This document shows positions 1 through 64,000 of a stretch of 64,000 bases of DNA, piece after piece (the first letter of the stretch is position 1; every line of letters begins with the position of its first letter). The DNA comes from an uncultured Bacteroidia bacterium (GTDB lineage Bacteria > Bacteroidota > Bacteroidia > Bacteroidales > Prolixibacteraceae): NCBI GenBank assembly GCA_903897145.1, contig CAIUAN010000040.1, positions 62,001 through 126,000 on the forward strand, read 5' to 3'. A model generated the notes under the pieces. It was not told the origin of the DNA and did not search any database. It saw nothing but the letters and a program-made list of their open reading frames with translations. The translations under genes and the position numbers were made by a program.

Positions 1-40
1 TGTAGTGAAGCACAATTGAGTTGCAATTAGAACGCTAAGT

Positions 41-1135
41 CTATTTCTTTGATTTCCCGTCAGCTAAGGTAACATCTGCAACAAATTGACGAATCTGCTG
101 CTCATCTTCTTTCTTGCAGATCAACAGGGTGTTCTCTGATTCAACGACTATAAAACCATGTAGTCCTTGAATGACTGCTGTTTTATTTTTAGGCATATTT
201 ACAATGCATCCTTGTGAATCGTATAAGAAGATTTTGTCACCACTGACGGCATTCTCAGACTCATCTTTTTTGTGACTCTCATACAAAGACCCCCAGGTAC
301 CTAGATCGGACCATCCAAAATCAGCACATAGCACAAATACATTTTTAGCCTTCTCCATAACCCCGTAATCAATAGATACATTGGGGCATTCGGAATATAC
401 TTTATTGATATAATGCACTTCATCGGATGTGTTTATGTGCTTTTTGCCATAATCAAACAACGCATTCACCTCTGGAAGATGGTCAATAAGTGCTTGATGA
501 ATGGCTTTAGCAGACCAGATAAATATGCCTGAATTCCAATAAAACTCTCCTGTTTCAACAAAGAGTTCAGCCATTTTTCGATCCGGTTTTTCGGTAAAGG
601 TCTTTACTCGAAAAAGATTATCGCGACCTTCAAAATCAGTTGATTCTGCCACTTGAATGTATCCATAGCCAGTTTCTGGTCGGCTGGGTTGAATTCCTAA
701 AGTGAGTAATACATCTTTCCCAGTTACATACCTAAGTCCATTTTCGATCTCTGCGATAAACTTTTCTTCCTTTAGAATAAGGTGATCAGATGGCGCAACA
801 ACAATATTCGCCTCGGGACAGGTGTCTAATATTTTATAGGTGGCATAGGCCACACATGGTGCGGTATTTCGTCGAAGAGGCTCTGAAAGTATTTGCGATG
901 CTTTTAACTCTGGAAGCTGATTCTTGACAAGCTCTTTATGTGTCTCGCTTGTAACAACAAGGAAATTTTCGACCGGGATTATGGATGAGAAGCGATCAAA
1001 AGTTAATTGCAGTAAGGTCCTTCCAACACCTAAAAAGTCTAAAAATTGTTTAGGCTTTTCTGCGGTGCTAAGAGGCCAAAAGCGACTTCCTATACCGCCA
1101 GCCATGATCACGCAAAAATTCTTGCTGTTTTCCAT
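41..1135 (-). CDS. manC: Mannose-1-phosphate guanylyltransferase
   Basis: This cytoplasmic enzyme makes GDP-mannose from mannose-1-phosphate and GTP, the activated mannose used for polysaccharide and glycoprotein synthesis. The nucleotidyltransferase signature is at the N-terminus (residues about 12-29: AGGIGSRFWPLS followed by EKPKQF), and FTEKPD, typical of sugar-phosphate binding in this family, lies near residue 180. At 364 residues it matches the short single-domain form that lacks the C-terminal isomerase domain of bifunctional enzymes. The start is the ATG at 1135; a TAnnTTTG-type -7 box on the minus strand (1152-1159) lies just upstream, without a clear -33 element. The gene stands alone and is divergent from the ABC genes. 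Confident family call; the physiological role is inferred. Confidence 0.93.
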   Translation of the reverse strand: MENSKNFCVIMAGGIGSRFWPLSTAEKPKQFLDFLGVGRTLLQLTFDRFSSIIPVENFLVVTSETHKELVKNQLPELKASQILSEPLRRNTAPCVAYATYKILDTCPEANIVVAPSDHLILKEEKFIAEIENGLRYVTGKDVLLTLGIQPSRPETGYGYIQVAESTDFEGRDNLFRVKTFTEKPDRKMAELFVETGEFYWNSGIFIWSAKAIHQALIDHLPEVNALFDYGKKHINTSDEVHYINKVYSECPNVSIDYGVMEKAKNVFVLCADFGWSDLGTWGSLYESHKKDESENAVSGDKIFLYDSQGCIVNMPKNKTAVIQGLHGFIVVESENTLLICKKEDEQQIRQFVADVTLADGKSKK

Positions 1136-1346
1136 TTGTCTAAATTTTATTCAAATCTATCTATTTTTTTAAACATAATAACATCGTTTCTCCTGAGTGC
1201 CTAACGCTAGTGATACAATTTGGCAGTCATTGATGAAATTATTTGTACTTTTATCGAGAAATTAATACCATGATAATATCCATATAAAATAGAATTATGG
1301 ATGTTTTAAATGACTAATTATCAGTTAAAATACTAAATTAGATTCT

Positions 1347-2087
1347 GTGGGAGTACTTCATCATATTGGTCAATATTTCTTATTGCTTGTCAAGATCTTT
1401 AAGAAGCCCGAAAAGAAATCGATTTATATTCGGCAGCTAATTCTTGAGATCGAGAAGCTTGGGATTAACTCCATTGGCATTGTGGCTATTATCTCAGTTT
1501 TTATGGGAGGTATCATAACCTTACAGCTGACTTACAACATGGCTAGTCCCTTAATGCCTAGTTATATTATTGGCCTCGGGAATAGAGACACCTTAATACT
1601 TGAATTTTCATCAACCGTTTTAAGTCTAATGTTGGCTGGGAAAGTGGGTTCAAATATTGCGTCTGAACTAGGGTCTATGCGAATTACAGAACAGATCGAT
1701 TCGATGGAGATTATGGGAGTGAACTCAGCCTCCTATTTAATTCTTCCCAAGATCATAGCGGTCGTTTTTATGAGTCCATTCTTGTTCATTATCAGTGTTG
1801 GCTGCGGTTTAATTGGCGGATTAATAACCGGTCCGCTCTCAGGCGCTGTAACCGTTGCTACGTATGTCACAGGAATTACGACCTTGTTTGTCCCATTTTA
1901 CGTTTATTTTTCGATCATCAAGACTTTTGTATTTGGGTTTCTAATCTCTTCGGTGCCTGCGTATCTTGGCTATTATGTTCAAGGAGGAGCTTTAGAGGTT
2001 GGCCGAACTAGCACAAAGGCTGTAGTCAACACAAGTATCTTGATTTTATTCTTCGATCTTGTCTTAACACAATTGCTGTTTAAATGA
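1347..2087 (+). CDS. MlaE-family ABC transporter permease
   Basis: This is an inner-membrane permease of the MlaE/YrbE type, the membrane half of an ABC system that moves phospholipids between the membranes of diderm bacteria. The 246-residue protein has several hydrophobic segments and the family-typical central stretch ELGSMRITEQIDSMEIMG (about residues 108-125), which couples to the ATPase. The start is GTG at 1347; no in-frame ATG precedes it. It overlaps the ATPase gene by 4 bases (ATGA), so the two are translationally coupled. No MlaD-type substrate-binding (MCE) gene follows, although it usually does in this phylum. Family assignment is firm; the substrate is inferred from the family. 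Confidence 0.9.
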   Translation: MGVLHHIGQYFLLLVKIFKKPEKKSIYIRQLILEIEKLGINSIGIVAIISVFMGGIITLQLTYNMASPLMPSYIIGLGNRDTLILEFSSTVLSLMLAGKVGSNIASELGSMRITEQIDSMEIMGVNSASYLILPKIIAVVFMSPFLFIISVGCGLIGGLITGPLSGAVTVATYVTGITTLFVPFYVYFSIIKTFVFGFLISSVPAYLGYYVQGGALEVGRTSTKAVVNTSILILFFDLVLTQLLFK

Positions 2088-2854
2088 TTGAAATAAAAAA
2101 TATAGTGAAGTCTTTTGATGGACGTGAGGTTCTAAAAGATGTCTCGACAGTTTTCGAAAAGGGGAAGACTAATCTTATCATTGGTCAAAGTGGCTCCGGA
2201 AAAACTGTCTTACTTAAATGTATTGTCGGACTATTTGATATTGATGGAGGTGAGATTCTTTTTGATGGTCGAAACAATGCGTCAATGGATTTCCACGAAC
2301 GTGGATTACTAAGACAAGAGATTGGAATGGTTTTTCAGAATGGAGCTTTATTTGATTCGCTTTCTGTAGAAGAGAACGTTCGTTTTCCAATGGATATGTT
2401 TACCGAAATGACGATTAAACAGAAATTAGAGCGGCTCAATTTCTGCCTTGAACGGGTCAACATCAAAGACTCTAATCACCTCTACCCATCTGAACTTTCT
2501 GGGGGAATGCGCAAGCGGGTTGCTATTGCTAGAGCGATTGCTCTAAATCCACGGTATTTATTTTGCGATGAGCCTAATTCAGGCCTCGATCCTGTAACAT
2601 CAATCTTGATTGATAATCTGATTAAGGAGATTACCGCTGAATTTGATATCACAACTATTATCAATACGCATGATATGAATTCAGTGATGGAGATTGGAGA
2701 TAACATCCTCTTTATCTCTGAAGGTGAAAAAGGGTGGGAAGGGAATAGTTCCCAGATTTTTAACACCCACAATAAAAAACTTAACGCCTTTGTCTTTGCT
2801 TCACCTTTTTCCAAGCAACTAAAAGAGATCAAACAAATGGAGGATGACGAATGA
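2084..2854 (+). CDS. MlaF-type ABC transporter ATP-binding protein
   Basis: This is the ATPase partner of the MlaE-like permease just upstream, in the lipid-transport class of ABC systems. Walker A is GQSGSGKT (residues 34-41), the signature is LSGGMRKRVAIARA, and Walker B is YLFCDEP followed by NSGLDP; the switch histidine is in NTHDMNS. SGGMRKRVA in place of SGGQ is normal for the MlaF subgroup. The gene overlaps both neighbours by 4 bases, so permease, ATPase and the following lipoprotein gene form one tightly coupled transcription unit. Confidence 0.92.
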   Translation: MIEIKNIVKSFDGREVLKDVSTVFEKGKTNLIIGQSGSGKTVLLKCIVGLFDIDGGEILFDGRNNASMDFHERGLLRQEIGMVFQNGALFDSLSVEENVRFPMDMFTEMTIKQKLERLNFCLERVNIKDSNHLYPSELSGGMRKRVAIARAIALNPRYLFCDEPNSGLDPVTSILIDNLIKEITAEFDITTIINTHDMNSVMEIGDNILFISEGEKGWEGNSSQIFNTHNKKLNAFVFASPFSKQLKEIKQMEDDE

Positions 2855-3225
2855 GCAAATTTAAAATTCTCATTGTAACTTTGATCTTTATGGCCTGCTC
2901 GTCTGAAGATTTGCCTAAAGGTATTTTAACGAGGAAAGAGATGGCTCCAATTCTTGTTCAGATTCATCTTGCTGAAGGTCTTTATACGCAGCGATTCTTG
3001 CAAAATATTACACGCGATGGTTACCAAGATGATCTATATCTATCGGTGATGAAACGGATGAAGGTTAATCAGAAAGAATTTGAAGCATCTGTTTTATATT
3101 ATGGGAAATATCCTGAAAAATATAAACTTATTTACGATGAAGTACTTAACCAATTAGGTGAACTAGAGGTGAAGTCAAGAGCTAAAGATTCCTTAAGTCG
3201 AATAAGTCCGCCAGTACCAAAATAA
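2851..3225 (+). CDS. DUF4296-family lipoprotein
   Basis: This is a small (124 residues) putative lipoprotein. A short hydrophobic leader ends in a lipobox-like FMACS, placing the lipidated Cys near residue 16. The rest is a helical domain resembling DUF4296 (IHLAEGLYTQRFLQN, then a YYGKYPEKYKLIYDEVL stretch near the C-terminus). DUF4296 proteins are almost confined to Bacteroidota and have no established function. The start codon overlaps the stop of the ABC ATPase gene, so they are probably co-expressed; a link to envelope lipid transport is only an inference from this arrangement. Confidence 0.75.
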   Translation: MSKFKILIVTLIFMACSSEDLPKGILTRKEMAPILVQIHLAEGLYTQRFLQNITRDGYQDDLYLSVMKRMKVNQKEFEASVLYYGKYPEKYKLIYDEVLNQLGELEVKSRAKDSLSRISPPVPK

Positions 3226-3232
3226 GTTTAAT

Positions 3233-3805
3233 ATGCGCAAGTTCTCGGCTCACTTTATCCTTACCGGAACTGGAGTATTGCTAAATAAAGGCATTGTGGT
3301 GACCACTGACCAGGGTGTTATAATGGAGATTATAGATACGAATGGAGCTTTTGAAGAGCGCTCATCCGTTGAGTTCTACAGTGGAATAATTACCCCTGGT
3401 TTTGTGAATGCAGCCTTAAGTCCAAAGATAAACATGCTAAAGCCTGCGCATCAAAAATGGACAATGATCAATGCCATCGATGAAACGATCACAAAAGATT
3501 TATTTGCAGTATCTCAAAATGAACTTCAAAAAACAAATAGGATCTGCCTCGGACTGAAATCAGCTGCTTCCAATGATCAGCAGGCCCTATTTAAATTGAT
3601 TAAAGATTTATGCTCCAATTTCCCTATGATCTCTTTGGCACAAGTCGTCACTTGGGCAACAAAAAATGGTGCCGAAGCACTTTCGATCTCCGACCGGTAT
3701 GGTTCGATTGAGATAGGGAAGCAGCCTGGCTTGAATCTTTTAACTGGACTTGATATGGGTGATATGACGATTAAATCTACCTCAGTCTTAGAAAAACTTT
3801 TTTAG
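3233..3805 (+). CDS. Shortened amidohydrolase-like protein, catalytic residues lost
   Basis: The 190-residue protein aligns by eye with the two ends of the cytosine-deaminase-like amidohydrolase family (usually about 380-400 residues). The N-terminal beta domain ends in GIITPGFVNA, where active members continue with the metal-binding HxH (NAHCHLE); here it reads NAALSPK. The C-terminal part retains CLGLKSAASNDQQ, where active enzymes have LGTDSLASN, so the catalytic Asp has become Lys. The C-terminal DRYGSIEIGKQPGLNLL is typical of the family. About half of the barrel is missing from the middle. The frame is open throughout, suggesting a retained non-catalytic protein rather than a fresh pseudogene. 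It sits 7 bases after the DUF4296 gene. Confidence 0.65.
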   Translation: MRKFSAHFILTGTGVLLNKGIVVTTDQGVIMEIIDTNGAFEERSSVEFYSGIITPGFVNAALSPKINMLKPAHQKWTMINAIDETITKDLFAVSQNELQKTNRICLGLKSAASNDQQALFKLIKDLCSNFPMISLAQVVTWATKNGAEALSISDRYGSIEIGKQPGLNLLTGLDMGDMTIKSTSVLEKLF

Positions 3806-3849
3806 GTAATCTGTCTTTCAGTCGAAATACGAATTCTAAAACTAGCTCT

Positions 3850-4632
3850 ATGTCGACATTCCTTTTCGATCAAACGATATTCGGACCATTGATAAGCCGG
3901 CGATTAGGCATCTCCTTGGGAATAAATCTGCTTCCAAATGATTCGAAACTTTGTTCTTTTAACTGTATTTACTGTGAATGTGGCTGGAATTCGGCCAAAG
4001 GATCTGTAAAGGCGAAATTTCCTACTAAATCGGAAGTTAAAACTTTGCTCAGAGCCAAACTTATAGAGATGGTTCGTGCGAAGAAACCGCCTGATGTCAT
4101 AACGTTTGCTGGCAATGGCGAGCCTACCATGCATCCTGATTTTGCTACTATCATTGACGATACCATCTCACTACGAAATGAACTTTGTCCGACTGCACGC
4201 CTGGCAGTCCTCTCTAATTCTACCATGCTTCATAAACCAACCGTTGTTGAGGCGCTAAAAAAAGTGGATGATAATATCTTAAAGCTTGATTCAGGAATTG
4301 CTCAAACCATAAAGCTTTTGGATCAACCAGTTGGCCGATTTAATTTAGAAAATTGTGTGAATAATCTTAAGCAATTTGGGGGGCAGCAGATTATTCAGAC
4401 AATGTTTTTACGGGGTGTGTTTATGAGCGAAGTGGTTGACAATACTACTGAAATTGAGATTGCTGCATGGATCGCTCTTTTACAGGAAATTCGCCCTAAA
4501 TCAGTCATGATCTATACCTTGGATCGTGATACTCCAGCTAAAGATTTGCAAAAAATAGCTCTAAACGAATTAAATGAGATTGCAAATAAAGTGAGGAAGG
4601 TTACAGGTTTAGAGGTTCAAGTAAGCGGCTAA
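3850..4632 (+). CDS. Radical SAM Fe-S protein (COG0731-like)
   Basis: This 260-residue radical SAM protein carries the cluster motif CSFNCIYCECG (CxxxCxxC, near residues 36-43) and the FAGNGEPTMHPDF stretch, which fits the GxGEPT motif of the COG0731 group. That group is related in sequence to the wyosine tRNA-modification enzyme Taw1/TYW1, but bacterial members are uncharacterised. It would use S-adenosylmethionine and a 4Fe-4S cluster in the cytoplasm. It follows the amidohydrolase-like gene by 44 bases and may be in the same transcript. The superfamily is certain; the reaction is unknown. Confidence 0.85.
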   Translation: MSTFLFDQTIFGPLISRRLGISLGINLLPNDSKLCSFNCIYCECGWNSAKGSVKAKFPTKSEVKTLLRAKLIEMVRAKKPPDVITFAGNGEPTMHPDFATIIDDTISLRNELCPTARLAVLSNSTMLHKPTVVEALKKVDDNILKLDSGIAQTIKLLDQPVGRFNLENCVNNLKQFGGQQIIQTMFLRGVFMSEVVDNTTEIEIAAWIALLQEIRPKSVMIYTLDRDTPAKDLQKIALNELNEIANKVRKVTGLEVQVSG

Positions 4633-4733
4633 GTTTATGTTGATGATTTTCCGAATTGATTTTCTCCGTAATATTGCATTTCCTAATAAACGGCGTAAAG
4701 ATCTATCTTGCTAAATATTAAACTTTTTCGATC

Positions 4734-7031
4734 ATGATAAAATTTCTCCCCCTTTTCCTCGCTGCTATGTTGTTTTCTAAGGTTGGATTTAGCCAACTAA
4801 ACTCTAAACCTAGCTCCTCATTAGTTGATTTTGTGAACCCATTGGTGGGATCAGATTCTGATCATTCATTGTCGAATGGGAATACTTATCCCGCTATTGC
4901 CTTGCCTTGGGGGATGAACTTTTGGACGCCTCAGACAAATAAGATGGGCAGCGGATGGGCTTATATGTATCGAGACACTAAACTTAGAGGGTTTAAACAA
5001 ACGCATCAGCCGAGTCCATGGATTGGAGATTATGCTGCTTTCTCACTGTTTCCTGAAACGGGTAAATTGATATTAGATGAGAACCAGCGCGCTTCATTCT
5101 ATTCACATAAGGCGGAGATCTCAAAACCACATTATTACCGTGCATATCTTGCCGATTATGATGTTGTCACAGAGATTACTCCCACCGAAAGAGCTGCTCA
5201 GTTTCGTTTTACGTTCCCTCAATCGGAGGCCTCGCATGTGATCATTGATGCCTTTGATAAGGGTTCTATGGTTAAAATAGTGCCGAAGGAGAAGAAGATT
5301 ATAGGGTATTGTCGAAATAACAATGGAGGCGTTCCTGAGAATTTTCACAATTATTTCGTGATCATTTTTGATAAGGAATTTTCTGCTATCTCTACCTGGA
5401 ATGATAGCGTGCTTACTGAGAATAGTGCGAAAGCAGAGGGCGATCATGTGATGGCAGTTCTCTCGTTTAAAACGAAGAAAGGAGAACAGGTTCATGCCCG
5501 CATTGCATCTTCCTTTATTAGTCCAGAACAAGCTCAGCTGAATTTAGATCGTGAGATCGGCACGCAAAATTTTGATCAAACGAAGCAGAAAGCGGAACTA
5601 GCTTGGAACGCGGAATTTGCTAAAATTCAAACTTCTGGTGGAACGGTTGATCAGAACCGCACTTTTTATACGGCCCTTTACCATACGATGCTCTTCCCTC
5701 GCAAGTTCTATGAGCTTGATGCGAACAATAAAATTGTTCATTATAGTCCGTATAATGGCAAAATCTTGAGTGGATATCAATTCACAGATAACGGTTTCTG
5801 GGATACTTTCCGTGCTGTATTCCCGCTATTTACCCTTACCCATCCGAGTCTTACGGCTCAGCTAATGGAGGGTTTAGCTAATACTTACAACGAGAGTGGC
5901 TGGCTGCCTGAATGGGCTAGTCCTGGCCATCGCGATTGCATGATCGGTTCTAATTCAGCAGTTAACATTGCAGATGCATACTTGAAAGGTATTCGGGGTT
6001 TCGACATCTCTAAGCTCTATGAAGCGATTCTGAAAAATACCGAAAATGAGGGCCCTATTCATTCTGTAGGTCGCTATGGCGTTAAATACTATAACGACAA
6101 GGGTTATATCCCTTATGATGTCGGTATTAAAGAGAATGCCGCGCGAACGTTAGAGTACTCCTTTGCCGATTGGTGTATTTGGAAACTCGCCAGCGATCTT
6201 AAACGTCCGAATGAAGAGGTGAATCGTTTTGCAAAACGGGCCATGAACTATCAAAATGTCTTTGATAAATCGGTAAACTTTATGAGAGGCCGAAATGAGG
6301 ATGGTACTTTTCAGACCCCTTTCCGCCCAGACAAATGGGGTGATGCATTTACAGAAGGATCTAGCTGGCATTATACCTGGTGCGTCTTTCATGACCCACA
6401 AGGGCTAGCAAATCTTTTTGGAAGTCGCGAAAAGATGGCAAGTCGTCTCGACGAGGTTTTTTCTTCCGCACCGACTTTCGATTATTCCTATTATGGGGTT
6501 CAGATTCATGAGATCACCGAAATGTTAATTGCAAATATGGGCCAGTATGCTCATGGAAATCAGCCCGTTCAACATGCTATCTATCTCTACAATTATTTGG
6601 GTCAGCCATGGAAGTCACAATATTGGGCTCGACAGGTTATGGATCGTCTATACAATGCAAATCCTGATGGATTATGTGGCGATGAAGATAACGGACAGAC
6701 TTCGGCTTGGTATGTTTTTTCGGCCATGGGATTCTATCCAGTTGCACCAGGAACGGGTGAATATATTCTTGGATCACCCTTGTTTAAGAAGATCACCCTT
6801 AAACTTGAAAATGGGAAGACTTTAGAGCTTGCCGCTCCAGCTAATTCTCATGATAACGTATACGTTTCTAAGATATCTCGTAACGGAATAGCGTATGAGA
6901 AAAACTATGTAACCCATGGCGATCTAATGCAAGGTGGAGTATTTCAGTTTGAGATGAGCAATACGCCGAATAAAACTAGAGGCACGAAGCCAGAGAGCTT
7001 CCCGTATTCATTTTCAAATCGAAAACTTTAG
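4734..7031 (+). CDS. GH92 alpha-mannosidase, secreted
   Basis: This 765-residue glycoside hydrolase family 92 enzyme is a calcium-dependent, inverting exo-alpha-mannosidase family acting on mannans and N-glycans. A Sec leader covers residues 1-20 (ending VGFSQ). Family landmarks are VNPLVGSD at the start of the mature protein, the SNGNTYPAIALPWGMNFWTPQ stretch, GFWDTFRAVFPL, EGSSWHYTWCVFHDP, and near the C-terminus GDEDNGQTSAWYVFSAMGFYPVAPGTGEY. It stands alone, without SusCD or other glycosidases, and converges on pgeF with only 4 bases between stops. Whether it cleaves alpha-1,2, -1,3 or -1,4 links cannot be read from the sequence. Confidence 0.93.
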   Translation: MIKFLPLFLAAMLFSKVGFSQLNSKPSSSLVDFVNPLVGSDSDHSLSNGNTYPAIALPWGMNFWTPQTNKMGSGWAYMYRDTKLRGFKQTHQPSPWIGDYAAFSLFPETGKLILDENQRASFYSHKAEISKPHYYRAYLADYDVVTEITPTERAAQFRFTFPQSEASHVIIDAFDKGSMVKIVPKEKKIIGYCRNNNGGVPENFHNYFVIIFDKEFSAISTWNDSVLTENSAKAEGDHVMAVLSFKTKKGEQVHARIASSFISPEQAQLNLDREIGTQNFDQTKQKAELAWNAEFAKIQTSGGTVDQNRTFYTALYHTMLFPRKFYELDANNKIVHYSPYNGKILSGYQFTDNGFWDTFRAVFPLFTLTHPSLTAQLMEGLANTYNESGWLPEWASPGHRDCMIGSNSAVNIADAYLKGIRGFDISKLYEAILKNTENEGPIHSVGRYGVKYYNDKGYIPYDVGIKENAARTLEYSFADWCIWKLASDLKRPNEEVNRFAKRAMNYQNVFDKSVNFMRGRNEDGTFQTPFRPDKWGDAFTEGSSWHYTWCVFHDPQGLANLFGSREKMASRLDEVFSSAPTFDYSYYGVQIHEITEMLIANMGQYAHGNQPVQHAIYLYNYLGQPWKSQYWARQVMDRLYNANPDGLCGDEDNGQTSAWYVFSAMGFYPVAPGTGEYILGSPLFKKITLKLENGKTLELAAPANSHDNVYVSKISRNGIAYEKNYVTHGDLMQGGVFQFEMSNTPNKTRGTKPESFPYSFSNRKL

Positions 7032-7035
7032 AAGG

Positions 7036-7827
7036 CTATTTGAGTATTAGACCGGTTGCCATGCGACCTGTCTTGGCCCCATCGCGTCGAGCAGAAAAGA
7101 ACTTTTCGGCATTTGTCCAGGTGCAAACTTTGGCAATTTCAATATGGGTTTCTTGAATACCATTACTTAGTAGCTGTTGCTTATTGGCTTCCCAGAGGTT
7201 TAGCAGTCCTTTGTTGTCATCTTTCGGATTATAATGTGATGGATCGAAATGTGCTAAAACTTCAGATCCCACTTCATAAACTTCAGGGCTAATTGACGGA
7301 CCAATCCCTGCAATAAGATCACGCGGGTCTGAACCAAATGATTTATTCATCTCTTGAATGGTATTCTGGACTATCAGTTGCACTGTTCCTCGCCAACCTG
7401 CATGAATCGCAGCGATCACTTTTTGCTTGGGATCATAAATTAATACGGGAACACAATCGGCCGTTTTAATCGTGACACAAACGTTCATTAAATTAGTGAT
7501 TAAGGCATCGGTATCTTGCAAATAAGCTTTTTGATCTTCTTCGCTAGAGTTGAAAAAGTCGGTGGTTATAATTTTGACGGTCCCAGTATGTGTCTGTTTT
7601 GGAAAGATTAATGATGCTGGATCTATACCAATGGAATTGCATAATTTAACACGATTCGCTTTGACCTTCTCTGGATCATCTCCAGAGTTAAATCCTAAGT
7701 TTAAGGAGTGGTAATTTTCAGTGCTAGATCCACCTGAACGCAAGGTTGAAAAATGCAAAAGCTCGGAATAGTTTGCAAAATTTTCAAATTGCAAATAGGA
7801 GAGTCCATTTAGCGTTGTTTCTATCAT
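7036..7827 (-). CDS. pgeF: PgeF / laccase-domain (YfiH family) protein
   Basis: This 263-residue member of the YfiH/LACC1 family is annotated as peptidoglycan editing factor PgeF or polyphenol oxidase; some family members act as purine nucleoside phosphorylase/adenosine deaminase. The family's metal/active-site residues are visible in PKQTHTGTV, KTADCVPVLIYDP and AIHAGWRGTV, with GIGPSISPEVYEVG following. Length is normal. It has its own start at 7827 and is divergent from comB. The family is certain; the in vivo activity is uncertain. Confidence 0.9.
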   Translation of the reverse strand: MIETTLNGLSYLQFENFANYSELLHFSTLRSGGSSTENYHSLNLGFNSGDDPEKVKANRVKLCNSIGIDPASLIFPKQTHTGTVKIITTDFFNSSEEDQKAYLQDTDALITNLMNVCVTIKTADCVPVLIYDPKQKVIAAIHAGWRGTVQLIVQNTIQEMNKSFGSDPRDLIAGIGPSISPEVYEVGSEVLAHFDPSHYNPKDDNKGLLNLWEANKQQLLSNGIQETHIEIAKVCTWTNAEKFFSARRDGAKTGRMATGLILK

Positions 7828-7891
7828 CGTTCTTTACAGCATTTAGATTAAATTTGAAGCCAAATTACAAAAGTTCTTGATTGAACAATGA

Positions 7892-8590
7892 ATGGCCTTT
7901 ATGGAAATAAATATTCTTCAGCTTATTCAAGGATCAAAAGAGGCACGAGGATTAGTCGTGGTTATCGATGTCTTCAGGGCGTTCTCGACGGCTTGCTATC
8001 TTTTTGATGGTGGCGCAGAACAGATAATTCCCGTTGAACATGTTGAGGAGGCTTTTCAACTTAAAGAGAAGATGCCCCATGTGATAACCTTAGGTGAACG
8101 ATCGGAACGCAAGGTTCCTGGGTTTGACTTTGGGAATTCTCCAACTCATATCTTGCAGGAGGATCTTAAGAATAAAACAATTGTCATGACCACCAGTTCG
8201 GGGACAAAGGGAATTGTGAATGCAACGTTGGCGGATCAGATTATCACGGGTAGTTTTGTCAATGCAGGTGCCATAATTCGATATATTCGTCAGCAAAAAC
8301 CAAGTGTAGTTAGCTTTGTTTGCATGGGTTATGAATGTCGTTATCCGACGCAGGAGGACACCTTTCTCGCTGAATATTTGCGCGACACTCTGTTGGATAA
8401 AGAAACTGATTTTGTGCAAATGAAGAATTTACTTGCGGTTGGGGATGGTGCTCGACTTCTCGATCCTGCAAATCATCAATGGTCGCCATCGACAGATTTC
8501 GACCTTTGTTTGGATATAAATCGTTTTGATTTTGTCCTTAAGGTGGAGCAAAGAGACAATTTAAATGTGCTGAAAAAGATTAAGATATAG
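7892..8590 (+). CDS. comB: 2-phosphosulfolactate phosphatase family (ComB)
   Basis: This 232-residue protein matches the ComB family. In methanogens ComB is a Mg-dependent phosphatase that converts 2-phosphosulfolactate to sulfolactate in coenzyme M synthesis. Family landmarks are VVIDVFRAFSTACYLFDGGA (residues about 22-41), GERSERKVPGFDFGNSP and TTSSGTKGI. An internal ATG three codons downstream (7901) is an alternative start. It is followed after 25 bases by the PatB/MalY aminotransferase gene. The role in Bacteroidota is not established; sulfolactate production is an inference. A cysteate synthase-like gene lies 9 kb away (17600-18895). Confidence 0.85.
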   Translation: MAFMEINILQLIQGSKEARGLVVVIDVFRAFSTACYLFDGGAEQIIPVEHVEEAFQLKEKMPHVITLGERSERKVPGFDFGNSPTHILQEDLKNKTIVMTTSSGTKGIVNATLADQIITGSFVNAGAIIRYIRQQKPSVVSFVCMGYECRYPTQEDTFLAEYLRDTLLDKETDFVQMKNLLAVGDGARLLDPANHQWSPSTDFDLCLDINRFDFVLKVEQRDNLNVLKKIKI

Positions 8591-8615
8591 TTTCTGAATG
8601 TGTTAAAGAGGTAGT

Positions 8616-9788
8616 ATGAAGAAGTACAATTTTGATGAAATCGTAGAGCGTCGGGGAACTGATTCCTTAAAATACGACATGCTGGATACCTATTTTGGCA
8701 ACCCGAATGCATTGCCTTTATGGGTGGCTGATACCGATTTTAGAGTTCCAGATTTTATCATGACGGCGATCAAAAAGCGGATGGATCATGAGGTCTTAGC
8801 CTATTCGTATCGTCCAGATAGTTATTTTCAATCGATTATCGACTGGTTACAACTACGTCATAATTGGACGATTGAAAAGGAGATGATCACCACGAGTCCG
8901 GGTGTTGTTTCTGCAATAACCATGTTAGTGATGGCTTTGTCGGAGCCAGGTGATAAGATAGTTGTTCAGCCACCGGTCTACTTCCCATTTTTTACCAGTA
9001 TCAAAGGGTCTGGTCGTAAGATGGTTGAGAATCCATTGATTATCAAAGAGGGAAGATATACGTTTGATTTTGAAAATTTTAAGAAGAATATTGACTCAAA
9101 AACGAAGCTTCTGATTTTGTGCAGTCCTCATAATCCAGGAGGAATGGTTTGGACAAAAGCGGAATTAGAGGAGCTTAGCGCAATTTGTTTGGAGCATCAT
9201 ATTTTTGTGGTCTCTGATGAGATTCATGCTGACGTTGTTTTCTCTGGGAATAGGCATATTCCCCTGCCAATGATCTCTGATAAAATGGCAATGAACAGTG
9301 CTGTTCTAATGGCTGCAAGCAAGACGTTTAATGTGGCCGGACTCTCCGCTGCCTTTGTGGTTATCCCAAATAAAAAAATCAGACTTAAATATGAGCAGGT
9401 CTTAAATACCGTGCATGTTCATAGTGGAAATATCTTTGGCAATATTGCCACTGAAGCGGCCTTGCAACATGGCTCTGACTGGCTTGACCAGCTTATGGTT
9501 TATTTAGAAGGAAATCTTAACTGTGTAGAATCCTTTATCTCAACTCGATTGCCCAAGGTAAAACTCATGAAGCCTGAAGCTACTTTCTTGGTTTGGCTTG
9601 ATCTTAAAGCTTATGGTTTGAGTGAAAAGGCGATGGCCAAACGCTTAATTGATGGAGGTATAGCCCTGAATCATGGAAGTCGTTTTGGGACTGGTGGAGA
9701 GGGATATTTCAGACTGAATTTTGGATGCCCAAGATCGGTTCTTGAGGAGGGATTAGTTCTTTTAGAGAAAGCCTTAGAACAACTTTAG
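8616..9788 (+). CDS. PatB/MalY-type PLP aminotransferase (putative C-S lyase)
   Basis: This 390-residue fold-type I PLP enzyme belongs to the MalY/PatB group, whose members act as cystathionine beta-lyases or C-S lyases. N-terminal RRGTDSLKYD is typical of the group, as is PLWVADTDFRVP. The PLP-anchoring region reads SDEIHADVVF, and the Schiff-base lysine is in AASKTFNVAG. Length matches the family. It lies 25 bases after comB, so the two are probably co-transcribed. Whether it acts on cysteine-type substrates or as an aminotransferase linked to sulfonates cannot be decided here. Confidence 0.88.
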   Translation: MKKYNFDEIVERRGTDSLKYDMLDTYFGNPNALPLWVADTDFRVPDFIMTAIKKRMDHEVLAYSYRPDSYFQSIIDWLQLRHNWTIEKEMITTSPGVVSAITMLVMALSEPGDKIVVQPPVYFPFFTSIKGSGRKMVENPLIIKEGRYTFDFENFKKNIDSKTKLLILCSPHNPGGMVWTKAELEELSAICLEHHIFVVSDEIHADVVFSGNRHIPLPMISDKMAMNSAVLMAASKTFNVAGLSAAFVVIPNKKIRLKYEQVLNTVHVHSGNIFGNIATEAALQHGSDWLDQLMVYLEGNLNCVESFISTRLPKVKLMKPEATFLVWLDLKAYGLSEKAMAKRLIDGGIALNHGSRFGTGGEGYFRLNFGCPRSVLEEGLVLLEKALEQL

Positions 9789-9832
9789 AATTTCATTGTT
9801 CTTTATACACTGGTAAATTATTTTTCATAAAC

Positions 9833-11941
9833 ATGCGAATTTTTCTGCTTTTCATACTGCTTTTATCTAACTGTCTAGTTTTTGCGCAGGAGAATAAATC
9901 TAATCTGATCCTACAAAATGACTCATCTCAGATCAAAAATCCAGTTGACTTATCTGAAATAGAAATCACCGCATTTGGTACACCTGGACAATTAAAGAGT
10001 GCCGCTGGATCAATCTCTGTTATTCCTGCTGACCGACTCGAGATGGCTGCTGTTAATGTGGCCTCTGCACTTACTTCAGTCCCTGGAGTTGTGATGCAAG
10101 AAGGGTCATTGGGAACTATCAAACTAACTTTGCGTGGCATTGGCTCACGATATGCCTATGGGACAAAAAAAATTAAACTTTTCTTTGGTGATATTCCTAT
10201 GTACAGTGCCGAGGGAGAGACTACTTTTGACGATATCAATCCTGAATATATTAGTCGGATAGAAGTTCTAAGAGGTCCAACCTCAAGTTTATATGGTTCC
10301 TCTTTGGGTGGGACATTGATTTTCTATCCGCAAAGTGCGAATTTCAATCAAGAGAATATCAAGTTAATAAGCTCGGCTGGTAGCTATGGATATCTTAAGA
10401 ATGGCCTTAATTATTCTTCAGGAACACTGAAAAACAACTTGGCTGTTTCTATTTCAAGGATTCAAACCGATGGCTATCGTCAGAATAGTCAGTATAGTAG
10501 GAATTCTTTCTTCCTAAATCAGCATCATAGCTATTCGACAAAGCTTAGTGATAACTTTGTCATCTCTGGCTCGCAGATTAAGGCACAGATTCCAAGTTCC
10601 TTGGATGCAACAACCTTCTCGACGAATCCTCAAAAAGCGGCAACAAGCTGGCTGAAGACTGCGGGCTACGAACATCCAAATCGGATATTCTCTGGTTATA
10701 ACATCCATTATGCAGCTGATAATGGCTGGAATTATTCCGCATCATCCTTTTTAAATGCGAGAGACACCGAAGAAAATCGACCTTTTAACTTCCTTAATGA
10801 ATCAGGATTTTCTTATGGAGGTCGATTACTAACTCAGAGATCAAAAACGGTTGGAGAGACGATGATTCATTTTTCTGCTGGAGGGAACGCTTATTTTGAG
10901 AATATTCGAAGCAAATTGTCTGAAAATCCTGGAGGTAAAGGGCTGAAGGGTTCTCTATTCCAAGATGGCAAGGAGACACTTTATCAGTCTGATTTCTTTA
11001 CACAACTAGAGATGCACTACCAGAAATTTTCTGTTACCGCCGGATTGAATTTTAATCGATCTGGATTTTTATACAAAGACCTGAAGTCAGCTGACACGAT
11101 CAACCAATCTGGCTCCTATCATTTTGCCCCTATTCTTGCGCCTCGAATCTCTATAGGATATCAGGCTCTTCCTAACATTTTTATCTATACCGCTGTCAAC
11201 AAAGGCTTTTCGGTCCCTTCATTATCTGAGACCTTAAGTCCATTGGGGCTTATTAACAGAACGATTAAACCTGAGAAGGCTTGGTGTGTTGAGACTGGGG
11301 CTCGGTTAAGTTTATTTGATCATTCAACCTTTCTCGATCTTGCATACTATTATATGAGAGTGAATGATCTAATCGTTCCGAAACGAGTTGCCGAGGAGGC
11401 CTATGTGGGGATGAATGCAGGGTCATCCTTGCACCGAGGGTTAGAAGTTGCAGTAAGCCAGTGGCTGATTGGAAATAATCAAGCGCTTGCAAATCATAAA
11501 TATACATTACTTGCTACGATTAATTATGCCTCTAATCGGTATAATTTTCAAGATTTTACAGCAGATAATGTTAGCTATGCAGGGAAAAAATTGCCGGGAA
11601 TGCCCGATCAGGTATTGTCCGCTACACTTGATTTAAAAACACCTTTCGGATTTTATAGTCGTATCGATCTTAATGCTTCAGGAGAGGTACCCTTGAATGA
11701 TCTAAATAGTCTGAGTGCAAAAAGTTATCAGACCATAAATCTTCGTAGTGGTTATCTTTTAACCTGTTTTAAGAAACTTGAAGTGGATGGTTCTTTGCGA
11801 TTTACGAACCTAACTAATACCCATTATGCCTCCATGGTGGTTGTGAATGCGCCAGGGACTTCAACAGTTGCGCCTAGATATTTTTATCCTGGGATGCCCC
11901 GTTGGATCTCTTTCACGGTTGTTTTAACATATCGTCGATAA
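9833..11941 (+). CDS. TonB-dependent outer-membrane receptor
   Basis: This 702-residue TonB-dependent receptor has a Sec leader (residues 1-18, ending LVFAQ), a plug domain starting around SEIEITAFGTPGQLKSAAGSI and continuing to IEVLRGPTSSLYGSSLGGTL, and a 22-strand-type barrel ending in an aromatic-rich terminal strand. It lacks the CarboxypepD_reg/SusC N-terminal extension, so it resembles classical siderophore or metal receptors more than SusC. It follows the PatB-like gene by 44 bases. The substrate is not apparent from sequence or neighbours. Confidence 0.9.
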   Translation: MRIFLLFILLLSNCLVFAQENKSNLILQNDSSQIKNPVDLSEIEITAFGTPGQLKSAAGSISVIPADRLEMAAVNVASALTSVPGVVMQEGSLGTIKLTLRGIGSRYAYGTKKIKLFFGDIPMYSAEGETTFDDINPEYISRIEVLRGPTSSLYGSSLGGTLIFYPQSANFNQENIKLISSAGSYGYLKNGLNYSSGTLKNNLAVSISRIQTDGYRQNSQYSRNSFFLNQHHSYSTKLSDNFVISGSQIKAQIPSSLDATTFSTNPQKAATSWLKTAGYEHPNRIFSGYNIHYAADNGWNYSASSFLNARDTEENRPFNFLNESGFSYGGRLLTQRSKTVGETMIHFSAGGNAYFENIRSKLSENPGGKGLKGSLFQDGKETLYQSDFFTQLEMHYQKFSVTAGLNFNRSGFLYKDLKSADTINQSGSYHFAPILAPRISIGYQALPNIFIYTAVNKGFSVPSLSETLSPLGLINRTIKPEKAWCVETGARLSLFDHSTFLDLAYYYMRVNDLIVPKRVAEEAYVGMNAGSSLHRGLEVAVSQWLIGNNQALANHKYTLLATINYASNRYNFQDFTADNVSYAGKKLPGMPDQVLSATLDLKTPFGFYSRIDLNASGEVPLNDLNSLSAKSYQTINLRSGYLLTCFKKLEVDGSLRFTNLTNTHYASMVVVNAPGTSTVAPRYFYPGMPRWISFTVVLTYRR

Positions 11942-12087
11942 GACAATAAAATTCTAAATTATTTTTTCCCATCCACTATTTTTATAGTTTTAACCTTTCA
12001 ATTAAATAACTTAGTCGAAATCAAAAAAGGCAAACTGAATTTAAACCTTGTTTGTTGAACTAAAAACTAAATAAACTTTCATTTCCT

Positions 12088-13521
12088 ATGAGTAATACCA
12101 TTTTAAAATTTATGCTGATTGCGGCTGTCATTGTTTCAAGCCAGCTATTGATAATTTCTACTGTGACAGCACAAAATGCATCTGTTGCGACCGCGCAAGA
12201 TTCGATGCTTATCGAAGCGGCCAAGAACTATAAAAGTATCTGCGCGAGTTGTCATCAAGATGATATGGGTTGGTATAAGACTCGGAAATGGAAATATGGT
12301 AAAGGACTTGGCGACATTGCCACCAGCATCACAACTGGCTATCCTGATATGGGAATGCTCTCTTTCCGAAATGTGTTCACCAAAAAGCAGATACAAGGAC
12401 TAGCGACTTATGTTCACAACAGTTTGGATCGGGAGAAAGAGGAGAAAGGGATCGATCTAATGGATAAAAATAGATTACCCACCGAGAAAGTTTTTCTGCG
12501 CTTAGATACAATTGCTTCCGGCTTAGATTCTCCTTGGGGTATGGCCTTCTTGCCAAATGGTGATATGCTGGTTAGCGATAAGCAAGGGAAAATGCTTCGC
12601 TACCATCAGAAGAAATTACTTGGGGAGATAAGTGGATTGCCAGAGATGGTTATTACTGGACAAGGCGGTTTATTAGATGTTCGTCTGCATCCCGATTATA
12701 AAAAGAATGGATGGCTTTACTTTACCTATTCATCAAGTTCTGTTAGCAAAGAGGTGGGCTGGAATACCACACTTATGCGTGCTAAAATAAAAGGAAATAA
12801 ACTTGTTGAGAAACAGGTGCTTTTTAAAGCCCTTCCTGACACAAAGGTTGGACATCACTTAGGTGGTCGGATTGCTTTCGATGGCAAAGGACATGTTTTT
12901 GTCAGTGCTGGTGAGCGTGGGTTTGGCGATAATGCACAAGATTTAACGAACGATTGCGGCAAGATACATCGACTAAATGACGATGGCACACTTCCTGCAG
13001 ATAATCCATTTATCGACCAAGCAGGAGCTAAAAAAACGATCTGGACGTATGGTCATCGCAATCCTCAAGGATTAATCTACAATGCCGAAACAGGCATCTT
13101 ATGGGAAAGCGAGCATGGTCCTAAAGGCGGCGATGAGCTAAATATAATCGAACGTGGGAAGAATTATGGCTGGCCTTTGGTTTGTTTTGGAATCAATTAC
13201 GATGGAACCATTTTAACCAGAGACACCATTCGAGCAGGAATGGAACAACCAATTACGTATTGGATTCCTTCGATTGCTCCATGTGGATTGGCTTTTGTAA
13301 AAGGATCTAAATACAAAGGTTGGGAAGGAAATATTCTAGTTGGATCTTTACGCTTTAAATATCTGGTGCGTTGTGAACTCGATGGAAACAAGGTCACTCA
13401 CAAGGAGGTGTTATTACCAAATATTGGACGATTACGTGATATTGAGATGGGTCCAGATGGATTTGTCTATATTTCTGTGGAGTCTCCAGGAATGATCTTT
13501 AAGCTGGTTCCTGTTGAGTAG
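12088..13521 (+). CDS. Cytochrome c fused to PQQ-type sugar dehydrogenase
   Basis: This 477-residue secreted protein has a Sec leader (about residues 1-29), then a small class I cytochrome c domain with the haem motif CASCH (near residue 51-55), then a six-bladed propeller of the glucose/sorbosone dehydrogenase family from about residue 140. Propeller landmarks are SPWGMAFLPNGDMLVSDK, GGLLDVRLHPDYKKNGWLYFTYS, HHLGGRIAFD and YGHRNPQGL, the latter including residues near the PQQ site in soluble aldose dehydrogenases. The periplasmic enzyme would oxidise an aldose and pass electrons to its own haem. The haem domain is N-terminal. A strong hairpin terminator follows. Confidence 0.9.
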   Translation: MSNTILKFMLIAAVIVSSQLLIISTVTAQNASVATAQDSMLIEAAKNYKSICASCHQDDMGWYKTRKWKYGKGLGDIATSITTGYPDMGMLSFRNVFTKKQIQGLATYVHNSLDREKEEKGIDLMDKNRLPTEKVFLRLDTIASGLDSPWGMAFLPNGDMLVSDKQGKMLRYHQKKLLGEISGLPEMVITGQGGLLDVRLHPDYKKNGWLYFTYSSSSVSKEVGWNTTLMRAKIKGNKLVEKQVLFKALPDTKVGHHLGGRIAFDGKGHVFVSAGERGFGDNAQDLTNDCGKIHRLNDDGTLPADNPFIDQAGAKKTIWTYGHRNPQGLIYNAETGILWESEHGPKGGDELNIIERGKNYGWPLVCFGINYDGTILTRDTIRAGMEQPITYWIPSIAPCGLAFVKGSKYKGWEGNILVGSLRFKYLVRCELDGNKVTHKEVLLPNIGRLRDIEMGPDGFVYISVESPGMIFKLVPVE

Positions 13522-13529
13522 TTCCAAAA

Positions 13530-13580
13530 AAAGCACTTGGTTGATCTGTCCGTTTACGATACAAATTAACCAAGTGCTTT
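13530..13580. terminator. Bidirectional hairpin terminator
   Basis: A perfect 13-bp inverted repeat (AAAGCACTTGGTT at 13530-13542 with its complement at 13568-13580) lies between the convergent sugar dehydrogenase and cysS genes. Runs of A on the left and T on the right let it act in both directions. Confidence 0.75.
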
Positions 13581-13595
13581 ATTAATTAGCTAGGC

Positions 13596-15071
13596 TTATT
13601 TTTTGATCTCCCATTCAAAGCCATCCTTGGTGTCTTTGATCTCAAAGCCCATTTGGGTAAGACTATTTCGGATCTTGTCGGAAGTTGCCCAATCCTTATT
13701 GTTCTTCGCCTCAATACGAAGGTTAAGTAATAAGTCGACGACCTCTTTTAGTGTGCTTTCACCATTATTCACTTTAGATCCTGACTCGGCCTTCAATCCT
13801 AAAATATCAAATGTAAAGGTTGAATATAACTTTTCTAGTTCGGTTAAGTCTGTAGCAGAAATTGTGGCTTTTCCGTCTTGGATTGAGTTAATCATCTTAA
13901 CCCCGTCGAAAAGATGGGCAATCAAGATTGGTGTGTTTAAATCGTCGTTAATGGCAGCATAGCACTTCTCTTTTAGCCCTGCAATGTCAACCGTTGAGTT
14001 TGCAGAAGCAGTAAGTCCTTCGAGAATACTAATCGCTTTAAATAGCCGTTCCATCCCTTTTTCAGCGGCCTGAAGTGCTGAATTTGAGAAGTCTAGTGGA
14101 CTTCTGTAATGCGCCTGAAGGATGAAAAAACGTATAGATACAGGTGAATAGGCTTGTTCGAGTATCGGATGACTTCCCGAAAATAGTTCGTCTAGGGTTA
14201 TGAAGTTCCCCAATGACTTCCCCATTTTTTGTCCGTTAATAGTAATCAGATTGTTGTGCATCCAGTATTTGACTGGATCGTGACCGAAGCAAGCTTTCCC
14301 TTGTGCCATCTCTGCTTCGTGATGCGGAAATAGTAAATCTAATCCACCTCCGTGAATGTCAAACGATAATCCTAAGTATTTCGTGCTCATCGCTGTACAT
14401 TCGATATGCCACCCAGGAAACCCTTGTCCCCATGGTGAAGGCCATTTCATAAGATGCTCTGGAGATGCATTTTTCCATAACGCAAAATCAAGGCTTGATC
14501 GTTTTTCTGATTGAGCATCTAACTCACGTGTATTGGAATAGAGATCTTCAATCTTGCGGCCTGATAATTTGCCGTAGCTATTCTTTGCGGCAAATTTTTC
14601 AACATCAAAGTAGACCGACCCATTAGTTCTATAAGCAAATCCACCTTCTTCTAGCTTCTGTATTGCGGCAATCTGCTCAATAATATGGCCGGAAGCAGAT
14701 GGTTCGATGCTCGGAGGTAACACATTAAGCTGAGCCATGTTTTTGCGATAACTATTCGTATAGCGCTGTACAACCTCCATGGGCTCTAACGCTTCTAATT
14801 TCGCCTTGTTCTCAATTTTATCTTCGCCTTCATCGGCGTCGTTTACTAAATGTCCTACATCGGTGATGTTACGCACATAACGTACATTATATCCTATGTG
14901 CTGGAGGTAGCGAAATAGCAGATCAAAAGTTATGGCAGGTCTGGAATGACCAAGATGAGCTTCTCCATATACCGTTGGGCCACAAACATACATACCCACA
15001 TGTCCGGGAATTAAAGATTTAAAAATCTCTTTCTTCCGACTTAAAGTATTGTAAATTATAAATTCGCTCAT
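13596..15071 (-). CDS. cysS: Cysteinyl-tRNA synthetase
   Basis: This is the class I aminoacyl-tRNA synthetase that charges tRNA-Cys (491 residues, normal length). The zinc ligand and first motif are in [19 protein letters not shown] (HIGH motif as HLGH), with a further zinc ligand in GWHIECTAM and HHEAEMAQ. The KMSKS-type loop is KMGKSLGNF. It is divergent from the cyclophilin gene and converges on the sugar dehydrogenase gene, separated by a bidirectional terminator. Confidence 0.96.
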
Positions 15072-15118
15072 CCCACATAGTTTAACAACAGACGTACAAA
15101 ATTACAAAAATTACACTA

Positions 15119-15150
15119 TTGTCTGATACGGTTCGCTTTTCTTATCTTTG
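15119..15150 (+). promoter_or_regulatory. Bacteroidota-type promoter for the cyclophilin gene
   Basis: A TTG at 15119-15121 and TATCTTTG at 15143-15150, separated by 21 bases, match the TTTG/TAnnTTTG consensus used by the Bacteroidota primary sigma factor. The predicted transcription start is around 15157, giving a very short leader to the ATG at 15171. This supports that ATG over the upstream TTG at 15162. Confidence 0.5.
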
Positions 15151-15170
15151 ACGAAAATAAATTGTCAATT

Positions 15171-15995
15171 ATGCAAACCCTTTCGAAAGGTATTTTCCTC
15201 CTTCTTATTCTGCTAACAAACGCATGCTGCCATGGACAGAGTGCTGATGAGAAAAGACCGTTGGTATTGATTACGACTGATTTTGGTGTCATGAAGATTG
15301 CGTTATATAACGAAACGCCCAAGCATAGAGATAACTTTCTGAGGCTTGCAAAATCGGGCTATTTTGATGGGGTGTTATTCCATCGGGTGATCAAAGAATT
15401 TATGATTCAAGGCGGTGATCCCGACACTCGCAATGCGCAACCTGGACAAAGACTTGGCGATGGCGGGCCTGGATACGAAATTGATAATGAGATTAATCCC
15501 ACGCTTTTGCATAAAAAAGGAGCATTAGCTGCTGCACGTCAGAGTGATAATATAAATCCAGAAAAAAAATCTTCAGGTTCGCAATTTTATATCGTTCAAG
15601 GCGTCGTCTTTCCTTCGAACAATCTTCTGCAGCTTGAGACCGAAGGGACGCAACGTTTGGCGCAAAGTATTATGCGACAGCTATCGCGAGAGAATAATGA
15701 CTCTTTGACTTTATATCGACAAACAAACAATAAAATAGCGTTTGATAAATTAGCTACGGCTCTTCAAACTTTAGCTATTGTGAAGGCTAAAGAGAAACCT
15801 TTTAAGCTATCAGACGAGCAACGCGCCCTTTATACCACTGTTGGCGGAACGCCTCATTTAGACGGAAATTACACTGTATTTGGAGAGGTTGTCGAAGGGT
15901 TGTCCATTATAGACTCTATCGCATCGCAGCGCACTGGTGCTGCTGATCGTCCGCTTCGCGACATTAAAATGACAGTTAAGGTGATTAAGGAATAG
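15171..15995 (+). CDS. Cyclophilin-type peptidyl-prolyl isomerase, putative lipoprotein
   Basis: This is a cyclophilin-type cis-trans prolyl isomerase exported to the envelope. The leader MQTLSKGIFLLLILLTNAC ends in a lipobox-like TNAC, suggesting lipidation near residue 19. The cyclophilin core is visible as FDGVLFHRVIKEFMIQGGDP (with catalytic Arg in FHRV), GSQFYIVQG and YTVFGEVVEG. An insertion of about 60 residues lies between the FYIVQG strand and the C-terminal GGTPHLDGNYTVFG part, common in periplasmic Bacteroidota homologues. I chose the ATG at 15171; the frame is open from a TTG at 15162. Confidence 0.88.
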   Translation: MQTLSKGIFLLLILLTNACCHGQSADEKRPLVLITTDFGVMKIALYNETPKHRDNFLRLAKSGYFDGVLFHRVIKEFMIQGGDPDTRNAQPGQRLGDGGPGYEIDNEINPTLLHKKGALAAARQSDNINPEKKSSGSQFYIVQGVVFPSNNLLQLETEGTQRLAQSIMRQLSRENNDSLTLYRQTNNKIAFDKLATALQTLAIVKAKEKPFKLSDEQRALYTTVGGTPHLDGNYTVFGEVVEGLSIIDSIASQRTGAADRPLRDIKMTVKVIKE

Positions 15996-16002
15996 CCTTG
16001 AT

Positions 16003-16692
16003 TTAGATACTCCCTTCGGAAGAGAGGTCTAATTTTAAGAATGCTTCAGCGATAATTAAATCCTCGGGAAATGTGATTTTTATGTTTTCACGATTTCCAA
16101 AGACTAGGCGAACTGCCACTCCGATCTGCTCAACGACTGAAGCATCATCTGTAAATTCCGCCTTCCATGTTTGATTGTAGGCCCTATGCAGGATGTCGGC
16201 TTTAAAAACTTGAGGTGTCTGCACAAAGAAGTAATCAGAACGGTCAACAGGAGAAGATTTGCTAAGAGATCCTTTGCGGACCGACTCATGAGCGGATAAG
16301 ACAGGAATGGCTGTCCCACTGGCAGTTGCTTGCTCATAGCAATTCTTCAACGTCGCATAACTTACCAATGGACGAACACCATCGTGAATTCCTATTAATT
16401 CAAATCCATTTGTGTGCTTAAGACCATTTTGAACTGATTCAAAGCGAGTCTCTCCCCCTTCAACGATTTGGTGCAAGATGTGGAATTCGTTTTTGATACA
16501 AAGGTCTTCCCATGCTACAATTTCGGAAGTTGGCAAGACCAGAATAAGTTTCAGGGAGGAATCAAATTTGTGAATCCGCGAAAGCGTATGCATAAGGATG
16601 GGAGCTCCTGCAAGTTGCATAAATTGTTTTGGTATTGCAGAACCCATTCGCAATCCAGACCCTCCCGCGACAACGATGCAACAACTTTTCAT
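16003..16692 (-). CDS. ispD: 2-C-methyl-D-erythritol 4-phosphate cytidylyltransferase
   Basis: IspD catalyses the third step of the MEP isoprenoid pathway, forming CDP-methylerythritol from MEP and CTP. The nucleotide-binding signature VVAGGSGLRMGSAIPKQF is at the N-terminus, and GIHDGVRPLVS and TDDASVVEQIG are the other family motifs. The frame is open to a TTG at 16713, but the ATG at 16692 places the start just before the CTP-binding motif and is preferred; a TATTTTTG -7 box on the minus strand (16711-16718) would leave the TTG untranscribed. The gene converges on the cyclophilin gene with 7 bases between stops. Confidence 0.93.
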   Translation of the reverse strand: MKSCCIVVAGGSGLRMGSAIPKQFMQLAGAPILMHTLSRIHKFDSSLKLILVLPTSEIVAWEDLCIKNEFHILHQIVEGGETRFESVQNGLKHTNGFELIGIHDGVRPLVSYATLKNCYEQATASGTAIPVLSAHESVRKGSLSKSSPVDRSDYFFVQTPQVFKADILHRAYNQTWKAEFTDDASVVEQIGVAVRLVFGNRENIKITFPEDLIIAEAFLKLDLSSEGSI

Positions 16693-16765
16693 AGGATAGG
16701 ATATTTTATACAAAAATAGAGAACCATTTGAAAGTTCGTTCTCTTATTTGAGTTATTTTTGAAAC

Positions 16766-17431
16766 ATGAAAGAGATACTCGATTTTCTTAAAGATCTTGA
16801 AGCCAATAACACACGTGAATGGTTCGAGCAAAATAGAAGCAGGTATGACCATACCCGAAAAATGTTTCTAGCGCTAACGGAGCTATTAATTCATGAGATT
16901 CGACAGTTCGATGATGAGATTCCCCTTTTGAATCCAAAGGATTGTGTGTTTCGGATCTTTCGTGATGTGCGGTTCTCGCATGACAAAAGGCCATTTAAAT
17001 CGAATTATGGTTGTTCTATTGCTCGTGGCGGGAGAAAGGCAGGCTTCGGAGGGTACTATTTCCATATTCAGCCCGGCGAATCTTTTCTCGCAGGAGGTAT
17101 TTACATGCCACCTGCTGAGCACTTGCATGCAATCCGACAAGAGATCTATTATCATTCAGAAGCTTATCAGCAAATCATAGAAGACAAGTTGTTTAAGTCT
17201 ACTTTTGAAGTTGAACATTTCGACAAACTAAAGACGTCACCGAAAGGTTATCCCAAAGATTGGGAACATCTCGACTTGATCAAAAATAGAAGCTATGCAG
17301 TGGCACATAAAGTCAGCGATGAGGAACTCTGTACTTCCGATTTTATTACTAATGCGACATCGGTATTTAAAGTTCTCCACCCATTAAATCAGTATCTCAA
17401 CCAAGCTCTTGATGAAAATCTTGGTGCCTGA
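16766..17431 (+). CDS. DUF2461 (TIGR02453) family protein
   Basis: This 221-residue cytoplasmic protein matches the DUF2461/TIGR02453 family found in many bacteria and some fungi. Visible landmarks are FLKDLEANNTREWFEQNR at the N-terminus, VFRIFRDVRFSHDKRPFKSNYG and the following GGYYFHIQPGESFLAGGIYMP. Members have no established biochemical function. The gene is divergent from ispD, with 73 bases between starts. No export signal is visible. Confidence 0.85.
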   Translation: MKEILDFLKDLEANNTREWFEQNRSRYDHTRKMFLALTELLIHEIRQFDDEIPLLNPKDCVFRIFRDVRFSHDKRPFKSNYGCSIARGGRKAGFGGYYFHIQPGESFLAGGIYMPPAEHLHAIRQEIYYHSEAYQQIIEDKLFKSTFEVEHFDKLKTSPKGYPKDWEHLDLIKNRSYAVAHKVSDEELCTSDFITNATSVFKVLHPLNQYLNQALDENLGA

Positions 17432-17549
17432 TCTTTGTTTTCCGATGATCTAAAAGATCTTTTTGCATTTTACCTTGTTCTTAGGCTCGAGGTATTGATG
17501 ATAATTAATCTAAATGTGCATAACTATCTCTCTCCAGGGTGATATTTTA

Positions 17550-17580
17550 TTTGGATTACTTTTCAAAAAAGTTACTTTTG
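17550..17580 (+). promoter_or_regulatory. Consensus Bacteroidota promoter upstream of the cysteate synthase-like gene
   Basis: TTTG at 17550-17553 and TACTTTTG at 17573-17580 are separated by exactly 19 bases, an exact match to the TTTG-N19-TAnnTTTG consensus. Predicted transcription start is near 17587, about 13 bases before the ATG at 17600. Confidence 0.6.
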
Positions 17581-17599
17581 AATGATTAAATAATTCGGA

Positions 17600-18895
17600 A
17601 TGACTGGATTCTCCAAAACAAAATATCATCTTCAATCGCTTTGTTGTGGCACAGCTTTGGAGGATCAGTATTGGGAACTTTATTGTCCAAATACTGCCGA
17701 TCGTGGTTTGTTAAGAGCGATGTATGATAGCAAGCAATTGGTTGTCGATAAGTCGCTTCCTGGTCTATATCAGTTTTCTAGTTGGCTTCCAATTTGTAAA
17801 ATGCTAAATGGCTCCGCAGCACCAGTCACCTACAAAAGCACTGGTTTGGCGAAAGAGCTTGGGTTAAAAAATCTCTATATTACTTTTAACGGCTATTGGC
17901 CTGACAAAGGGGCCTTCATGTCAACGGGCACTTTTAAGGAATGCGAAGCTTATACGGTTTGTGCTCGGATTAATAAAAATCCGGATGGTGTGATGGTTGT
18001 AGCTTCTGCTGGAAATACCGCACGAGCCTTTGCAAAGGTCTGCTCTGAAAATAAAATACCTGTCTTGATTGTCGTTCCCGAAGATAATCTTGATAATTTG
18101 TGGTTTAATGAGGCTATAGATCCATGTGTTAAGTTAATTGCTGCTGAGTCTGGGGGTGATTATTTTGATGCCATTCATCTCTCAAATTTAGCCTGCCAGA
18201 CACCTGGTTTCTATCCTGAAGGAGGATCGAAAAATGTGGCGCGCCGCGATGGCATGGGAGTGACGGTGTTGTCTGCCGTGTCAACGATTGGTAAAATACC
18301 TGATTATTATTTTCAAGCTATTGGAAGCGGTACTGGTGCCATAGCTGCCTGGGAGGCGAATATGCGGTTTCTTGAAGATGGGCGTTATGGATCAAATAAG
18401 ATGCGACTTATGCTTTCGCAGAATGCCCCTTTTGTTCCTATTAAAAATGCATGGGATATCGACTCGAGAGATCTTCTTCCCTTTGATGATGATCAGGCTA
18501 GAAAGCAAGTGGAGCTTATTTCTGCTAAGGTTTTATCGAACAGAAAGCCTACCTATTGCACAACTGGAGGGTTATACGACGCCATGAAAGATGCTGGCGG
18601 TGATATTTTTGCTGTAACCAATGACGAAGGTGCTCAGGCGGCAGAACTATTTCTTGATTTAGAAGGAAATGACCTTGAGCCTGCTGCTGCTGTGGCAGTG
18701 GCCTCTTTAATTCAAGCGGTAAAGCAAGGATTAGTTGATCCCGATTCTACCATTATGCTGAATGTAACTGGAGGTGGAATCGTTCGCTTTAAACAAGAGC
18801 ATCGTATCACTTACTTGAAGCCTCAATTGGTATTTCCTTTGAACCCCGATCCACAAATGGTTCAAGAAAAGATAAAATTGCTCTTCCAAAAATAA
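17600..18895 (+). CDS. Cysteate synthase-like PLP enzyme (threonine synthase paralogue)
   Basis: This 431-residue fold-type II PLP enzyme resembles threonine synthase but more closely the cysteate synthase branch, which makes L-cysteate from phosphoserine and sulfite. In Bacteroidota that reaction feeds sulfonolipid (capnine) synthesis; in Methanosarcinales it feeds coenzyme M. The N-terminal YHLQSLCCGTALEDQYWELYCP is a zinc-finger-like segment; STGTFKECEAY holds the likely PLP lysine, SAGNTARAFAKV binds substrate, and AIGSGTGAIAAWEA plus VTGGGIVRFKQEH complete the PLP site. Preceded by a consensus promoter, monocistronic. It could instead be a true threonine synthase, so the name is a family-level judgement. 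Confidence 0.75.
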   Translation: MTGFSKTKYHLQSLCCGTALEDQYWELYCPNTADRGLLRAMYDSKQLVVDKSLPGLYQFSSWLPICKMLNGSAAPVTYKSTGLAKELGLKNLYITFNGYWPDKGAFMSTGTFKECEAYTVCARINKNPDGVMVVASAGNTARAFAKVCSENKIPVLIVVPEDNLDNLWFNEAIDPCVKLIAAESGGDYFDAIHLSNLACQTPGFYPEGGSKNVARRDGMGVTVLSAVSTIGKIPDYYFQAIGSGTGAIAAWEANMRFLEDGRYGSNKMRLMLSQNAPFVPIKNAWDIDSRDLLPFDDDQARKQVELISAKVLSNRKPTYCTTGGLYDAMKDAGGDIFAVTNDEGAQAAELFLDLEGNDLEPAAAVAVASLIQAVKQGLVDPDSTIMLNVTGGGIVRFKQEHRITYLKPQLVFPLNPDPQMVQEKIKLLFQK

Positions 18896-18952
18896 GGGCA
18901 GATAACCTAAGTTAACCACCCTCTTTTTATTCCCAATTCTTATTAATATTTA

Positions 18953-19675
18953 TTAATAAAGCTCTTGCTTGACTTTATGTAGTTCATTTTTGATCCGCTC
19001 CATCGGCCTGTAGACATAGGTCAGACCATATTCTGAAGACTTTTCTCTCTTAACCTCTTCTGGTAGGCTGGAGAATGATTCTTCAACTTCATTCCAGATG
19101 TCTAAGATAATCTCGTCTGCTTCGGCCCTTAACTCTGCAACTTTGACAGTCCATCGAGCCGTATTGCTTTGTAGTGTTTTTTGAAAATGATAGGCATCAA
19201 CAAATTGATCAAATTTTACTTTTACAATGGCCACAGAAGGGTTATACAATGGATTTCCACCATGACTTACCCTCTTATGCTCTCCCTCGATAATCTTCTT
19301 ACCCCATTCTAAGACTTCAGAATCCATGATTAATGAAGGTGATTTTTTTTCATTAAAGCCATAAAATTCTCGCACAGTAGCTTTCATGTCGCCACGTTGG
19401 ATCGCAAAATTTAAGACTTGTATAAAATGTGAAAGGTAAATGCGTGCTTTTTTTACAGATTCAAGATAGACGGTACTGCTTTTCTCTTGCTGTGTTCTAG
19501 CGAGCTTATGATGTATTAGGGTCGTTTCAAAATTTGTATAAAAACTCCTCAGTCTAATTAAGGACTGTTCCGAAAATGCAAGCTCATCGGTATTCCGTTT
19601 TTGGCCTTGCATAATGGCTGTTTGAAGGGCTCTTAATCTGGCCTGATCTGTATTTGGGAGTCTTCTGTATGGCAT
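18953..19675 (-). CDS. Conserved hypothetical protein
   Basis: I do not recognise this 240-residue protein. It has no signal peptide or membrane segment and is strongly charged, mostly helical in appearance, with a basic Arg-rich N-terminus (MPYRRLPNTDQARLRAL) and a Lys/Glu-rich C-terminal helix. Around residues 120-150 it has EWGKKIIEGEHKR followed by GGNPLYNPSVAIVKVKF, which looks like a conserved core. It lies alone between the cysteate synthase-like gene and the sdh terminator. Similar proteins seem to occur in other Bacteroidota, but no function is known to me. Confidence 0.7.
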   Translation of the reverse strand: MPYRRLPNTDQARLRALQTAIMQGQKRNTDELAFSEQSLIRLRSFYTNFETTLIHHKLARTQQEKSSTVYLESVKKARIYLSHFIQVLNFAIQRGDMKATVREFYGFNEKKSPSLIMDSEVLEWGKKIIEGEHKRVSHGGNPLYNPSVAIVKVKFDQFVDAYHFQKTLQSNTARWTVKVAELRAEADEIILDIWNEVEESFSSLPEEVKREKSSEYGLTYVYRPMERIKNELHKVKQELY

Positions 19676-19783
19676 TCTCTAAAATTTTATTTTTCTTCGT
19701 CCTACTATTGCGAATTTAGACTATTTCTTGCAATTCCTATCCTTCGCAATATATTAAATTCTAGAGTTATCAACTAAAAATAG

Positions 19784-19830
19784 TTCATAACACAAAAGCA
19801 CGATGATAGATCGTGCTTTTGTGTTATGAA
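19784..19830 (-). terminator. Very long hairpin terminator after sdhB
   Basis: A perfect 21-bp inverted repeat (arms 19784-19804 and 19810-19830) with a 5-base loop (GATAG) lies 28 bases beyond the sdhB stop. The stem includes the AAAAGCACGAT/ATCGTGCTTTT core. It is clearly the end of the sdhCAB transcript and is unusually long for an intrinsic terminator. Confidence 0.8.
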
Positions 19831-19858
19831 TTGGTTGATAATAAATTTTATTTGCCAT

Positions 19859-20608
19859 CTATGCTTTTAGGTATTCTCGGTTTAGGCGAGCAATATGCGT
19901 AATCGAAATACTTTTGGGGCAGGCTAGCTCGCAGGCACCTGTATTGCTGCAAGCACCAAATCCAAGCTCATCCATTTTTGCATACATCGATTTAGCTCTT
20001 GTCTTGGCCTCTACCTGACCTTGAGGAAGCTTCGCAAAATGCGAAACTTTAGCCGCTAGAAATAACATAGCAGAGGAATTCTTGCAAGTTGCTGCGCAGG
20101 CTCCACAGCCAATGCAAGTTGCAGCATCCATGGCCTCTTCTGCATCCAGTTGAGAGATTAGTATCGTGTTCCCATCAGGTGCTCCTCCTGTATTAACAGA
20201 TATGAAGCCACCTGCTTGTTGAATCTTTTCAAAGGCTGATCGATCGACCATCACATCTTTAATCACGGGGAAAGCTCCCACGCGCCAAGGCTCAACGGTG
20301 ATGGTCTGTCCTTCATGGAACTTACGCATATGGAGTTGACAAGTGGTAACTTGTGAGTCAGGACCATGTGCATGACCATTGATATAAAGTGAGCAGCTCC
20401 CACAGATTCCTTCTCTACAATCGTGATCAAAGGCGACTGGATCTTTGCCTTCTCGAATCAATTGGTCGTTTAAAATATCCATCATCTCCAGAAAGGAGTT
20501 TCCTTGAGAGATATTTTCAATCGTATATGTTTCAAACTTCCCTTTTGATTTTGGGTTGTTTTGCCTCCACACTTTTACATGTATTTTAGAGAGAATTTTA
20601 TCAGCCAT
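19859..20608 (-). CDS. sdhB: Succinate dehydrogenase/fumarate reductase iron-sulfur subunit
   Basis: This subunit carries the three iron-sulfur clusters that pass electrons from SdhA to the membrane subunit. The 2Fe-2S ligands are in CREGICGSC with the later Cys in VTTCQLHM; the 4Fe-4S set starts [11 protein letters not shown], and the 3Fe-4S/4Fe-4S Cys are in [18 protein letters not shown]. At 249 residues it is normal for the Bacteroidota/epsilonproteobacterial type-B enzyme. It follows sdhA by 36 bases and ends before a strong terminator. Confidence 0.95.
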
Positions 20609-20644
20609 ATTCGCGTATTTTTTGATACTATGTAAGAGACCTAA

Positions 20645-22585
20645 TTATTTATAACTTCTTTGAGTGAGATGAATCGTTTCAAAGTGAAGCTCATCTTTAT
20701 GCAGTGTAGGTTCCTGATCCACCCCGTTGAACTCCCATGCTGCTGCGTAAGCAAAGTTTTCATCGTCACGTTTTGCCTCACCTTCCTCGGTGGAGGATTC
20801 TTCTCTAAAATGTCCACCGCATGATTCTTCGCGGCTTAATGCATCTCTTGCTAGAAGCTCTCCTAACTCGATAAAGTCGGCTACTCTGCTTGCTTTCTCA
20901 AGTTCTGGATTTACATTTTTTAATTCTCCAGGGACCAATAGATCGGTGTAAAACTCAGCACGCAAAGCTTGAATCTCTTTGATTGCTAAATTTAAACCTT
21001 CTGCATTTCTAGTCATTCCCACTTGATCCCACATGATCAGACCTAGTTTTTTATGAAAATAATCGGCAGGAGTCTTACCCTTGATATTGAATAATTGCTC
21101 TAGACGAGCTTTAACTCCTTTTTCAGCAACTTCAAATTCTTCACTATTTGTATCAATCTTTGGCACCATAATCTCACCTGCAAGGTAGTCTCCAATGGTA
21201 TATGGTAATACAAAGTAACCATCTGCTAGTCCTTGCATCAGCGCAGATGCCCCAAGTCTGTTAGCCCCATGATCAGAGAAGTTGGCCTCTCCAATCGCGT
21301 AAAGACCAGGAATAGTCGTCATAAGGTTGTAATCGACCCAAGTGCCTCCCATGGTATAGTGAATCGCTGGGTAGATCTGCATAGGCTCTTTATAAGGATC
21401 AACATCGGTAATCTTTTCATACATCTGGAATAAATTACCGTATCTTTTCTCAATCGTTTCTTGACCTAAACGCTCAATGGCATATTTAAAATCAAGGTAA
21501 ACAGCTTTACCTTCGGAATTAACGCCAAATCCTGCATCACAAACCTCTTTGGAGGCACGTGAAGCCACGTCACGAGGCACAAGGTTCCCGTAAGAAGGGT
21601 ATCTTCTTTCTAAATAAAAATCACGATCTTCATCTGAAATATCATTTGGCCCAATCAATCCAGCTCTTAACTTTTCAGCATCTTCTAATTTTTTTGGCGC
21701 CCAGACTCTTCCGTCATTTCGAAGTGATTCAGACATCAAGGTTAATTTGGATTGCTGTGATCCATGAACAGGAATACAAGTCGGATGAATCTGAACATAA
21801 CAGGGATTTGCGAAGAAAGCCCCTTTTTTATAGCATACCCATGAGGCAGAGGCATTAGAACCCATTGCATTGGTTGATAGGAAGAATACATTGCTGTAAC
21901 CTCCTGATGCGATCACCACGGCATGTGCTCCAAACCGTTTGAGTTCGCCAGTGACCAAATCGCGAGCAATAATTCCGCGTGCCTTGCCATCGATTTTCAC
22001 TAAATCAATCATCTCATGACGGGGATACATCTTCACTCCTCCAGCTGCAATCTGCCTATTTAAGGCTGAATAAGCACCTAAGAGTAGCTGCTGTCCGGTC
22101 TGTCCACGCGCATAAAATGTGCGACTAACCAAAACCCCACCAAAAGATCTGTTCGAAAGCAATCCTCCATATTCGCGGGCAAATGGAACTCCTTGCGCAA
22201 CACACTGATCAATGATGTTTGGGGAAACTTCCGCAAGTCGGTGCACATTGGCTTCGCGAGAACGGTAATCACCACCTTTTATCGTATCATAAAACAGTCG
22301 ATAGACCGAATCATTGTCATTCTGATAATTTTTTGCTGCATTAATACCCCCTTGAGCCGCAATAGAATGAGCTCTTCGCGGACTTTCTTGGTAGCAAAAT
22401 GATTTGACATTGTACCCAAGCTCAGACAATGAAGCCGCAGCTGATGCTCCTGCAAGTCCGGTTCCAATAACAATTACCTCCAGTTTGCGTTTATTCGCAG
22501 GACTCACCACTTTAATGGCCGCTTTATGGTTAGACCACTTTTCTGCTATCGCCCCTTCAGGTACCTTTGAATTTAAGATGCTCAT
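20645..22585 (-). CDS. sdhA: Succinate dehydrogenase/fumarate reductase flavoprotein
   Basis: This is the catalytic FAD subunit of complex II (646 residues). The dinucleotide-binding motif is [15 protein letters not shown] (about residues 35-49). The covalent FAD-binding histidine region reads [15 protein letters not shown]. The active-site area includes [22 protein letters not shown], and [12 protein letters not shown] and [17 protein letters not shown] follow. The length and sequence style match the type-B enzymes of Bacteroidota that pair with a one-protein cytochrome b. It is the middle gene of sdhCAB. Confidence 0.95.
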
Positions 22586-22608
22586 AACGATGGATCTTTT
22601 TATTTCAA

Positions 22609-23292
22609 TTAAAATTTAAGAAGAAAGTAAATTGGAATCGCAGCAAAGCCAATGGCGAAGATGATTCCAATAATATTGGCTAAGCATTTTAAACGCTTCA
22701 TCCAATTGATATTGTTTAACCCGATGGTTTGAAAGGCACTCCAGAAACCATGTGAGATATGTAAGCCAACTAACAAACCAGCAATCACATAGATAAGATC
22801 GTAAATTGGATAATTGATAAAAAGATTCGAAACTAAGTTATAGGTATTGAGCATCTCAACATTAGATCCAGCAGGATAATCGAGCAGCGGATCACCAGTG
22901 ATCTTAAGCTTAACCCAGAAATTAAAGATGTGAAGCACTAAAAAAGCGAGGATCATGGATCCAAGAATAAACATGTTCTTAGATGGTGCCCACCAAGAAA
23001 GAAGTTGATCACCAGATTCGTATTTTTGAGGTCTGGCTTTCATATTATTGTAAGTCAATACCGCTGCCCAGATAATATGTATGATGAAACCTAGTGCAAG
23101 TAGAGGTTCCATAATCCGTATCATTGGATTGGTCTCCATAAAATGGGCCGCTTGATTAAACAGATTCCCTGAATCATCAAAAATTAGAAAGAGATTTAGT
23201 GTTAGATGAAGCGAAAGAAACAAGATTAGAAATAGCCCTGTTACGCTCATAAATACTTTCCGGCCAATAGAGGCACTCAGAAAACTGCTCAT
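22609..23292 (-). CDS. sdhC: Succinate dehydrogenase cytochrome b subunit (type B)
   Basis: This 227-residue inner-membrane protein is the single di-haem cytochrome b of type-B complex II, which binds menaquinone. Five hydrophobic segments are visible with histidines placed for haem ligation ([35 protein letters not shown] and [16 protein letters not shown]). It is the promoter-proximal gene; its start is at 23292, followed after 23 bases by sdhA. Inverted repeats lie in its leader. Confidence 0.92.
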
Positions 23293-23362
23293 AAGTGATT
23301 GATTTTAATATTGATATGTTGAGACGATGATATTCAAGGTAAAAAATTCTTTTGCTGTTAAA

Positions 23363-23443
23363 CCCTACTAAAATAAATAGGACCTAAGTCCTACTAAATT
23401 CAGAAGTTAAACGCCTTGCAAAAATAGTTTTTTAAAACTATTT
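23363..23443 (-). promoter_or_regulatory. Repeat-rich leader/operator region of sdhCAB
   Basis: The region upstream of sdhC has a TATTTTTG -7-like box on the minus strand (23419-23426), a perfect 10-bp inverted repeat (23422-23431/23434-23443), a 6-bp inverted repeat TAGGAC/GTCCTA (23378-23393), and two direct copies of CCTACTAAA near 23364 and 23391. The arrangement looks like a regulator-binding region, but no regulator can be named and no matching -33 box is clear. Confidence 0.35.
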
Positions 23444-23518
23444 AGAGAAAAATTCGGTTAAAATTATTCGTCAAATTAAGCTCAAATGCGAATCTTAATT
23501 TGCCTAATGGGATTCCAT

Positions 23519-24319
23519 TTAGTTTTCGACTTCTAGAAACTCGTTTAGCCCTTCAAAAACCTTGTTCTCTTCTTCGAAAAATCCTAAATGTCCAGATTCT
23601 TTTAGCCATAGAATTTTTGCTTTTGGAATTGTCAAGGCATCTTTAAGCTGATCTACTGAGTCGTATACCATATCCTGTTCTCCTATCATTATGAAGATTG
23701 GGAAAGGTGATGTTTGCAGAAAATTGAGGTAGTTAGATCGAGTATTCATGGCGATAATAGATTGCAAAGCCCCAAGCTGACTCACCTGACTTGCCGATTG
23801 ATGAAGTGCATGAACGACATTCGGAAATCGATCGCTGTTCTCGGGTGCAAAATTTGAAGAAATGGTCGCTTGAAGCAAGAGCTCTTTTTTACCTTTCTCA
23901 ATAAGCATAGCCTCTCTGTTTCGAAGTTTGATGCTCGGCTCATCTGCCTGCTGGACTGGGGAGTGCATTAGTATTAATTTTTCAATCAGATCAGGAAATT
24001 TTGCTGCAAATGCCATGGCTGCATATCCGCCCATCGAATGCCCAAGAACGATTATTTTTTGGTGTATATTTAGTTTGAGGATAAGCTCATGCAGAATAGG
24101 GGAGAATGTATCGAAATGATAATTGGTGGGCGGCATACTTGATAATCCATGGCCTGGCAGGTCGATTCGAATAATCCGATGCGTTACTTTTAGAAAGCTT
24201 GCAAGGCTATCAAATAGTCTCTGATTGCCCCAATAACTATGAAGCATTAGAATTGGCGTTCCGGTCCCTTCTGATTTAACAAATAGGGTGAATTCGTTTA
24301 TTTCAATTCGTTCTTCCAT
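23519..24319 (-). CDS. Alpha/beta hydrolase
   Basis: This is an alpha/beta-hydrolase-fold protein of about 267 residues without a signal peptide. The oxyanion strand is LMLHSYWGNQRLF, the nucleophile elbow is LGHSMGGYAAMAFA (Ser in GHSMG), the acid is probably the Asp of IGEQDMVYDS, and the catalytic His is in ESGHLGFFEEE. The frame is open further upstream to 24400, but the ATG at 24319 begins the sequence with MEERIEINEF, right at the first fold strand, and is preferred. Likely an esterase or C-C/lactone hydrolase; the substrate is unknown. Confidence 0.85.
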   Translation of the reverse strand: MEERIEINEFTLFVKSEGTGTPILMLHSYWGNQRLFDSLASFLKVTHRIIRIDLPGHGLSSMPPTNYHFDTFSPILHELILKLNIHQKIIVLGHSMGGYAAMAFAAKFPDLIEKLILMHSPVQQADEPSIKLRNREAMLIEKGKKELLLQATISSNFAPENSDRFPNVVHALHQSASQVSQLGALQSIIAMNTRSNYLNFLQTSPFPIFIMIGEQDMVYDSVDQLKDALTIPKAKILWLKESGHLGFFEEENKVFEGLNEFLEVEN

Positions 24320-24450
24320 GATGAAGTAATCGTAGCGTTGGACGGCTAAAAGTAATGCTGTTTTTAATTTATGCAAAATAATCCCATGGGGAGAAACCAT
24401 TTGCTATGTTTTCTGTTTCTTTGTAAAGTGAAATTTTAGAATCAGCATTC

Positions 24451-26835
24451 ATGAAAAAATATCTTGTTAGCACGCTTATTGTTCTTACTCTAGTTTCGTT
24501 TTCTGCCTTTGGACAAGGGCTACTGAAAGGTCGGGTATTTAATTTAAAGAATAATGAAGCGATCCCTTTTGCTACGGTCGGTATCTCAGAAACCACCAAA
24601 GGGACCACAACCGATGAGCAGGGAAATTTTATAATTGACAATTTAGATCCTGGCTTTTACAAGTTAAAGATCTCTGCTGTAGGTTATAAAACGTATATCT
24701 CTGAATCGTTTAGAATCACCAAAGCTACTGGTGCCACTATATCGGCTCCCTTGGAGGAAGACAATGTAAAACTTGATGAGGTTGTTATTCGACCCTCTTA
24801 TTTTCGGAAAAAGGAGGAGAGTCCGGTCTCACTTCGCACCATTGGTATCGAAGAGATAGAGAAGAGCCCTGGAAGCAACCGCGATATATCAAAGGTTATA
24901 CAGTCATTCCCCGGCGTGGCCTCATCGTCTGCTTTTCGTAATGATATTATTGTTCGCGGAGGAGGCCCAAGCGAAAACAAGTTCTACCTCGATGGTGTTG
25001 AGATACCTAATGTGAATCACTTTGCCACTCAAGGTGCTTCTGGCGGTCCAGTAGGAATTATAAATGTTGACTTCCTTCGGGAGGTAAACTTTTATTCTGG
25101 GGCATTCCCTGCCTCTCGCGGAAATGCTATGAGCTCCGTCTTGGAGTTTAACCAGCGTGAGGCGAATGAGAAACTCAAGTTTAGAGGAACTCTTGGAGCC
25201 TCCGATCTTGCCCTGGCCTTTGAAGGTCCTCTAGCCAAAAACAGCACGTTTATGGTTTCTGTCCGTCGATCGTATTTGCAATTCTTATTTCAAGCGATTG
25301 GATTGCCATTTCTTCCAACTTACAATGATTTTCAGTTTAAAATAAAGACGAAGTTAAACGCTAAAACAGAGCTTTCATTTATTGGTTTAGGAGCTTTAGA
25401 TCAATCGAAACTAAATCTTAAGGCCAACAAAACGGAACAGCAACGCTATATTCTGGGTTATTTGCCAGAGAACGATCAGTGGAACTATACCCTTGGAGCA
25501 GTGTTGAAACATTTTACCGATAAGGGCAACGACACCTATGTTTTAAGTCAGAACAAGTTAAATAACTCGGCCACAAAATATCAAGACAATATTGTGCAGC
25601 CTTCGATGTTGAATTTAGATTACAGCTCCTATGAATTAGAAACTAAGTTTCGGTATGAACATACCTACCGCTCCTCGTCAGATTACAAAATTAATTATGG
25701 ACTTGATCTGCAGCATGCCTCCTATTACAATCACACCTATCGAAAATCGTTTGATTTAAATATGCCTTATTCGATTTCGTATCAGTCAAATTTAGCATTT
25801 GATAAATATGCGGCATTTGGTCAGGTTAGCCATGCGTATCTCAATCGTTTGCTTAATCTATCTCTGGGCTTGCGTGCTGATGGAGCGAACTATTCAAGCG
25901 CGATGTCAAATCCATTTAAAAATATATCCCCTCGCCTATCTGGCAGTCTGCGTTTAACCCCAGGAACGTCGCTTAACTTCAATGTTGGTCAGTTTGCTCA
26001 GCTTCCTTCTTATACGACTTTAGGTTATCGCGATGTTAGAGGATCACTTGTAAACCAAGTAAATGGCTTGGCTTATATTCATGTCAATCATTATGTAGCA
26101 GGAGTTGAATTTAGGCCATCAGATAATTCGCAAGTCACTGTTGAAGGATTTTATAAGCGCTATTCGAAATATCCATTCTCCGTGAAGGATTCAGTCTCTT
26201 TGGCGAGTAAGGGCGCCGACTACGGGGTCTATGGCGATGAGGCAGTTACCAACAATAGCCAGGGAAGGGCTTATGGGTTTGAAGTGCTAGGTCGACTTAA
26301 ACGATACAAACAGTTAAATGCGATTGTGACCTATACCTTTGTAAGAAGTGAGTTCACCGATAAAAATGGAGAATTTCTCCCTTCATCGTGGGATAATCGA
26401 CATTTATTGACCATTACAGCCACCCGTAACCTAAAGAAAAACTGGGATCTTGGTTTTAAATGGCGCTATCTAGGAGGAGCACCCTATACTCCTTGGGATT
26501 TAAACCGTTCGGCGATTAAAAAAGCTTGGGATGCTCAAGGTGCGGGCTATTTAGACTATAGTCGATTTAATAAGTCTAGATTAAATGCCTTTCACCAGCT
26601 CGACATAAGAGTTGATAAGTCTTGGTATTATAATAAGTGGTCTTTAATGCTTTATTTTGATATCCAGAATGCCTATAATTTCAAATCCGATCAGCCTGAT
26701 TATTTGATAAGGGTAGAAGATGCAAGTGGTAATCCTATGACAGACCCAAATAATTCATCAAAATATCTTCTAAAGACGATCAAAAGTAATGGAGGAACCG
26801 TATTGCCAACAATTGGCGTCATGATAGAATTTTAA
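24451..26835 (+). CDS. TonB-dependent receptor with carboxypeptidase-regulatory-like domain
   Basis: This 794-residue outer-membrane receptor has a Sec leader (1-21, ending SAFGQ), a CarboxypepD_reg-like beta domain (about residues 25-110, with LKGRVFNLKNNEAIPFATV and TDEQGNFIIDNL), a plug (SPVSLRTIGIEEIEKSPGSNRD followed by DIIVRGGGPSENKFYLDGVE) and a C-terminal barrel ending VMIEF. It is smaller than SusC and lacks a SusD partner. It lies 38 bases before the GH29 fucosidase gene, so the pair may handle fucosylated compounds, but that is inferred only from proximity. Confidence 0.9.
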   Translation: MKKYLVSTLIVLTLVSFSAFGQGLLKGRVFNLKNNEAIPFATVGISETTKGTTTDEQGNFIIDNLDPGFYKLKISAVGYKTYISESFRITKATGATISAPLEEDNVKLDEVVIRPSYFRKKEESPVSLRTIGIEEIEKSPGSNRDISKVIQSFPGVASSSAFRNDIIVRGGGPSENKFYLDGVEIPNVNHFATQGASGGPVGIINVDFLREVNFYSGAFPASRGNAMSSVLEFNQREANEKLKFRGTLGASDLALAFEGPLAKNSTFMVSVRRSYLQFLFQAIGLPFLPTYNDFQFKIKTKLNAKTELSFIGLGALDQSKLNLKANKTEQQRYILGYLPENDQWNYTLGAVLKHFTDKGNDTYVLSQNKLNNSATKYQDNIVQPSMLNLDYSSYELETKFRYEHTYRSSSDYKINYGLDLQHASYYNHTYRKSFDLNMPYSISYQSNLAFDKYAAFGQVSHAYLNRLLNLSLGLRADGANYSSAMSNPFKNISPRLSGSLRLTPGTSLNFNVGQFAQLPSYTTLGYRDVRGSLVNQVNGLAYIHVNHYVAGVEFRPSDNSQVTVEGFYKRYSKYPFSVKDSVSLASKGADYGVYGDEAVTNNSQGRAYGFEVLGRLKRYKQLNAIVTYTFVRSEFTDKNGEFLPSSWDNRHLLTITATRNLKKNWDLGFKWRYLGGAPYTPWDLNRSAIKKAWDAQGAGYLDYSRFNKSRLNAFHQLDIRVDKSWYYNKWSLMLYFDIQNAYNFKSDQPDYLIRVEDASGNPMTDPNNSSKYLLKTIKSNGGTVLPTIGVMIEF

Positions 26836-26873
26836 CACCTAACGAATAACCTAACCTATAACCTAATTAAAAA

Positions 26874-28292
26874 ATGAGTCACCTAAGAAAAATCAGTTTA
26901 AGCCTTATACTAGCGTTTAGTCTTGTCAACCTATCAGGTGCGACATTAAGTAAATCCATGCCGAGTAACGAAGCATCAAGAGACACCTCGATGGTGAAGC
27001 GTCTTGAGTGGTTTCAGGATATGAAGTTTGGACTCTTTGTCCATTTTGGAATGTATTCACAATGGGGTTGTGTCGAATCATGGCCAGTGGTTGAAGATGA
27101 TAAATGGGCAAGAACCGATGATGTAAAGGCTTGGACAGATCGCAATAAGGATTTTAGCTTGTTTAAGCGTGACTATTGGCAACTAAATAAAACCTTTAAT
27201 CCCACCAAGTTTGATCCTGATAAATGGGCGGATGCCGCGAAGTATGCTGGAATGAAATATTTTGTGTTCACCACGAAGCATCATGATGGCTTTTGTATGT
27301 ACGATACCCATCAGACAGATTTTAAGGTTACCGATCCCTCCTGCCCATTTCATGCCAATAAACGAAAAGATATTGCGAAAGAGGCGTTTGCGGCCTTTCG
27401 TAAAAAAGGTTTTGGCATTGGGGCCTACTATTCCAAGGCCGACTGGCACAGTCCATATTATTGGTTGCCTGATAGTTTGGGTCATGGGCGTCGGGCAAAT
27501 TACAATACATTAAAGCAGCCTGTTCCATGGGCAAAGTTTCAAAGCTTCGTTTACAAGCAAGTGGAAGAATTGACAACGGGCTATGGCGCAATTGATATCT
27601 TATGGCTCGATGCGGCTTGGACGCGCGCGCCTCATGAGGATTTGCACATGGATGATATCGCTGCAATGGCGCGAAAAAATCAGCCTGGGTTAATTATGGT
27701 GGACCGCAATGTTCGTGGAAAGAATGAAAATTATCGTACCCCGGAGCAAGAAGTGCCCGCTAAGCCATTAGAGTTTGTTTGGGAGACTTGCATGACCATG
27801 GGTGATCAATGGTCATTTAAGCCGGAGGATAAATACAAGTCAACTTTTCAGTTGGTTCAGCTACTGGTTGATATTGTAGCAAAAGGTGGTAACTTCTTAC
27901 TTAATATTGGTCCAGATAGTCATGGTGAGCTTCCTGCTGGAGCCTTGTCTAGGTTGCATGAGATGGGTGATTGGATGTCCGTAAATCAGGATGGCATTTA
28001 TGGTACGAGACCAATCGCACCTTATAAGGAAGGGAACATTGCTTTTACTTCGAAGCAGAATTTCGTTTATGCTTATTATTTAGCGGCGAAGGAAGAGACT
28101 AAATTACCAGCAGAGATACGGATTAAATCACTTCATCCAATGGCAGGAACCAAAGTGTACATGCTTGGGTATAAAAAGCCGCTAGATTGGACGTTGAAAA
28201 ACAATGAGATCGTTATTCAGGTTCCTGCTGATCTTCAAAAGTTACCTCCATGCAAAATTGCGTGGTGTGTGAAATTTCAACAGGTTCAATAG
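26874..28292 (+). CDS. GH29 alpha-L-fucosidase, secreted
   Basis: This 472-residue glycoside hydrolase family 29 enzyme removes terminal alpha-L-fucose with retention. A leader covers about residues 1-24. Family landmarks are MKFGLFVHFGMYSQWG, YFVFTTKHHDGFCMYDT and GIGAYYSKADW, with the catalytic nucleophile Asp most likely in IDILWLDAAW. LLNIGPDSHGELP is the usual end of the catalytic barrel, followed by a short beta domain. It is the second gene of a unit with the TonB receptor upstream and converges on the globin gene. Confidence 0.93.
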   Translation: MSHLRKISLSLILAFSLVNLSGATLSKSMPSNEASRDTSMVKRLEWFQDMKFGLFVHFGMYSQWGCVESWPVVEDDKWARTDDVKAWTDRNKDFSLFKRDYWQLNKTFNPTKFDPDKWADAAKYAGMKYFVFTTKHHDGFCMYDTHQTDFKVTDPSCPFHANKRKDIAKEAFAAFRKKGFGIGAYYSKADWHSPYYWLPDSLGHGRRANYNTLKQPVPWAKFQSFVYKQVEELTTGYGAIDILWLDAAWTRAPHEDLHMDDIAAMARKNQPGLIMVDRNVRGKNENYRTPEQEVPAKPLEFVWETCMTMGDQWSFKPEDKYKSTFQLVQLLVDIVAKGGNFLLNIGPDSHGELPAGALSRLHEMGDWMSVNQDGIYGTRPIAPYKEGNIAFTSKQNFVYAYYLAAKEETKLPAEIRIKSLHPMAGTKVYMLGYKKPLDWTLKNNEIVIQVPADLQKLPPCKIAWCVKFQQVQ

Positions 28293-28336
28293 GGAGCGTT
28301 TGTTTAAATAAAAAAGTATTTTAGAATAGAGGTGAT

Positions 28337-28771
28337 CTAATCTATTTTGGTATTTACCATCCAATACGAGAAGGTGTTGAGGTAGTCCCAGAATGATTTA
28401 ATCACCTCTTCTGGTAGGTCTAATTTAGATAAAACCTCGATATAGCACTCTAGCCAAACTTTTCGAGCATGTTCATCAATGGTAAATGGGGAATGACGGG
28501 CGGCTAACATTGGTCTTCCACGATTTTCGTTGTAGTAGGTATGTCCCCCGCAGATCTGAATAAAAAAGTCAGAAGAGCGTTGCTTGGCTTTTTCTAGTGC
28601 CTCGTCGATACGAGGGAAGAGATGCTTTACTTCGCTCTGGCTCAATAGGTCGTAATGATCACTGACGAGTTTTCTGATACCCTCTTCGTGAAGCAGGGCC
28701 AGAAAATCTTGAGTAGGGATTGTCACCGGAGGCCGTTGTCCAAATTCGTAGTGATTGATAGTAAAGTCCAT
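28337..28771 (-). CDS. Truncated haemoglobin (group II-like)
   Basis: This 144-residue truncated globin most resembles group II: the haem-proximal histidine lies in AARHSPFTID, preceded by GGHTYYNENRGRPML, and the group II tryptophan (G8) is in ARKVWLECY. These globins bind O2 or NO and are linked to respiration or nitrosative stress protection. No export signal is present. It is followed upstream on the same strand by a Tat-type exported protein gene 15 bases away. Confidence 0.85.
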   Translation of the reverse strand: MDFTINHYEFGQRPPVTIPTQDFLALLHEEGIRKLVSDHYDLLSQSEVKHLFPRIDEALEKAKQRSSDFFIQICGGHTYYNENRGRPMLAARHSPFTIDEHARKVWLECYIEVLSKLDLPEEVIKSFWDYLNTFSYWMVNTKID

Positions 28772-28786
28772 AATGTTTGGAGATGC

Positions 28787-29143
28787 TTAGATCTCCATTG
28801 TCATTCGTTCAGAGGCGATCATATAATATCGGGCAAATTTCTCGTCGTTCATATAATCATGAAGTTGAGTCTGCCATTTTTTAGCGCGCTCTGATAGTTG
28901 TACAATCTTTGTGTTGTTGGCAACATTCTCTGGATCCACTTTTTGCGTTTTTATGACTTCAATAAATTCGTCCATCCATTTTTCATAATGGGTCATAAAA
29001 GCTTTCTGATCCGGAGTAATGTTCATATCCTCTATCGATTCTTTAATATTCGCAGAGATCAGTGAGTTCGCCGTTAAAGTTGCACCAAGCGTAAACCCTA
29101 GTTTGCGTAAGAAACCTCTTCTTTTATCTTCGTAACCGTCCAT
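28787..29143 (-). CDS. Small twin-arginine exported hypothetical protein
   Basis: This 118-residue protein begins with a twin-arginine-type leader (DKRRGFLRKLGFTLGATLTANSLISA), indicating export of a folded protein, perhaps one holding a cofactor. The mature part is mainly helical and charged (EKWMDEFIEVIKTQK; ERAKKWQTQLHDYM), with no cysteine pair or obvious metal motif. I do not recognise a named family. It lies between the globin gene (15 bases after its stop) and the DUF6483-like gene (31 bases before its start). Confidence 0.65.
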   Translation of the reverse strand: MDGYEDKRRGFLRKLGFTLGATLTANSLISANIKESIEDMNITPDQKAFMTHYEKWMDEFIEVIKTQKVDPENVANNTKIVQLSERAKKWQTQLHDYMNDEKFARYYMIASERMTMEI

Positions 29144-29174
29144 AATTGTGATGATGTTTATTTAATGATAACAA

Positions 29175-29609
29175 TTAGCTCAATTTTTTGTTTGCGTTTA
29201 AATCCGCTACTTTTTTGCGAATTACTGATATGCGCTCTTCTCGTTTTTCTGACCATGTTCGGTCTTCTTTTTCAAGAAACTCGAGTAAAACTAACGATTT
29301 TTCATAGCATTTACTAGCTCTTTCTGGTTTTATTTGGGCGTCACAAAGCTCGCCTTCCGCAAAAAATAGTTCAGCTAAAACACTTAAGTGGCCATGCTGA
29401 TAGTGGTGTTCTTTGATAAGACCTGTTGTGAGCTTTTCATTCGATAAAGAGTGAAAAAATGCAGCATCTTTTCTCAAGAAATCCATGTATCCTCTTTCCA
29501 GAATTTTTTCGGCTTGCTCCAGATCCCCTTTTTTTAGTAGTCCTAGAATCATTGCAATTAATTCGCCAATCATCTCTACCATCCGAAGGATATAATCTTT
29601 CTGAAACAT
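29175..29609 (-). CDS. DUF6483-like helical protein
   Basis: This 144-residue cytoplasmic protein is nearly all helical and resembles DUF6483, a small family of unknown function. The N-terminus DYILRMVEMIGELIAMILGLLKKGDLEQAEKIL is typical. The rest reads like TPR-style helices (AELFFAEGELCDAQIKPERASKCYEKSLVLLEFLE). It is the first gene of a three-gene run with the Tat-type protein and the globin. Role unknown. Confidence 0.65.
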   Translation of the reverse strand: MFQKDYILRMVEMIGELIAMILGLLKKGDLEQAEKILERGYMDFLRKDAAFFHSLSNEKLTTGLIKEHHYQHGHLSVLAELFFAEGELCDAQIKPERASKCYEKSLVLLEFLEKEDRTWSEKREERISVIRKKVADLNANKKLS

Positions 29610-29806
29610 CTGATAACTCCGTTCAATTCGGATTCAAAATTACTACAATTCTGCCAAAGGAAAGCGCTGATGATCGATATTTCTTTTGATCGATCTTAGA
29701 TTGACTATTTTTTAACCTAATTATCTTATTTACAATCTTATTTCGCTCTAATTTTAAATAATTGAACCATTAAGGATCAAGAAAAAGTAGCTCGTATACC
29801 TGTATA

Positions 29807-29839
29807 GAAAAAAAAACGCTCCTCTTTTTAGGGAGGAGC
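29807..29839 (-). terminator. Hairpin terminator after the SusD remnant
   Basis: GCTCCTC (29818-29824) pairs with GAGGAGC (29833-29839); on the minus strand the stem is followed by a run of at least nine T. It lies 23 bases beyond the stop of the SusD 3' remnant and is what remains of that operon's end. Confidence 0.6.
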
Positions 29840-29862
29840 ATTTAATATTTGAATGTGGTCTA

Positions 29863-30040
29863 TTATTTACCTCCAGAGTAGCCTGGGTTTTGTTTAATTG
29901 ATCCACCGCTATTGTCGATTTCTGTTTGGAGAATTGGCATTACTCGGTGTACAGCTGGAACAAAGGTACGCTTTGGCTTGTAGTTGCCTTCAGCTGGAGC
30001 TGCATTGTAAATCCAAGCATTCACTTTTATAAATTGATTT
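29863..30040 (-). pseudogene. 3' remnant of a SusD/RagB gene
   Basis: Reading the minus strand, about 55 codons end with the typical C-terminus of SusD lipoproteins: KRTFVPAVHRVMPILQTEID, then SGGSIKQNPGYSGGK and a stop at 29863. This is not the C-terminus of the complete SusD gene at 31214-32785, so it belonged to a second SusCD-type locus. Its 5' part is missing; homology fades near 30040, just before the RAYT gene. The trailing terminator is retained. Confidence 0.7.
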
Positions 30041-30142
30041 TTAATTTTGGAATTCCGTATATTTAATGATTATGAAATCAGTTAACATAGCTTCGTCTTG
30101 CAAGGATATATAAACTGATTATAACATAATGTAAATTTTTAC

Positions 30143-30694
30143 ATGTCATCTGAAAATTACACCATCCAGGATCAGAATGCCCTTTACTTCCTGACTTTTA
30201 CCATTACTGAATGGGTGGATATTTTTACCAGAAGCTGTTATAAAGTTATTATCGTTGATTCATTAAATTATTGCATTGAAAATAAGGGCATGGTTGTTTA
30301 TGCGTGGTGTCTCATGTCAAACCATTTACACCTGGTAGCTAAGGCTAATGACGGTTTTCGGATGAGCGATATAATTAGGGATTTTAAAAAGTTTACAGCG
30401 AAAAAAGTAATTTTATCTATTAATCAAGAAAATGAAAGTAGAAAAGATTGGCTTCTTTACCGTTTCTCTTATGCCGGTAAGTTTGATAATCGGATTAAAA
30501 ACTATAAGGTATGGCAAGAAACGAGTCATCCTATACTTTTAGACACAAATTATTTGATAGAACAGAAGATCAACTATATCCATCAAAATCCCGTAAGAGC
30601 ATTGATTGTGCAAAATCCAGAAGATTATGTTTTTAGCTCTGCTTCTGATTATGCTGGGACAAAAGGAATTGTATTAGTTGACTGCGAAATCTGA
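30143..30694 (+). CDS. REP-associated tyrosine transposase (RAYT, Y1_Tnp)
   Basis: This 183-residue protein is an HUH-type Y1 transposase of the RAYT group, single-strand nucleases that move or maintain REP palindromes. The HUH motif is HLH in LMSNHLHLVAK (near residues 60-64). The C-terminal YIHQNPVRALIVQNPEDYVFSSASDY is highly typical of RAYTs. The frame is intact and of normal length. It is immediately followed by an array of REP-like palindromes with related cores. It interrupts an eroded polysaccharide-utilisation locus. Confidence 0.88.
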   Translation: MSSENYTIQDQNALYFLTFTITEWVDIFTRSCYKVIIVDSLNYCIENKGMVVYAWCLMSNHLHLVAKANDGFRMSDIIRDFKKFTAKKVILSINQENESRKDWLLYRFSYAGKFDNRIKNYKVWQETSHPILLDTNYLIEQKINYIHQNPVRALIVQNPEDYVFSSASDYAGTKGIVLVDCEI

Positions 30695-30695
30695 A

Positions 30696-30938
30696 TTTAT
30701 CCCACTCGTTTGCAACGAGGGGGATAAACATCGCAACTCAAGACCATTAACTACTTATTCCTCTCATTTCAAATGAGTGTATAATATTTTTTTCTAACGA
30801 TAGCTCCCCCTCGTTTGCAACGAGGGGTAAGTGGTTTGTCGTTTCAAACGATGTTAACTTCTAAATAAAAATCACCTAATTTAGGATTAAAAGGAGTTGC
30901 AAACTCAACACCATTCACCCCTCGTTGCAAACGAGGGG
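30696..30938. repeat. Array of REP-like palindromes linked to the RAYT
   Basis: Five palindromes occur in 243 bases. (1) 30696-30728: TTTATCCC, mismatch, CTCGTT, loop TGC, AACGAG, GGGATAAA. (2) 30763-30777: CTCATTT-C-AAATGAG. (3) 30807-30827: CCCCTCGTT, loop TGC, AACGAGGGG. (4) 30839-30851: TCGTTT-C-AAACGA. (5) 30918-30938: CCCCTCGTT, loop GCA, AACGAGGGG, i.e. copy 3 in inverted orientation. Units 3 and 5 flank a spacer of about 90 bases, resembling the paired BIME arrangement of enterobacterial REPs. Confidence 0.8.
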
Positions 30939-30946
30939 TATAGGAG

Positions 30947-31036
30947 AGTTTTTGCCAATTGGTCAAATTTCTGTGCGAAAACAGTGATAAAAGTGAAGAG
31001 AACCACAATTGCTAAAACGAGTTTTTTCATTACCAT
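30947..31036 (-). pseudogene. 5' remnant of a secreted glycosidase gene, probably GH27
   Basis: From an ATG at 31036 (or 31030) the minus strand encodes a complete Sec leader MKKLVLAIVVLFTFITVFAQ and then KFDQLAKT. In many Bacteroidota GH27 alpha-galactosidases this point is followed by PPMGWNSWN; here the frame runs directly into a REP palindrome and stops after 13 codons (TGA). About 30 codons survive. The gene is downstream of, and on the same strand as, SusCD. The GH27 assignment rests on only eight mature residues plus position and is tentative; that the gene is truncated is clear. Confidence 0.5.
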
Positions 31037-31121
31037 AGTTTTTTTTAAGATTGGGAATTAGATCAAGTCTATGCATAGTAGTTGGAATTCAGGTATATTT
31101 TATTGAAAACTTCAACCTCAG

Positions 31122-31164
31122 AAAAAAAGCGCTCCCCCTCAGTCAGTTTGCCTGGGAAGAGCGC
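31122..31164 (-). terminator. Hairpin terminator after susD
   Basis: GCGCTC (31129-31134) pairs with GAGCGC (31159-31164), extended by partly paired CCC/GGG; on the minus strand a run of seven T follows (31122-31128). It lies 50 bases after the susD stop and separates SusCD from the truncated glycosidase gene. Confidence 0.6.
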
Positions 31165-31213
31165 AATTTACTTTTTAAAATTTATTTATTTTGGGTTTGT
31201 CAACGATTTCTGA

Positions 31214-32785
31214 TTACCAACCTGCATTTTGCTTGTAGGCGCCGTTGCTAAGGGCGATTTCTTGCGGGTTAATTGGCCATACAAGATTTTTAGGCGCTGT
31301 AAAATGGCGGGCCGGCCAAACTTCCTGAATCGTGTATGGTGAACTAGGATTGGTTTTATCGGCATGAATCCGACCATGCAATGGTTGATTGATTTTGTCA
31401 TAGTCTCCCCAACGTTTCAGGTCCATATAACGGTCGCTCCATTCAATTGCAAGTTCAACACGGCGTTCATGTTTTAGATCAGCCATTGTTGGCGCTGCGA
31501 TAGAAGGCAATCCAGCACGGTTTCTTACCAGATTTAGCGGAGCTGCTGCGGCAGCATTCTGATTCATCTGAATTAAAGCTTCGGCCTTTAAAAGAAGTAT
31601 CTCGGCATAGCGCATAAGCGGGAAATTCAGGTAGGTAAACGGATAATTTCCATCATGACCGATAAACATATCGGAACCTGCAGTTCCAGTTCCGTAACTG
31701 TAAGGTTCCATAAATTTATTTTGCTGAAATCCTGTTGGACTATTCGTTGACCAATACTGCCTGGCGACACCGAAATAGGTGAATGTATCCCCAAATTTCA
31801 GGATAGTTGCTTCTCTGCGCGGATCTCCCGGCTCATATTCTTCATACAGCTCTTCAGTCGGTTGGCAATATCCCCAACCATTGAATTGTCCCCAACCCTG
31901 GTTTTCGAGACTAATTCCTGGAAATTCAGAACCTCCATTTGGTCCGGCGTTCACTGCCCAGATATATTCTGAAGACCAATTGTTCGGAATAGTGAATACC
32001 GACTTGTAGTCTGGAAGGAGTGAACGACCTCCAACATTGGTGATTGAATCGCACAATGCAGGTATTAGGGCCCATTTGGTATTGTCATACTGTGCCCAGT
32101 AAGTATAGGTTTTTGCCATATAGGCCCAGGCTGCAGCTTTATGTGCGCGACCGTAATCGGACGGACTGTATGACTGGAAGATAGGTAGCAGATTTGCAGC
32201 TTTTTGTAAGTCTGATATAATTTGTTTGTAGTTATCAATCACAGAAGGAAGCTGTGGAGGGACTCTTTTCTGATACAGCGGATTTTCAGGTCCATCGAAT
32301 GGGACGCCCTGATCTTTACTTCCCCAAATGTAAGCCAACCAGAAATGGTCAAATCCACGCATAAAATAGGCTTCACCTTTAGCCCGATTTTTCAGGTCAG
32401 ATGAAACAGTGGCCTGATCAATACCCGCGATAACCCAGTTGGCACTTGCCATCGCTGAGTAAAGAAATTGCCATGGTGTAGAGCTGTAATAACCGCTTCC
32501 GTTTCCTTGAGGCTGTAGATTCTTTAAAGCTACTGCTTCGCCATCATCATTACGACCTACAACCACATCGTCTGAAACAGATCCTTGCATAAAGAAAATA
32601 TTCTGTCCAAAAGTCTGCTCACTACTCATGTTTGCATACATGGCATTAGTCGCCCTGTTGATATCATCCGGAGTATGCCAAAAGAAGGCAGTAGTTGGAT
32701 TTCCCAAAGGTTTTACGTCAACAAAGTTCTTTGAACAGGACGTAACCAGGATTAGGGAGAGTAAGATGAAATATATCTTTTTCAT
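31214..32785 (-). CDS. SusD/RagB-family glycan-binding lipoprotein
   Basis: This 523-residue surface lipoprotein is the glycan- or nutrient-binding partner of SusC. Its leader ends in a lipobox-like VTSCSKN (lipid Cys near residue 17). The SusD fold is visible in TPDDINRATNAMYANM, AKGEAYFMRGFDHFWLAYIWG and the C-terminal RYAEILLLKAEALIQMNQ followed by LVRNRAGLP and the ending GAYKQNAGW. It lies 18 bases after susC and downstream of the iol operon. The neighbours suggest an inositol-containing ligand, but nothing in the sequence proves this. Confidence 0.93.
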   Translation of the reverse strand: MKKIYFILLSLILVTSCSKNFVDVKPLGNPTTAFFWHTPDDINRATNAMYANMSSEQTFGQNIFFMQGSVSDDVVVGRNDDGEAVALKNLQPQGNGSGYYSSTPWQFLYSAMASANWVIAGIDQATVSSDLKNRAKGEAYFMRGFDHFWLAYIWGSKDQGVPFDGPENPLYQKRVPPQLPSVIDNYKQIISDLQKAANLLPIFQSYSPSDYGRAHKAAAWAYMAKTYTYWAQYDNTKWALIPALCDSITNVGGRSLLPDYKSVFTIPNNWSSEYIWAVNAGPNGGSEFPGISLENQGWGQFNGWGYCQPTEELYEEYEPGDPRREATILKFGDTFTYFGVARQYWSTNSPTGFQQNKFMEPYSYGTGTAGSDMFIGHDGNYPFTYLNFPLMRYAEILLLKAEALIQMNQNAAAAAPLNLVRNRAGLPSIAAPTMADLKHERRVELAIEWSDRYMDLKRWGDYDKINQPLHGRIHADKTNPSSPYTIQEVWPARHFTAPKNLVWPINPQEIALSNGAYKQNAGW

Positions 32786-32803
32786 TTCTTAGTATATTAT
32801 AAA

Positions 32804-35800
32804 TTAAAAACTAACTTTTGCCCCAAGTGAAAGGGTTCTGGAAACGGGATATGTCCCGGCATCAAGTCCATGATTACTAACTTCAGGGTCCATGCCAGAG
32901 TACTTTGTGAAAGTTAAGAGATTTTCACCACTTACGTAAAGTCTTATTTGGCTACCCAGTATTTTTTTGTCCAGGGTATATCCAATCTGAAGATTTTTCA
33001 AACGTAGATAATCGCCGGATTCAAGATAGTAATCTGAGTTTGTTGTGAAGTTCTGATTCGTATCATTAACTGTCAGACGTGGAATTGTTGAATTGACATT
33101 GGTAGGAGACCATGCGTCAAGTATTTTATTCCAATGGTTGTATCCTGGTGTAGCTGCATTAAGCGTAGTTTCTTTCCATGCGTTAAATATTTTAACACCG
33201 CCTACTCCTTGAAAGAAAGCGTTGACATCCCAATTTTTCCATCTTGCGCCCAAAGAAAAACCGTAGGTAAGAGTAGGATTGTAAGAACCCATGTACTGTC
33301 TGTCATTAGCGTCAATAACCCCATCACCATTTTTATCAACAAACTTCAAGTCGCCTGCTACAGCATTGGGTTGGATACGGTTTCCATTTTTATCCACATA
33401 AGCAGCGGCTTCCTGGTTCGATTTAAATATTCCGTCTGTTTTGATCAACCAGTAAGAATAGTATGGTGTTCCGACTGCCGATCTGAATGGTATTAAGACA
33501 CCGGTCCTGTAGTTATCTCCGAAATTATAAGTAACGGTTGGATCAGAGCTTATAAAGGCGACTCTGTTTTTTAAAGTTGCAAAGTTTCCACCTAAATCAA
33601 TCTCGACCTCACCAATTTTTTGTGTCCATTTTGCAGAAAACTCAAATCCCTCGTTATTGATAGTACCCTGATTGATAAGCGGTGCCCCAACACCTGTAGA
33701 CTGAGTCCAACCCGTATCCTGTGGTTTGATCAGGTTAAAGGTGCTTTTCCAGAAATAATCCAGTGTGACATTTAGTCTTTTTTTGAATAAAGTTATGTCT
33801 GCACCTACGTCAGTTTGTCTGGAAGTTTCCCAGCTAAGATTTGGATTATAGGCGTTACCAATATAGGCAGTAGAACCCAAAGGTCCATTTATACCAACCT
33901 GATTAGCGCCTCCCTGAGATAATACCGGATAACCGTAACCTAAACCGATCGAACTAAGGTTCCCGATTTCTCCCCAGCTTGCACGAACTTTCAGAAGATT
34001 AATCAGAGATGATTTAAACCAGGGCTCGGAGGAAATTTTCCAGGCACCTGTTACTCCGGGGAATAATTTTGAACGATTGCCGGGAGCTAATCTTCCTGCT
34101 ATATCATTACGGTAACTTCCGGTCACAAAATAGCGGTCAGCATAACTGTAGGCAATACGGCCAATATAAGATACGTTCTTGTCCTCCCATTTATAATCTC
34201 CAGGGTGTGATTGGTCGAATATTGTTGCCTGGCCGAAAAATTGTGCCCATATTGCTTCAGAAGAGAAGCCCAAAGCACTCGCTGACATTCCCATACCTAG
34301 GTCATCTCTCGCCGTGGTTGAGATCATTGCGCTAATATTATGTCTGTCAAAAGTCCGGGTGTAATTAAGTGTATTTTCCAATAACCAGTTACGATTATAG
34401 CCTGCATTTTCGGAAAGACTATTTTGATCATATGGTTTCCCTGGTTCAGGTCGCCTTGGCGAAAAGAATTTGTTATAATTAGTTCCAAGACGGTATGAGA
34501 ATCTTGAAGTGAATTCTAGTCCTTTTACAATATTGGAAATACCCATTTCTGAGGTAGCCATGATGTCGCTGTTTCTCGAAAAGCCTTGATTTCTTAAAAG
34601 TGATGCTACCGGATTTACAATATCACCATAGGCTCCGAGATAAATGGAGCTGGGATCACCAGTACCGCCGAATGTTCCGTCAGGATTATAAATAGTAGCA
34701 TTACGCGGCATATAGATGGCCGAGATAATTGTACCATCGTAACCATTATTGGTTGAGGTTCCGCGACCTTCACTATTGTTCCAGAAGATAGATTCTTTGA
34801 ACTTCAGATATTTATTGACGGTATAAATAGCATTATACCGTGCAGATACATTTTTGTTGTATGTGTTCAAAAGCGTTCCTTCTTCATCTTCAGTGCGAAC
34901 CTGGAATAATGAAGAAAGTTTATCAGTACCCCCCGATAACGTAACAGTATGTCTTTGAACAGTTGCTGTACGGAAGATCGATTTAATCCAGTCTGTCCGT
35001 GTGATCTGGCCTGATGGGTTCTGAGCAGGATCCCATGCCGCGAGTCCTTGTTGCCCTGCATTTGCCCATGCCTGATTGGATACTTGTCCCTGCTGAGCAG
35101 CTGTTAATGATTCCGGTACTCTCCAGGCATTCTTGACTCCGTAAAATCCACTATAGTCAATTGATGTTTTACCAGCTTTAGCCTGACGGGTAGTAATAAG
35201 AATAACTCCGGCAGATCCGGCACTTGCACCATAAATTGCAGCTGACGCAGCATCCTTAAGTACGGTTATAGATTCTACATCCTGAGGATTAAAAGGGGCA
35301 CCTGGAACTCCGTCTACAACGTAAAGAACTGCTTCAGTGGCTGATCCGGTGCCGCGGATTGTCACTGACGGCCCAGCGGTTGGATCTCCACCATTATTCG
35401 TAATAGTTACACCTGGTATCCGACCCTGAATCATTGATTCCAGGTTAAAGGTGGGTGACTCCTTCAGCTGATCCATATTCTGGATAACAGAAACAGATGC
35501 CGAAAGGTCTTCCTTTTTGGTCGTACCATAACCAATTACAACAACATCATCAAGTTTCTTAATGTCTTCTGCAAGAACGACATTCACAACTTTTTGATTG
35601 GCTGCTTGCTGAACCGTGTTGTACCCAACAAATGAAAATAGTAAAGACGCTTTAGTATCTGGGACATCAAGGCTGTAATTACCTTCCATGTCAGTTACGG
35701 TTCCAGTTGTTGTCCCTTTTACAACGACAGTTACTCCTGGGACTGCTCCTCCTTTTACGTCGGTTACCTTTCCGGTTACTTTCACCGGCGCAGCATTAGC

Positions 35801-35920
35801 CGGGTTGCCTGAAGTATTCTGGCCTGCAAAAGCTCTTGCAGATACTCCGGGCGAGAACACAACTGCTCCTACAATAAGTAGTAGCATTGTCTGCTTTTTA
35901 AAAATTGATTTCCATTTCAT
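32804..35920 (-). CDS. SusC/RagA-family TonB-linked outer-membrane transporter
   Basis: This 1038-residue outer-membrane channel imports oligosaccharides or other bulky nutrients with SusD as its lid. A leader (to about residue 32) is followed by a CarboxypepD_reg domain (VTGKVTDVKGGAVPGVTVVVKG, then GNYSLDVP and LLFSFVGYN), then the SusC-specific LDDVVVIGYGTTKKEDLSASVS, a plug with ITIRGTGS-like motif (VTIRGTGSATEAVLYVVDGVPG) and a barrel ending SRTLSLGAKVSF. It starts 104 bases after iolG, and no TAnnTTTG box is visible in that gap, so read-through from the iol operon is plausible. Confidence 0.94.
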   Translation of the reverse strand: MKWKSIFKKQTMLLLIVGAVVFSPGVSARAFAGQNTSGNPANAAPVKVTGKVTDVKGGAVPGVTVVVKGTTTGTVTDMEGNYSLDVPDTKASLLFSFVGYNTVQQAANQKVVNVVLAEDIKKLDDVVVIGYGTTKKEDLSASVSVIQNMDQLKESPTFNLESMIQGRIPGVTITNNGGDPTAGPSVTIRGTGSATEAVLYVVDGVPGAPFNPQDVESITVLKDAASAAIYGASAGSAGVILITTRQAKAGKTSIDYSGFYGVKNAWRVPESLTAAQQGQVSNQAWANAGQQGLAAWDPAQNPSGQITRTDWIKSIFRTATVQRHTVTLSGGTDKLSSLFQVRTEDEEGTLLNTYNKNVSARYNAIYTVNKYLKFKESIFWNNSEGRGTSTNNGYDGTIISAIYMPRNATIYNPDGTFGGTGDPSSIYLGAYGDIVNPVASLLRNQGFSRNSDIMATSEMGISNIVKGLEFTSRFSYRLGTNYNKFFSPRRPEPGKPYDQNSLSENAGYNRNWLLENTLNYTRTFDRHNISAMISTTARDDLGMGMSASALGFSSEAIWAQFFGQATIFDQSHPGDYKWEDKNVSYIGRIAYSYADRYFVTGSYRNDIAGRLAPGNRSKLFPGVTGAWKISSEPWFKSSLINLLKVRASWGEIGNLSSIGLGYGYPVLSQGGANQVGINGPLGSTAYIGNAYNPNLSWETSRQTDVGADITLFKKRLNVTLDYFWKSTFNLIKPQDTGWTQSTGVGAPLINQGTINNEGFEFSAKWTQKIGEVEIDLGGNFATLKNRVAFISSDPTVTYNFGDNYRTGVLIPFRSAVGTPYYSYWLIKTDGIFKSNQEAAAYVDKNGNRIQPNAVAGDLKFVDKNGDGVIDANDRQYMGSYNPTLTYGFSLGARWKNWDVNAFFQGVGGVKIFNAWKETTLNAATPGYNHWNKILDAWSPTNVNSTIPRLTVNDTNQNFTTNSDYYLESGDYLRLKNLQIGYTLDKKILGSQIRLYVSGENLLTFTKYSGMDPEVSNHGLDAGTYPVSRTLSLGAKVSF

Positions 35921-36024
35921 GTTAATTAAATTCTAGTGATTAATAAATAGTTAATTGTGATTTTGATTTATATTGATTTAGTGTTTATTTTATTTCTTAA
36001 GATGTTATTGAATAAGCTTGCTGT

Positions 36025-37038
36025 TTACAATATTTCACTGAGTTTTACCGCGCGTTTTTCCAAGTACGATTTTTTCGCTGCTAATGCAATTGCAACTGAT
36101 TGAAGTCCATCAATTCCAGAAACTGGCAAGGATAAATCATTCACTACCGAATCACAAAAGATTTTCATCTCCATGGCGTAAGCCTCGAGATAACGCTCCA
36201 TAAAAAAGTTTAGTGGTAACGATCCATGAACGCCATCTGCACCAAAGAAGCGATGATTTTCGGGGTAGTTATTATCGGCATTAGCCATTCCCTTTGATCC
36301 GAAAATCTCAACCCGTTGGTCATATCCATAGACAGCCTTCCGACTATTGTCAATAACCCCAAGAGCACCATTGGCAAAAGTTAGCGTGATAATGGCGGTA
36401 TCAACATCACCTGCTTTACCGATCTCCGGATCAACTAAAACAGCTGCATTTGTATAGACTTCGGTTACTTCACTTCCCACAATATAACGGGCCATATCGA
36501 AATCATGAATGGTCATATCCATAAACATACCCCCAGAGACTGCACTGTATTCTGCTGGTGGCGGTGCAGGATCCCGGGAGGTTATTTTAAGAATATGAGG
36601 GACGCCAATCTTGCCTGCTTCTACCAATTGTTTGATCTTTAGGAAATTTGGATCAAAACGTCGATTAAAGCCGACCATCAACTTCACTCCAGCTTTTGCA
36701 ACTGCCTCTAAGGCCCCTTGAATAACTTCTAGCGACAGATCAATAGGCTTCTCACAAAAGATATGCTTCCCTGCCTTGGCTATTTCGACGATGTATTGAG
36801 CATGAGTATCTGTTGGAGAACAGATCACCACGGCCTCTACCTCAGGATGATTAATCACCTCTTGATAGTCTGCAAATACTGTTGAGATGCCAAATGTTGC
36901 AGCAACTTCTTGAGCCGCTTTTAAATCAATGTCGGCTACCGCGACTACTTCAGCCTGCGCTACACTTTGGACTAGTGTCGCAATATGGACTTTGCCTATC
37001 CTGCCGGTTCCGATGACTCCAAGTTTTAATTTCTTCAT
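36025..37038 (-). CDS. iolG: Inositol 2-dehydrogenase
   Basis: IolG oxidises myo-inositol to 2-keto-myo-inositol (scyllo-inosose) with NAD, the first step of the pathway. The Rossmann motif is GVIGTGRIGKVHIATL (residues 8-23). The catalytic Lys region is CEKPIDLS, and the Asp/His pair lies in MDMTIHDFDMARY, both as in the Gfo/Idh/MocA inositol dehydrogenase branch. It is 337 residues, normal length. It is the last iol gene, 32 bases after iolE. Confidence 0.92.
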   Translation of the reverse strand: MKKLKLGVIGTGRIGKVHIATLVQSVAQAEVVAVADIDLKAAQEVAATFGISTVFADYQEVINHPEVEAVVICSPTDTHAQYIVEIAKAGKHIFCEKPIDLSLEVIQGALEAVAKAGVKLMVGFNRRFDPNFLKIKQLVEAGKIGVPHILKITSRDPAPPPAEYSAVSGGMFMDMTIHDFDMARYIVGSEVTEVYTNAAVLVDPEIGKAGDVDTAIITLTFANGALGVIDNSRKAVYGYDQRVEIFGSKGMANADNNYPENHRFFGADGVHGSLPLNFFMERYLEAYAMEMKIFCDSVVNDLSLPVSGIDGLQSVAIALAAKKSYLEKRAVKLSEIL

Positions 37039-37070
37039 GCGTACTATTAATTTTTTGTCACTATGGATAG

Positions 37071-37970
37071 TTAGAATCCAAGTGAATGAATAAAATCTCT
37101 ATTTTGTTTTGCACATGCTTTGGGATTTCCCATGCCTGGAAGTACGTCTTGCTCAACTACGATCCATCCTGAATAATTTTGTTTTGATAACTCTTCAACG
37201 ATTGCCGGGAAATCAACTCCACCTTTACCTAATTCGCAGAACACCCCGTGGCCGACAGATTGGAAATAATCCCATCCTTCGGCTTTTGATTGTGCGGCAA
37301 TTTGAGGGTGGCAATCTTTAAAATGGATATGCCAGATTCGACTTTTATGTTTCTTTAAGGCCTCTAAGGGATCACCGCCTCCGAAGAGATAATGCCCCAT
37401 ATCGAGCACCAGTCCAACTAATTCAGGATCTGTAAGTGCTAAAAGCTGATCAACCTCTTGCGCTGTTTCTACATATCCAGCGCAATGATGATGAAAAACG
37501 GTCCTTAGTCCAGTTTTCTCTTTCACTTCGCGCGCAACTAGGTTTGCTCCGGCTGCAAAGGTCTGCCATTCTAACTCCGATAAACCAAGATCAGGTGTAA
37601 CTCTTCCAGCATTTAAGGTTCGTTCTTTTACACTCCCATTATCGTCGGCAAGGACAATAAAGGCATTCGTATAACCGGCATCAACCATCAGTTTAGCAGT
37701 CTTAATGGCTAACTCAGCCCCTGCTTCATGCTTCGCTGAGTCTTTAAGAAAAACGGGCACAAAGGCGCCTACCATATCCAGCTTCCGCTGATTAAGTGCT
37801 TGATTTAATTCTTTTGGTATTGAAGGCATAAATCCCCAATCTCCTAGTTCGCTACCTTCATAACCAGTCTCTTGGATCTCATTTAGAACTTGCTCATATC
37901 CGGCCGCTTGACCTGAGAGATCAAATTCTAATACTCCCCAAGAGCATGGTGCATTTGCAATTTTTATCAT
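37071..37970 (-). CDS. iolE: Inosose dehydratase-like TIM-barrel protein
   Basis: This 299-residue xylose-isomerase-like TIM barrel fits IolE (2-keto-myo-inositol dehydratase), the second step. N-terminal NAPCSWGVLEF is characteristic. Metal-binding residues expected for the fold are visible: Glu near LSELEWQT, Asp/His in VLDMGHYLFGG, His in HIHFKDCHP and Glu in IVVEQDVLPG. It could instead be an IolI-type isomerase of the same fold, but its place in a complete pathway without another candidate supports IolE. Confidence 0.87.
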   Translation of the reverse strand: MIKIANAPCSWGVLEFDLSGQAAGYEQVLNEIQETGYEGSELGDWGFMPSIPKELNQALNQRKLDMVGAFVPVFLKDSAKHEAGAELAIKTAKLMVDAGYTNAFIVLADDNGSVKERTLNAGRVTPDLGLSELEWQTFAAGANLVAREVKEKTGLRTVFHHHCAGYVETAQEVDQLLALTDPELVGLVLDMGHYLFGGGDPLEALKKHKSRIWHIHFKDCHPQIAAQSKAEGWDYFQSVGHGVFCELGKGGVDFPAIVEELSKQNYSGWIVVEQDVLPGMGNPKACAKQNRDFIHSLGF

Positions 37971-38001
37971 TTTATATAATTAGGCTAATCGATTTAGTTA
38001 T

Positions 38002-39474
38002 TTAGAATTTTCGAGACCATTCATCATTCCATCGCTCAATCACCACTTTTGTTTGAGTATAAAACTCAACAGCATGTGATGATTGACCATGTAAATCACC
38101 GAAGAAGCTCTCTTTCCATCCACTGAATGGGAAGAAGGCCATTGGTGCAGCCACCCCTATATTGACTCCAATATTTCCAGCCAAGGTGTTATGCCTAAAC
38201 TTGCGAGCAGCAGCGCCACTTCGAGTGAAGATGCAAGCAGAATTTCCGTAACGGTTTCTGTTAATGAGCGCAATCGCCTCCTCAAGAGTTTTCACATGGA
38301 TCATGCTGAGCACAGGTCCGAAGATCTCCGTTTTATAGACTTCACTATGTTCTCCTACATTGCCAAGTATGGTTGGACCGATGAAATTCCCATTTTCATG
38401 TCCTGATACTTTTATGCCTCTTCCATCAAGCAAAAGATCAGCTCCCTGATCGATCCCTAGCTGAATTAGCTTCTCAATGCGGATTTTACTCTCAGCGCTA
38501 ATTACCGGACCCATATCGGCCGAAGCGTCCATTCCGTCACCTGTTTTCTTTGATTTTGCGAGGGTAATAATTTTGTCAGTTAGCTTTTGGGCACCTTCGC
38601 CTACGGTAATCACAACTGAAGCGGCAAGACAGCGTTGTCCGGCGCATCCAAATGCGCTATCTACAATGATCTTTACAGTGGTCTCTTCATCTGCATCTGG
38701 CATAACCACCACTGCATTTTTTGCTCCGCCTTGTGCTTGAACTCTTTTCCCATTTAGCGTTCCTGTTTGATAAACATGCTTCGCAACAGGCGTTGATCCT
38801 ACAAAGCTAATGGCAGGAATAAACGGATGCTCCAGAATAGCATCAACGGTTTCTTTCCCACCATGCACCATGTTGAGCACTCCTTTGGGGAGGTTGAGCG
38901 TCTCGATGAGTTCGAAAATTCGGGTCATAGTCATCGGAACTTTCTCAGATGGCTTAACGATATAGGTATTCCCACAGGCTATGGCATAAGGCATAAACCA
39001 GAATGGAATCATAATAGGAAAATTAAAAGGAGAGATACAAGCTCCTACGCCCAGCGGCTGACGAATCACAAATTCATCCACCCCAGTAGCAATATCTTCC
39101 GAAAAAACACTTTGCATTAAGGTGGGAATACCACATGCCACTTCGATATTCTCCACCGCACGGGTCATCTCCGCCTTCGATTCTGCAAATGTCTTGCCGC
39201 ACTCTTGGGTGCAAATCGCAGCAATCTCGTCCGTGTGTGCTTCTAACAGTGCCTTCATCTTAAAAAGATACTGAACGCGCTGTGTAGCAGGTGTATTTCT
39301 CCAGCTTTCCCAAGCCTGATGGGCAGATTCGGCCGCATCCAAAACATCCTCTTTGCATCCCACAGATACTCTACCTACTGGTAGTCCAGTGGAGGGATTA
39401 ATTACATCAAGCAATGAATTATTTTTGCTCTTAACCCATTCGCCGTTGATATAATTTTTTAATGTAGTCGACAT
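38002..39474 (-). CDS. iolA: Methylmalonate/malonate-semialdehyde dehydrogenase (CoA-acylating)
   Basis: This 490-residue aldehyde dehydrogenase converts malonate semialdehyde to acetyl-CoA and CO2, the final step. The catalytic Cys is in GCAGQRCLAAS (about residue 285), and PFNFPIMIPFWFMPYAIACGN is the MmsA-type cofactor loop. In place of the catalytic Glu of ordinary aldehyde dehydrogenases it has QGGAKNAVVVMPDA, a feature of the CoA-dependent branch. It lies between iolD (4 bases upstream) and iolE. Confidence 0.93.
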   Translation of the reverse strand: MSTTLKNYINGEWVKSKNNSLLDVINPSTGLPVGRVSVGCKEDVLDAAESAHQAWESWRNTPATQRVQYLFKMKALLEAHTDEIAAICTQECGKTFAESKAEMTRAVENIEVACGIPTLMQSVFSEDIATGVDEFVIRQPLGVGACISPFNFPIMIPFWFMPYAIACGNTYIVKPSEKVPMTMTRIFELIETLNLPKGVLNMVHGGKETVDAILEHPFIPAISFVGSTPVAKHVYQTGTLNGKRVQAQGGAKNAVVVMPDADEETTVKIIVDSAFGCAGQRCLAASVVITVGEGAQKLTDKIITLAKSKKTGDGMDASADMGPVISAESKIRIEKLIQLGIDQGADLLLDGRGIKVSGHENGNFIGPTILGNVGEHSEVYKTEIFGPVLSMIHVKTLEEAIALINRNRYGNSACIFTRSGAAARKFRHNTLAGNIGVNIGVAAPMAFFPFSGWKESFFGDLHGQSSHAVEFYTQTKVVIERWNDEWSRKF

Positions 39475-39478
39475 AATA

Positions 39479-41338
39479 TTATAAATAATAACGTTGTTTC
39501 TTTTTCTTCTCTTCGTAATTGATACGTGCCTTTTTTACAGACTCTATTTCTGAGACTTCGGCGATTGGCACTTCCCACCAAGCATAGCCTGGAACCCCTT
39601 TTGTAAGACTTGTTTCAATAGTTATTACGGTTGTCTTTTGTTGCTTCTTCGCCTCTATAAGAGCGGATTTGAGTGTTGGGATATCATGGCTTTCAATGAC
39701 ATGAGCACCCAGACTGCGTGCATTCTGAGCAAAATCAACTGGAAGAATATTGCCGCTTAAAAGACCAGTTTTAGGATCTCGATAACGGTAGTTGGTTCCA
39801 AAACGCTCTGAACCTATTGATTCGGATAAGCCTCCTATACTTGCAAACCCATTGTTGTTCAGTAGAATAATAGTAAACTTAATTCCTTCTTGAATAGCTG
39901 TGACAATCTCGTTGTTCATCATCAGGTAGTTGCCATCCCCAACCATTACATAGATCTCACGGTCTGGACAAGCCATTTTAACTCCGATTCCTGCCGCAAT
40001 TTCATATCCCATTGTGGAGTAGCCATATTCGAGATGAAAACCTTTTGGATCGCGTGTTCTCCATAATTTATGCAGATCGCCGGGTAAACTTCCTGCAGCG
40101 CAGATCACTACATCGCGTGGTTCTGAAAAATCATTAACCACACCAACGACCTCGGTCTGAGCCACCGGAAGATTTCCTGTGACTTTATAAAATTCAGTGA
40201 CTTGCAGATCCCATGCCTGTCCCAAATCGGCAATATGATTTCTATAATCAGCTGAGACCTGATAATTAGATAATAGTTCAAGCAATTCCTCAAGAGTTGA
40301 TCTTGCATCTCCTGTAAGTGGCAGCCCACTATGTTTGGCTGAATCAAATTCAGCAATATTGATATTGATAAATTTTACATTCGGATTTTGAAAAGCAGAT
40401 TTTGAGGCAGTGGTAAAATCGCTATAACGAGTTCCAACACCAATAACAAGATCGGCAAGAGCTGTAATTTTGTTGGCTCCGGGTGTTCCTGTTACACCTA
40501 CAGCACCCAGATTAGAGGGGTGATCGAACGAGATAGAGCCTTTACCTGCAAAAGTCTCTGCCACAGGGATTCCTGTTTCTTCAATAAGTTCCCGTAAGAT
40601 ATCGGATGCTTCACTGTAAATGACTCCTCCTCCAGCTATCAGGATTGGATTTTTCGACGATTTAATCAATGCTGCAGCCTCTTTTAAGACCCTTATGTCG
40701 GGACGTGGACGTGCGATTTTCCACACTCTCTTGCGAAATAGTTCTTCAGGAAAGTCAAATGCTTCGGCTTGCACATCCTGAGGCAGGCATAGCGTTACAG
40801 CTCCTGTTTCAGATGGAGAGGTAAGCACGCGCATCACTTCGGGCAAGGAGGTTATTAATTGTTCTGCACGGTTAATGCGGTCCCAATATTTTGAAACTGG
40901 TTTAAAACAATCGTTAACAGATATGTCTTGCGTTGATTGTGATTCGAGTTGTTGTAATACTGGAGCGACATCCCGACGAGCAAAGATATCACCGGGGATA
41001 ATCAGTACGGGCAGTCTATTTATGGTAGCGCAGGCAGCACCTGTAAGCATATTGGTTGCCCCAGGACCAATCGATGAGATACAAGCAAAAGTCCCCATCC
41101 GATTTTTCATCTTCGCATAGGCCATTGCAATATGCACTGACGATTGTTCGTTTCGGGTCATGATGTAGGGGAAATCGGTATTTTGGGTTAATCCCTGTCC
41201 TATCCCAGCAATATTGCCATGGCCGAAAATTCCTACGCAACCTGCGAAAAATGGATTTTCAACTCCATCACGTTCCACAAATTGATTTTTAAGGAACTTC
41301 ACTACTGCCTGTCCGACTGTTAATCGTTCTGTTTTCAT
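39479..41338 (-). CDS. iolD: 3D-(3,5/4)-trihydroxycyclohexane-1,2-dione hydrolase
   Basis: IolD is a thiamine-diphosphate enzyme that opens the cyclohexane-dione ring to 5-deoxy-glucuronate. At 619 residues it fits the family. The ThDP-activating Glu lies in RNEQSSVHIAMAYAK, and the Mg/ThDP motif is GDGNYLMMNNEIVTAIQ followed by ILLNNNGFASIGGLSES. LKNQFVERDGVENPFFAGCVGIFGHGN at the N-terminus is typical of IolD rather than acetolactate synthase. It begins 18 bases after iolC. Confidence 0.95.
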   Translation of the reverse strand: MKTERLTVGQAVVKFLKNQFVERDGVENPFFAGCVGIFGHGNIAGIGQGLTQNTDFPYIMTRNEQSSVHIAMAYAKMKNRMGTFACISSIGPGATNMLTGAACATINRLPVLIIPGDIFARRDVAPVLQQLESQSTQDISVNDCFKPVSKYWDRINRAEQLITSLPEVMRVLTSPSETGAVTLCLPQDVQAEAFDFPEELFRKRVWKIARPRPDIRVLKEAAALIKSSKNPILIAGGGVIYSEASDILRELIEETGIPVAETFAGKGSISFDHPSNLGAVGVTGTPGANKITALADLVIGVGTRYSDFTTASKSAFQNPNVKFININIAEFDSAKHSGLPLTGDARSTLEELLELLSNYQVSADYRNHIADLGQAWDLQVTEFYKVTGNLPVAQTEVVGVVNDFSEPRDVVICAAGSLPGDLHKLWRTRDPKGFHLEYGYSTMGYEIAAGIGVKMACPDREIYVMVGDGNYLMMNNEIVTAIQEGIKFTIILLNNNGFASIGGLSESIGSERFGTNYRYRDPKTGLLSGNILPVDFAQNARSLGAHVIESHDIPTLKSALIEAKKQQKTTVITIETSLTKGVPGYAWWEVPIAEVSEIESVKKARINYEEKKKKQRYYL

Positions 41339-41356
41339 TTTGTAACCTTATAATAT

Positions 41357-42370
41357 TTAAAATCCGCCATGCTTTTCGATAAATGCAAAAGCCTCCTCGA
41401 GCGTAGGATTGAAATTAGAACATCCAGGTTTGGTAACTAAGATAGCGCCGCATGCATTCCCCATTCGGCAGCTTTTATACCAATCCCATCCTTTGAGATA
41501 ACCATAAATAAATCCACTTGCAAAGGCATCCCCAGCTCCAAGAACATTCATAACCTCTACTGGGAAGCCAGGAACATCAATCACCTCGCCACTTTTCAGG
41601 AATACCGTTGATCCTTTAGCACCTCGCTTTACAATTAAAGCTTCAACGCCTAATGCCCTAATTTTTGCTATGGCAACATCCACATTGCCTCGAATCTCAG
41701 GAGCGGACATTTGTTGATTTGTAATCTTAATCTGATCAGGGTCGCTTAACATCGTCGCTAGAATTTCCTCTTCAGTTCCCAATGCAATGGTACAGTATTG
41801 AAGGTAAGCTCGTGTAGTTACCCCGAAGGAGCGTGGATCGTGCCATTGATCTGCCCGAAAGTCAAGATCTATCAGAATAGGAACATTATTTTTTACCGCT
41901 TCTTCGGCAGCAAAGAACCCTGCCGACCGTGAGGGCTCGACATTAAGTGCGGTAGCAGAAATCTCAAATAGGCGAGAATCGCCAATATTTGCTGCAATTA
42001 CATCATCAATATTAACCTTTGAATCTGCGCAATTTTCACGGTAATAAACTAAAGGAAAATTGTCGGGTGGTTGAATTCCTAACACTACAGCGCTAGTTCT
42101 GAAGCCCGGTTTGCGCTGAATGAATTTCGTTTCAACGCCTTCTTTAGTTAAAAAGTTCAACAGAAAATCTCCGATCTGATCTTGTCCGATACCTGTTAAC
42201 AAAGCAGAGCGAAGTCCTAATCGTTTTGTTCCCACAGCCATGTTAAGCGGCGATCCGCCAACATAGGCGTTAAACGATTGAATATCGACAAAGTCGGCAC
42301 CGATATTCGCCGAGTAAAGGTCGATAGATGACCGGCCATAGGTTATTACATCGTACGATTTCTCAGCCAT
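41357..42370 (-). CDS. iolC: 5-dehydro-2-deoxygluconokinase
   Basis: This 337-residue PfkB-family sugar kinase phosphorylates 5-dehydro-2-deoxygluconate. N-terminal YGRSSIDLYSANIGADF is characteristic of IolC, GGSPLNMAVGTKRLGL is the first PfkB motif, and NVLGAGDAFASGFIYGYL is the anion-hole/catalytic Asp motif. The gene overlaps iolB by 8 bases, so the two are translationally coupled. Confidence 0.95.
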   Translation of the reverse strand: MAEKSYDVITYGRSSIDLYSANIGADFVDIQSFNAYVGGSPLNMAVGTKRLGLRSALLTGIGQDQIGDFLLNFLTKEGVETKFIQRKPGFRTSAVVLGIQPPDNFPLVYYRENCADSKVNIDDVIAANIGDSRLFEISATALNVEPSRSAGFFAAEEAVKNNVPILIDLDFRADQWHDPRSFGVTTRAYLQYCTIALGTEEEILATMLSDPDQIKITNQQMSAPEIRGNVDVAIAKIRALGVEALIVKRGAKGSTVFLKSGEVIDVPGFPVEVMNVLGAGDAFASGFIYGYLKGWDWYKSCRMGNACGAILVTKPGCSNFNPTLEEAFAFIEKHGGF

Positions 42371-43265
42371 GATCTTCAGGTGTTATTTGCTTTGTTACCA
42401 TAGGAATACGAGGATCCATCCCTTTCCAGGTGCCATAGATCCATTTATGATCAGGATCATCTGTGCTGGCCAAACTTTGATCGCTTCCTGCTAGAAAATT
42501 AAGATAATAGACATTGTATCCATGCCCTGCTACCACTGGATGATACCCTTTGGGGATTAAAACTACATCGTTATGATGCGCTTCAGCAATCTCGTCTAGG
42601 GTACGATCACTGGTGTATATTCTTTGCATGGCAAAGCCTTGGGGTTTATCTATTTTATAAAAATAAATTTCCTCTAATTTTGCTTCTAAAAGGTCTCCTG
42701 AATTGGGGTCAACTTTTCGCTCGTCGTGCTTATGGGCTGGGAACGAACTCCAATTTCCGGATGGAGTATATACCTCGACACACACTAATTTATGACAAGC
42801 TGATCCTGGAGGCAGCAGTCTGTTGATCTGTCGGCTTGCATTGTCACCACCTCGATGTTCAATGCCCATCTTTTCAACCTCATCTGGTGTGATAAATGAG
42901 GCAGGATGGTGTTGGTCTGACACAACCCAACTACAAGCAATATCTAGTAATTCGCTCTCCGCTGTTACGGCGAATGCGGTGTTTGGAGGCAGGTATAGTC
43001 CATGCGGAAAGCCGCTAAATACATCTTTTCTGCCGTTCACCGTCTGCCATGTTTGGGAATCGGTCTGTGCAGTAAAATTACCACCTAATAAAACGATTAA
43101 AAGTTCGTGATTTCCGGTGTTATGAGTCCATTGCTCTCCCTTATTCATAAGACGAGCTTCGAAATTTAAATATTCCCATCCGGCCTCAGAACTTGAAAAG
43201 TTTTGATAGACAGAGCTTTCCAAAGAGGGCTTTACGATTAACGGGCATTTAAGGTCTCTTTGCAT
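42363..43265 (-). CDS. iolB: 5-deoxy-glucuronate isomerase
   Basis: IolB, a bicupin KduI-like isomerase, converts 5-deoxy-glucuronate to 5-dehydro-2-deoxygluconate. Metal-binding residues appear in WSSFPAHKHDERKVDP and in LDEIAEAHHNDVVLIPKGYHPV. GYNVYYLNFLAGSD and the C-terminal WIYGTWKGMDPRIPMV are typical of IolB. At 300 residues it is slightly longer than many homologues. It starts 2 bases after iolJ. Confidence 0.94.
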   Translation of the reverse strand: MQRDLKCPLIVKPSLESSVYQNFSSSEAGWEYLNFEARLMNKGEQWTHNTGNHELLIVLLGGNFTAQTDSQTWQTVNGRKDVFSGFPHGLYLPPNTAFAVTAESELLDIACSWVVSDQHHPASFITPDEVEKMGIEHRGGDNASRQINRLLPPGSACHKLVCVEVYTPSGNWSSFPAHKHDERKVDPNSGDLLEAKLEEIYFYKIDKPQGFAMQRIYTSDRTLDEIAEAHHNDVVLIPKGYHPVVAGHGYNVYYLNFLAGSDQSLASTDDPDHKWIYGTWKGMDPRIPMVTKQITPEDHG

Positions 43266-43267
43266 CT

Positions 43268-44194
43268 CTAATTTTGATTAGCTGATTTCAAAAAAGTACA
43301 TTTTTGAGCTACAAAATCCTCAAGGGCACTCATATATAATTTCCCTGGCACAACCATGTCGAATAATTCGGGAGAGTTGCGAAAAAACTCTCGATGAATA
43401 CGGGTCCAGATAAGACGCATATCGGTGGCAATATTTACTTTGCAAATACCATATGATATCGCTTCAAGCAGTTCTGAGGCATCAGCCCCTTTTGCATCCT
43501 CCTTTAATTCGCCCCCGGCAAGATTAATTCTTCTTACTTCTTCTAAAGGTACAGCAGAGGCCCCATGAAGAACCAAGGGAAAGTGAGGAAGTAAGCTTTG
43601 TATTTCTTTTATAATCGCTAGTTGCAAGCCTTGTCCTCCAGAGAATTTATACGCGCCATGACTTGTTCCTACAGCTATCGCTAAACTATCGCATCCGCTG
43701 CGTCGAACAAATTCCTGAGCTTGTTGAGGATTGGTATACCGGGCATGCTTTTCGTCAATTGAGATGTCATCTTCAATCCCACTTAAGATCCCCAATTCAG
43801 CTTCTACTGCAATCCCCTTGCGATGAGCCATGTCTGAGACCTCGCGAGTAATCCGTATATTTTCTTCATACACCTCGTGTGAGGCATCAATCATTATTGA
43901 ATTGTAATTCCCCGACTCAATCGCTCTCATGCAATGATTATAGTTGCCATGATCCAGATGCACCGTGTAGCTAACATCGGGATAAATATTTTGTGCTGCG
44001 TTTAAGATCCCTTCGAGCATCGCTGGATTCATGTAGTCGCGTGCAACGGGTGTCAATTGTATAATAATGGGTGATTTCACCTTAGAAGCTCCTCGGAATA
44101 CACCATGCACCTGTTCAGCATTGAAGACATTAAATGCTCCGATGCCATAATTTCCATAGGCTTGTTGGTATAATTCTTGTATTGGAACCCTCAT
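43268..44194 (-). CDS. iolJ: Class II aldolase, DKGP aldolase
   Basis: This 308-residue class II (zinc) aldolase cleaves 6-phospho-5-dehydro-2-deoxygluconate to dihydroxyacetone phosphate and malonate semialdehyde. Zinc ligands and catalytic residues lie in VHLDHGNYNHC, GILSGIEDD and the phosphate-binding AVGTSHGAYKF and LHGASAVP. Its place as first gene of the iol operon supports IolJ; a fructose-bisphosphate aldolase cannot be excluded from sequence alone. The start at 44194 lies 17 bases from the symporter relic. Confidence 0.88.
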   Translation of the reverse strand: MRVPIQELYQQAYGNYGIGAFNVFNAEQVHGVFRGASKVKSPIIIQLTPVARDYMNPAMLEGILNAAQNIYPDVSYTVHLDHGNYNHCMRAIESGNYNSIMIDASHEVYEENIRITREVSDMAHRKGIAVEAELGILSGIEDDISIDEKHARYTNPQQAQEFVRRSGCDSLAIAVGTSHGAYKFSGGQGLQLAIIKEIQSLLPHFPLVLHGASAVPLEEVRRINLAGGELKEDAKGADASELLEAISYGICKVNIATDMRLIWTRIHREFFRNSPELFDMVVPGKLYMSALEDFVAQKCTFLKSANQN

Positions 44195-44210
44195 AACTTA
44201 ATAGTCTGTG

Positions 44211-44470
44211 TCAAATTAATGTCTTTCTTCCTGGAAGAATCCTTATAAAATTTTCACTATTATATAAATTATCAATCGTTGAGATATTAAAACTATTAGT
44301 GGGTTGAAATTGCAAATGGGCAACATTCATCCCTTTTTCGCCTGTCGTTTGACTTGAAGCATTCAAAACATCGCTATTCCCGATTAACATAAATCAAACA
44401 ATGAATAGTTAGATTGCTTCAATGGCTTAATAGTTCATTGGGCCTGCCAAAACAAGCGACCTAATCCATC
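44211..44470 (-). pseudogene. Decayed 3' end of a sodium:solute symporter gene
   Basis: The gap upstream of iolJ encodes on the minus strand an eroded copy of the C-terminus of an SSS symporter. Against the intact symporter at 47202-49013 the alignment is collinear: AFEAIYVLVVGFILIG versus AIEAI*LFIV*FMLIG, then LNASSQTMDEKG versus LNASSQTTGEKG, then FQTTDIFNI versus FQPTNSFNI. Three in-frame stops replace Leu, Tyr and Gly codons by single-base changes. DNA similarity is clear too (TTTGACTTGA followed by GCATT in both). About 75 codons are recognisable; the rest is gone. Confidence 0.8.
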
Positions 44471-44614
44471 ATTTTATAAAATTTTTCAGGTTATTTAGTC
44501 TTAACAAACATAGCATTGAAATTTTCATGTCCACATTGCATTTTTATCCATATCTAATGCTATTTTAGCATTTTTAAATTGCAATCAGTGATATTATGTT
44601 AATTGTCAGATATT

Positions 44615-45484
44615 ATGCAGCCTTTTTATCAGAAACTTGCACCCTTAACTTCCGAATCGGTTATTTTTTTCGATGAGGAACGTCCTCATTTTGCTGTGCC
44701 GTGGCATTTTCATCCTGAGATAGAGATTCTTTTTGTAGTGAAGAGTTCAGGAATTAGCTATGTTGGAGATGGAATTCATCGCTTTTCTGATGGGGAGATC
44801 AGTATTATTGGTGAAAATGTCCCCCATTGGTGGAAGAGTGATCGTAAATACTCAGATGGAACTGATAATTCGGGAATTAAAGCGCTAATCATTCAGTTTA
44901 GAAAAGAAATTTTTGAATCTAATTTTATCAGTCTACCCGAGATGACTGCAATTGGTGATCTTATCAAGAAATCTCAGAGAGGTATGCAGTTTTTAGGTCA
45001 AAGTAGAAAAATGCTGGGAGACCAGATCAGTAAAATTTTCAAGTTGTCTGGAATTCATCGGATCACTGAGCTTATAATATTGTTAGACATGATGGCTAAC
45101 ACGAAGGATTATAAATACCATTCCAGTATTGGCTATTCAAAGACTGTGAATACCTATGATTTCTATCGTTTTAATAAGATTCACGAGCATATCATTTTAA
45201 ATTTCAATAAACCAATCAGGCTCGAGGATGTGGCAAATACGGTGAACATCTCTCCAACAGCATTTTGTCGCTATTTTAAAAAACATACCGGAAAGACTTT
45301 TCTGTCTTTCTTGAATGAGATTCGAATTGGCCATGCTTGTAAGCTACTGGTTGATGCTAAATTACCTGTTTCCATTGCCTGCATGGAAAGTGGATTTAAT
45401 AATTTGTCCCATTTTAATGATCAGTTTAAACGAATAATGACCTTAACGCCAACTGAATATATTGCAGCTTTTAAAAAGGAATAG
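44615..45484 (+). CDS. AraC-family transcriptional regulator
   Basis: This roughly 289-residue regulator has an N-terminal cupin-type sensor domain (VPWHFHPEIEILFVVKSSGISYVGD, then FSDGEISIIGENVPHWW) and a C-terminal pair of helix-turn-helices (RLEDVANTVNISPTAFCRYFKKHTGKTF and SIACMESGFNNLSHFNDQFKR). It is divergent from the iol operon and therefore the natural candidate for its regulator. I start it at the ATG at 44615; the frame is open from a TTG at 44603. The effector is unknown; inositol or a pathway intermediate is inferred. Confidence 0.88.
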   Translation: MQPFYQKLAPLTSESVIFFDEERPHFAVPWHFHPEIEILFVVKSSGISYVGDGIHRFSDGEISIIGENVPHWWKSDRKYSDGTDNSGIKALIIQFRKEIFESNFISLPEMTAIGDLIKKSQRGMQFLGQSRKMLGDQISKIFKLSGIHRITELIILLDMMANTKDYKYHSSIGYSKTVNTYDFYRFNKIHEHIILNFNKPIRLEDVANTVNISPTAFCRYFKKHTGKTFLSFLNEIRIGHACKLLVDAKLPVSIACMESGFNNLSHFNDQFKRIMTLTPTEYIAAFKKE

Positions 45485-45530
45485 TTTATTTCATGGCTGT
45501 TAATAAGATTGCGATGATTCCTCCGTGTTT

Positions 45531-46997
45531 TTAATAGGGTTCAAATAATAGCCAGTCCGGAATTTTGCATTCTCGAATAAATTTGCTGGCAAAACCTACT
45601 TCCAACTCATTAGTCGCATCTCCTTGGATATGGAGTACTTTTAATTCATGATATCCCTCTTCGAGAGCAATCTCTCCTTCAGCGCGCTTTATTTTGTGTG
45701 TAGCTGGATTATTCACCACTTCTTGACCGTCAATTATAATCTTTGATCCATCATCAGAATAGGTATAAAAGGTATAGAGTTCATTTTTAGGAATTTTAAT
45801 CCAAGCTTTAAACTCAATTGCAAATGAATCACGTACTAATTCTTTCGCTATAAAAAAATTCTTTGTGAATCCGCTTTTGACAACCTTTGCCTGTTTAACT
45901 TCATCCGCAGATTTAAAATTCCCTTCGAAATAACTGTATTGAACACCAGGTTTAGGATCTTTTACATTTTTCGAAGGGACAAAGGTTGGCTGAGGTAGAT
46001 CCCGATTTAGGCCTACAGGGAAAGTGAATTTATCAGATGTCCCTGTCCTTGTGCGAATCCATGAATCGAAGGTGAATTCATTCTCGCGTAGTTCAATGAT
46101 TCGTGCTCCACGTTCTAGTTTGCCGTAAGCACTAGAACCGGTAGCTTGGCCATATCCAAGACAGATCTCGTGATCGATTCCGATGAAATTATTGTTGTGA
46201 TCATGTCCAACAAAGACTCCCATGACATCCCGCTTTTCAATCAATGAACCAAATAATCCAGAATTAATTTCTGAGGAAGCGACCCCTTCACCTTTGGTTC
46301 CAATAGTGGTTTGTTTTCCTACGATTGAATTAAATTCAATCAGGGGGATATGAAAAAACATGAGTGAGGGAAGTGGCATATGGTGATTAGAGGAGGAGTA
46401 GGTATCACTAGTTTTGCGGTACCACCCTACTTGATCGTACTTTATCCAACTATAACCGGCAAGTCGTTTTTCTTTTGGATAATCATTAGAGTCTAGACAA
46501 TAAATAACAGCTGCTATTGATTTCTTGTCAACACTTTGAAGAGGGATTGTATAATTCCCGCAGCCACTTAGATTCGGTCCTTTTTCGCCTACAAACCATG
46601 GATTTTCTTTAAGCAAATCAAAGATAAAGTCACGCAAAATTATCCGTTCGCTATCATGATTTCCCAGTGCTACGGCAAAATGTATTTTGGCTTTGCTAAA
46701 GATATCTGCAACAGCCAGCCATCCTTCTTTTTCAGGTAGATCGGTGACGATATCCCCAGTTAAAATGGCTAAGTCTGGCTTCTCCGCTGTCAGAACAAGA
46801 TTTATTGTTTCAGTGGTCTGCGCGCACTTAGGCGAGTTGTTATTCCAATGAATATCGGTGAACTGGGCAATCTTAAAGGTGTGGTTTTGTTTAAATCTAA
46901 ATTGTTTTTGTGATTGAACCGAAAAGGATTGAAAGGCATTTCCTGCAATGAGCAAGACAATTACCAGCAAGATCTTAAGGTTGGATTTGAATTTCAA
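45531..46997 (-). CDS. Secreted metallophosphoesterase with PA14-like C-terminal domain
   Basis: This 488-residue protein has a Sec leader (about residues 1-27), then a calcineurin-like phosphoesterase domain with ligands in FTDIHWNN, LTGDIVTD, LGNHDSE, FFHIPL and VGHDHNNN, resembling the Dcr2/Sia1 branch. From about residue 350 a PA14/GLEYA-like beta domain follows (KIPKNELYTFYTYSDDGSKIIIDGQEVV, EGYHELKVLHIQGD), usually a carbohydrate-binding module. The substrate may be a phosphorylated glycan or inositol phosphate; that is inference from the iol genes nearby and the binding domain. It faces the AraC gene across 46 bases. Confidence 0.85.
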   Translation of the reverse strand: MKFKSNLKILLVIVLLIAGNAFQSFSVQSQKQFRFKQNHTFKIAQFTDIHWNNNSPKCAQTTETINLVLTAEKPDLAILTGDIVTDLPEKEGWLAVADIFSKAKIHFAVALGNHDSERIILRDFIFDLLKENPWFVGEKGPNLSGCGNYTIPLQSVDKKSIAAVIYCLDSNDYPKEKRLAGYSWIKYDQVGWYRKTSDTYSSSNHHMPLPSLMFFHIPLIEFNSIVGKQTTIGTKGEGVASSEINSGLFGSLIEKRDVMGVFVGHDHNNNFIGIDHEICLGYGQATGSSAYGKLERGARIIELRENEFTFDSWIRTRTGTSDKFTFPVGLNRDLPQPTFVPSKNVKDPKPGVQYSYFEGNFKSADEVKQAKVVKSGFTKNFFIAKELVRDSFAIEFKAWIKIPKNELYTFYTYSDDGSKIIIDGQEVVNNPATHKIKRAEGEIALEEGYHELKVLHIQGDATNELEVGFASKFIRECKIPDWLLFEPY

Positions 46998-47088
46998 TAT
47001 ATATGGGTTGTTTTTAACATACTGGTGGCTAAACTAACTTTTTAGAATTATTCTCCAAAGTAAGCTAGAATTAGAATTTGCAAAAATA

Positions 47089-47126
47089 AAAAACGCTATT
47101 CTAATTTATTCTAGAATAGCGTTTTT
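47089..47126 (-). terminator. Hairpin terminator after the symporter gene
   Basis: A perfect 15-bp inverted repeat (47089-47103 with 47112-47126; core ACGCTATTCTA) with an 8-base AT loop and T-run lies about 75 bases beyond the symporter stop, and would end its transcript before the phosphoesterase gene. It is symmetrical enough to work on either strand. Confidence 0.75.
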
Positions 47127-47201
47127 AAATGAATATTTATTATTAAATTATTGTATCGTACTGTTTAAATGGGCAGCATTATTTTTAGAACTCAATTTCT
47201 T

Positions 47202-49013
47202 TTACCAGAAAAATCCATATAAAACTGCCAATATCCCACAAATACCGATCGCTGCAATATTAAAAATATCCGTGGTTTGGAAAAGTGAACGTTCAATAAT
47301 CAACCCTTTTTCGTCCATGGTTTGACTTGACGCATTTAGAATAAGGATGGTACCAATCAGTATAAATCCAACGACCAACACGTAGATTGCCTCAAAAGCT
47401 AGATGTTGTAGTGGGACCACCAAAAATGCAGAAACGATTCCAACAAGAGCAGAAACGGCAATAATTCTCCAACCCAGTTTGATCGATTTATTTCTAGTAA
47501 AGTCATCAGGAAGTTGGTTTTTTATTTCATGTGATTTATCTAATAGACTTAAACCAACCATCACAACAGTAAGAATCATAAAGACATATCCAATTCTTAA
47601 GATAAATGGGAGCTCGGGGCTCATAAATTTAAGAGCCATTCCTGTCGGAATTGTCAGAATAGCAATCCAGACTGCAGCTGTCGCGGTAGCTTTTCTCCAG
47701 AATAATCCGCAGAAGAAGATTATAAACTCTCCAGGATAGATAAAGCCTGTATATTCTTGAATGTATTGAAATGCCTGATCGAGAGTTCTTAGTTGAGGCG
47801 CCACGCAGGTTGCTATGATTAATGCCACTAAGGCAACAATTCGGCCGACTGAAACTAGTTTTCTATCTTCCGTATTTTTACTTAAATGTGCTTTATAAAT
47901 ATCCAAGGTAAAGACTGTTGAGACACTGTTTACAATGGAGCTTAGTGCTGAAACTGCTGCTGCTGCAATTGCTGAGAAGGCAAGTCCTTTTATTCCAATT
48001 GGCACGATGTTGCTTAATAGCCAAGGGTATGCTTCATCCGACTTTGTTAGATCTGCTCCAAGAGCAAAAGCTGCAATTCCAGGAACAACAACAAGCAGCG
48101 GAATTAATAATTTAAGATACCCGGCAAATACTACGCCATATTGTGCCTCTTTTAGACTTTTTCCTGCGAGGCCACGTTGAATGATAAACTGGTTGAAACC
48201 CCAGAATGCAAAATTTGTTAGCCACATAGAGCCTAAAACAACCCCTAATCCGGGAAGATCCATGAAGGCATCTTTCTTACCCCCTGAGCCATTTGGGACA
48301 AATATGGTAGCTTTCTCGATGATCATATGAAATTTATGAGGCGCTTTGTGGATAAGTTCTGTAAAGCCAGAAATAAAACCATGATCTACACCTAAGGCGC
48401 TTACGGCTAAAAAGGTGGTTAGCAATCCTCCAAAAATCAATACAACAACATTTATAACGTCAGTCCAGGCAATTGCCTTCATGCCTCCCCATAAAGAGTA
48501 GACTGCTGAAAAAAACGAGAATCCGATGATCCCATAAACCATCGGCACACCAATAATTTTCTCCATGGCGAGTGCTCCAAGGTAGAGTACGGCCGTCATA
48601 TTAACGAAGATGTAAACTAGCACCCAGAAAACTGCCATGATTGTGCTTACCCGTTTATCGAAACGCTGCGCTAGAAATTGAGGCATGGTATAGATCCCTT
48701 TGCTGATAAAAACGGGAAGAAAATACTTAGCCACAAAAATAAGTACGATGGCAGCAATCCATTCATATGCCGCGATGGCTAGTCCTATTGCATAGCCTGA
48801 TCCCGACATCGCAATAAAGTGTTCAGCCGAAATGTTTGCAGCTAATAGTGCCGCACCAATGGCCCACCAAGGGAGTGAACGGCCAGCAAGAAAATAGTCA
48901 GAAGTTGTTTTTTCCTCTCCTTTTTTTGAGCGAGATACCCATAGACCAGTGAAAACAATGATCGAAGCATAGCCTAAAAATACCACCCAGTCAATTATTT
49001 CAAATCCTTTCAT
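47202..49013 (-). CDS. Sodium:solute symporter (SSS/SGLT family)
   Basis: This 603-residue inner-membrane protein with about 14 hydrophobic segments belongs to the SGLT branch of the SSS family. Landmarks are the DYFLAGRSLPWWAIGAALLAANISAEHFIAMSG stretch, YSLWGGMKAIAWTDVINVVVL and NFAFWGFNQFIIQRGLAGKSL. SGLT-type proteins carry sugars or myo-inositol with sodium, so it may take up inositol for the nearby iol pathway or a sugar from the mannan cluster. A TATGTTTG -7 box on the minus strand (49044-49051) precedes it. A decayed paralogue tail lies at 44211-44470. Confidence 0.92.
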   Translation of the reverse strand: MKGFEIIDWVVFLGYASIIVFTGLWVSRSKKGEEKTTSDYFLAGRSLPWWAIGAALLAANISAEHFIAMSGSGYAIGLAIAAYEWIAAIVLIFVAKYFLPVFISKGIYTMPQFLAQRFDKRVSTIMAVFWVLVYIFVNMTAVLYLGALAMEKIIGVPMVYGIIGFSFFSAVYSLWGGMKAIAWTDVINVVVLIFGGLLTTFLAVSALGVDHGFISGFTELIHKAPHKFHMIIEKATIFVPNGSGGKKDAFMDLPGLGVVLGSMWLTNFAFWGFNQFIIQRGLAGKSLKEAQYGVVFAGYLKLLIPLLVVVPGIAAFALGADLTKSDEAYPWLLSNIVPIGIKGLAFSAIAAAAVSALSSIVNSVSTVFTLDIYKAHLSKNTEDRKLVSVGRIVALVALIIATCVAPQLRTLDQAFQYIQEYTGFIYPGEFIIFFCGLFWRKATATAAVWIAILTIPTGMALKFMSPELPFILRIGYVFMILTVVMVGLSLLDKSHEIKNQLPDDFTRNKSIKLGWRIIAVSALVGIVSAFLVVPLQHLAFEAIYVLVVGFILIGTILILNASSQTMDEKGLIIERSLFQTTDIFNIAAIGICGILAVLYGFFW

Positions 49014-49321
49014 AGAATCAGTTTAAGGTTAAATTAGATATGGCAAACATAATATTAAATGTGATTTTTTTACTTTTTATTTTCCATTGAGTCGCATCTC
49101 TAGCTACAGAATTTTATTTCAAGGCAACTTTTTCTTTGTTTTGATTTAGTTTCTATAACGCATTCTTGATAAAAAATCTTATTCTGATGCCTAAACATTA
49201 TAGACACAAAGGAGATTTTACAAAGACTTACTTTTTAAGTATTTCTAAAGAGTGTTGATTAGATCTTGGATTATCTAATAACTTAAGAATCTAATGTGCT
49301 AAGCTAAAAACAACCGATTCA
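49014..49321. other. Intergenic gap with no recognised gene
   Basis: 308 bases of AT-rich DNA between the symporter start and the GH125 stop. Apart from the symporter's -7-like box at 49044-49051 I see no coding relic, hairpin or repeat of note. Confidence 0.5.
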
Positions 49322-50746
49322 TCAAATTACTTGAGTTAAGATATGCTTGCGTTCTTGATGGATTTTTGAGATCAATTCGCCAAATAGGGTATTGGCCCAA
49401 GCAAACCAGGATCGAGTAAATTTCTGTGCATCATCTTGATGAAATGTTTCATGCATAAACCCTGTTCCAGCATGGGTATTTTTTAGCCATTTTAAGCATT
49501 GAATTATCTCTTTATCATTGTTTGAGGTCATTGCTCGCATGATAATGCTCATGGGCCAGATCATTTCGGGGCCGACATGAGGACCGCCGATACCAGCTGC
49601 GGCTTTCCCCTCGAAATACCAAGGATTATCTTTGCTTAAGATAAATCTTCGTGTGTTTTTGTATAACTCGTCATCAGCATTTAAGGTCCCTAGATAGGGC
49701 ATGCCTAATAGACTCGGAACGTTTGCATCATCCATATAAAGTCTGTTTCCGAAGCCATCGATCTCAAAAGATAAAACCTGCCCATAAGATAGATGCGTGG
49801 CAGAGGCATACTTTTTGAGGGCTTTCTCCACCGTGTTCGCTAATTCGATGCATTTTGAAGCAAAGGTAATGTCCTGATGCACCGTTGTTACAATCTCTGC
49901 TAGTTGTCTTAAAGATGTTAAGGCAAAATAGTTCGAAGGGATCAGGTATAAATAGTTTGTGGCATCGTCAGATGGACGGAAGGTTGAACAGATAAGTCCG
50001 TTTGGCTTAATTGGATTTCCAAATCCAGCTCCACAAACGGTGTCCGTTTGCTTTTCGGTCAGTCGCATAAAATGGTAAGGTCCTTTGCCTGATAAACGTT
50101 GTTGTTCGGTAAAGGTCTTAACAATTGCTTTTGCCGCTTTTAGCCAATTGGCATTGAAAGGGGTTTTGTCGTTTGTTTTTTTCCAATAGTGGTAGCTCAA
50201 TCTTATTGGATAGCAGAGCGAATCGATTTCCCATTTACGCTCATGTAATTCCGGTTTCATATCGGTTAGATCGCTCTTCCACTCGCTTCCAGTTGGACCA
50301 AAGTTAAAGGCGTTGGCATAGGGGTCGATATTAATACATTTGGTTTGACGATTAATAACGCCTTGAAAAAGTTTTTTCAGTTGCGGATCTTGATTCACTA
50401 AATGGAGATAAGGCCATACTTGTGCTGTAGAGTCGCGAAGCCACATTGCATTAATATCCCCTGTGATGATAAAAGAATCTAGTTCCCCTTCTTTCTCCGA
50501 AAAATGAACCGTCGTATCTAACGTGTTCGGATAGCAATTTTCAAATAACCAGGCTAGCTCAGGATCGGCAATGTCTTTTTTTATTTTAATGATTTCAGCC
50601 TCTACGGCTTCACTTTTAAACAGTCGTTTTGATACCTCAGGTCGCATCGATTTTTTTTCAGCGGATGCTGCGGTAAGTAATTGAGGTGCTGTGGCAAGAG
50701 CTCCTGCGGTTAAGACTGAGTTATTGATAAATGTTCTACGTTTCAT
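49322..50746 (-). CDS. GH125 exo-alpha-1,6-mannosidase
   Basis: This 474-residue glycoside hydrolase family 125 enzyme (formerly DUF1237) removes terminal alpha-1,6-mannose. It has a twin-arginine-type leader ([19 protein letters not shown]). Family landmarks are the [20 protein letters not shown] region, which includes a catalytic-site Asp, the [17 protein letters not shown] stretch, and [18 protein letters not shown] near two-thirds of the length, with [23 protein letters not shown] at the end. It lies 30 bases downstream of the GH63/GH37-like gene in a minus-strand run of glycosidases. Confidence 0.93.
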
Positions 50747-50776
50747 TTCGTTCTATTTAAGTTTTTAATTAGGTAG

Positions 50777-52411
50777 TTATATCTTGTTTATCCCTTGCTT
50801 TAGCTGAATGGTTTCTGAACCACCCTCCCAGCTCAACAAAAGCTTTAGCTCTAACGTTGAGGTAATCTCTATCGATGGTCTCTCTTTAACGCTACTTCGT
50901 GCACCGCATTTTAGGGATAGCATTCCGTCTGGCCCGATTGGGTAGCGGTCGATGCCATGCTCTTCGGTGAGATTCACGTGCCATGTAAGGGTCTTTTTCA
51001 GAAAGTTTGGATTGATTCCAAAGATTGATTCAAAGAGAATTGATATCGGCACTAGCCCCGTCCAGCCAACAAATTCTGGTCGTGCAAGCAAGCCTGGTTC
51101 TGTCGCCTCAGGAGCATAATATTCAAAGAAAGTATTAGTTTTTTTGAATACCTCACCTACCTGTTGGTGGTGTTTCAAGGCAAGATCAAACGCTTGCTTA
51201 TGGAGTCCATTACGTTGAAGCCCTTTAATAATCATATAGTTTGTAGGAGCCCAAACGCCACCTTCCCAGTATCTGCCATCGGCTTGGTATTTTTCATGGT
51301 TGGCTGGCATCGATGGAATGGGGTGTTTGCGGTAGAATGTGGCAGGGTCGAACAGGTGACTAACAAAGGCTTTTAACTCATCCTTTGTTAGTATGTCGCA
51401 CCAAAGTGCCCAGTAGGCACCGATACTCATCAGAGTTCCCTGGCTTCCATCAGCATATTTATCGTAAAAGAAAGAGGTTTTAGGGTTCCAAAGCTTCTCC
51501 CGAATTAATTTTTTGAGCGATTTGGTCTCATCTTCTATCTCTTCGATCTCCTGCCAGCGCTCGACATAGAAACCAAACTCAACGAGTAGCTTACCAATGA
51601 ATAGCTGTTGAAGGCAGGTGTCAAGCCACGTCATGTGACCGTGTGAAAAAATTGGATTGTAGTTCTTTCCAACTCGTGGTTGATTGTCCATTCCGGTGCC
51701 CCATCCACTAGACCAATACGATCCATCTTGCCAAGTTCGATTTAACTTGAGCCATTGGTAATAGGCCACTAAAACAGGAAAGATTTTATTGATCCGATCC
51801 CATTCCCCAAAGTGTTCGAAATAAGTCATTTCGCTCCAAGGTATTACATTCGGACCGGTGCTTGTTGGATCGTAACGGCTAAAACAATCTTCACCAGTGT
51901 TTCCCCATATTTCTCGACAGATGAATCCATCGGGATGCTGTTTGGCATAGAAATTATCAAGTGTCTTCTGGAACGGATAAGCTCTGGAGCCATAGCGAGC
52001 AAACAAGGTGATAAAATTCGAATCCCACATAAAGATATTGCCATTGTAAGCCGTATCTATATAGGAAGTTATAAACCCAGAGGTTGGTGCAGGATCTTTG
52101 ATGTTTTTAAACGCGATCTCCCAAGTTTTCCAATACATGTCGATAGCATTTCCATTGCCTTTCCAATAGGGCACAGGCAAAATCTCCTTTGCTTTGAGGA
52201 ATCCCGGGGAGGGAGTTATATTTGGTCGAGCATTGCGAAACTCATTTTCTGTTACAAATACATTTTTTATGTAGGTGTTCTTGTAGGGCAATTTGCCCGT
52301 CGTGGTTGCAATCGTCTGAACAGGATCGTCGGCTAAAACTTTTACTCCTGGTATTGCTGTTGCTCCTGCTATCAATGCACCTTTGAGAAAAAAATCACGT
52401 CTGGAGGTCAT
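50777..52411 (-). CDS. GH63/GH37-like (alpha/alpha)6 glycosidase
   Basis: This 544-residue exported protein (leader SRRDFFLKGALIAGATAIPG, Tat-type) is an (alpha/alpha)6-barrel glycosidase of clan GH-G (GH63/GH37 relatives). Landmarks are FMWDSNFITLFARYG, the EIWGNTGEDCF and WSEMTYFEHFGEW segments, YWSSGWGTGMDNQPRVG, and WEGGVWAPTNYMIIKGLQ near the C-terminus. Clan members act on trehalose, terminal alpha-glucose of N-glycans or mannosylglycerate; in this mannan cluster it may trim capping alpha-glucose, but the substrate is inferred. It is flanked by GH125 (30 bases) and GH92 (44 bases) genes on the same strand. Confidence 0.8.
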   Translation of the reverse strand: MTSRRDFFLKGALIAGATAIPGVKVLADDPVQTIATTTGKLPYKNTYIKNVFVTENEFRNARPNITPSPGFLKAKEILPVPYWKGNGNAIDMYWKTWEIAFKNIKDPAPTSGFITSYIDTAYNGNIFMWDSNFITLFARYGSRAYPFQKTLDNFYAKQHPDGFICREIWGNTGEDCFSRYDPTSTGPNVIPWSEMTYFEHFGEWDRINKIFPVLVAYYQWLKLNRTWQDGSYWSSGWGTGMDNQPRVGKNYNPIFSHGHMTWLDTCLQQLFIGKLLVEFGFYVERWQEIEEIEDETKSLKKLIREKLWNPKTSFFYDKYADGSQGTLMSIGAYWALWCDILTKDELKAFVSHLFDPATFYRKHPIPSMPANHEKYQADGRYWEGGVWAPTNYMIIKGLQRNGLHKQAFDLALKHHQQVGEVFKKTNTFFEYYAPEATEPGLLARPEFVGWTGLVPISILFESIFGINPNFLKKTLTWHVNLTEEHGIDRYPIGPDGMLSLKCGARSSVKERPSIEITSTLELKLLLSWEGGSETIQLKQGINKI

Positions 52412-52455
52412 CTGATTAGTTTTTAATTTATTTCTAAATAGAGTTGAAGAATTTC

Positions 52456-55400
52456 TTATTCTTCCTGATTAAGTTTCATTTGAGCTTTTATCTCTTCAAT
52501 CGATAATGGCTCAACAAAGATCTTAAAATGGTTGATAATTCCATTGAAAAAACGTTGATCTGGAAATTCTTCATTTCGACCGATCAGCCAATTCGCTGTT
52601 GTCGAGAGATTAGCACCTGTTGTTAGGATGACTTTTGCCTGCTGAACACCGTCTATAACTAAGGTCAGAATCTTGCCATTCGCGGTTCCCGCGACATGAT
52701 GCCAATGGTTAAGCCAATTGGCAGGAACTTTAGCACTGCAACTTCCTCTGCCCCATCCTCCTGCAAACCACGATAGCGATTGATTATTACTCGTTTGAAG
52801 TGCAATAAAATCTCCTTTAGATAAAATATCAGTCATTCCATCATTTCCTGGCAATGGCTTAATCCAAGCCATAACTGTAATCTTTTCTCCCAAATGATTA
52901 AGGTCTTCCGTCGCTTCGATTTTTGCAAAAGATGCTTCACTCGTAGCTATGCCCGGCGATGAATCAGTGCTCTTTTCATTTTTTGATAGGCGCTTGGCTT
53001 GGTTTCCTAAGCCTGAATGATCTTCCAAGATTTCAGATGAATTGGTCGTTTGAAGGTCTATAAGCTTCGAATCAATAGGAGTCGCGTATATTTTAATCTT
53101 CTTCTCAGATGTTCCATTGGATAAAACATGCATCCCTGCCGAATTATACCGAATTGAATGAGTGAGATGAAAGCATTCTCCAGGGGTTAAGTTGACAGCT
53201 TTTTGAAAAGCTAACTGGCCGTCAGAAAATATTCTAACTGTGTCAAGCTTCTTTTGTCCTCCTAAATTTTTTACTTGGACGGAATATTGAATTTGTTCGC
53301 CAGCTTTTGCTATTGATCGACTCTTGATATCATCTAAATGAAATGGAATGGAAGATTCTTGCGGGTTGCTGACGACTTCGACGATTTGACTCTTAGAATT
53401 ATTGATAGATAAACTATGTTTTCCAATCGCATAAATTTGACATTGAATGGAGTCCGTTATGGTTGTATTTTCATGAATGACAATATTCTTCCTTCCAATT
53501 TCTTGCTGGCCATCCATTAAACGCAGTATTTGCGTCCCTGAAAAATCGATACTTTTTAGCGTGACAAAAATGACTAAATTCTGATTTGGATAAATTTTAG
53601 ATTGCGAAATACTATCAGCCGTAATTTTTATCGACGACTGACTTTTCAGATCTTTTATTTTTGGCAAATTGGAGATTTCGAAAGTTAGTTTTCCGCCCGC
53701 TGTAATATCTGAATGTGTTATCGACGTATTTGGGAGTTCCGAATTGTTCAGCAGCATCTTGTTGACGTAGAAATCTGCAGTTGATTTTCGCTGACCAAGA
53801 ATAGTAAAGTCCTTTCCATTTGGGAGGTGAATAGTTGCTTTATTAAAAAGCGGGGTGCCCAGCTCATAGGATGGATTTCCAGGGCAGAAAGGGTAAAATC
53901 CTAACGCGCTAAATACAAACCAGCTCGACATGGCTCCATGGTCATCATTGCCTGGTAATCCCCATGGAGCATTACTAAAGTGAGATTTCATTAAAGTATG
54001 TAACCATTTTTGGGTCAGATCGCTGCGATTAGCAAAGTTGAAAAAATAAGGAACATGGAGCACTGGCTCATTATCAAATGGGATATAGCTTTTGCTTAGG
54101 GCTTGCTCCAGATGATTCGCAAATTCTGGTTTACCGCCAAAAAGATCCATAAGCTCAACTGGATTGTGCGGAACAAAAAGCGAATAGCTCCATTGATCGC
54201 CCTCTTTATACCCTGAATTGCCCGGGCTAGTATTGAATGAAGTGCCTAACCGAGGAAGTAAAGCTAGCTCTTGAGGGTTAAAGAGGTTATGATAATTCTT
54301 GCTGCGAATTAATAGCTTCTTGGCTTCCTTGTTTAAGTGCATCGCCTGATCAGCAAACTGGGATAAGACCCAGTCATCATAGGCGTATTCAACTGTTTTG
54401 GTTACGGATTCGGAGATCGATGATGGGACATAGCCTAGCTTTTGATAAAGTGAAAAATCTGCATTTTTGGAGGCTGAATCAAGGCAAGCAGTCATGGCTC
54501 TCCAAGCCAAGGATCGATCGAAATTATCAATCTTTTTAAAATAAGAATCAACGAGTATTGGCAAGATATGGTTTCCAGTCATAGGGCCTTTGGGCAACGC
54601 CCCCGATTGCTCAAATTGGTCCAGTATGGAAGTGATCATCTCCTGCTGCCTTTCAGGAAAGAGCAATGTTATTAGTGGGTGTAGGGATCGAAAGGTATCC
54701 CATGCCGAGAACCCATCATATTCATTCTTGCCCCTACTTTGATGAATAGCTTGATCAACGCCTCTGTATTTACCATCTACATCCGAAACAATCCAAGGCA
54801 TAAGCATGGAATGATAGAGTGCGGTATAAAAGATTGTTTTATGATTTGAAGAGGTGTCATCTATCGTAATTACAGACAGTGCTTTGGTCCATTTTAGCTC
54901 ATTCCCTAATTTGTACTGGTCAAAATTCCATGTCTTTATCTCTTCTTGCAAGTTCCTTTTCGAACTTTCTAGATTAATTTCTGAAGCTCCAATTTTCATT
55001 AGGATTACTGTCTCATGAGCTTTATCTGATGCAAAGGATACAATGCGACCACCAGATGTAAGCTCGTTTGTTCTTATTTCAGTGTTAAAGATAAATCGAG
55101 CTTGATTCGAATCTTCAGTCAATTCGGACTCTGAAACAGTTGTAAATTTACAAGTACTGCCCAAGAAAATCTTAGGTTGCGTATTCGCTGGAAAAGTAAA
55201 ACGAAACATCCCCGTGTGTTCGGCTGCAGTTACCTCTACCGCTGTCTTATCCTTAAATTTCACCTTGTAATATCCAGCAGTTGCGTGTTCGTCTTGATGA
55301 TTGAATGGTCTGCTGTAGGTTTTATCAAAACTTTTTACGTTGTTTTCTATGGGCATCACCCGAAGTTGTCCTGATGAGCCGTCTGGATAGCCCGTGTAAT

Positions 55401-55680
55401 GTTTCAAACAGCTAAAAAAATAGATAGAGTGATCTAAATAATTATACCCATTTGAGTCGCCCACGCGCGTCTCTGGTGTCAGCTGCATATAGCCAAAAGG
55501 AGCCACCGCACCTGGGTAGGTGCCACCTTCATCTCCCCATTTTGATTCCGTGCGTGTGTTCGAGGTCCCAATCCATGGATTTACAAACTTCAGGTTTGAT
55601 TGATTCTGCCCATAAATCAGCGCTGCATTTAGAACTAAGCAGACAATTAAAGTGAGTTGTTTTCTAAGACGAAGAATCAT
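52456..55680 (-). CDS. GH92 alpha-mannosidase with C-terminal LamG-like domain
   Basis: This large (1074 residues) secreted enzyme has a Sec leader (1-24), a GH92 domain (about residues 30-690; VNPWIGTSNTRTESKWGDEGGTYPGAVAPFG starts it, then DGFSAWDTFRSLHPL, EGDQWSYSLFVPHNP and GNDDHGAMSSWFVFSALGFYPFCPG), an Ig/CARDB-like linker region (about 700-870), and a ConA/LamG-like domain (about 880-1065; ITVMAWIKPLPGN, HWHHVAGTANGKILTLVIDGVQ). Ordinary GH92 proteins end after the first domain, so the tail is an added sugar-binding or surface module. In B. thetaiotaomicron many GH92 enzymes cut alpha-1,2 or -1,3 mannosides. Confidence 0.9.
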   Translation of the reverse strand: MILRLRKQLTLIVCLVLNAALIYGQNQSNLKFVNPWIGTSNTRTESKWGDEGGTYPGAVAPFGYMQLTPETRVGDSNGYNYLDHSIYFFSCLKHYTGYPDGSSGQLRVMPIENNVKSFDKTYSRPFNHQDEHATAGYYKVKFKDKTAVEVTAAEHTGMFRFTFPANTQPKIFLGSTCKFTTVSESELTEDSNQARFIFNTEIRTNELTSGGRIVSFASDKAHETVILMKIGASEINLESSKRNLQEEIKTWNFDQYKLGNELKWTKALSVITIDDTSSNHKTIFYTALYHSMLMPWIVSDVDGKYRGVDQAIHQSRGKNEYDGFSAWDTFRSLHPLITLLFPERQQEMITSILDQFEQSGALPKGPMTGNHILPILVDSYFKKIDNFDRSLAWRAMTACLDSASKNADFSLYQKLGYVPSSISESVTKTVEYAYDDWVLSQFADQAMHLNKEAKKLLIRSKNYHNLFNPQELALLPRLGTSFNTSPGNSGYKEGDQWSYSLFVPHNPVELMDLFGGKPEFANHLEQALSKSYIPFDNEPVLHVPYFFNFANRSDLTQKWLHTLMKSHFSNAPWGLPGNDDHGAMSSWFVFSALGFYPFCPGNPSYELGTPLFNKATIHLPNGKDFTILGQRKSTADFYVNKMLLNNSELPNTSITHSDITAGGKLTFEISNLPKIKDLKSQSSIKITADSISQSKIYPNQNLVIFVTLKSIDFSGTQILRLMDGQQEIGRKNIVIHENTTITDSIQCQIYAIGKHSLSINNSKSQIVEVVSNPQESSIPFHLDDIKSRSIAKAGEQIQYSVQVKNLGGQKKLDTVRIFSDGQLAFQKAVNLTPGECFHLTHSIRYNSAGMHVLSNGTSEKKIKIYATPIDSKLIDLQTTNSSEILEDHSGLGNQAKRLSKNEKSTDSSPGIATSEASFAKIEATEDLNHLGEKITVMAWIKPLPGNDGMTDILSKGDFIALQTSNNQSLSWFAGGWGRGSCSAKVPANWLNHWHHVAGTANGKILTLVIDGVQQAKVILTTGANLSTTANWLIGRNEEFPDQRFFNGIINHFKIFVEPLSIEEIKAQMKLNQEE

Positions 55681-55700
55681 TGGCAGAAATAAGTCAATTA

Positions 55701-57137
55701 TTAAGATTTAAATAGATCAGGATAATAGGTTGCAATGAACGCTTGATCCTCTTTTTTTAGATCAGTTAGCAAGCAAGGTTTGTCTTGTTTACGCAGCCCT
55801 TTCTGATTAATCCGATTCATGAGACTCCAGTCTTTATTGGGCTTCTCGGGGCTTGGATCAGCAGGCTCTTTTGCTGGAAGGTCATAACGGGTGAAATCGT
55901 AAACAAGTGTAGGTGTATTTTGTTGCCAGTTTCGGACTGTTGCTAACCGAAAACTTTTGTTCATATACCATTTGATATCTTCATCGCCCCATGAATTTCC
56001 GATTCCAAGTCCCTTCTCTTCAAAGCGGTAATTCCATTTTTCGTTATTTGGAAATTGCTTACGCCATATTTCACCATATTCACCGAAGGTTACAAACTGA
56101 ACATCAGGCCACTGTTTTCTCGTGTCGCCAACCCATCTGGCCATTGCTTCTAGGATAAATGTCTCGCCCCAGTCTTTGCGTTCCGGTCTTTTGACCAGTG
56201 CGGCCTCCCAGATATTGGGAATCCATCCGAACCCATTTAATTCAAAACCGCGGTCGAAGTGTATTGATTGGGTATGCATGACTGATAAGTTTCCGATCTC
56301 TAATCCCCAATCGCAATATGTTTCAATGGGACCAACGCCTCTGCGGCTCGATGCACTATTGAAGACTGTTGTTCCCTTAATGCCTCCACTAACTCGGGCG
56401 CATTGGAAATCAACGCTCCATCCATCTAGATTTACACAGTCGATAAAATCTTTTTTCCCTTGTGCTGGTTTGCAAAAGTGCTCTTTGGATGGGTAATAAG
56501 GGTATGAAGGTGAACCGTCGGCACCGCCTCCATCAACGGCATGCTGACTCCAGATGGCGCCATGCGCGACATGAATATTCTCTTTCTCGGCGAGATAGCG
56601 CATATTCTCGGCAGAGAGAAATCCACCCATAATGCATTTCGGACGGTATCCATTTCCAACAAGATGGGAGATTAATTGAATTGCTTCACTCATCTCGCGG
56701 TTTACCCTTTCACGAGGCAGATACAAGGCCGGAAAGTAACCCGGGAAATAGGATACTTCATCGCCAAATTTTTGCTGACATTCGACAACATATTTTCTAA
56801 TATCTTGGTAGTTTGAACGTTTGTCTTCTAAAGCATTTAGGGTAAATCCCCAGGTTAAGCGACCTTGAGGGTTGTTTTTGGCAAAAGCCTCGCGCAGATC
56901 CTGGACTACTTTTAGGGTATGAAAAGGTAATTCATCCTCATTGATCAACTTTACATCGCGTGACACTTCCCAGGGAGTGGTTCGAATCATAATGCATAAC
57001 GTTACAAAGCGGCCTCCTAAGAGGGTAAGCGAATCAGTGTTGAGCACTGATTGATTGTTAGCTATTGAAAGCGCCGATGCTCCAATAACTGAGGCTCCAC
57101 TAAGTACTGCTTTTTGAATAAAATCGCGACGTTCCAT
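55701..57137 (-). CDS. Tat-exported DUF3863-like protein
   Basis: This 478-residue protein has a twin-arginine-type leader (ERRDFIQKAVLSGASVIGASALSIA). The rest resembles the DUF3863/DUF3864 family known from Bacteroidota glycan clusters, with no assigned activity. Notable segments are FPGYFPALYLPRERVNREM, HVAHGAIWSQHAVDGGGADGSPSYPYYPSKEHFC (broken here by family variation), HTQSIHFDRGFELNGFGWIPNIWEAAL and FVTFGEYGEIWRKQFP; conserved His, Asp, Glu and Trp suggest a carbohydrate-active, possibly metal-binding barrel. It is the first gene of the minus-strand mannan cluster, 21 bases before GH92. Function inferred only from context. Confidence 0.65.
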   Translation of the reverse strand: MERRDFIQKAVLSGASVIGASALSIANNQSVLNTDSLTLLGGRFVTLCIMIRTTPWEVSRDVKLINEDELPFHTLKVVQDLREAFAKNNPQGRLTWGFTLNALEDKRSNYQDIRKYVVECQQKFGDEVSYFPGYFPALYLPRERVNREMSEAIQLISHLVGNGYRPKCIMGGFLSAENMRYLAEKENIHVAHGAIWSQHAVDGGGADGSPSYPYYPSKEHFCKPAQGKKDFIDCVNLDGWSVDFQCARVSGGIKGTTVFNSASSRRGVGPIETYCDWGLEIGNLSVMHTQSIHFDRGFELNGFGWIPNIWEAALVKRPERKDWGETFILEAMARWVGDTRKQWPDVQFVTFGEYGEIWRKQFPNNEKWNYRFEEKGLGIGNSWGDEDIKWYMNKSFRLATVRNWQQNTPTLVYDFTRYDLPAKEPADPSPEKPNKDWSLMNRINQKGLRKQDKPCLLTDLKKEDQAFIATYYPDLFKS

Positions 57138-57624
57138 TTAAGTCTAGTTTTTAAATATCATAACACCACTTCACTATTCGAATGTTTTGGATAACGATTA
57201 ATCACCCTAAGGTCTTTTTTTAATCGTGCTAATATTAGAGATTATTTTGGATAAAGATAGAAGCATTTCAACAGATTTTTCTTAAATCCAACTTTTTTTG
57301 ATCGTCAATTAAAGTGTTTGGTTTTCCCTTATTTAGATTCAATTTTCATAATTAACCTAAATTTAATTAATCGAATAAATTTTGATTTAATTTTCTTAAA
57401 TCTTTATATTTAGCTGGGGTATAGGACTTAAAAAAATAATTTATTTCAGATTTTTATGCCAAAAAAACAGTCTGAAACTTAAAATGACAAGAAAATCAAG
57501 ATTTCAACAACAAATAGGCTTTTTTGAAGCCCCTTTTTTACTAATTTTACAAACAAAATCAGATCTAGGTTGTTTGTTTGAGTATTATAAAGCATATTTT
57601 TTTAAAAAATAGTTCATTTTTAAG
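57138..57624. other. Divergent intergenic region upstream of nuoA
   Basis: 487 bases of very AT-rich DNA between the DUF3863-like gene and nuoA. No gene relic is seen. A small hairpin GGCTT/AAGCC (57517-57531) followed by CC and six T (to 57539) resembles an intrinsic terminator on the plus strand, so it could end a short RNA or attenuate the nuo leader. No exact TAnnTTTG box was found near nuoA. Confidence 0.35.
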
Positions 57625-57987
57625 ATGCCACAAGATTATATTCCAGTCTTAATACAGATATTCATAGCACTTGGTTTTGTTGTGACAACCATGTTAGCCA
57701 CCCATTACCTTGGTCCAAAACGATTTTCTCGTGCAAAACTTGAAAATTTCGAATGCGGGATTGAAGGTCTAGGTAACGCTAGAAGCCCTTTCTCCGTAAA
57801 ATATTTCCTAATCGCCATCCTATTTGTACTCTTTGATGTTGAGGTGATCTTTATGTATCCTTGGGCTGTTAACTTTAAGGAACTTGGGAAAGCTGGCTTC
57901 TTGGATATGTTTTTATTTATGATCCTTGTCCTTGCTGGTTTTATCTATATTATTCTCAAAGGGGCATTTAAATGGGAAAAGAATTAA
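57625..57987 (+). CDS. nuoA: NADH-quinone oxidoreductase subunit A
   Basis: This 120-residue membrane subunit of complex I links the peripheral and membrane arms. Three hydrophobic helices are visible, with the conserved loop KLENFECGIEGLGNARSPFSVKYFLIAILFVLFDVEVIFMYPWAV, which includes the Cys on the flexible loop and the FDVE motif. It is the first gene of a plus-strand nuo operon and is 19 bases ahead of nuoB. Confidence 0.95.
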   Translation: MPQDYIPVLIQIFIALGFVVTTMLATHYLGPKRFSRAKLENFECGIEGLGNARSPFSVKYFLIAILFVLFDVEVIFMYPWAVNFKELGKAGFLDMFLFMILVLAGFIYIILKGAFKWEKN

Positions 57988-58006
57988 GTAAGAAATTAGG
58001 TTATTC

Positions 58007-58570
58007 ATGATCGACAAAAATAATATCATCTTAGCCCCATCGTTAGCTGAAACACCAGAGGGTATTTCAGGACAAGGGTTTTTTGCGACCTCCATGGAGA
58101 AAGCCGTTGGTCTAGCTCGAAAAAATTCACTCTGGCCGCTACCATTTGCAACCTCATGCTGTGGAATTGAATTTATGGCCACCATGGGTTCTCATTACGA
58201 CTTAGCTCGCTTTGGGTCTGAACGATTAAGTTTCTCGCCACGTCAGAGCGATCTGTTGATGGTGATGGGGACGGTGGCGAAAAAAATGGGACCCGTACTA
58301 CGTGAGGTTTACATTCAAATGGCAGAACCTAAATGGGTTATTGCTGTTGGTGCTTGCGCTTCGAGTGGCGGTATCTTTGATACTTACAGTGTTTTGCAGG
58401 GCATCGACCGAATCATCCCTGTTGATGTATACGTCCCTGGTTGTCCACCACGTCCAGAACAAATCATTGACGGTATTATAAAAATACAAGAATTAGTAGG
58501 GAACGAATCTCTCCGTAGAAGAAATTCGAAAGAGTATGAAGACCTTATGAAATCATACAATATCGAGTAA
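58007..58570 (+). CDS. nuoB: NADH-quinone oxidoreductase subunit B
   Basis: NuoB holds cluster N2, the last iron-sulfur centre before quinone. Ligands are visible as CCGIEFMAT (adjacent Cys pair), VIAVGACASSGGIFDTYSV and VYVPGCPPRPEQIIDGI. At 187 residues it is normal. It lies between nuoA (19 bases) and nuoC (76 bases). Confidence 0.96.
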   Translation: MIDKNNIILAPSLAETPEGISGQGFFATSMEKAVGLARKNSLWPLPFATSCCGIEFMATMGSHYDLARFGSERLSFSPRQSDLLMVMGTVAKKMGPVLREVYIQMAEPKWVIAVGACASSGGIFDTYSVLQGIDRIIPVDVYVPGCPPRPEQIIDGIIKIQELVGNESLRRRNSKEYEDLMKSYNIE

Positions 58571-58646
58571 TCAAGAATTGATTTTTACCTGGCGAAGAAA
58601 AAGGCCATTTAATCGATTTGGATCGTTAACAATAAAATTTAATTGA

Positions 58647-59156
58647 GTGTTTGAGATCATTCCAGAGAGAAACCAGTCAGTAATTGCAAAATTAACAAGC
58701 AGTTTTTCCAATTCTATCGAGCATCATGAGTTGATGAACGATATGTTGTGCATAACAGTGAAAAAAGAGTCAATTGCTGAGATCTTACTTTTTCTGCGTG
58801 ACGATAAGGAGTTGCAATATAATTTCTTAACCACCTTATGTGGCATGCATTATCCTGAAAAAGATCAGCTAGGCGTGGTATATCATTTGCATAGCTTTGT
58901 AAATAACCATCGCATACGCTTAAAAACAGCGACTCTAATCAGTGATCCAACGATTCCTTCAGCGACTTCTGTTTGGCCTACGACCAACTGGATGGAACGC
59001 GAAGCATACGATTTTTTCGGAATTCAGTTTGTCGGTCATCCTAATCTTACTCGAATTCTAAATGTTGATGATATGGTTGATTTTCCTCTCCGCAAGGAGT
59101 TTCCGCTTGAAGATCAGACAAGGGATGACAAAGATGATAGTCAATTTGGTCGATAA
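58647..59156 (+). CDS. nuoC: NADH-quinone oxidoreductase subunit C
   Basis: This 169-residue peripheral-arm subunit, near the quinone site, is separate from nuoD here rather than fused as in enterobacteria. Family motifs are YHLHSFVNNHRIRLKT and the C-terminal ATSVWPTTNWMEREAYDFFGIQFVGHPNLTRIL. The start is GTG at 58647. Confidence 0.93.
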   Translation: MFEIIPERNQSVIAKLTSSFSNSIEHHELMNDMLCITVKKESIAEILLFLRDDKELQYNFLTTLCGMHYPEKDQLGVVYHLHSFVNNHRIRLKTATLISDPTIPSATSVWPTTNWMEREAYDFFGIQFVGHPNLTRILNVDDMVDFPLRKEFPLEDQTRDDKDDSQFGR

Positions 59157-59202
59157 TAGATTAGCGCTAGTAAGAATAGCTTAGCGAATATAGATTTTAT
59201 AA

Positions 59203-60438
59203 ATGGCAAAAGAAGTTACTTCAGATTATTGGGATAAAGACAGGGTCGCAACGGAAGAGCCGAAAGAATACAATACCCTTAACGTTGGTCCAACTCATCC
59301 TGCAACGCATGGTGTATTTCAAAATATTATGCTCATGGATGGCGAATATATCGTCAGTACGGAGCAGACTATTGGATATATTCACCGGGCATTTGAAAAA
59401 ATCGCTGAACGTCGCCCATTTTATCAGGTTACTCCTTTAACCGATCGTTTGAATTATTGCTCCGCCCCACTGAATAATATGGGGTGGCATATGACCGTCG
59501 AGAAACTGCTAGGTATCGAGACTCCAAAACGCGTCGACTACCTGCGTATTGTTGTTATGGAACTTGCCCGTATTGCTGACCATATTATATGCAATAGCGT
59601 TATAGGTGTCGATAGTGGGGCCCTAACAGGGTTCACATATATGTTTCAAGATCGCGAATTTATTTACGAGATCTACGAAGAGATTTGTGGCTCACGACTG
59701 ACCACTAATATGGGTCGTATAGGCGGATTCGAGCGTAACTTTAGTCCAAAAGCATGGGAAAAAATTAAACATTTTTTGGATTACTACCCGGCTAAACTTA
59801 AAGAGTTTGAGACTCTTCTTACACGGAATCGTATTTTCATGGATCGTACCATCAATGTTGGTGCATTCCCATTAGATAGAGCTTTAGCATATGGCTTCAC
59901 CGGTCCTAACTTGCGTGCCTGCGGACTCGATTATGACGTGCGAGTGATGAACCCCTATTGTTCGTATGAAGAGTTTGAGTTTACTGTTCCAATTGGACAA
60001 AATGGCGATACCTACGATCGGTTTATGGTTCGACAGGCCGAGATGAAACAAAGCTTATCTATTATACAACAAGCACTAGATAAGTTAGATGCCTTAGAAG
60101 ACAAAGAGACTTATTACGCTCGCGATCCTCGTTTTGTGCTTCCTCCAAAAGAGAAAGTGTATAACAACATGGAAGCCCTGATATGGCATTTTAAAATTGT
60201 CATGGGAGAGACAGATATTCCGGCTGGCGAAGTCTACCACTGTATAGAAGGCGCCAATGGAGAACTTGGTTTCTACTTAGTAAGTGACGGTGGTCGTACG
60301 GCCTCAAGATTGCATTTTAGAAGACCAGGATTTATATACTACCAAGCTTATCCTGAGATGGTTCAAGGAACAATGCTGTCGGATGCCATCTTGACCATGA
60401 GTTCCATGAATGTTATTGCTGGAGAATTAGATGCATAA
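59203..60438 (+). CDS. nuoD: NADH-quinone oxidoreductase subunit D
   Basis: NuoD (411 residues, 49-kDa subunit) forms much of the quinone-binding cavity. Landmarks are GPTHPATHGVFQNIM (His of the quinone pocket), GYIHRAFEKIAERRPFYQV, YCSAPLNNMGW and the C-terminal GGRTASRLHFRRPGF. It follows nuoC after 46 bases and precedes nuoE by 20. Confidence 0.96.
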   Translation: MAKEVTSDYWDKDRVATEEPKEYNTLNVGPTHPATHGVFQNIMLMDGEYIVSTEQTIGYIHRAFEKIAERRPFYQVTPLTDRLNYCSAPLNNMGWHMTVEKLLGIETPKRVDYLRIVVMELARIADHIICNSVIGVDSGALTGFTYMFQDREFIYEIYEEICGSRLTTNMGRIGGFERNFSPKAWEKIKHFLDYYPAKLKEFETLLTRNRIFMDRTINVGAFPLDRALAYGFTGPNLRACGLDYDVRVMNPYCSYEEFEFTVPIGQNGDTYDRFMVRQAEMKQSLSIIQQALDKLDALEDKETYYARDPRFVLPPKEKVYNNMEALIWHFKIVMGETDIPAGEVYHCIEGANGELGFYLVSDGGRTASRLHFRRPGFIYYQAYPEMVQGTMLSDAILTMSSMNVIAGELDA

Positions 60439-60458
60439 AAGATAAAAATAGAATAATC

Positions 60459-60992
60459 ATGCAGGAAAATAGTAAAGTGCCTGAATTTAATAGTGAAACG
60501 CTTGATCTGATCGCTCAGATTATCAAACGGTATCCTGAAGGGAGACAAAAGTCGGCCCTGCTGCCTGTTTTGCATATCGCGCAAGCTGAAAATCAAGGGT
60601 GGCTTAGCCCAGGCATGATGGATTACGTGGCCTCATTATTGCAAATTGAGCCGATTGAAGTCTATGAGGTGGCGTCGTTCTACAGTATGTATAACTTAAA
60701 GCCAGTAGGTAAATGTGTTATTGAGGTTTGTCAAACTGGACCATGCTGGCTGAAAGGTGCTGAAAATATTGTGGCACATTTTGAGTCCCGCCTAGGAATT
60801 AAGCCTGGTGAGACAACGGCTGATGGTAAATTTACCCTTAAGACTGTCGAGTGCCTTGCCGCTTGTGGCACTGCACCCGTTATTCAAGTGGGTACAGAAT
60901 ATCATGAGAGTCTTACAACAGAAAAAGTCGATCAGCTTCTGGATCAATGGAAAGCAGAAAATAAAATTTCGCATAAAAACCCTTACTTGTAA
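60459..60992 (+). CDS. nuoE: NADH-quinone oxidoreductase subunit E
   Basis: This 177-residue thioredoxin-like subunit carries a 2Fe-2S cluster; ligands are in VCQTGPCWLKG and CLAACGTAPVIQVG (Cx4C ... Cx3C pattern). It sits in the NADH dehydrogenase module with NuoF and NuoG, and its stop is 2 bases from the nuoF start. Confidence 0.94.
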   Translation: MQENSKVPEFNSETLDLIAQIIKRYPEGRQKSALLPVLHIAQAENQGWLSPGMMDYVASLLQIEPIEVYEVASFYSMYNLKPVGKCVIEVCQTGPCWLKGAENIVAHFESRLGIKPGETTADGKFTLKTVECLAACGTAPVIQVGTEYHESLTTEKVDQLLDQWKAENKISHKNPYL

Positions 60993-60994
60993 GC

Positions 60995-62296
60995 ATGGCA
61001 ACGAAGATCTTACTCAATAATATAGAGGTTCCTGGACTTGCTAATTTTCAAGTATATCGAGAATTAGGAGGGTATACTGCCCTTGAAAAGGCCTTAAAAA
61101 CATTAACGCCAGATGAATTGACCGATGAGGTTAAAAAATCAGGCGTTAGAGGTCGTGGAGGCGCCGGCTTTCCGACTGGTATGAAATGGGGTTTTATTGA
61201 TAAACAAAGCGAAAAACCACGCTACCTCGTCTGTAATTTCGACGAGAGCGAGCCTGGGACATTTAAAGACCATCATCTTGGTGAGTTTAATCCTCATCTA
61301 CTTATCGAAGGGATGATCCTCGGATCATATGCTTTAGGGGTTAAAGATGCTTATATCTATATCCGTGGTGAGCTTTTTTACGTAATGAAGATTCTCGATA
61401 AAGCGATTCAAGAGGCCTATGCAAATGGATTTCTTGGCGACAACATCTTGGGATCTGGATATTCTTTAAACTTATACTGCCATCCAGGTGCAGGAGCTTA
61501 TATCTGTGGCGAAGAGACAGCCTTACTGGAATCATTAGAAGGTAAGCGTGGGAACCCACGTATCAAACCTCCATTCCCTGCCATCGTTGGATTGTACGGT
61601 TGTCCAACAGTAGTCAATAACGTTGAGACCATTGCCGCTTTACCATGGATAGTTAACAATGGAAGCGAGGCTTATGCCGCCATTGGCATTGGAAATAGCA
61701 AGGGTACAAAGCTGATCTCTGCCTGTGGACACATTAATAAACCAGGGATCTATGAGATTGAATTAGGTCTTCCCGTGGAAGAATTTATCTATAGTGACGA
61801 GTATTGCGGAGGGATCATAAACGGCAATAAACTGAAAGCTGTTGTTGCTGGAGGTTCATCAGTGCCTATCCTACCTGCTGAATTAATCTTAAAAACTGCT
61901 GCTGGCGAGCCCCGTTTAATGAGCTACGAGTCATTGGCTGATGGTGGATTTAAAACGGGAACAATGCTTGGCTCTGGTGGATTCATTGTGATGGATCATA
62001 CCACCTGTATCGTTAAAAACCTATTGACATTCGCTCGTTTTTACCGACACGAATCATGCGGCCAATGTAGCCCATGTCGCGAAGGAACTAGCTGGATGGA
62101 GAAAATATTAATGCGCATTGAAGGCGGACAAGGGACGATGAAAGATATCGACTTGCTGGTTAACATTGCGAAACATGTAGAAGGAAATACAATTTGTCCA
62201 CTTGGCGATGCTGCTGCATGGCCCGTTGCGAGTGCGATACTTCATTTCCGTGAAGAATTTGAAGAACACGTAAAACTACAAAAATGCCCCTTTTAA
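60995..62296 (+). CDS. nuoF: NADH-quinone oxidoreductase subunit F
   Basis: NuoF (433 residues) binds NADH, FMN and a 4Fe-4S cluster. The nucleotide-binding glycine-rich motif is GRGGAGFPTGMKWGF, FMN contacts lie in NFDESEPGTFKD and GAGAYICGEETALLESLEG, and cluster ligands are in HESCGQCSPCREG plus NTICPLGDAA. It overlaps nuoG by 13 bases. Confidence 0.96.
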   Translation: MATKILLNNIEVPGLANFQVYRELGGYTALEKALKTLTPDELTDEVKKSGVRGRGGAGFPTGMKWGFIDKQSEKPRYLVCNFDESEPGTFKDHHLGEFNPHLLIEGMILGSYALGVKDAYIYIRGELFYVMKILDKAIQEAYANGFLGDNILGSGYSLNLYCHPGAGAYICGEETALLESLEGKRGNPRIKPPFPAIVGLYGCPTVVNNVETIAALPWIVNNGSEAYAAIGIGNSKGTKLISACGHINKPGIYEIELGLPVEEFIYSDEYCGGIINGNKLKAVVAGGSSVPILPAELILKTAAGEPRLMSYESLADGGFKTGTMLGSGGFIVMDHTTCIVKNLLTFARFYRHESCGQCSPCREGTSWMEKILMRIEGGQGTMKDIDLLVNIAKHVEGNTICPLGDAAAWPVASAILHFREEFEEHVKLQKCPF

Positions 62297-63207
62297 AGGT
62301 AACCATCGACAATGTTGAGGTTGAAGTAGAAGCTGGAACAACCATAATGAATGCAGCCCGTCAGGTTGGTGGGCATATTGTGCCTCCAGCGATGTGCTAT
62401 TATTCTAAACTTGAAGGTAGCGGAGGTAAATGCCGTACCTGTCTGGTAAGAGTTGCACAAGGTTCTGCCAAAGACCCGCGTCCAATGCCTAAACTCGTAG
62501 CCTCTTGCCGTACCCTCGTTCAAGATGGGATGGTAGTCGAAAATACAACCTCGCCAGAAGCGATGGATAGTCGTCAGGCGATAACAGAATTCTTGTTGAT
62601 TAACCACCCTTTGGATTGCCCAGTTTGCGACCAGGCTGGCGAATGTCATCTACAAGATCTTTCTTATGTGCACGGCCTCGAAGAGACACGCACAGTAGAA
62701 GAACGTCGGGTATTTAAACCGATTGACATTGGTGATAAGATAAAACTTCATATGAACCGCTGCATCTTATGCTATCGCTGTGTGATGGTCGCTGATCAGA
62801 TCACCGATAAAAGGGTTCATGGCATATTGGGTCGAGGCGATCATTCAGAAATTAGCACCCATATTCTGAAAGCAGTAGATAACGATTTCTCTGGTAATAT
62901 GATCGATGTTTGTCCAGTAGGAGCCTTGACTGACAACACGTTTAGATTTAAAAGTCGCGTTTGGTTTACGAAACCTTTCGATGCACATCGTAACTGTACC
63001 AAGTGCAGCGGCAAAGTGGTTTTGTGGATGAAAGGGGAAGAACTTCTGCGCGTAACGGGAAGAAAAGATAAATATGGAGAGTTGGATGAGTTTATTTGCA
63101 ACGATTGTCGTTTTGATCACAAGGCAACAGCTGATTGGACTATTGAAGGACCAAGAGCCATTGAGCGTCATTCTGTAATCTCTCAAAATCATTACGGCAA
63201 GCAATAA
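62284..63207 (+). CDS. nuoG: NADH-quinone oxidoreductase subunit G, short form
   Basis: NuoG carries several iron-sulfur clusters. This 307-residue form has the N-terminal ferredoxin domain (CYYSKLEGSGGKCRTC, 2Fe-2S), the His-Cys cluster (HPLDCPVCDQAGEC), a two-4Fe-4S domain (CILCYRC and DVCPVGALTD) and a final CTKCSG/CNDCRFD domain start, but not the large molybdopterin-oxidoreductase-like part of the 680-900 residue form of other bacteria. Short NuoG is usual in Bacteroidota, so it is not a truncation. It overlaps nuoF and precedes nuoH by 6 bases. Confidence 0.92.
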   Translation: MPLLKVTIDNVEVEVEAGTTIMNAARQVGGHIVPPAMCYYSKLEGSGGKCRTCLVRVAQGSAKDPRPMPKLVASCRTLVQDGMVVENTTSPEAMDSRQAITEFLLINHPLDCPVCDQAGECHLQDLSYVHGLEETRTVEERRVFKPIDIGDKIKLHMNRCILCYRCVMVADQITDKRVHGILGRGDHSEISTHILKAVDNDFSGNMIDVCPVGALTDNTFRFKSRVWFTKPFDAHRNCTKCSGKVVLWMKGEELLRVTGRKDKYGELDEFICNDCRFDHKATADWTIEGPRAIERHSVISQNHYGKQ

Positions 63208-63213
63208 TAGGAT

Positions 63214-64000
63214 ATGGATTTTTCAACATTAATTTTTAAAGCGATATTTCTGTTCATCATTTTGTTGGTGACTCTAGTCGTTGCGATGTATTCGACTTAT
63301 GCTGAACGGAAAGTAGCTGCATTTATGCAAGATCGGAATGGCCCTAATCGCGCTGGACCATTTGGTTTACTACAGCCTCTTGCCGACGGATTGAAAATGT
63401 TTATGAAAGAGGAGATTATTCCGTTAACGGCGAATAAATATCTTTTTATTTTAGGTCCATCAATTGCGATGACCACTGCGCTGCTCACTGGAGTTGTTAT
63501 TCCTTGGGGTGATACTTTAACGATTGGTGATCATGTCTATTCGTTGCAGATGGCTGATCTGAATATTGGGATTCTGTATGTCTTTGCAATGGTATCTATT
63601 GGCGTTTATGGCATTATGATCGGTGGCTGGGCATCGAATAATAAATATGCATTACTAGGAGCTATCAGAGCAGCATCTCAGATGATTAGCTATGAGTTGG
63701 CCATGGGAATGTCAATTATTGCACTTGTTCTGACCACTGGCTCACTTAGCCTACATGACATTGTTGCTCAGCAACATGGGATGCACTGGAATGTTTTCTA
63801 TCAACCACTGGGCTTCTTTATCTTTTTAATCTGCGCATTTGCCGAGACTAATCGTGCGCCATTTGATCTTCCAGAATGTGAGACAGAGCTAATTGGTGGT
63901 TATCATACCGAATACAGCTCCATGAAACTTGGCTTTTATCTATTTGCTGAATACGTAAATATGTTTATCTCATCAGCTGTCATTGCTACCTTATATTTCG
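63214..64000 (+). CDS. nuoH: NADH-quinone oxidoreductase subunit H (partial, cut by window edge)
   Basis: From the ATG at 63214 the frame stays open to the end of the window (262 codons). The protein is a membrane subunit with hydrophobic helices and the NuoH motifs TYAERKVAAFMQDRNGPNRAG, AIRAASQMISYELAMG and CAFAETNRAPFDLPECETELIGGYHTEYSSMKL, which shape the quinone channel. The C-terminal part lies outside the window. Confidence 0.95.
   Translation, partial: MDFSTLIFKAIFLFIILLVTLVVAMYSTYAERKVAAFMQDRNGPNRAGPFGLLQPLADGLKMFMKEEIIPLTANKYLFILGPSIAMTTALLTGVVIPWGDTLTIGDHVYSLQMADLNIGILYVFAMVSIGVYGIMIGGWASNNKYALLGAIRAASQMISYELAMGMSIIALVLTTGSLSLHDIVAQQHGMHWNVFYQPLGFFIFLICAFAETNRAPFDLPECETELIGGYHTEYSSMKLGFYLFAEYVNMFISSAVIATLYF

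Follow-up and report, generated by a model that had tools for sequence, protein, structure and literature searches.

The window, a 64,000-nucleotide stretch of DNA, spans positions 62001-126000 of contig C40 of G000, a 2.8-Mb draft genome (69 contigs, 97% complete) that is itself among the 18 genomes of the genus that we searched. On the minus strand, in the direction of transcription, iol genes (36025-44194) are followed by an intact SusC (32804-35920), an intact SusD of type 1 (31214-32785) and the first 30 codons of a GH27 alpha-galactosidase (31036-30947). The order continues with a REP doublet (30938-30805), more REP sequence, a gene for a REP-associated tyrosine transposase (RAYT) on the plus strand (30143-30694), the 3' tail of a different type of SusD, SusD2 (30012-29863), a terminator-like hairpin and a conserved gene of 144 aa (29609-29175). 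An earlier note, made from the letters of this DNA, had seen a transposase and palindromes between two gene remnants, in agreement with the RAYT gene and the three REP palindromes described below. The 144-aa gene is the left anchor of the locus; it lies near a 118-aa gene and a globin gene in G004, G016, G005, G010, G011, G013 and G014. According to NCBIfam, the iol block upstream of the SusCD pair comprises iolG, iolE (scoring under the model cut-off), MMSDH/iolA, iolD, iolC, iolB and a class II aldolase. The intact SusD matches PF07980 (E 2e-35) and is 80% identical to its counterpart in G011 and 64% to that in G005; its nearest entry in the named collection is an uncultured Bacteroidia assembly (80%), followed by Dyadobacter species (61–63%) among others.

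The SusD2 remnant consists of the last 49 codons and the stop. Its 49 residues are 65–88% identical to the C-termini of eight full SusD2 genes from seven relatives (G010 88%, G009 84%, G013 and G005 82%, G014 80% and 73%, G012 80%, G015 65%). The alignment starts at residue 449-450 of 497-498 in the SusD2 of G010 and G013, and since intact relatives have about 498 residues, the remnant represents the last tenth of the protein. Against PF07980 (SusD_RagB) it matches profile positions 257-297 of 297, the last 41 (E 0.0019), with a score under the Pfam cut-off for so short a query (18.3 vs 23.1 bits); the homology is therefore based on the alignment to full SusD2. The earlier note had identified a SusD 3' end here, which holds, and had extended it to 30040, which does not: SusD homology begins at about 30012, and the frame remains open to 30069 with the part above 30012 unlike SusD. 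There is an in-frame GTG at 30022-30024, four codons ahead of the homology, and we do not think that it makes a gene. Derivation of the tail from the intact SusD nearby was rejected, as reading of the alignment with the SusD2 ends places it clearly in the other type, in line with the difference that had been noted before. No intact SusD2 orthologue was found in the G000 genome, where the only paralogue, at 35%, is the intact SusD itself.

The tail differs from the G013 SusD2 at 9, 3 and 23 sites of codon positions 1, 2 and 3, over 150 bases only, and from the G005 SusD2 at 6, 7 and 28. This third-position excess resembles that between intact genes; because the tail keeps the codon-position bias, with little drift, the loss of SusD2 looks recent. 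On the 3' side of the remnant, a hairpin resembling an intrinsic terminator (29814-29843, minus strand; 11-pair stem and T tail) aligns with the region 3' of SusD2 in G013. Three terminator-like sites were found, against 1.2 expected in shuffles.

By reading, the 30 codons of GH27 comprise a signal peptide and the first residues of the enzyme. We searched this head against 19,108 six-frame segments of fetched loci, a set rich in GH27 loci. Its best match is the GH27 start of G011 with 46.4 bits, compared to at most 30.8 bits for 200 shuffled heads, and all non-self matches up to E 1 are GH27 starts; a Pfam search of the head gave no match. The suggestion of a secreted glycosidase 5' remnant at this position is thus confirmed, and a similarity search of both remnants, as had been advised, recovers SusD for the one and GH27 for the other. 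The GH27 homology ends at codon 30, within a few bases that fit both sides, beside a perfect REP palindrome; past this codon the frame enters the REP and meets a stop at 30905. The sharp junction described in the earlier note, with the glycosidase frame running into the palindrome, is therefore real. The intact GH27 homologue belongs to PF16499 (Melibiase_2, E 1.2e-81), and this domain starts at residue 28 of the G013 protein, so the catalytic domain is not retained in the 30-codon head. The shortness of the fragment counts against reading the region as a scar.

With the full GH27 protein as query, matches at E 0.001 were obtained in 16 of the 18 genomes, in all but G000 and G005. G000 does have another alpha-galactosidase candidate, a partial match to PF02065 (positions 69-261 of 347) in a frame of 688 aa; like matches occur in G004 and G016, and some PF02065 match in all 18 genomes. 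Separately, G015:C124:2869-3081 holds a 71-residue GH27-start piece with an internal stop, perhaps another broken copy. A REP-like palindrome with one mismatch lies directly 3' of the intact GH27 of G013 (G013:C13:104851-104867, L056) and could double as a terminator.

Both remnants are stop-free, the SusD tail has its in-frame GTG and the terminator after it is kept, which would fit short frames maintained for a function of their own, either as a short secreted peptide or as a 3' end or terminator used by the neighbours. We find this scarcely credible. The SusD piece is the last tenth of its protein only, and the GH27 piece stops short of the catalytic domain, which starts at residue 28 in G013, and runs into a palindrome. 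Conservation of the two short frames in sister strains, which had been proposed as the observation that would speak against a scar, is not seen: no relative read has either one as a gene at this site.

The RAYT gene has an intact frame of 183 aa that passes the NF047646 model (REP_Tyr_transpos; 93 bits, cut-off 80), and alignment with four relatives shows the catalytic motifs HuH and Y---NP, here NHLHLV and YIHQNP. It is 77–79% identical to the RAYTs of G001, G003 and G012. Matches at E 1e-10 or better are present in 7/18 genomes including G000, and absent at this threshold from G004 and G016. Among frames of at least 110 aa in four RAYT neighbourhoods of relatives, none matched a window protein except RAYT itself and one at 33% (near G003:C165), so that the RAYT of these neighbourhoods has no place in common with that of the window. 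By reading, the 5' side of RAYT genes in relatives bears a REP palindrome with a second, small hairpin, and the 3' side an arm that is unlike it. In the window, a REP palindrome and a degenerate 3' arm lie at 30700-30780 (by reading; direct-repeat family D1 and 3' flanks of RAYT relatives), and on the other side an A+T-rich stretch (30013-30142) separates the SusD2 break from the RAYT start and holds no 5' REP arm that can be recognised. We compared the sequence upstream of the window RAYT with that of six RAYT genes that keep their 5' end, all of which bear a REP palindrome there (by reading), and all six comparisons fell within shuffles; the comparison omits a seventh such gene (L127, minus strand), and in 8 of the 15 RAYT loci the alignment does not reach the first residues. 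REPs thus flank the gene on the 3' side only rather than on both. Judged by its sequence, the gene is a RAYT and the element is incomplete.

The three REP palindromes (30700-30722, 30805-30827 and 30916-30938) are the sole sites in G000 of the REP pattern with up to 2 mismatches, and a control pattern gave 0. On both strands there are 29 matches in G001, 32 in G003 and 23 in G012, vs 3 in G000; the many copies typical of REPINs are therefore not found here. On the other hand, the 134-nt doublet adjoining the GH27 break (30805-30938) is REPIN-like in having two inverted REPs in one hairpin: its arms (30807-30866 and 30879-30938) are inverted and 75% complementary, and the fold of 30803-30943 is far more stable than those of shuffles (z -8.6, 0/200). 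The doublet may have arisen from the RAYT element by internal deletion, as a non-autonomous derivative. Nine similar doublets were fetched, seven of which (G011, G001, G008 and G012) align over most of the length and two (G001 and G003) over the arms only. A search of 29600-31250 against Rfam at E up to 1 gave no match. It was also observed, by reading, that the REP doublets of the genus (30805-30938 and L138-L145) seem to have arms that differ from one another and match the two ends of RAYT elements.

SusD2 has eight orthologous loci in 7 of the 18 genomes (G013, G010, G009, G014 with two, G012, G005 and G015), with proteins 76–100% identical to that of G013. G000, G011 and G003 pass E 1e-40 with paralogues of 33–35% only, and nothing was found at this threshold in the other eight genomes. 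The iol genes are followed directly by SusC2-SusD2 at five of the eight loci (G013, G009, G010, G014 on C223, and G005); in G012 another pair lies between them, and the other two contigs start too late to tell. Directly after SusD2 comes GH27 at two of the eight loci (G013, with a 163 bp gap, and G009), GH36 at both G014 loci, one of which is cut by the contig end, and other genes in G005, G012 and G015, while the G010 contig ends. The full order in G013 is accordingly iol-SusC2-SusD2-GH27. Since relatives carry SusC2-SusD2 and GH27 in this neighbourhood and searches of G000 found neither an intact SusD2 nor an intact GH27, the earlier view that a second SusCD-type locus was probably once present stands, and a second SusCD and an alpha-galactosidase have probably been lost at this site.

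A single contig of G005 contains the globin, 118-aa and 144-aa genes, SusD2, SusC2 and iol in the order and orientation of the window, with other genes interspersed; the 144-aa gene and iol flank SusC2-SusD2 there, so the ancestral flank order is kept, and the SusCD1 pair is at the opposite end of the iol block. G011 shares the arrangement iol-SusC-SusD1 with the window, but other genes come next, beginning with a dnaX-like one (by reading), and the 800 bases spanning and following the end of SusD in this locus (L015) gave no trace of GH27; the GH27 of G011 lies 4 kb from the 144-aa gene, on a different contig from iol-SusC-SusD1. The earlier note had advised looking in sister strains for a full glycosidase and a second SusC/SusD between the remnants, and here the expectation failed: no relative read has these genes in the window's order. 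Within 28300-31220 of the window we found no convincing trace of SusC2, GH36, GH32, the amidase or a 446-aa neighbour. The amidase match there has E 0.17, and a GH32 match (E 7e-4) falls on the RAYT frame and was taken as chance.

The junction is found in one of the 18 genomes, G000, and the whole case for a scar comes from this one draft assembly. A REP repeat might have joined two unrelated contigs, given that the assembly has 69 contigs and that such REPs are repeated in other genomes of the genus. We consider an artefact of this kind very improbable, because the REP has no other location in G000, and because both flanks occur in the same order on one G005 contig, which a random join would not reproduce.

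The intact SusC beside the remnants is an apparent mosaic, a feature that is new here. We compared it in 50-residue blocks and built trees for residues 1-145 and 151-1038. Residues 1 to about 150 are nearest SusC2 and the remainder is nearest SusC1. In residues 1-50, identity to the SusC2 of G013, G009, G014 and G005 is 78–82% (59% for G012), vs 32–36% to the SusC1 proteins of the genus; from residue 151 the preference flips, with 34–36% to SusC2 vs 62–68% to SusC1 in residues 151-200. In the tree of residues 1-145, the SusCs of the window and G011 are close to SusC2, with a long branch to SusC1 (0.95), and the pairing of the two is weakly resolved (0.5). In the tree of residues 151-1038 they pair (1.0) and lie between the groups, much nearer SusC1 and Dyadobacter, and SusC2 is set apart by a long branch (1.0). 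The protein thus looks like a SusC2-like N-terminus on a SusC1-like barrel, and on this phylogenetic evidence the barrel is a sister type of SusC1 and not a copy of it. The mosaic suggests that SusCD genes at this site have been exchanged as well as lost. As the two-part SusC is common to the window and G011 (L015:6867-9983), it is probably older than the deletion.

Such a mosaic would also be left by a cassette replacement, in which a SusC1-SusD1-GH27 block recombined into an iol-SusC2-SusD2 locus, with one crossover in SusC at about codon 150 and a second, illegitimate one where the element sits, near codon 30 of GH27 and codon 450 of SusD2. This would account for the break at residue ~150, make the two fragments the expected leftovers on the far side and explain their reversed order without a tandem array. 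We judge it possible and rather unlikely. The same mosaic SusC-SusD1 lies beside iol in G011, and the exchange therefore seems to predate the SusD2 tail, which looks recent. Moreover, no donor block SusC1-SusD1-GH27 was found: no GH27 match adjoins the SusD1 genes of G002, G005, G009, G013 or G014, nor is there a GH27 match in the stretch annotated around SusD at any of the 17 named SusD loci.

We consider it fairly probable that a nutrient locus has shrunk here and that the region is its scar, formed from a tandem ancestor by an element in GH27 and a subsequent deletion. The ancestor beside iol would have had more than one SusC/SusD pair and a secreted GH27 alpha-galactosidase, at a site already reshaped by recombination between SusC copies. 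The RAYT/REP element with its doublet would then have come to lie in GH27 at codon 30; the junction is observed and the insertion inferred. A later deletion, from the other (5') edge of the element into SusD2 codon 449-450, would have taken out the remainder of GH27, SusC2, the greater part of SusD2 and, probably, the 5' REP of the element itself. Two dead gene fragments would remain, together with the transposase gene, whose frame is intact. For a presumed order SusC-SusD1-GH27-SusC2-SusD2, the loss would amount to at least 5.56 kb, which is the sum, from G013 gene lengths, of GH27 codons 31-391, the 1037 codons of SusC2, SusD2 codons 1-449 and one short gap, excluding the inter-unit spacer.

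The ancestral order matters for this proposal, since the remnants lie in the order GH27 then SusD2, the reverse of the sole intact order seen (SusD2 then GH27, in G013 and G009). A simple deletion from the G013 gene order was rejected, as it would put SusD2 on the other side of GH27; a single deletion consequently requires a tandem array. Such an array is known by analogy only, directly in G012 and by inference in G014. Tandem SusCD pairs after iol are seen directly in one relative, G012; G014 has two SusC2-SusD2-GH36 units on two contigs, each breaking inside a unit, from which we infer an array. The amidase or 144-aa side is separated from GH27 by further genes in G013 and G011, and these too would need to have been lost. 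As a separate observation, the extra SusC/SusD pair of G012 (L109, G012:C200:84246-88850) spans more than one frame, through either decay or sequence errors.

That the 5' REP is missing on the SusD2 side while a perfect palindrome stands on the GH27 side suggests that the insertion preceded the deletion. It is equally possible that the RAYT arrived after the deletion, and decay may account for its missing 5' arm. The earlier note had attributed the removal of several kb to deletion plus element insertion or recombination. The loss itself is probable; the element may or may not have been the cutter, and there may have been more than one deletion.

The small genomes of the genus (2.8–2.9 Mb) have few SusD matches: 3 in G000, 4 in G004 and 6 in G016, as opposed to 11–39 in the other 15. 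In G004 and G016 (L060, G004:C45, and L059, G016:C62), the 144-aa gene is followed directly by a homologue of the gene at 45531, and iol and SusCD are absent from the site. The three genes left of the break are 87–95% identical to those of the window, and the breakpoint differs from the window's. At E 1e-100, iolD has no match anywhere in G004 or G016 and is matched in 11/18 genomes.

Together with iol genes, the GH27 or GH36 enzymes suggest that the lost locus may have imported galactosyl-inositols such as galactinol. As in other SusC/SusD polysaccharide-utilisation loci of Bacteroidota, there is a SusC receptor, a SusD lipoprotein and, in relatives, a linked glycosidase. Unlike the usual loci, that of the window is linked to iol, and one pair is whole while the second is reduced to a tail of 49 codons. 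Small-genome bacteria undergo genome reduction by loss of whole loci, and the 2.8–2.9-Mb genomes with few SusD matches and parts of one block lost resemble this process; unlike in plain genome reduction, an element sits exactly at the window junction. In the SusC/SusD exchange systems (shufflons) of Bacteroides, a constant N-terminal part is joined to different barrels. The window SusC likewise has an N-terminal part on a different barrel, in this case as a fixed mosaic common to two genomes.

We also entertain, as a doubtful extension, that uptake cassettes are exchanged at the site beside iol. The promoter and the N-terminal domain of SusC would be constant and stay with iol, while SusC barrels, with their SusD and glycosidase, would be swapped by recombination in the conserved early SusC, and leftover copies would later be deleted, with the deletions anchored at RAYT/REP elements.

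The transposase itself, a Y1 enzyme with HuH and Y---NP beside palindromes, resembles the RAYT/TnpA-REP elements of PMC3116915 and PMC6006769, and the gene-free inverted doublets elsewhere in the genus resemble REPINs. PMC6006769 gives Y---NP as the class 2 signature, ascribes 'atypical secondary structures' to the mostly Bacteroidetes subclass 2.6, and indicates that the canonical GT[AG]G foot is not required for all RAYT subclasses. This foot is absent beside all three window palindromes (by reading), which, with the missing 5' REP and the presence of only one RAYT and three REPs in the genome, sets the element apart from canonical ones.

As a case of genome erosion the scar is clear and rather ordinary, and it exemplifies a known process well; more interest attaches to the two-part SusC at the same site. 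As a readable example, the scar illustrates how a small-genome Bacteroidota lineage may shed glycan use stepwise: uptake genes are exchanged, a selfish element arrives, a glycosidase and a second uptake pair are lost, and two close relatives lack the whole inositol block. If the element were shown to guide deletions, the locus would bear on the role of REP elements in shaping gene loss. The mosaic SusC, for its part, suggests that substrate range may be changed by swapping the barrel behind a fixed N-terminus.
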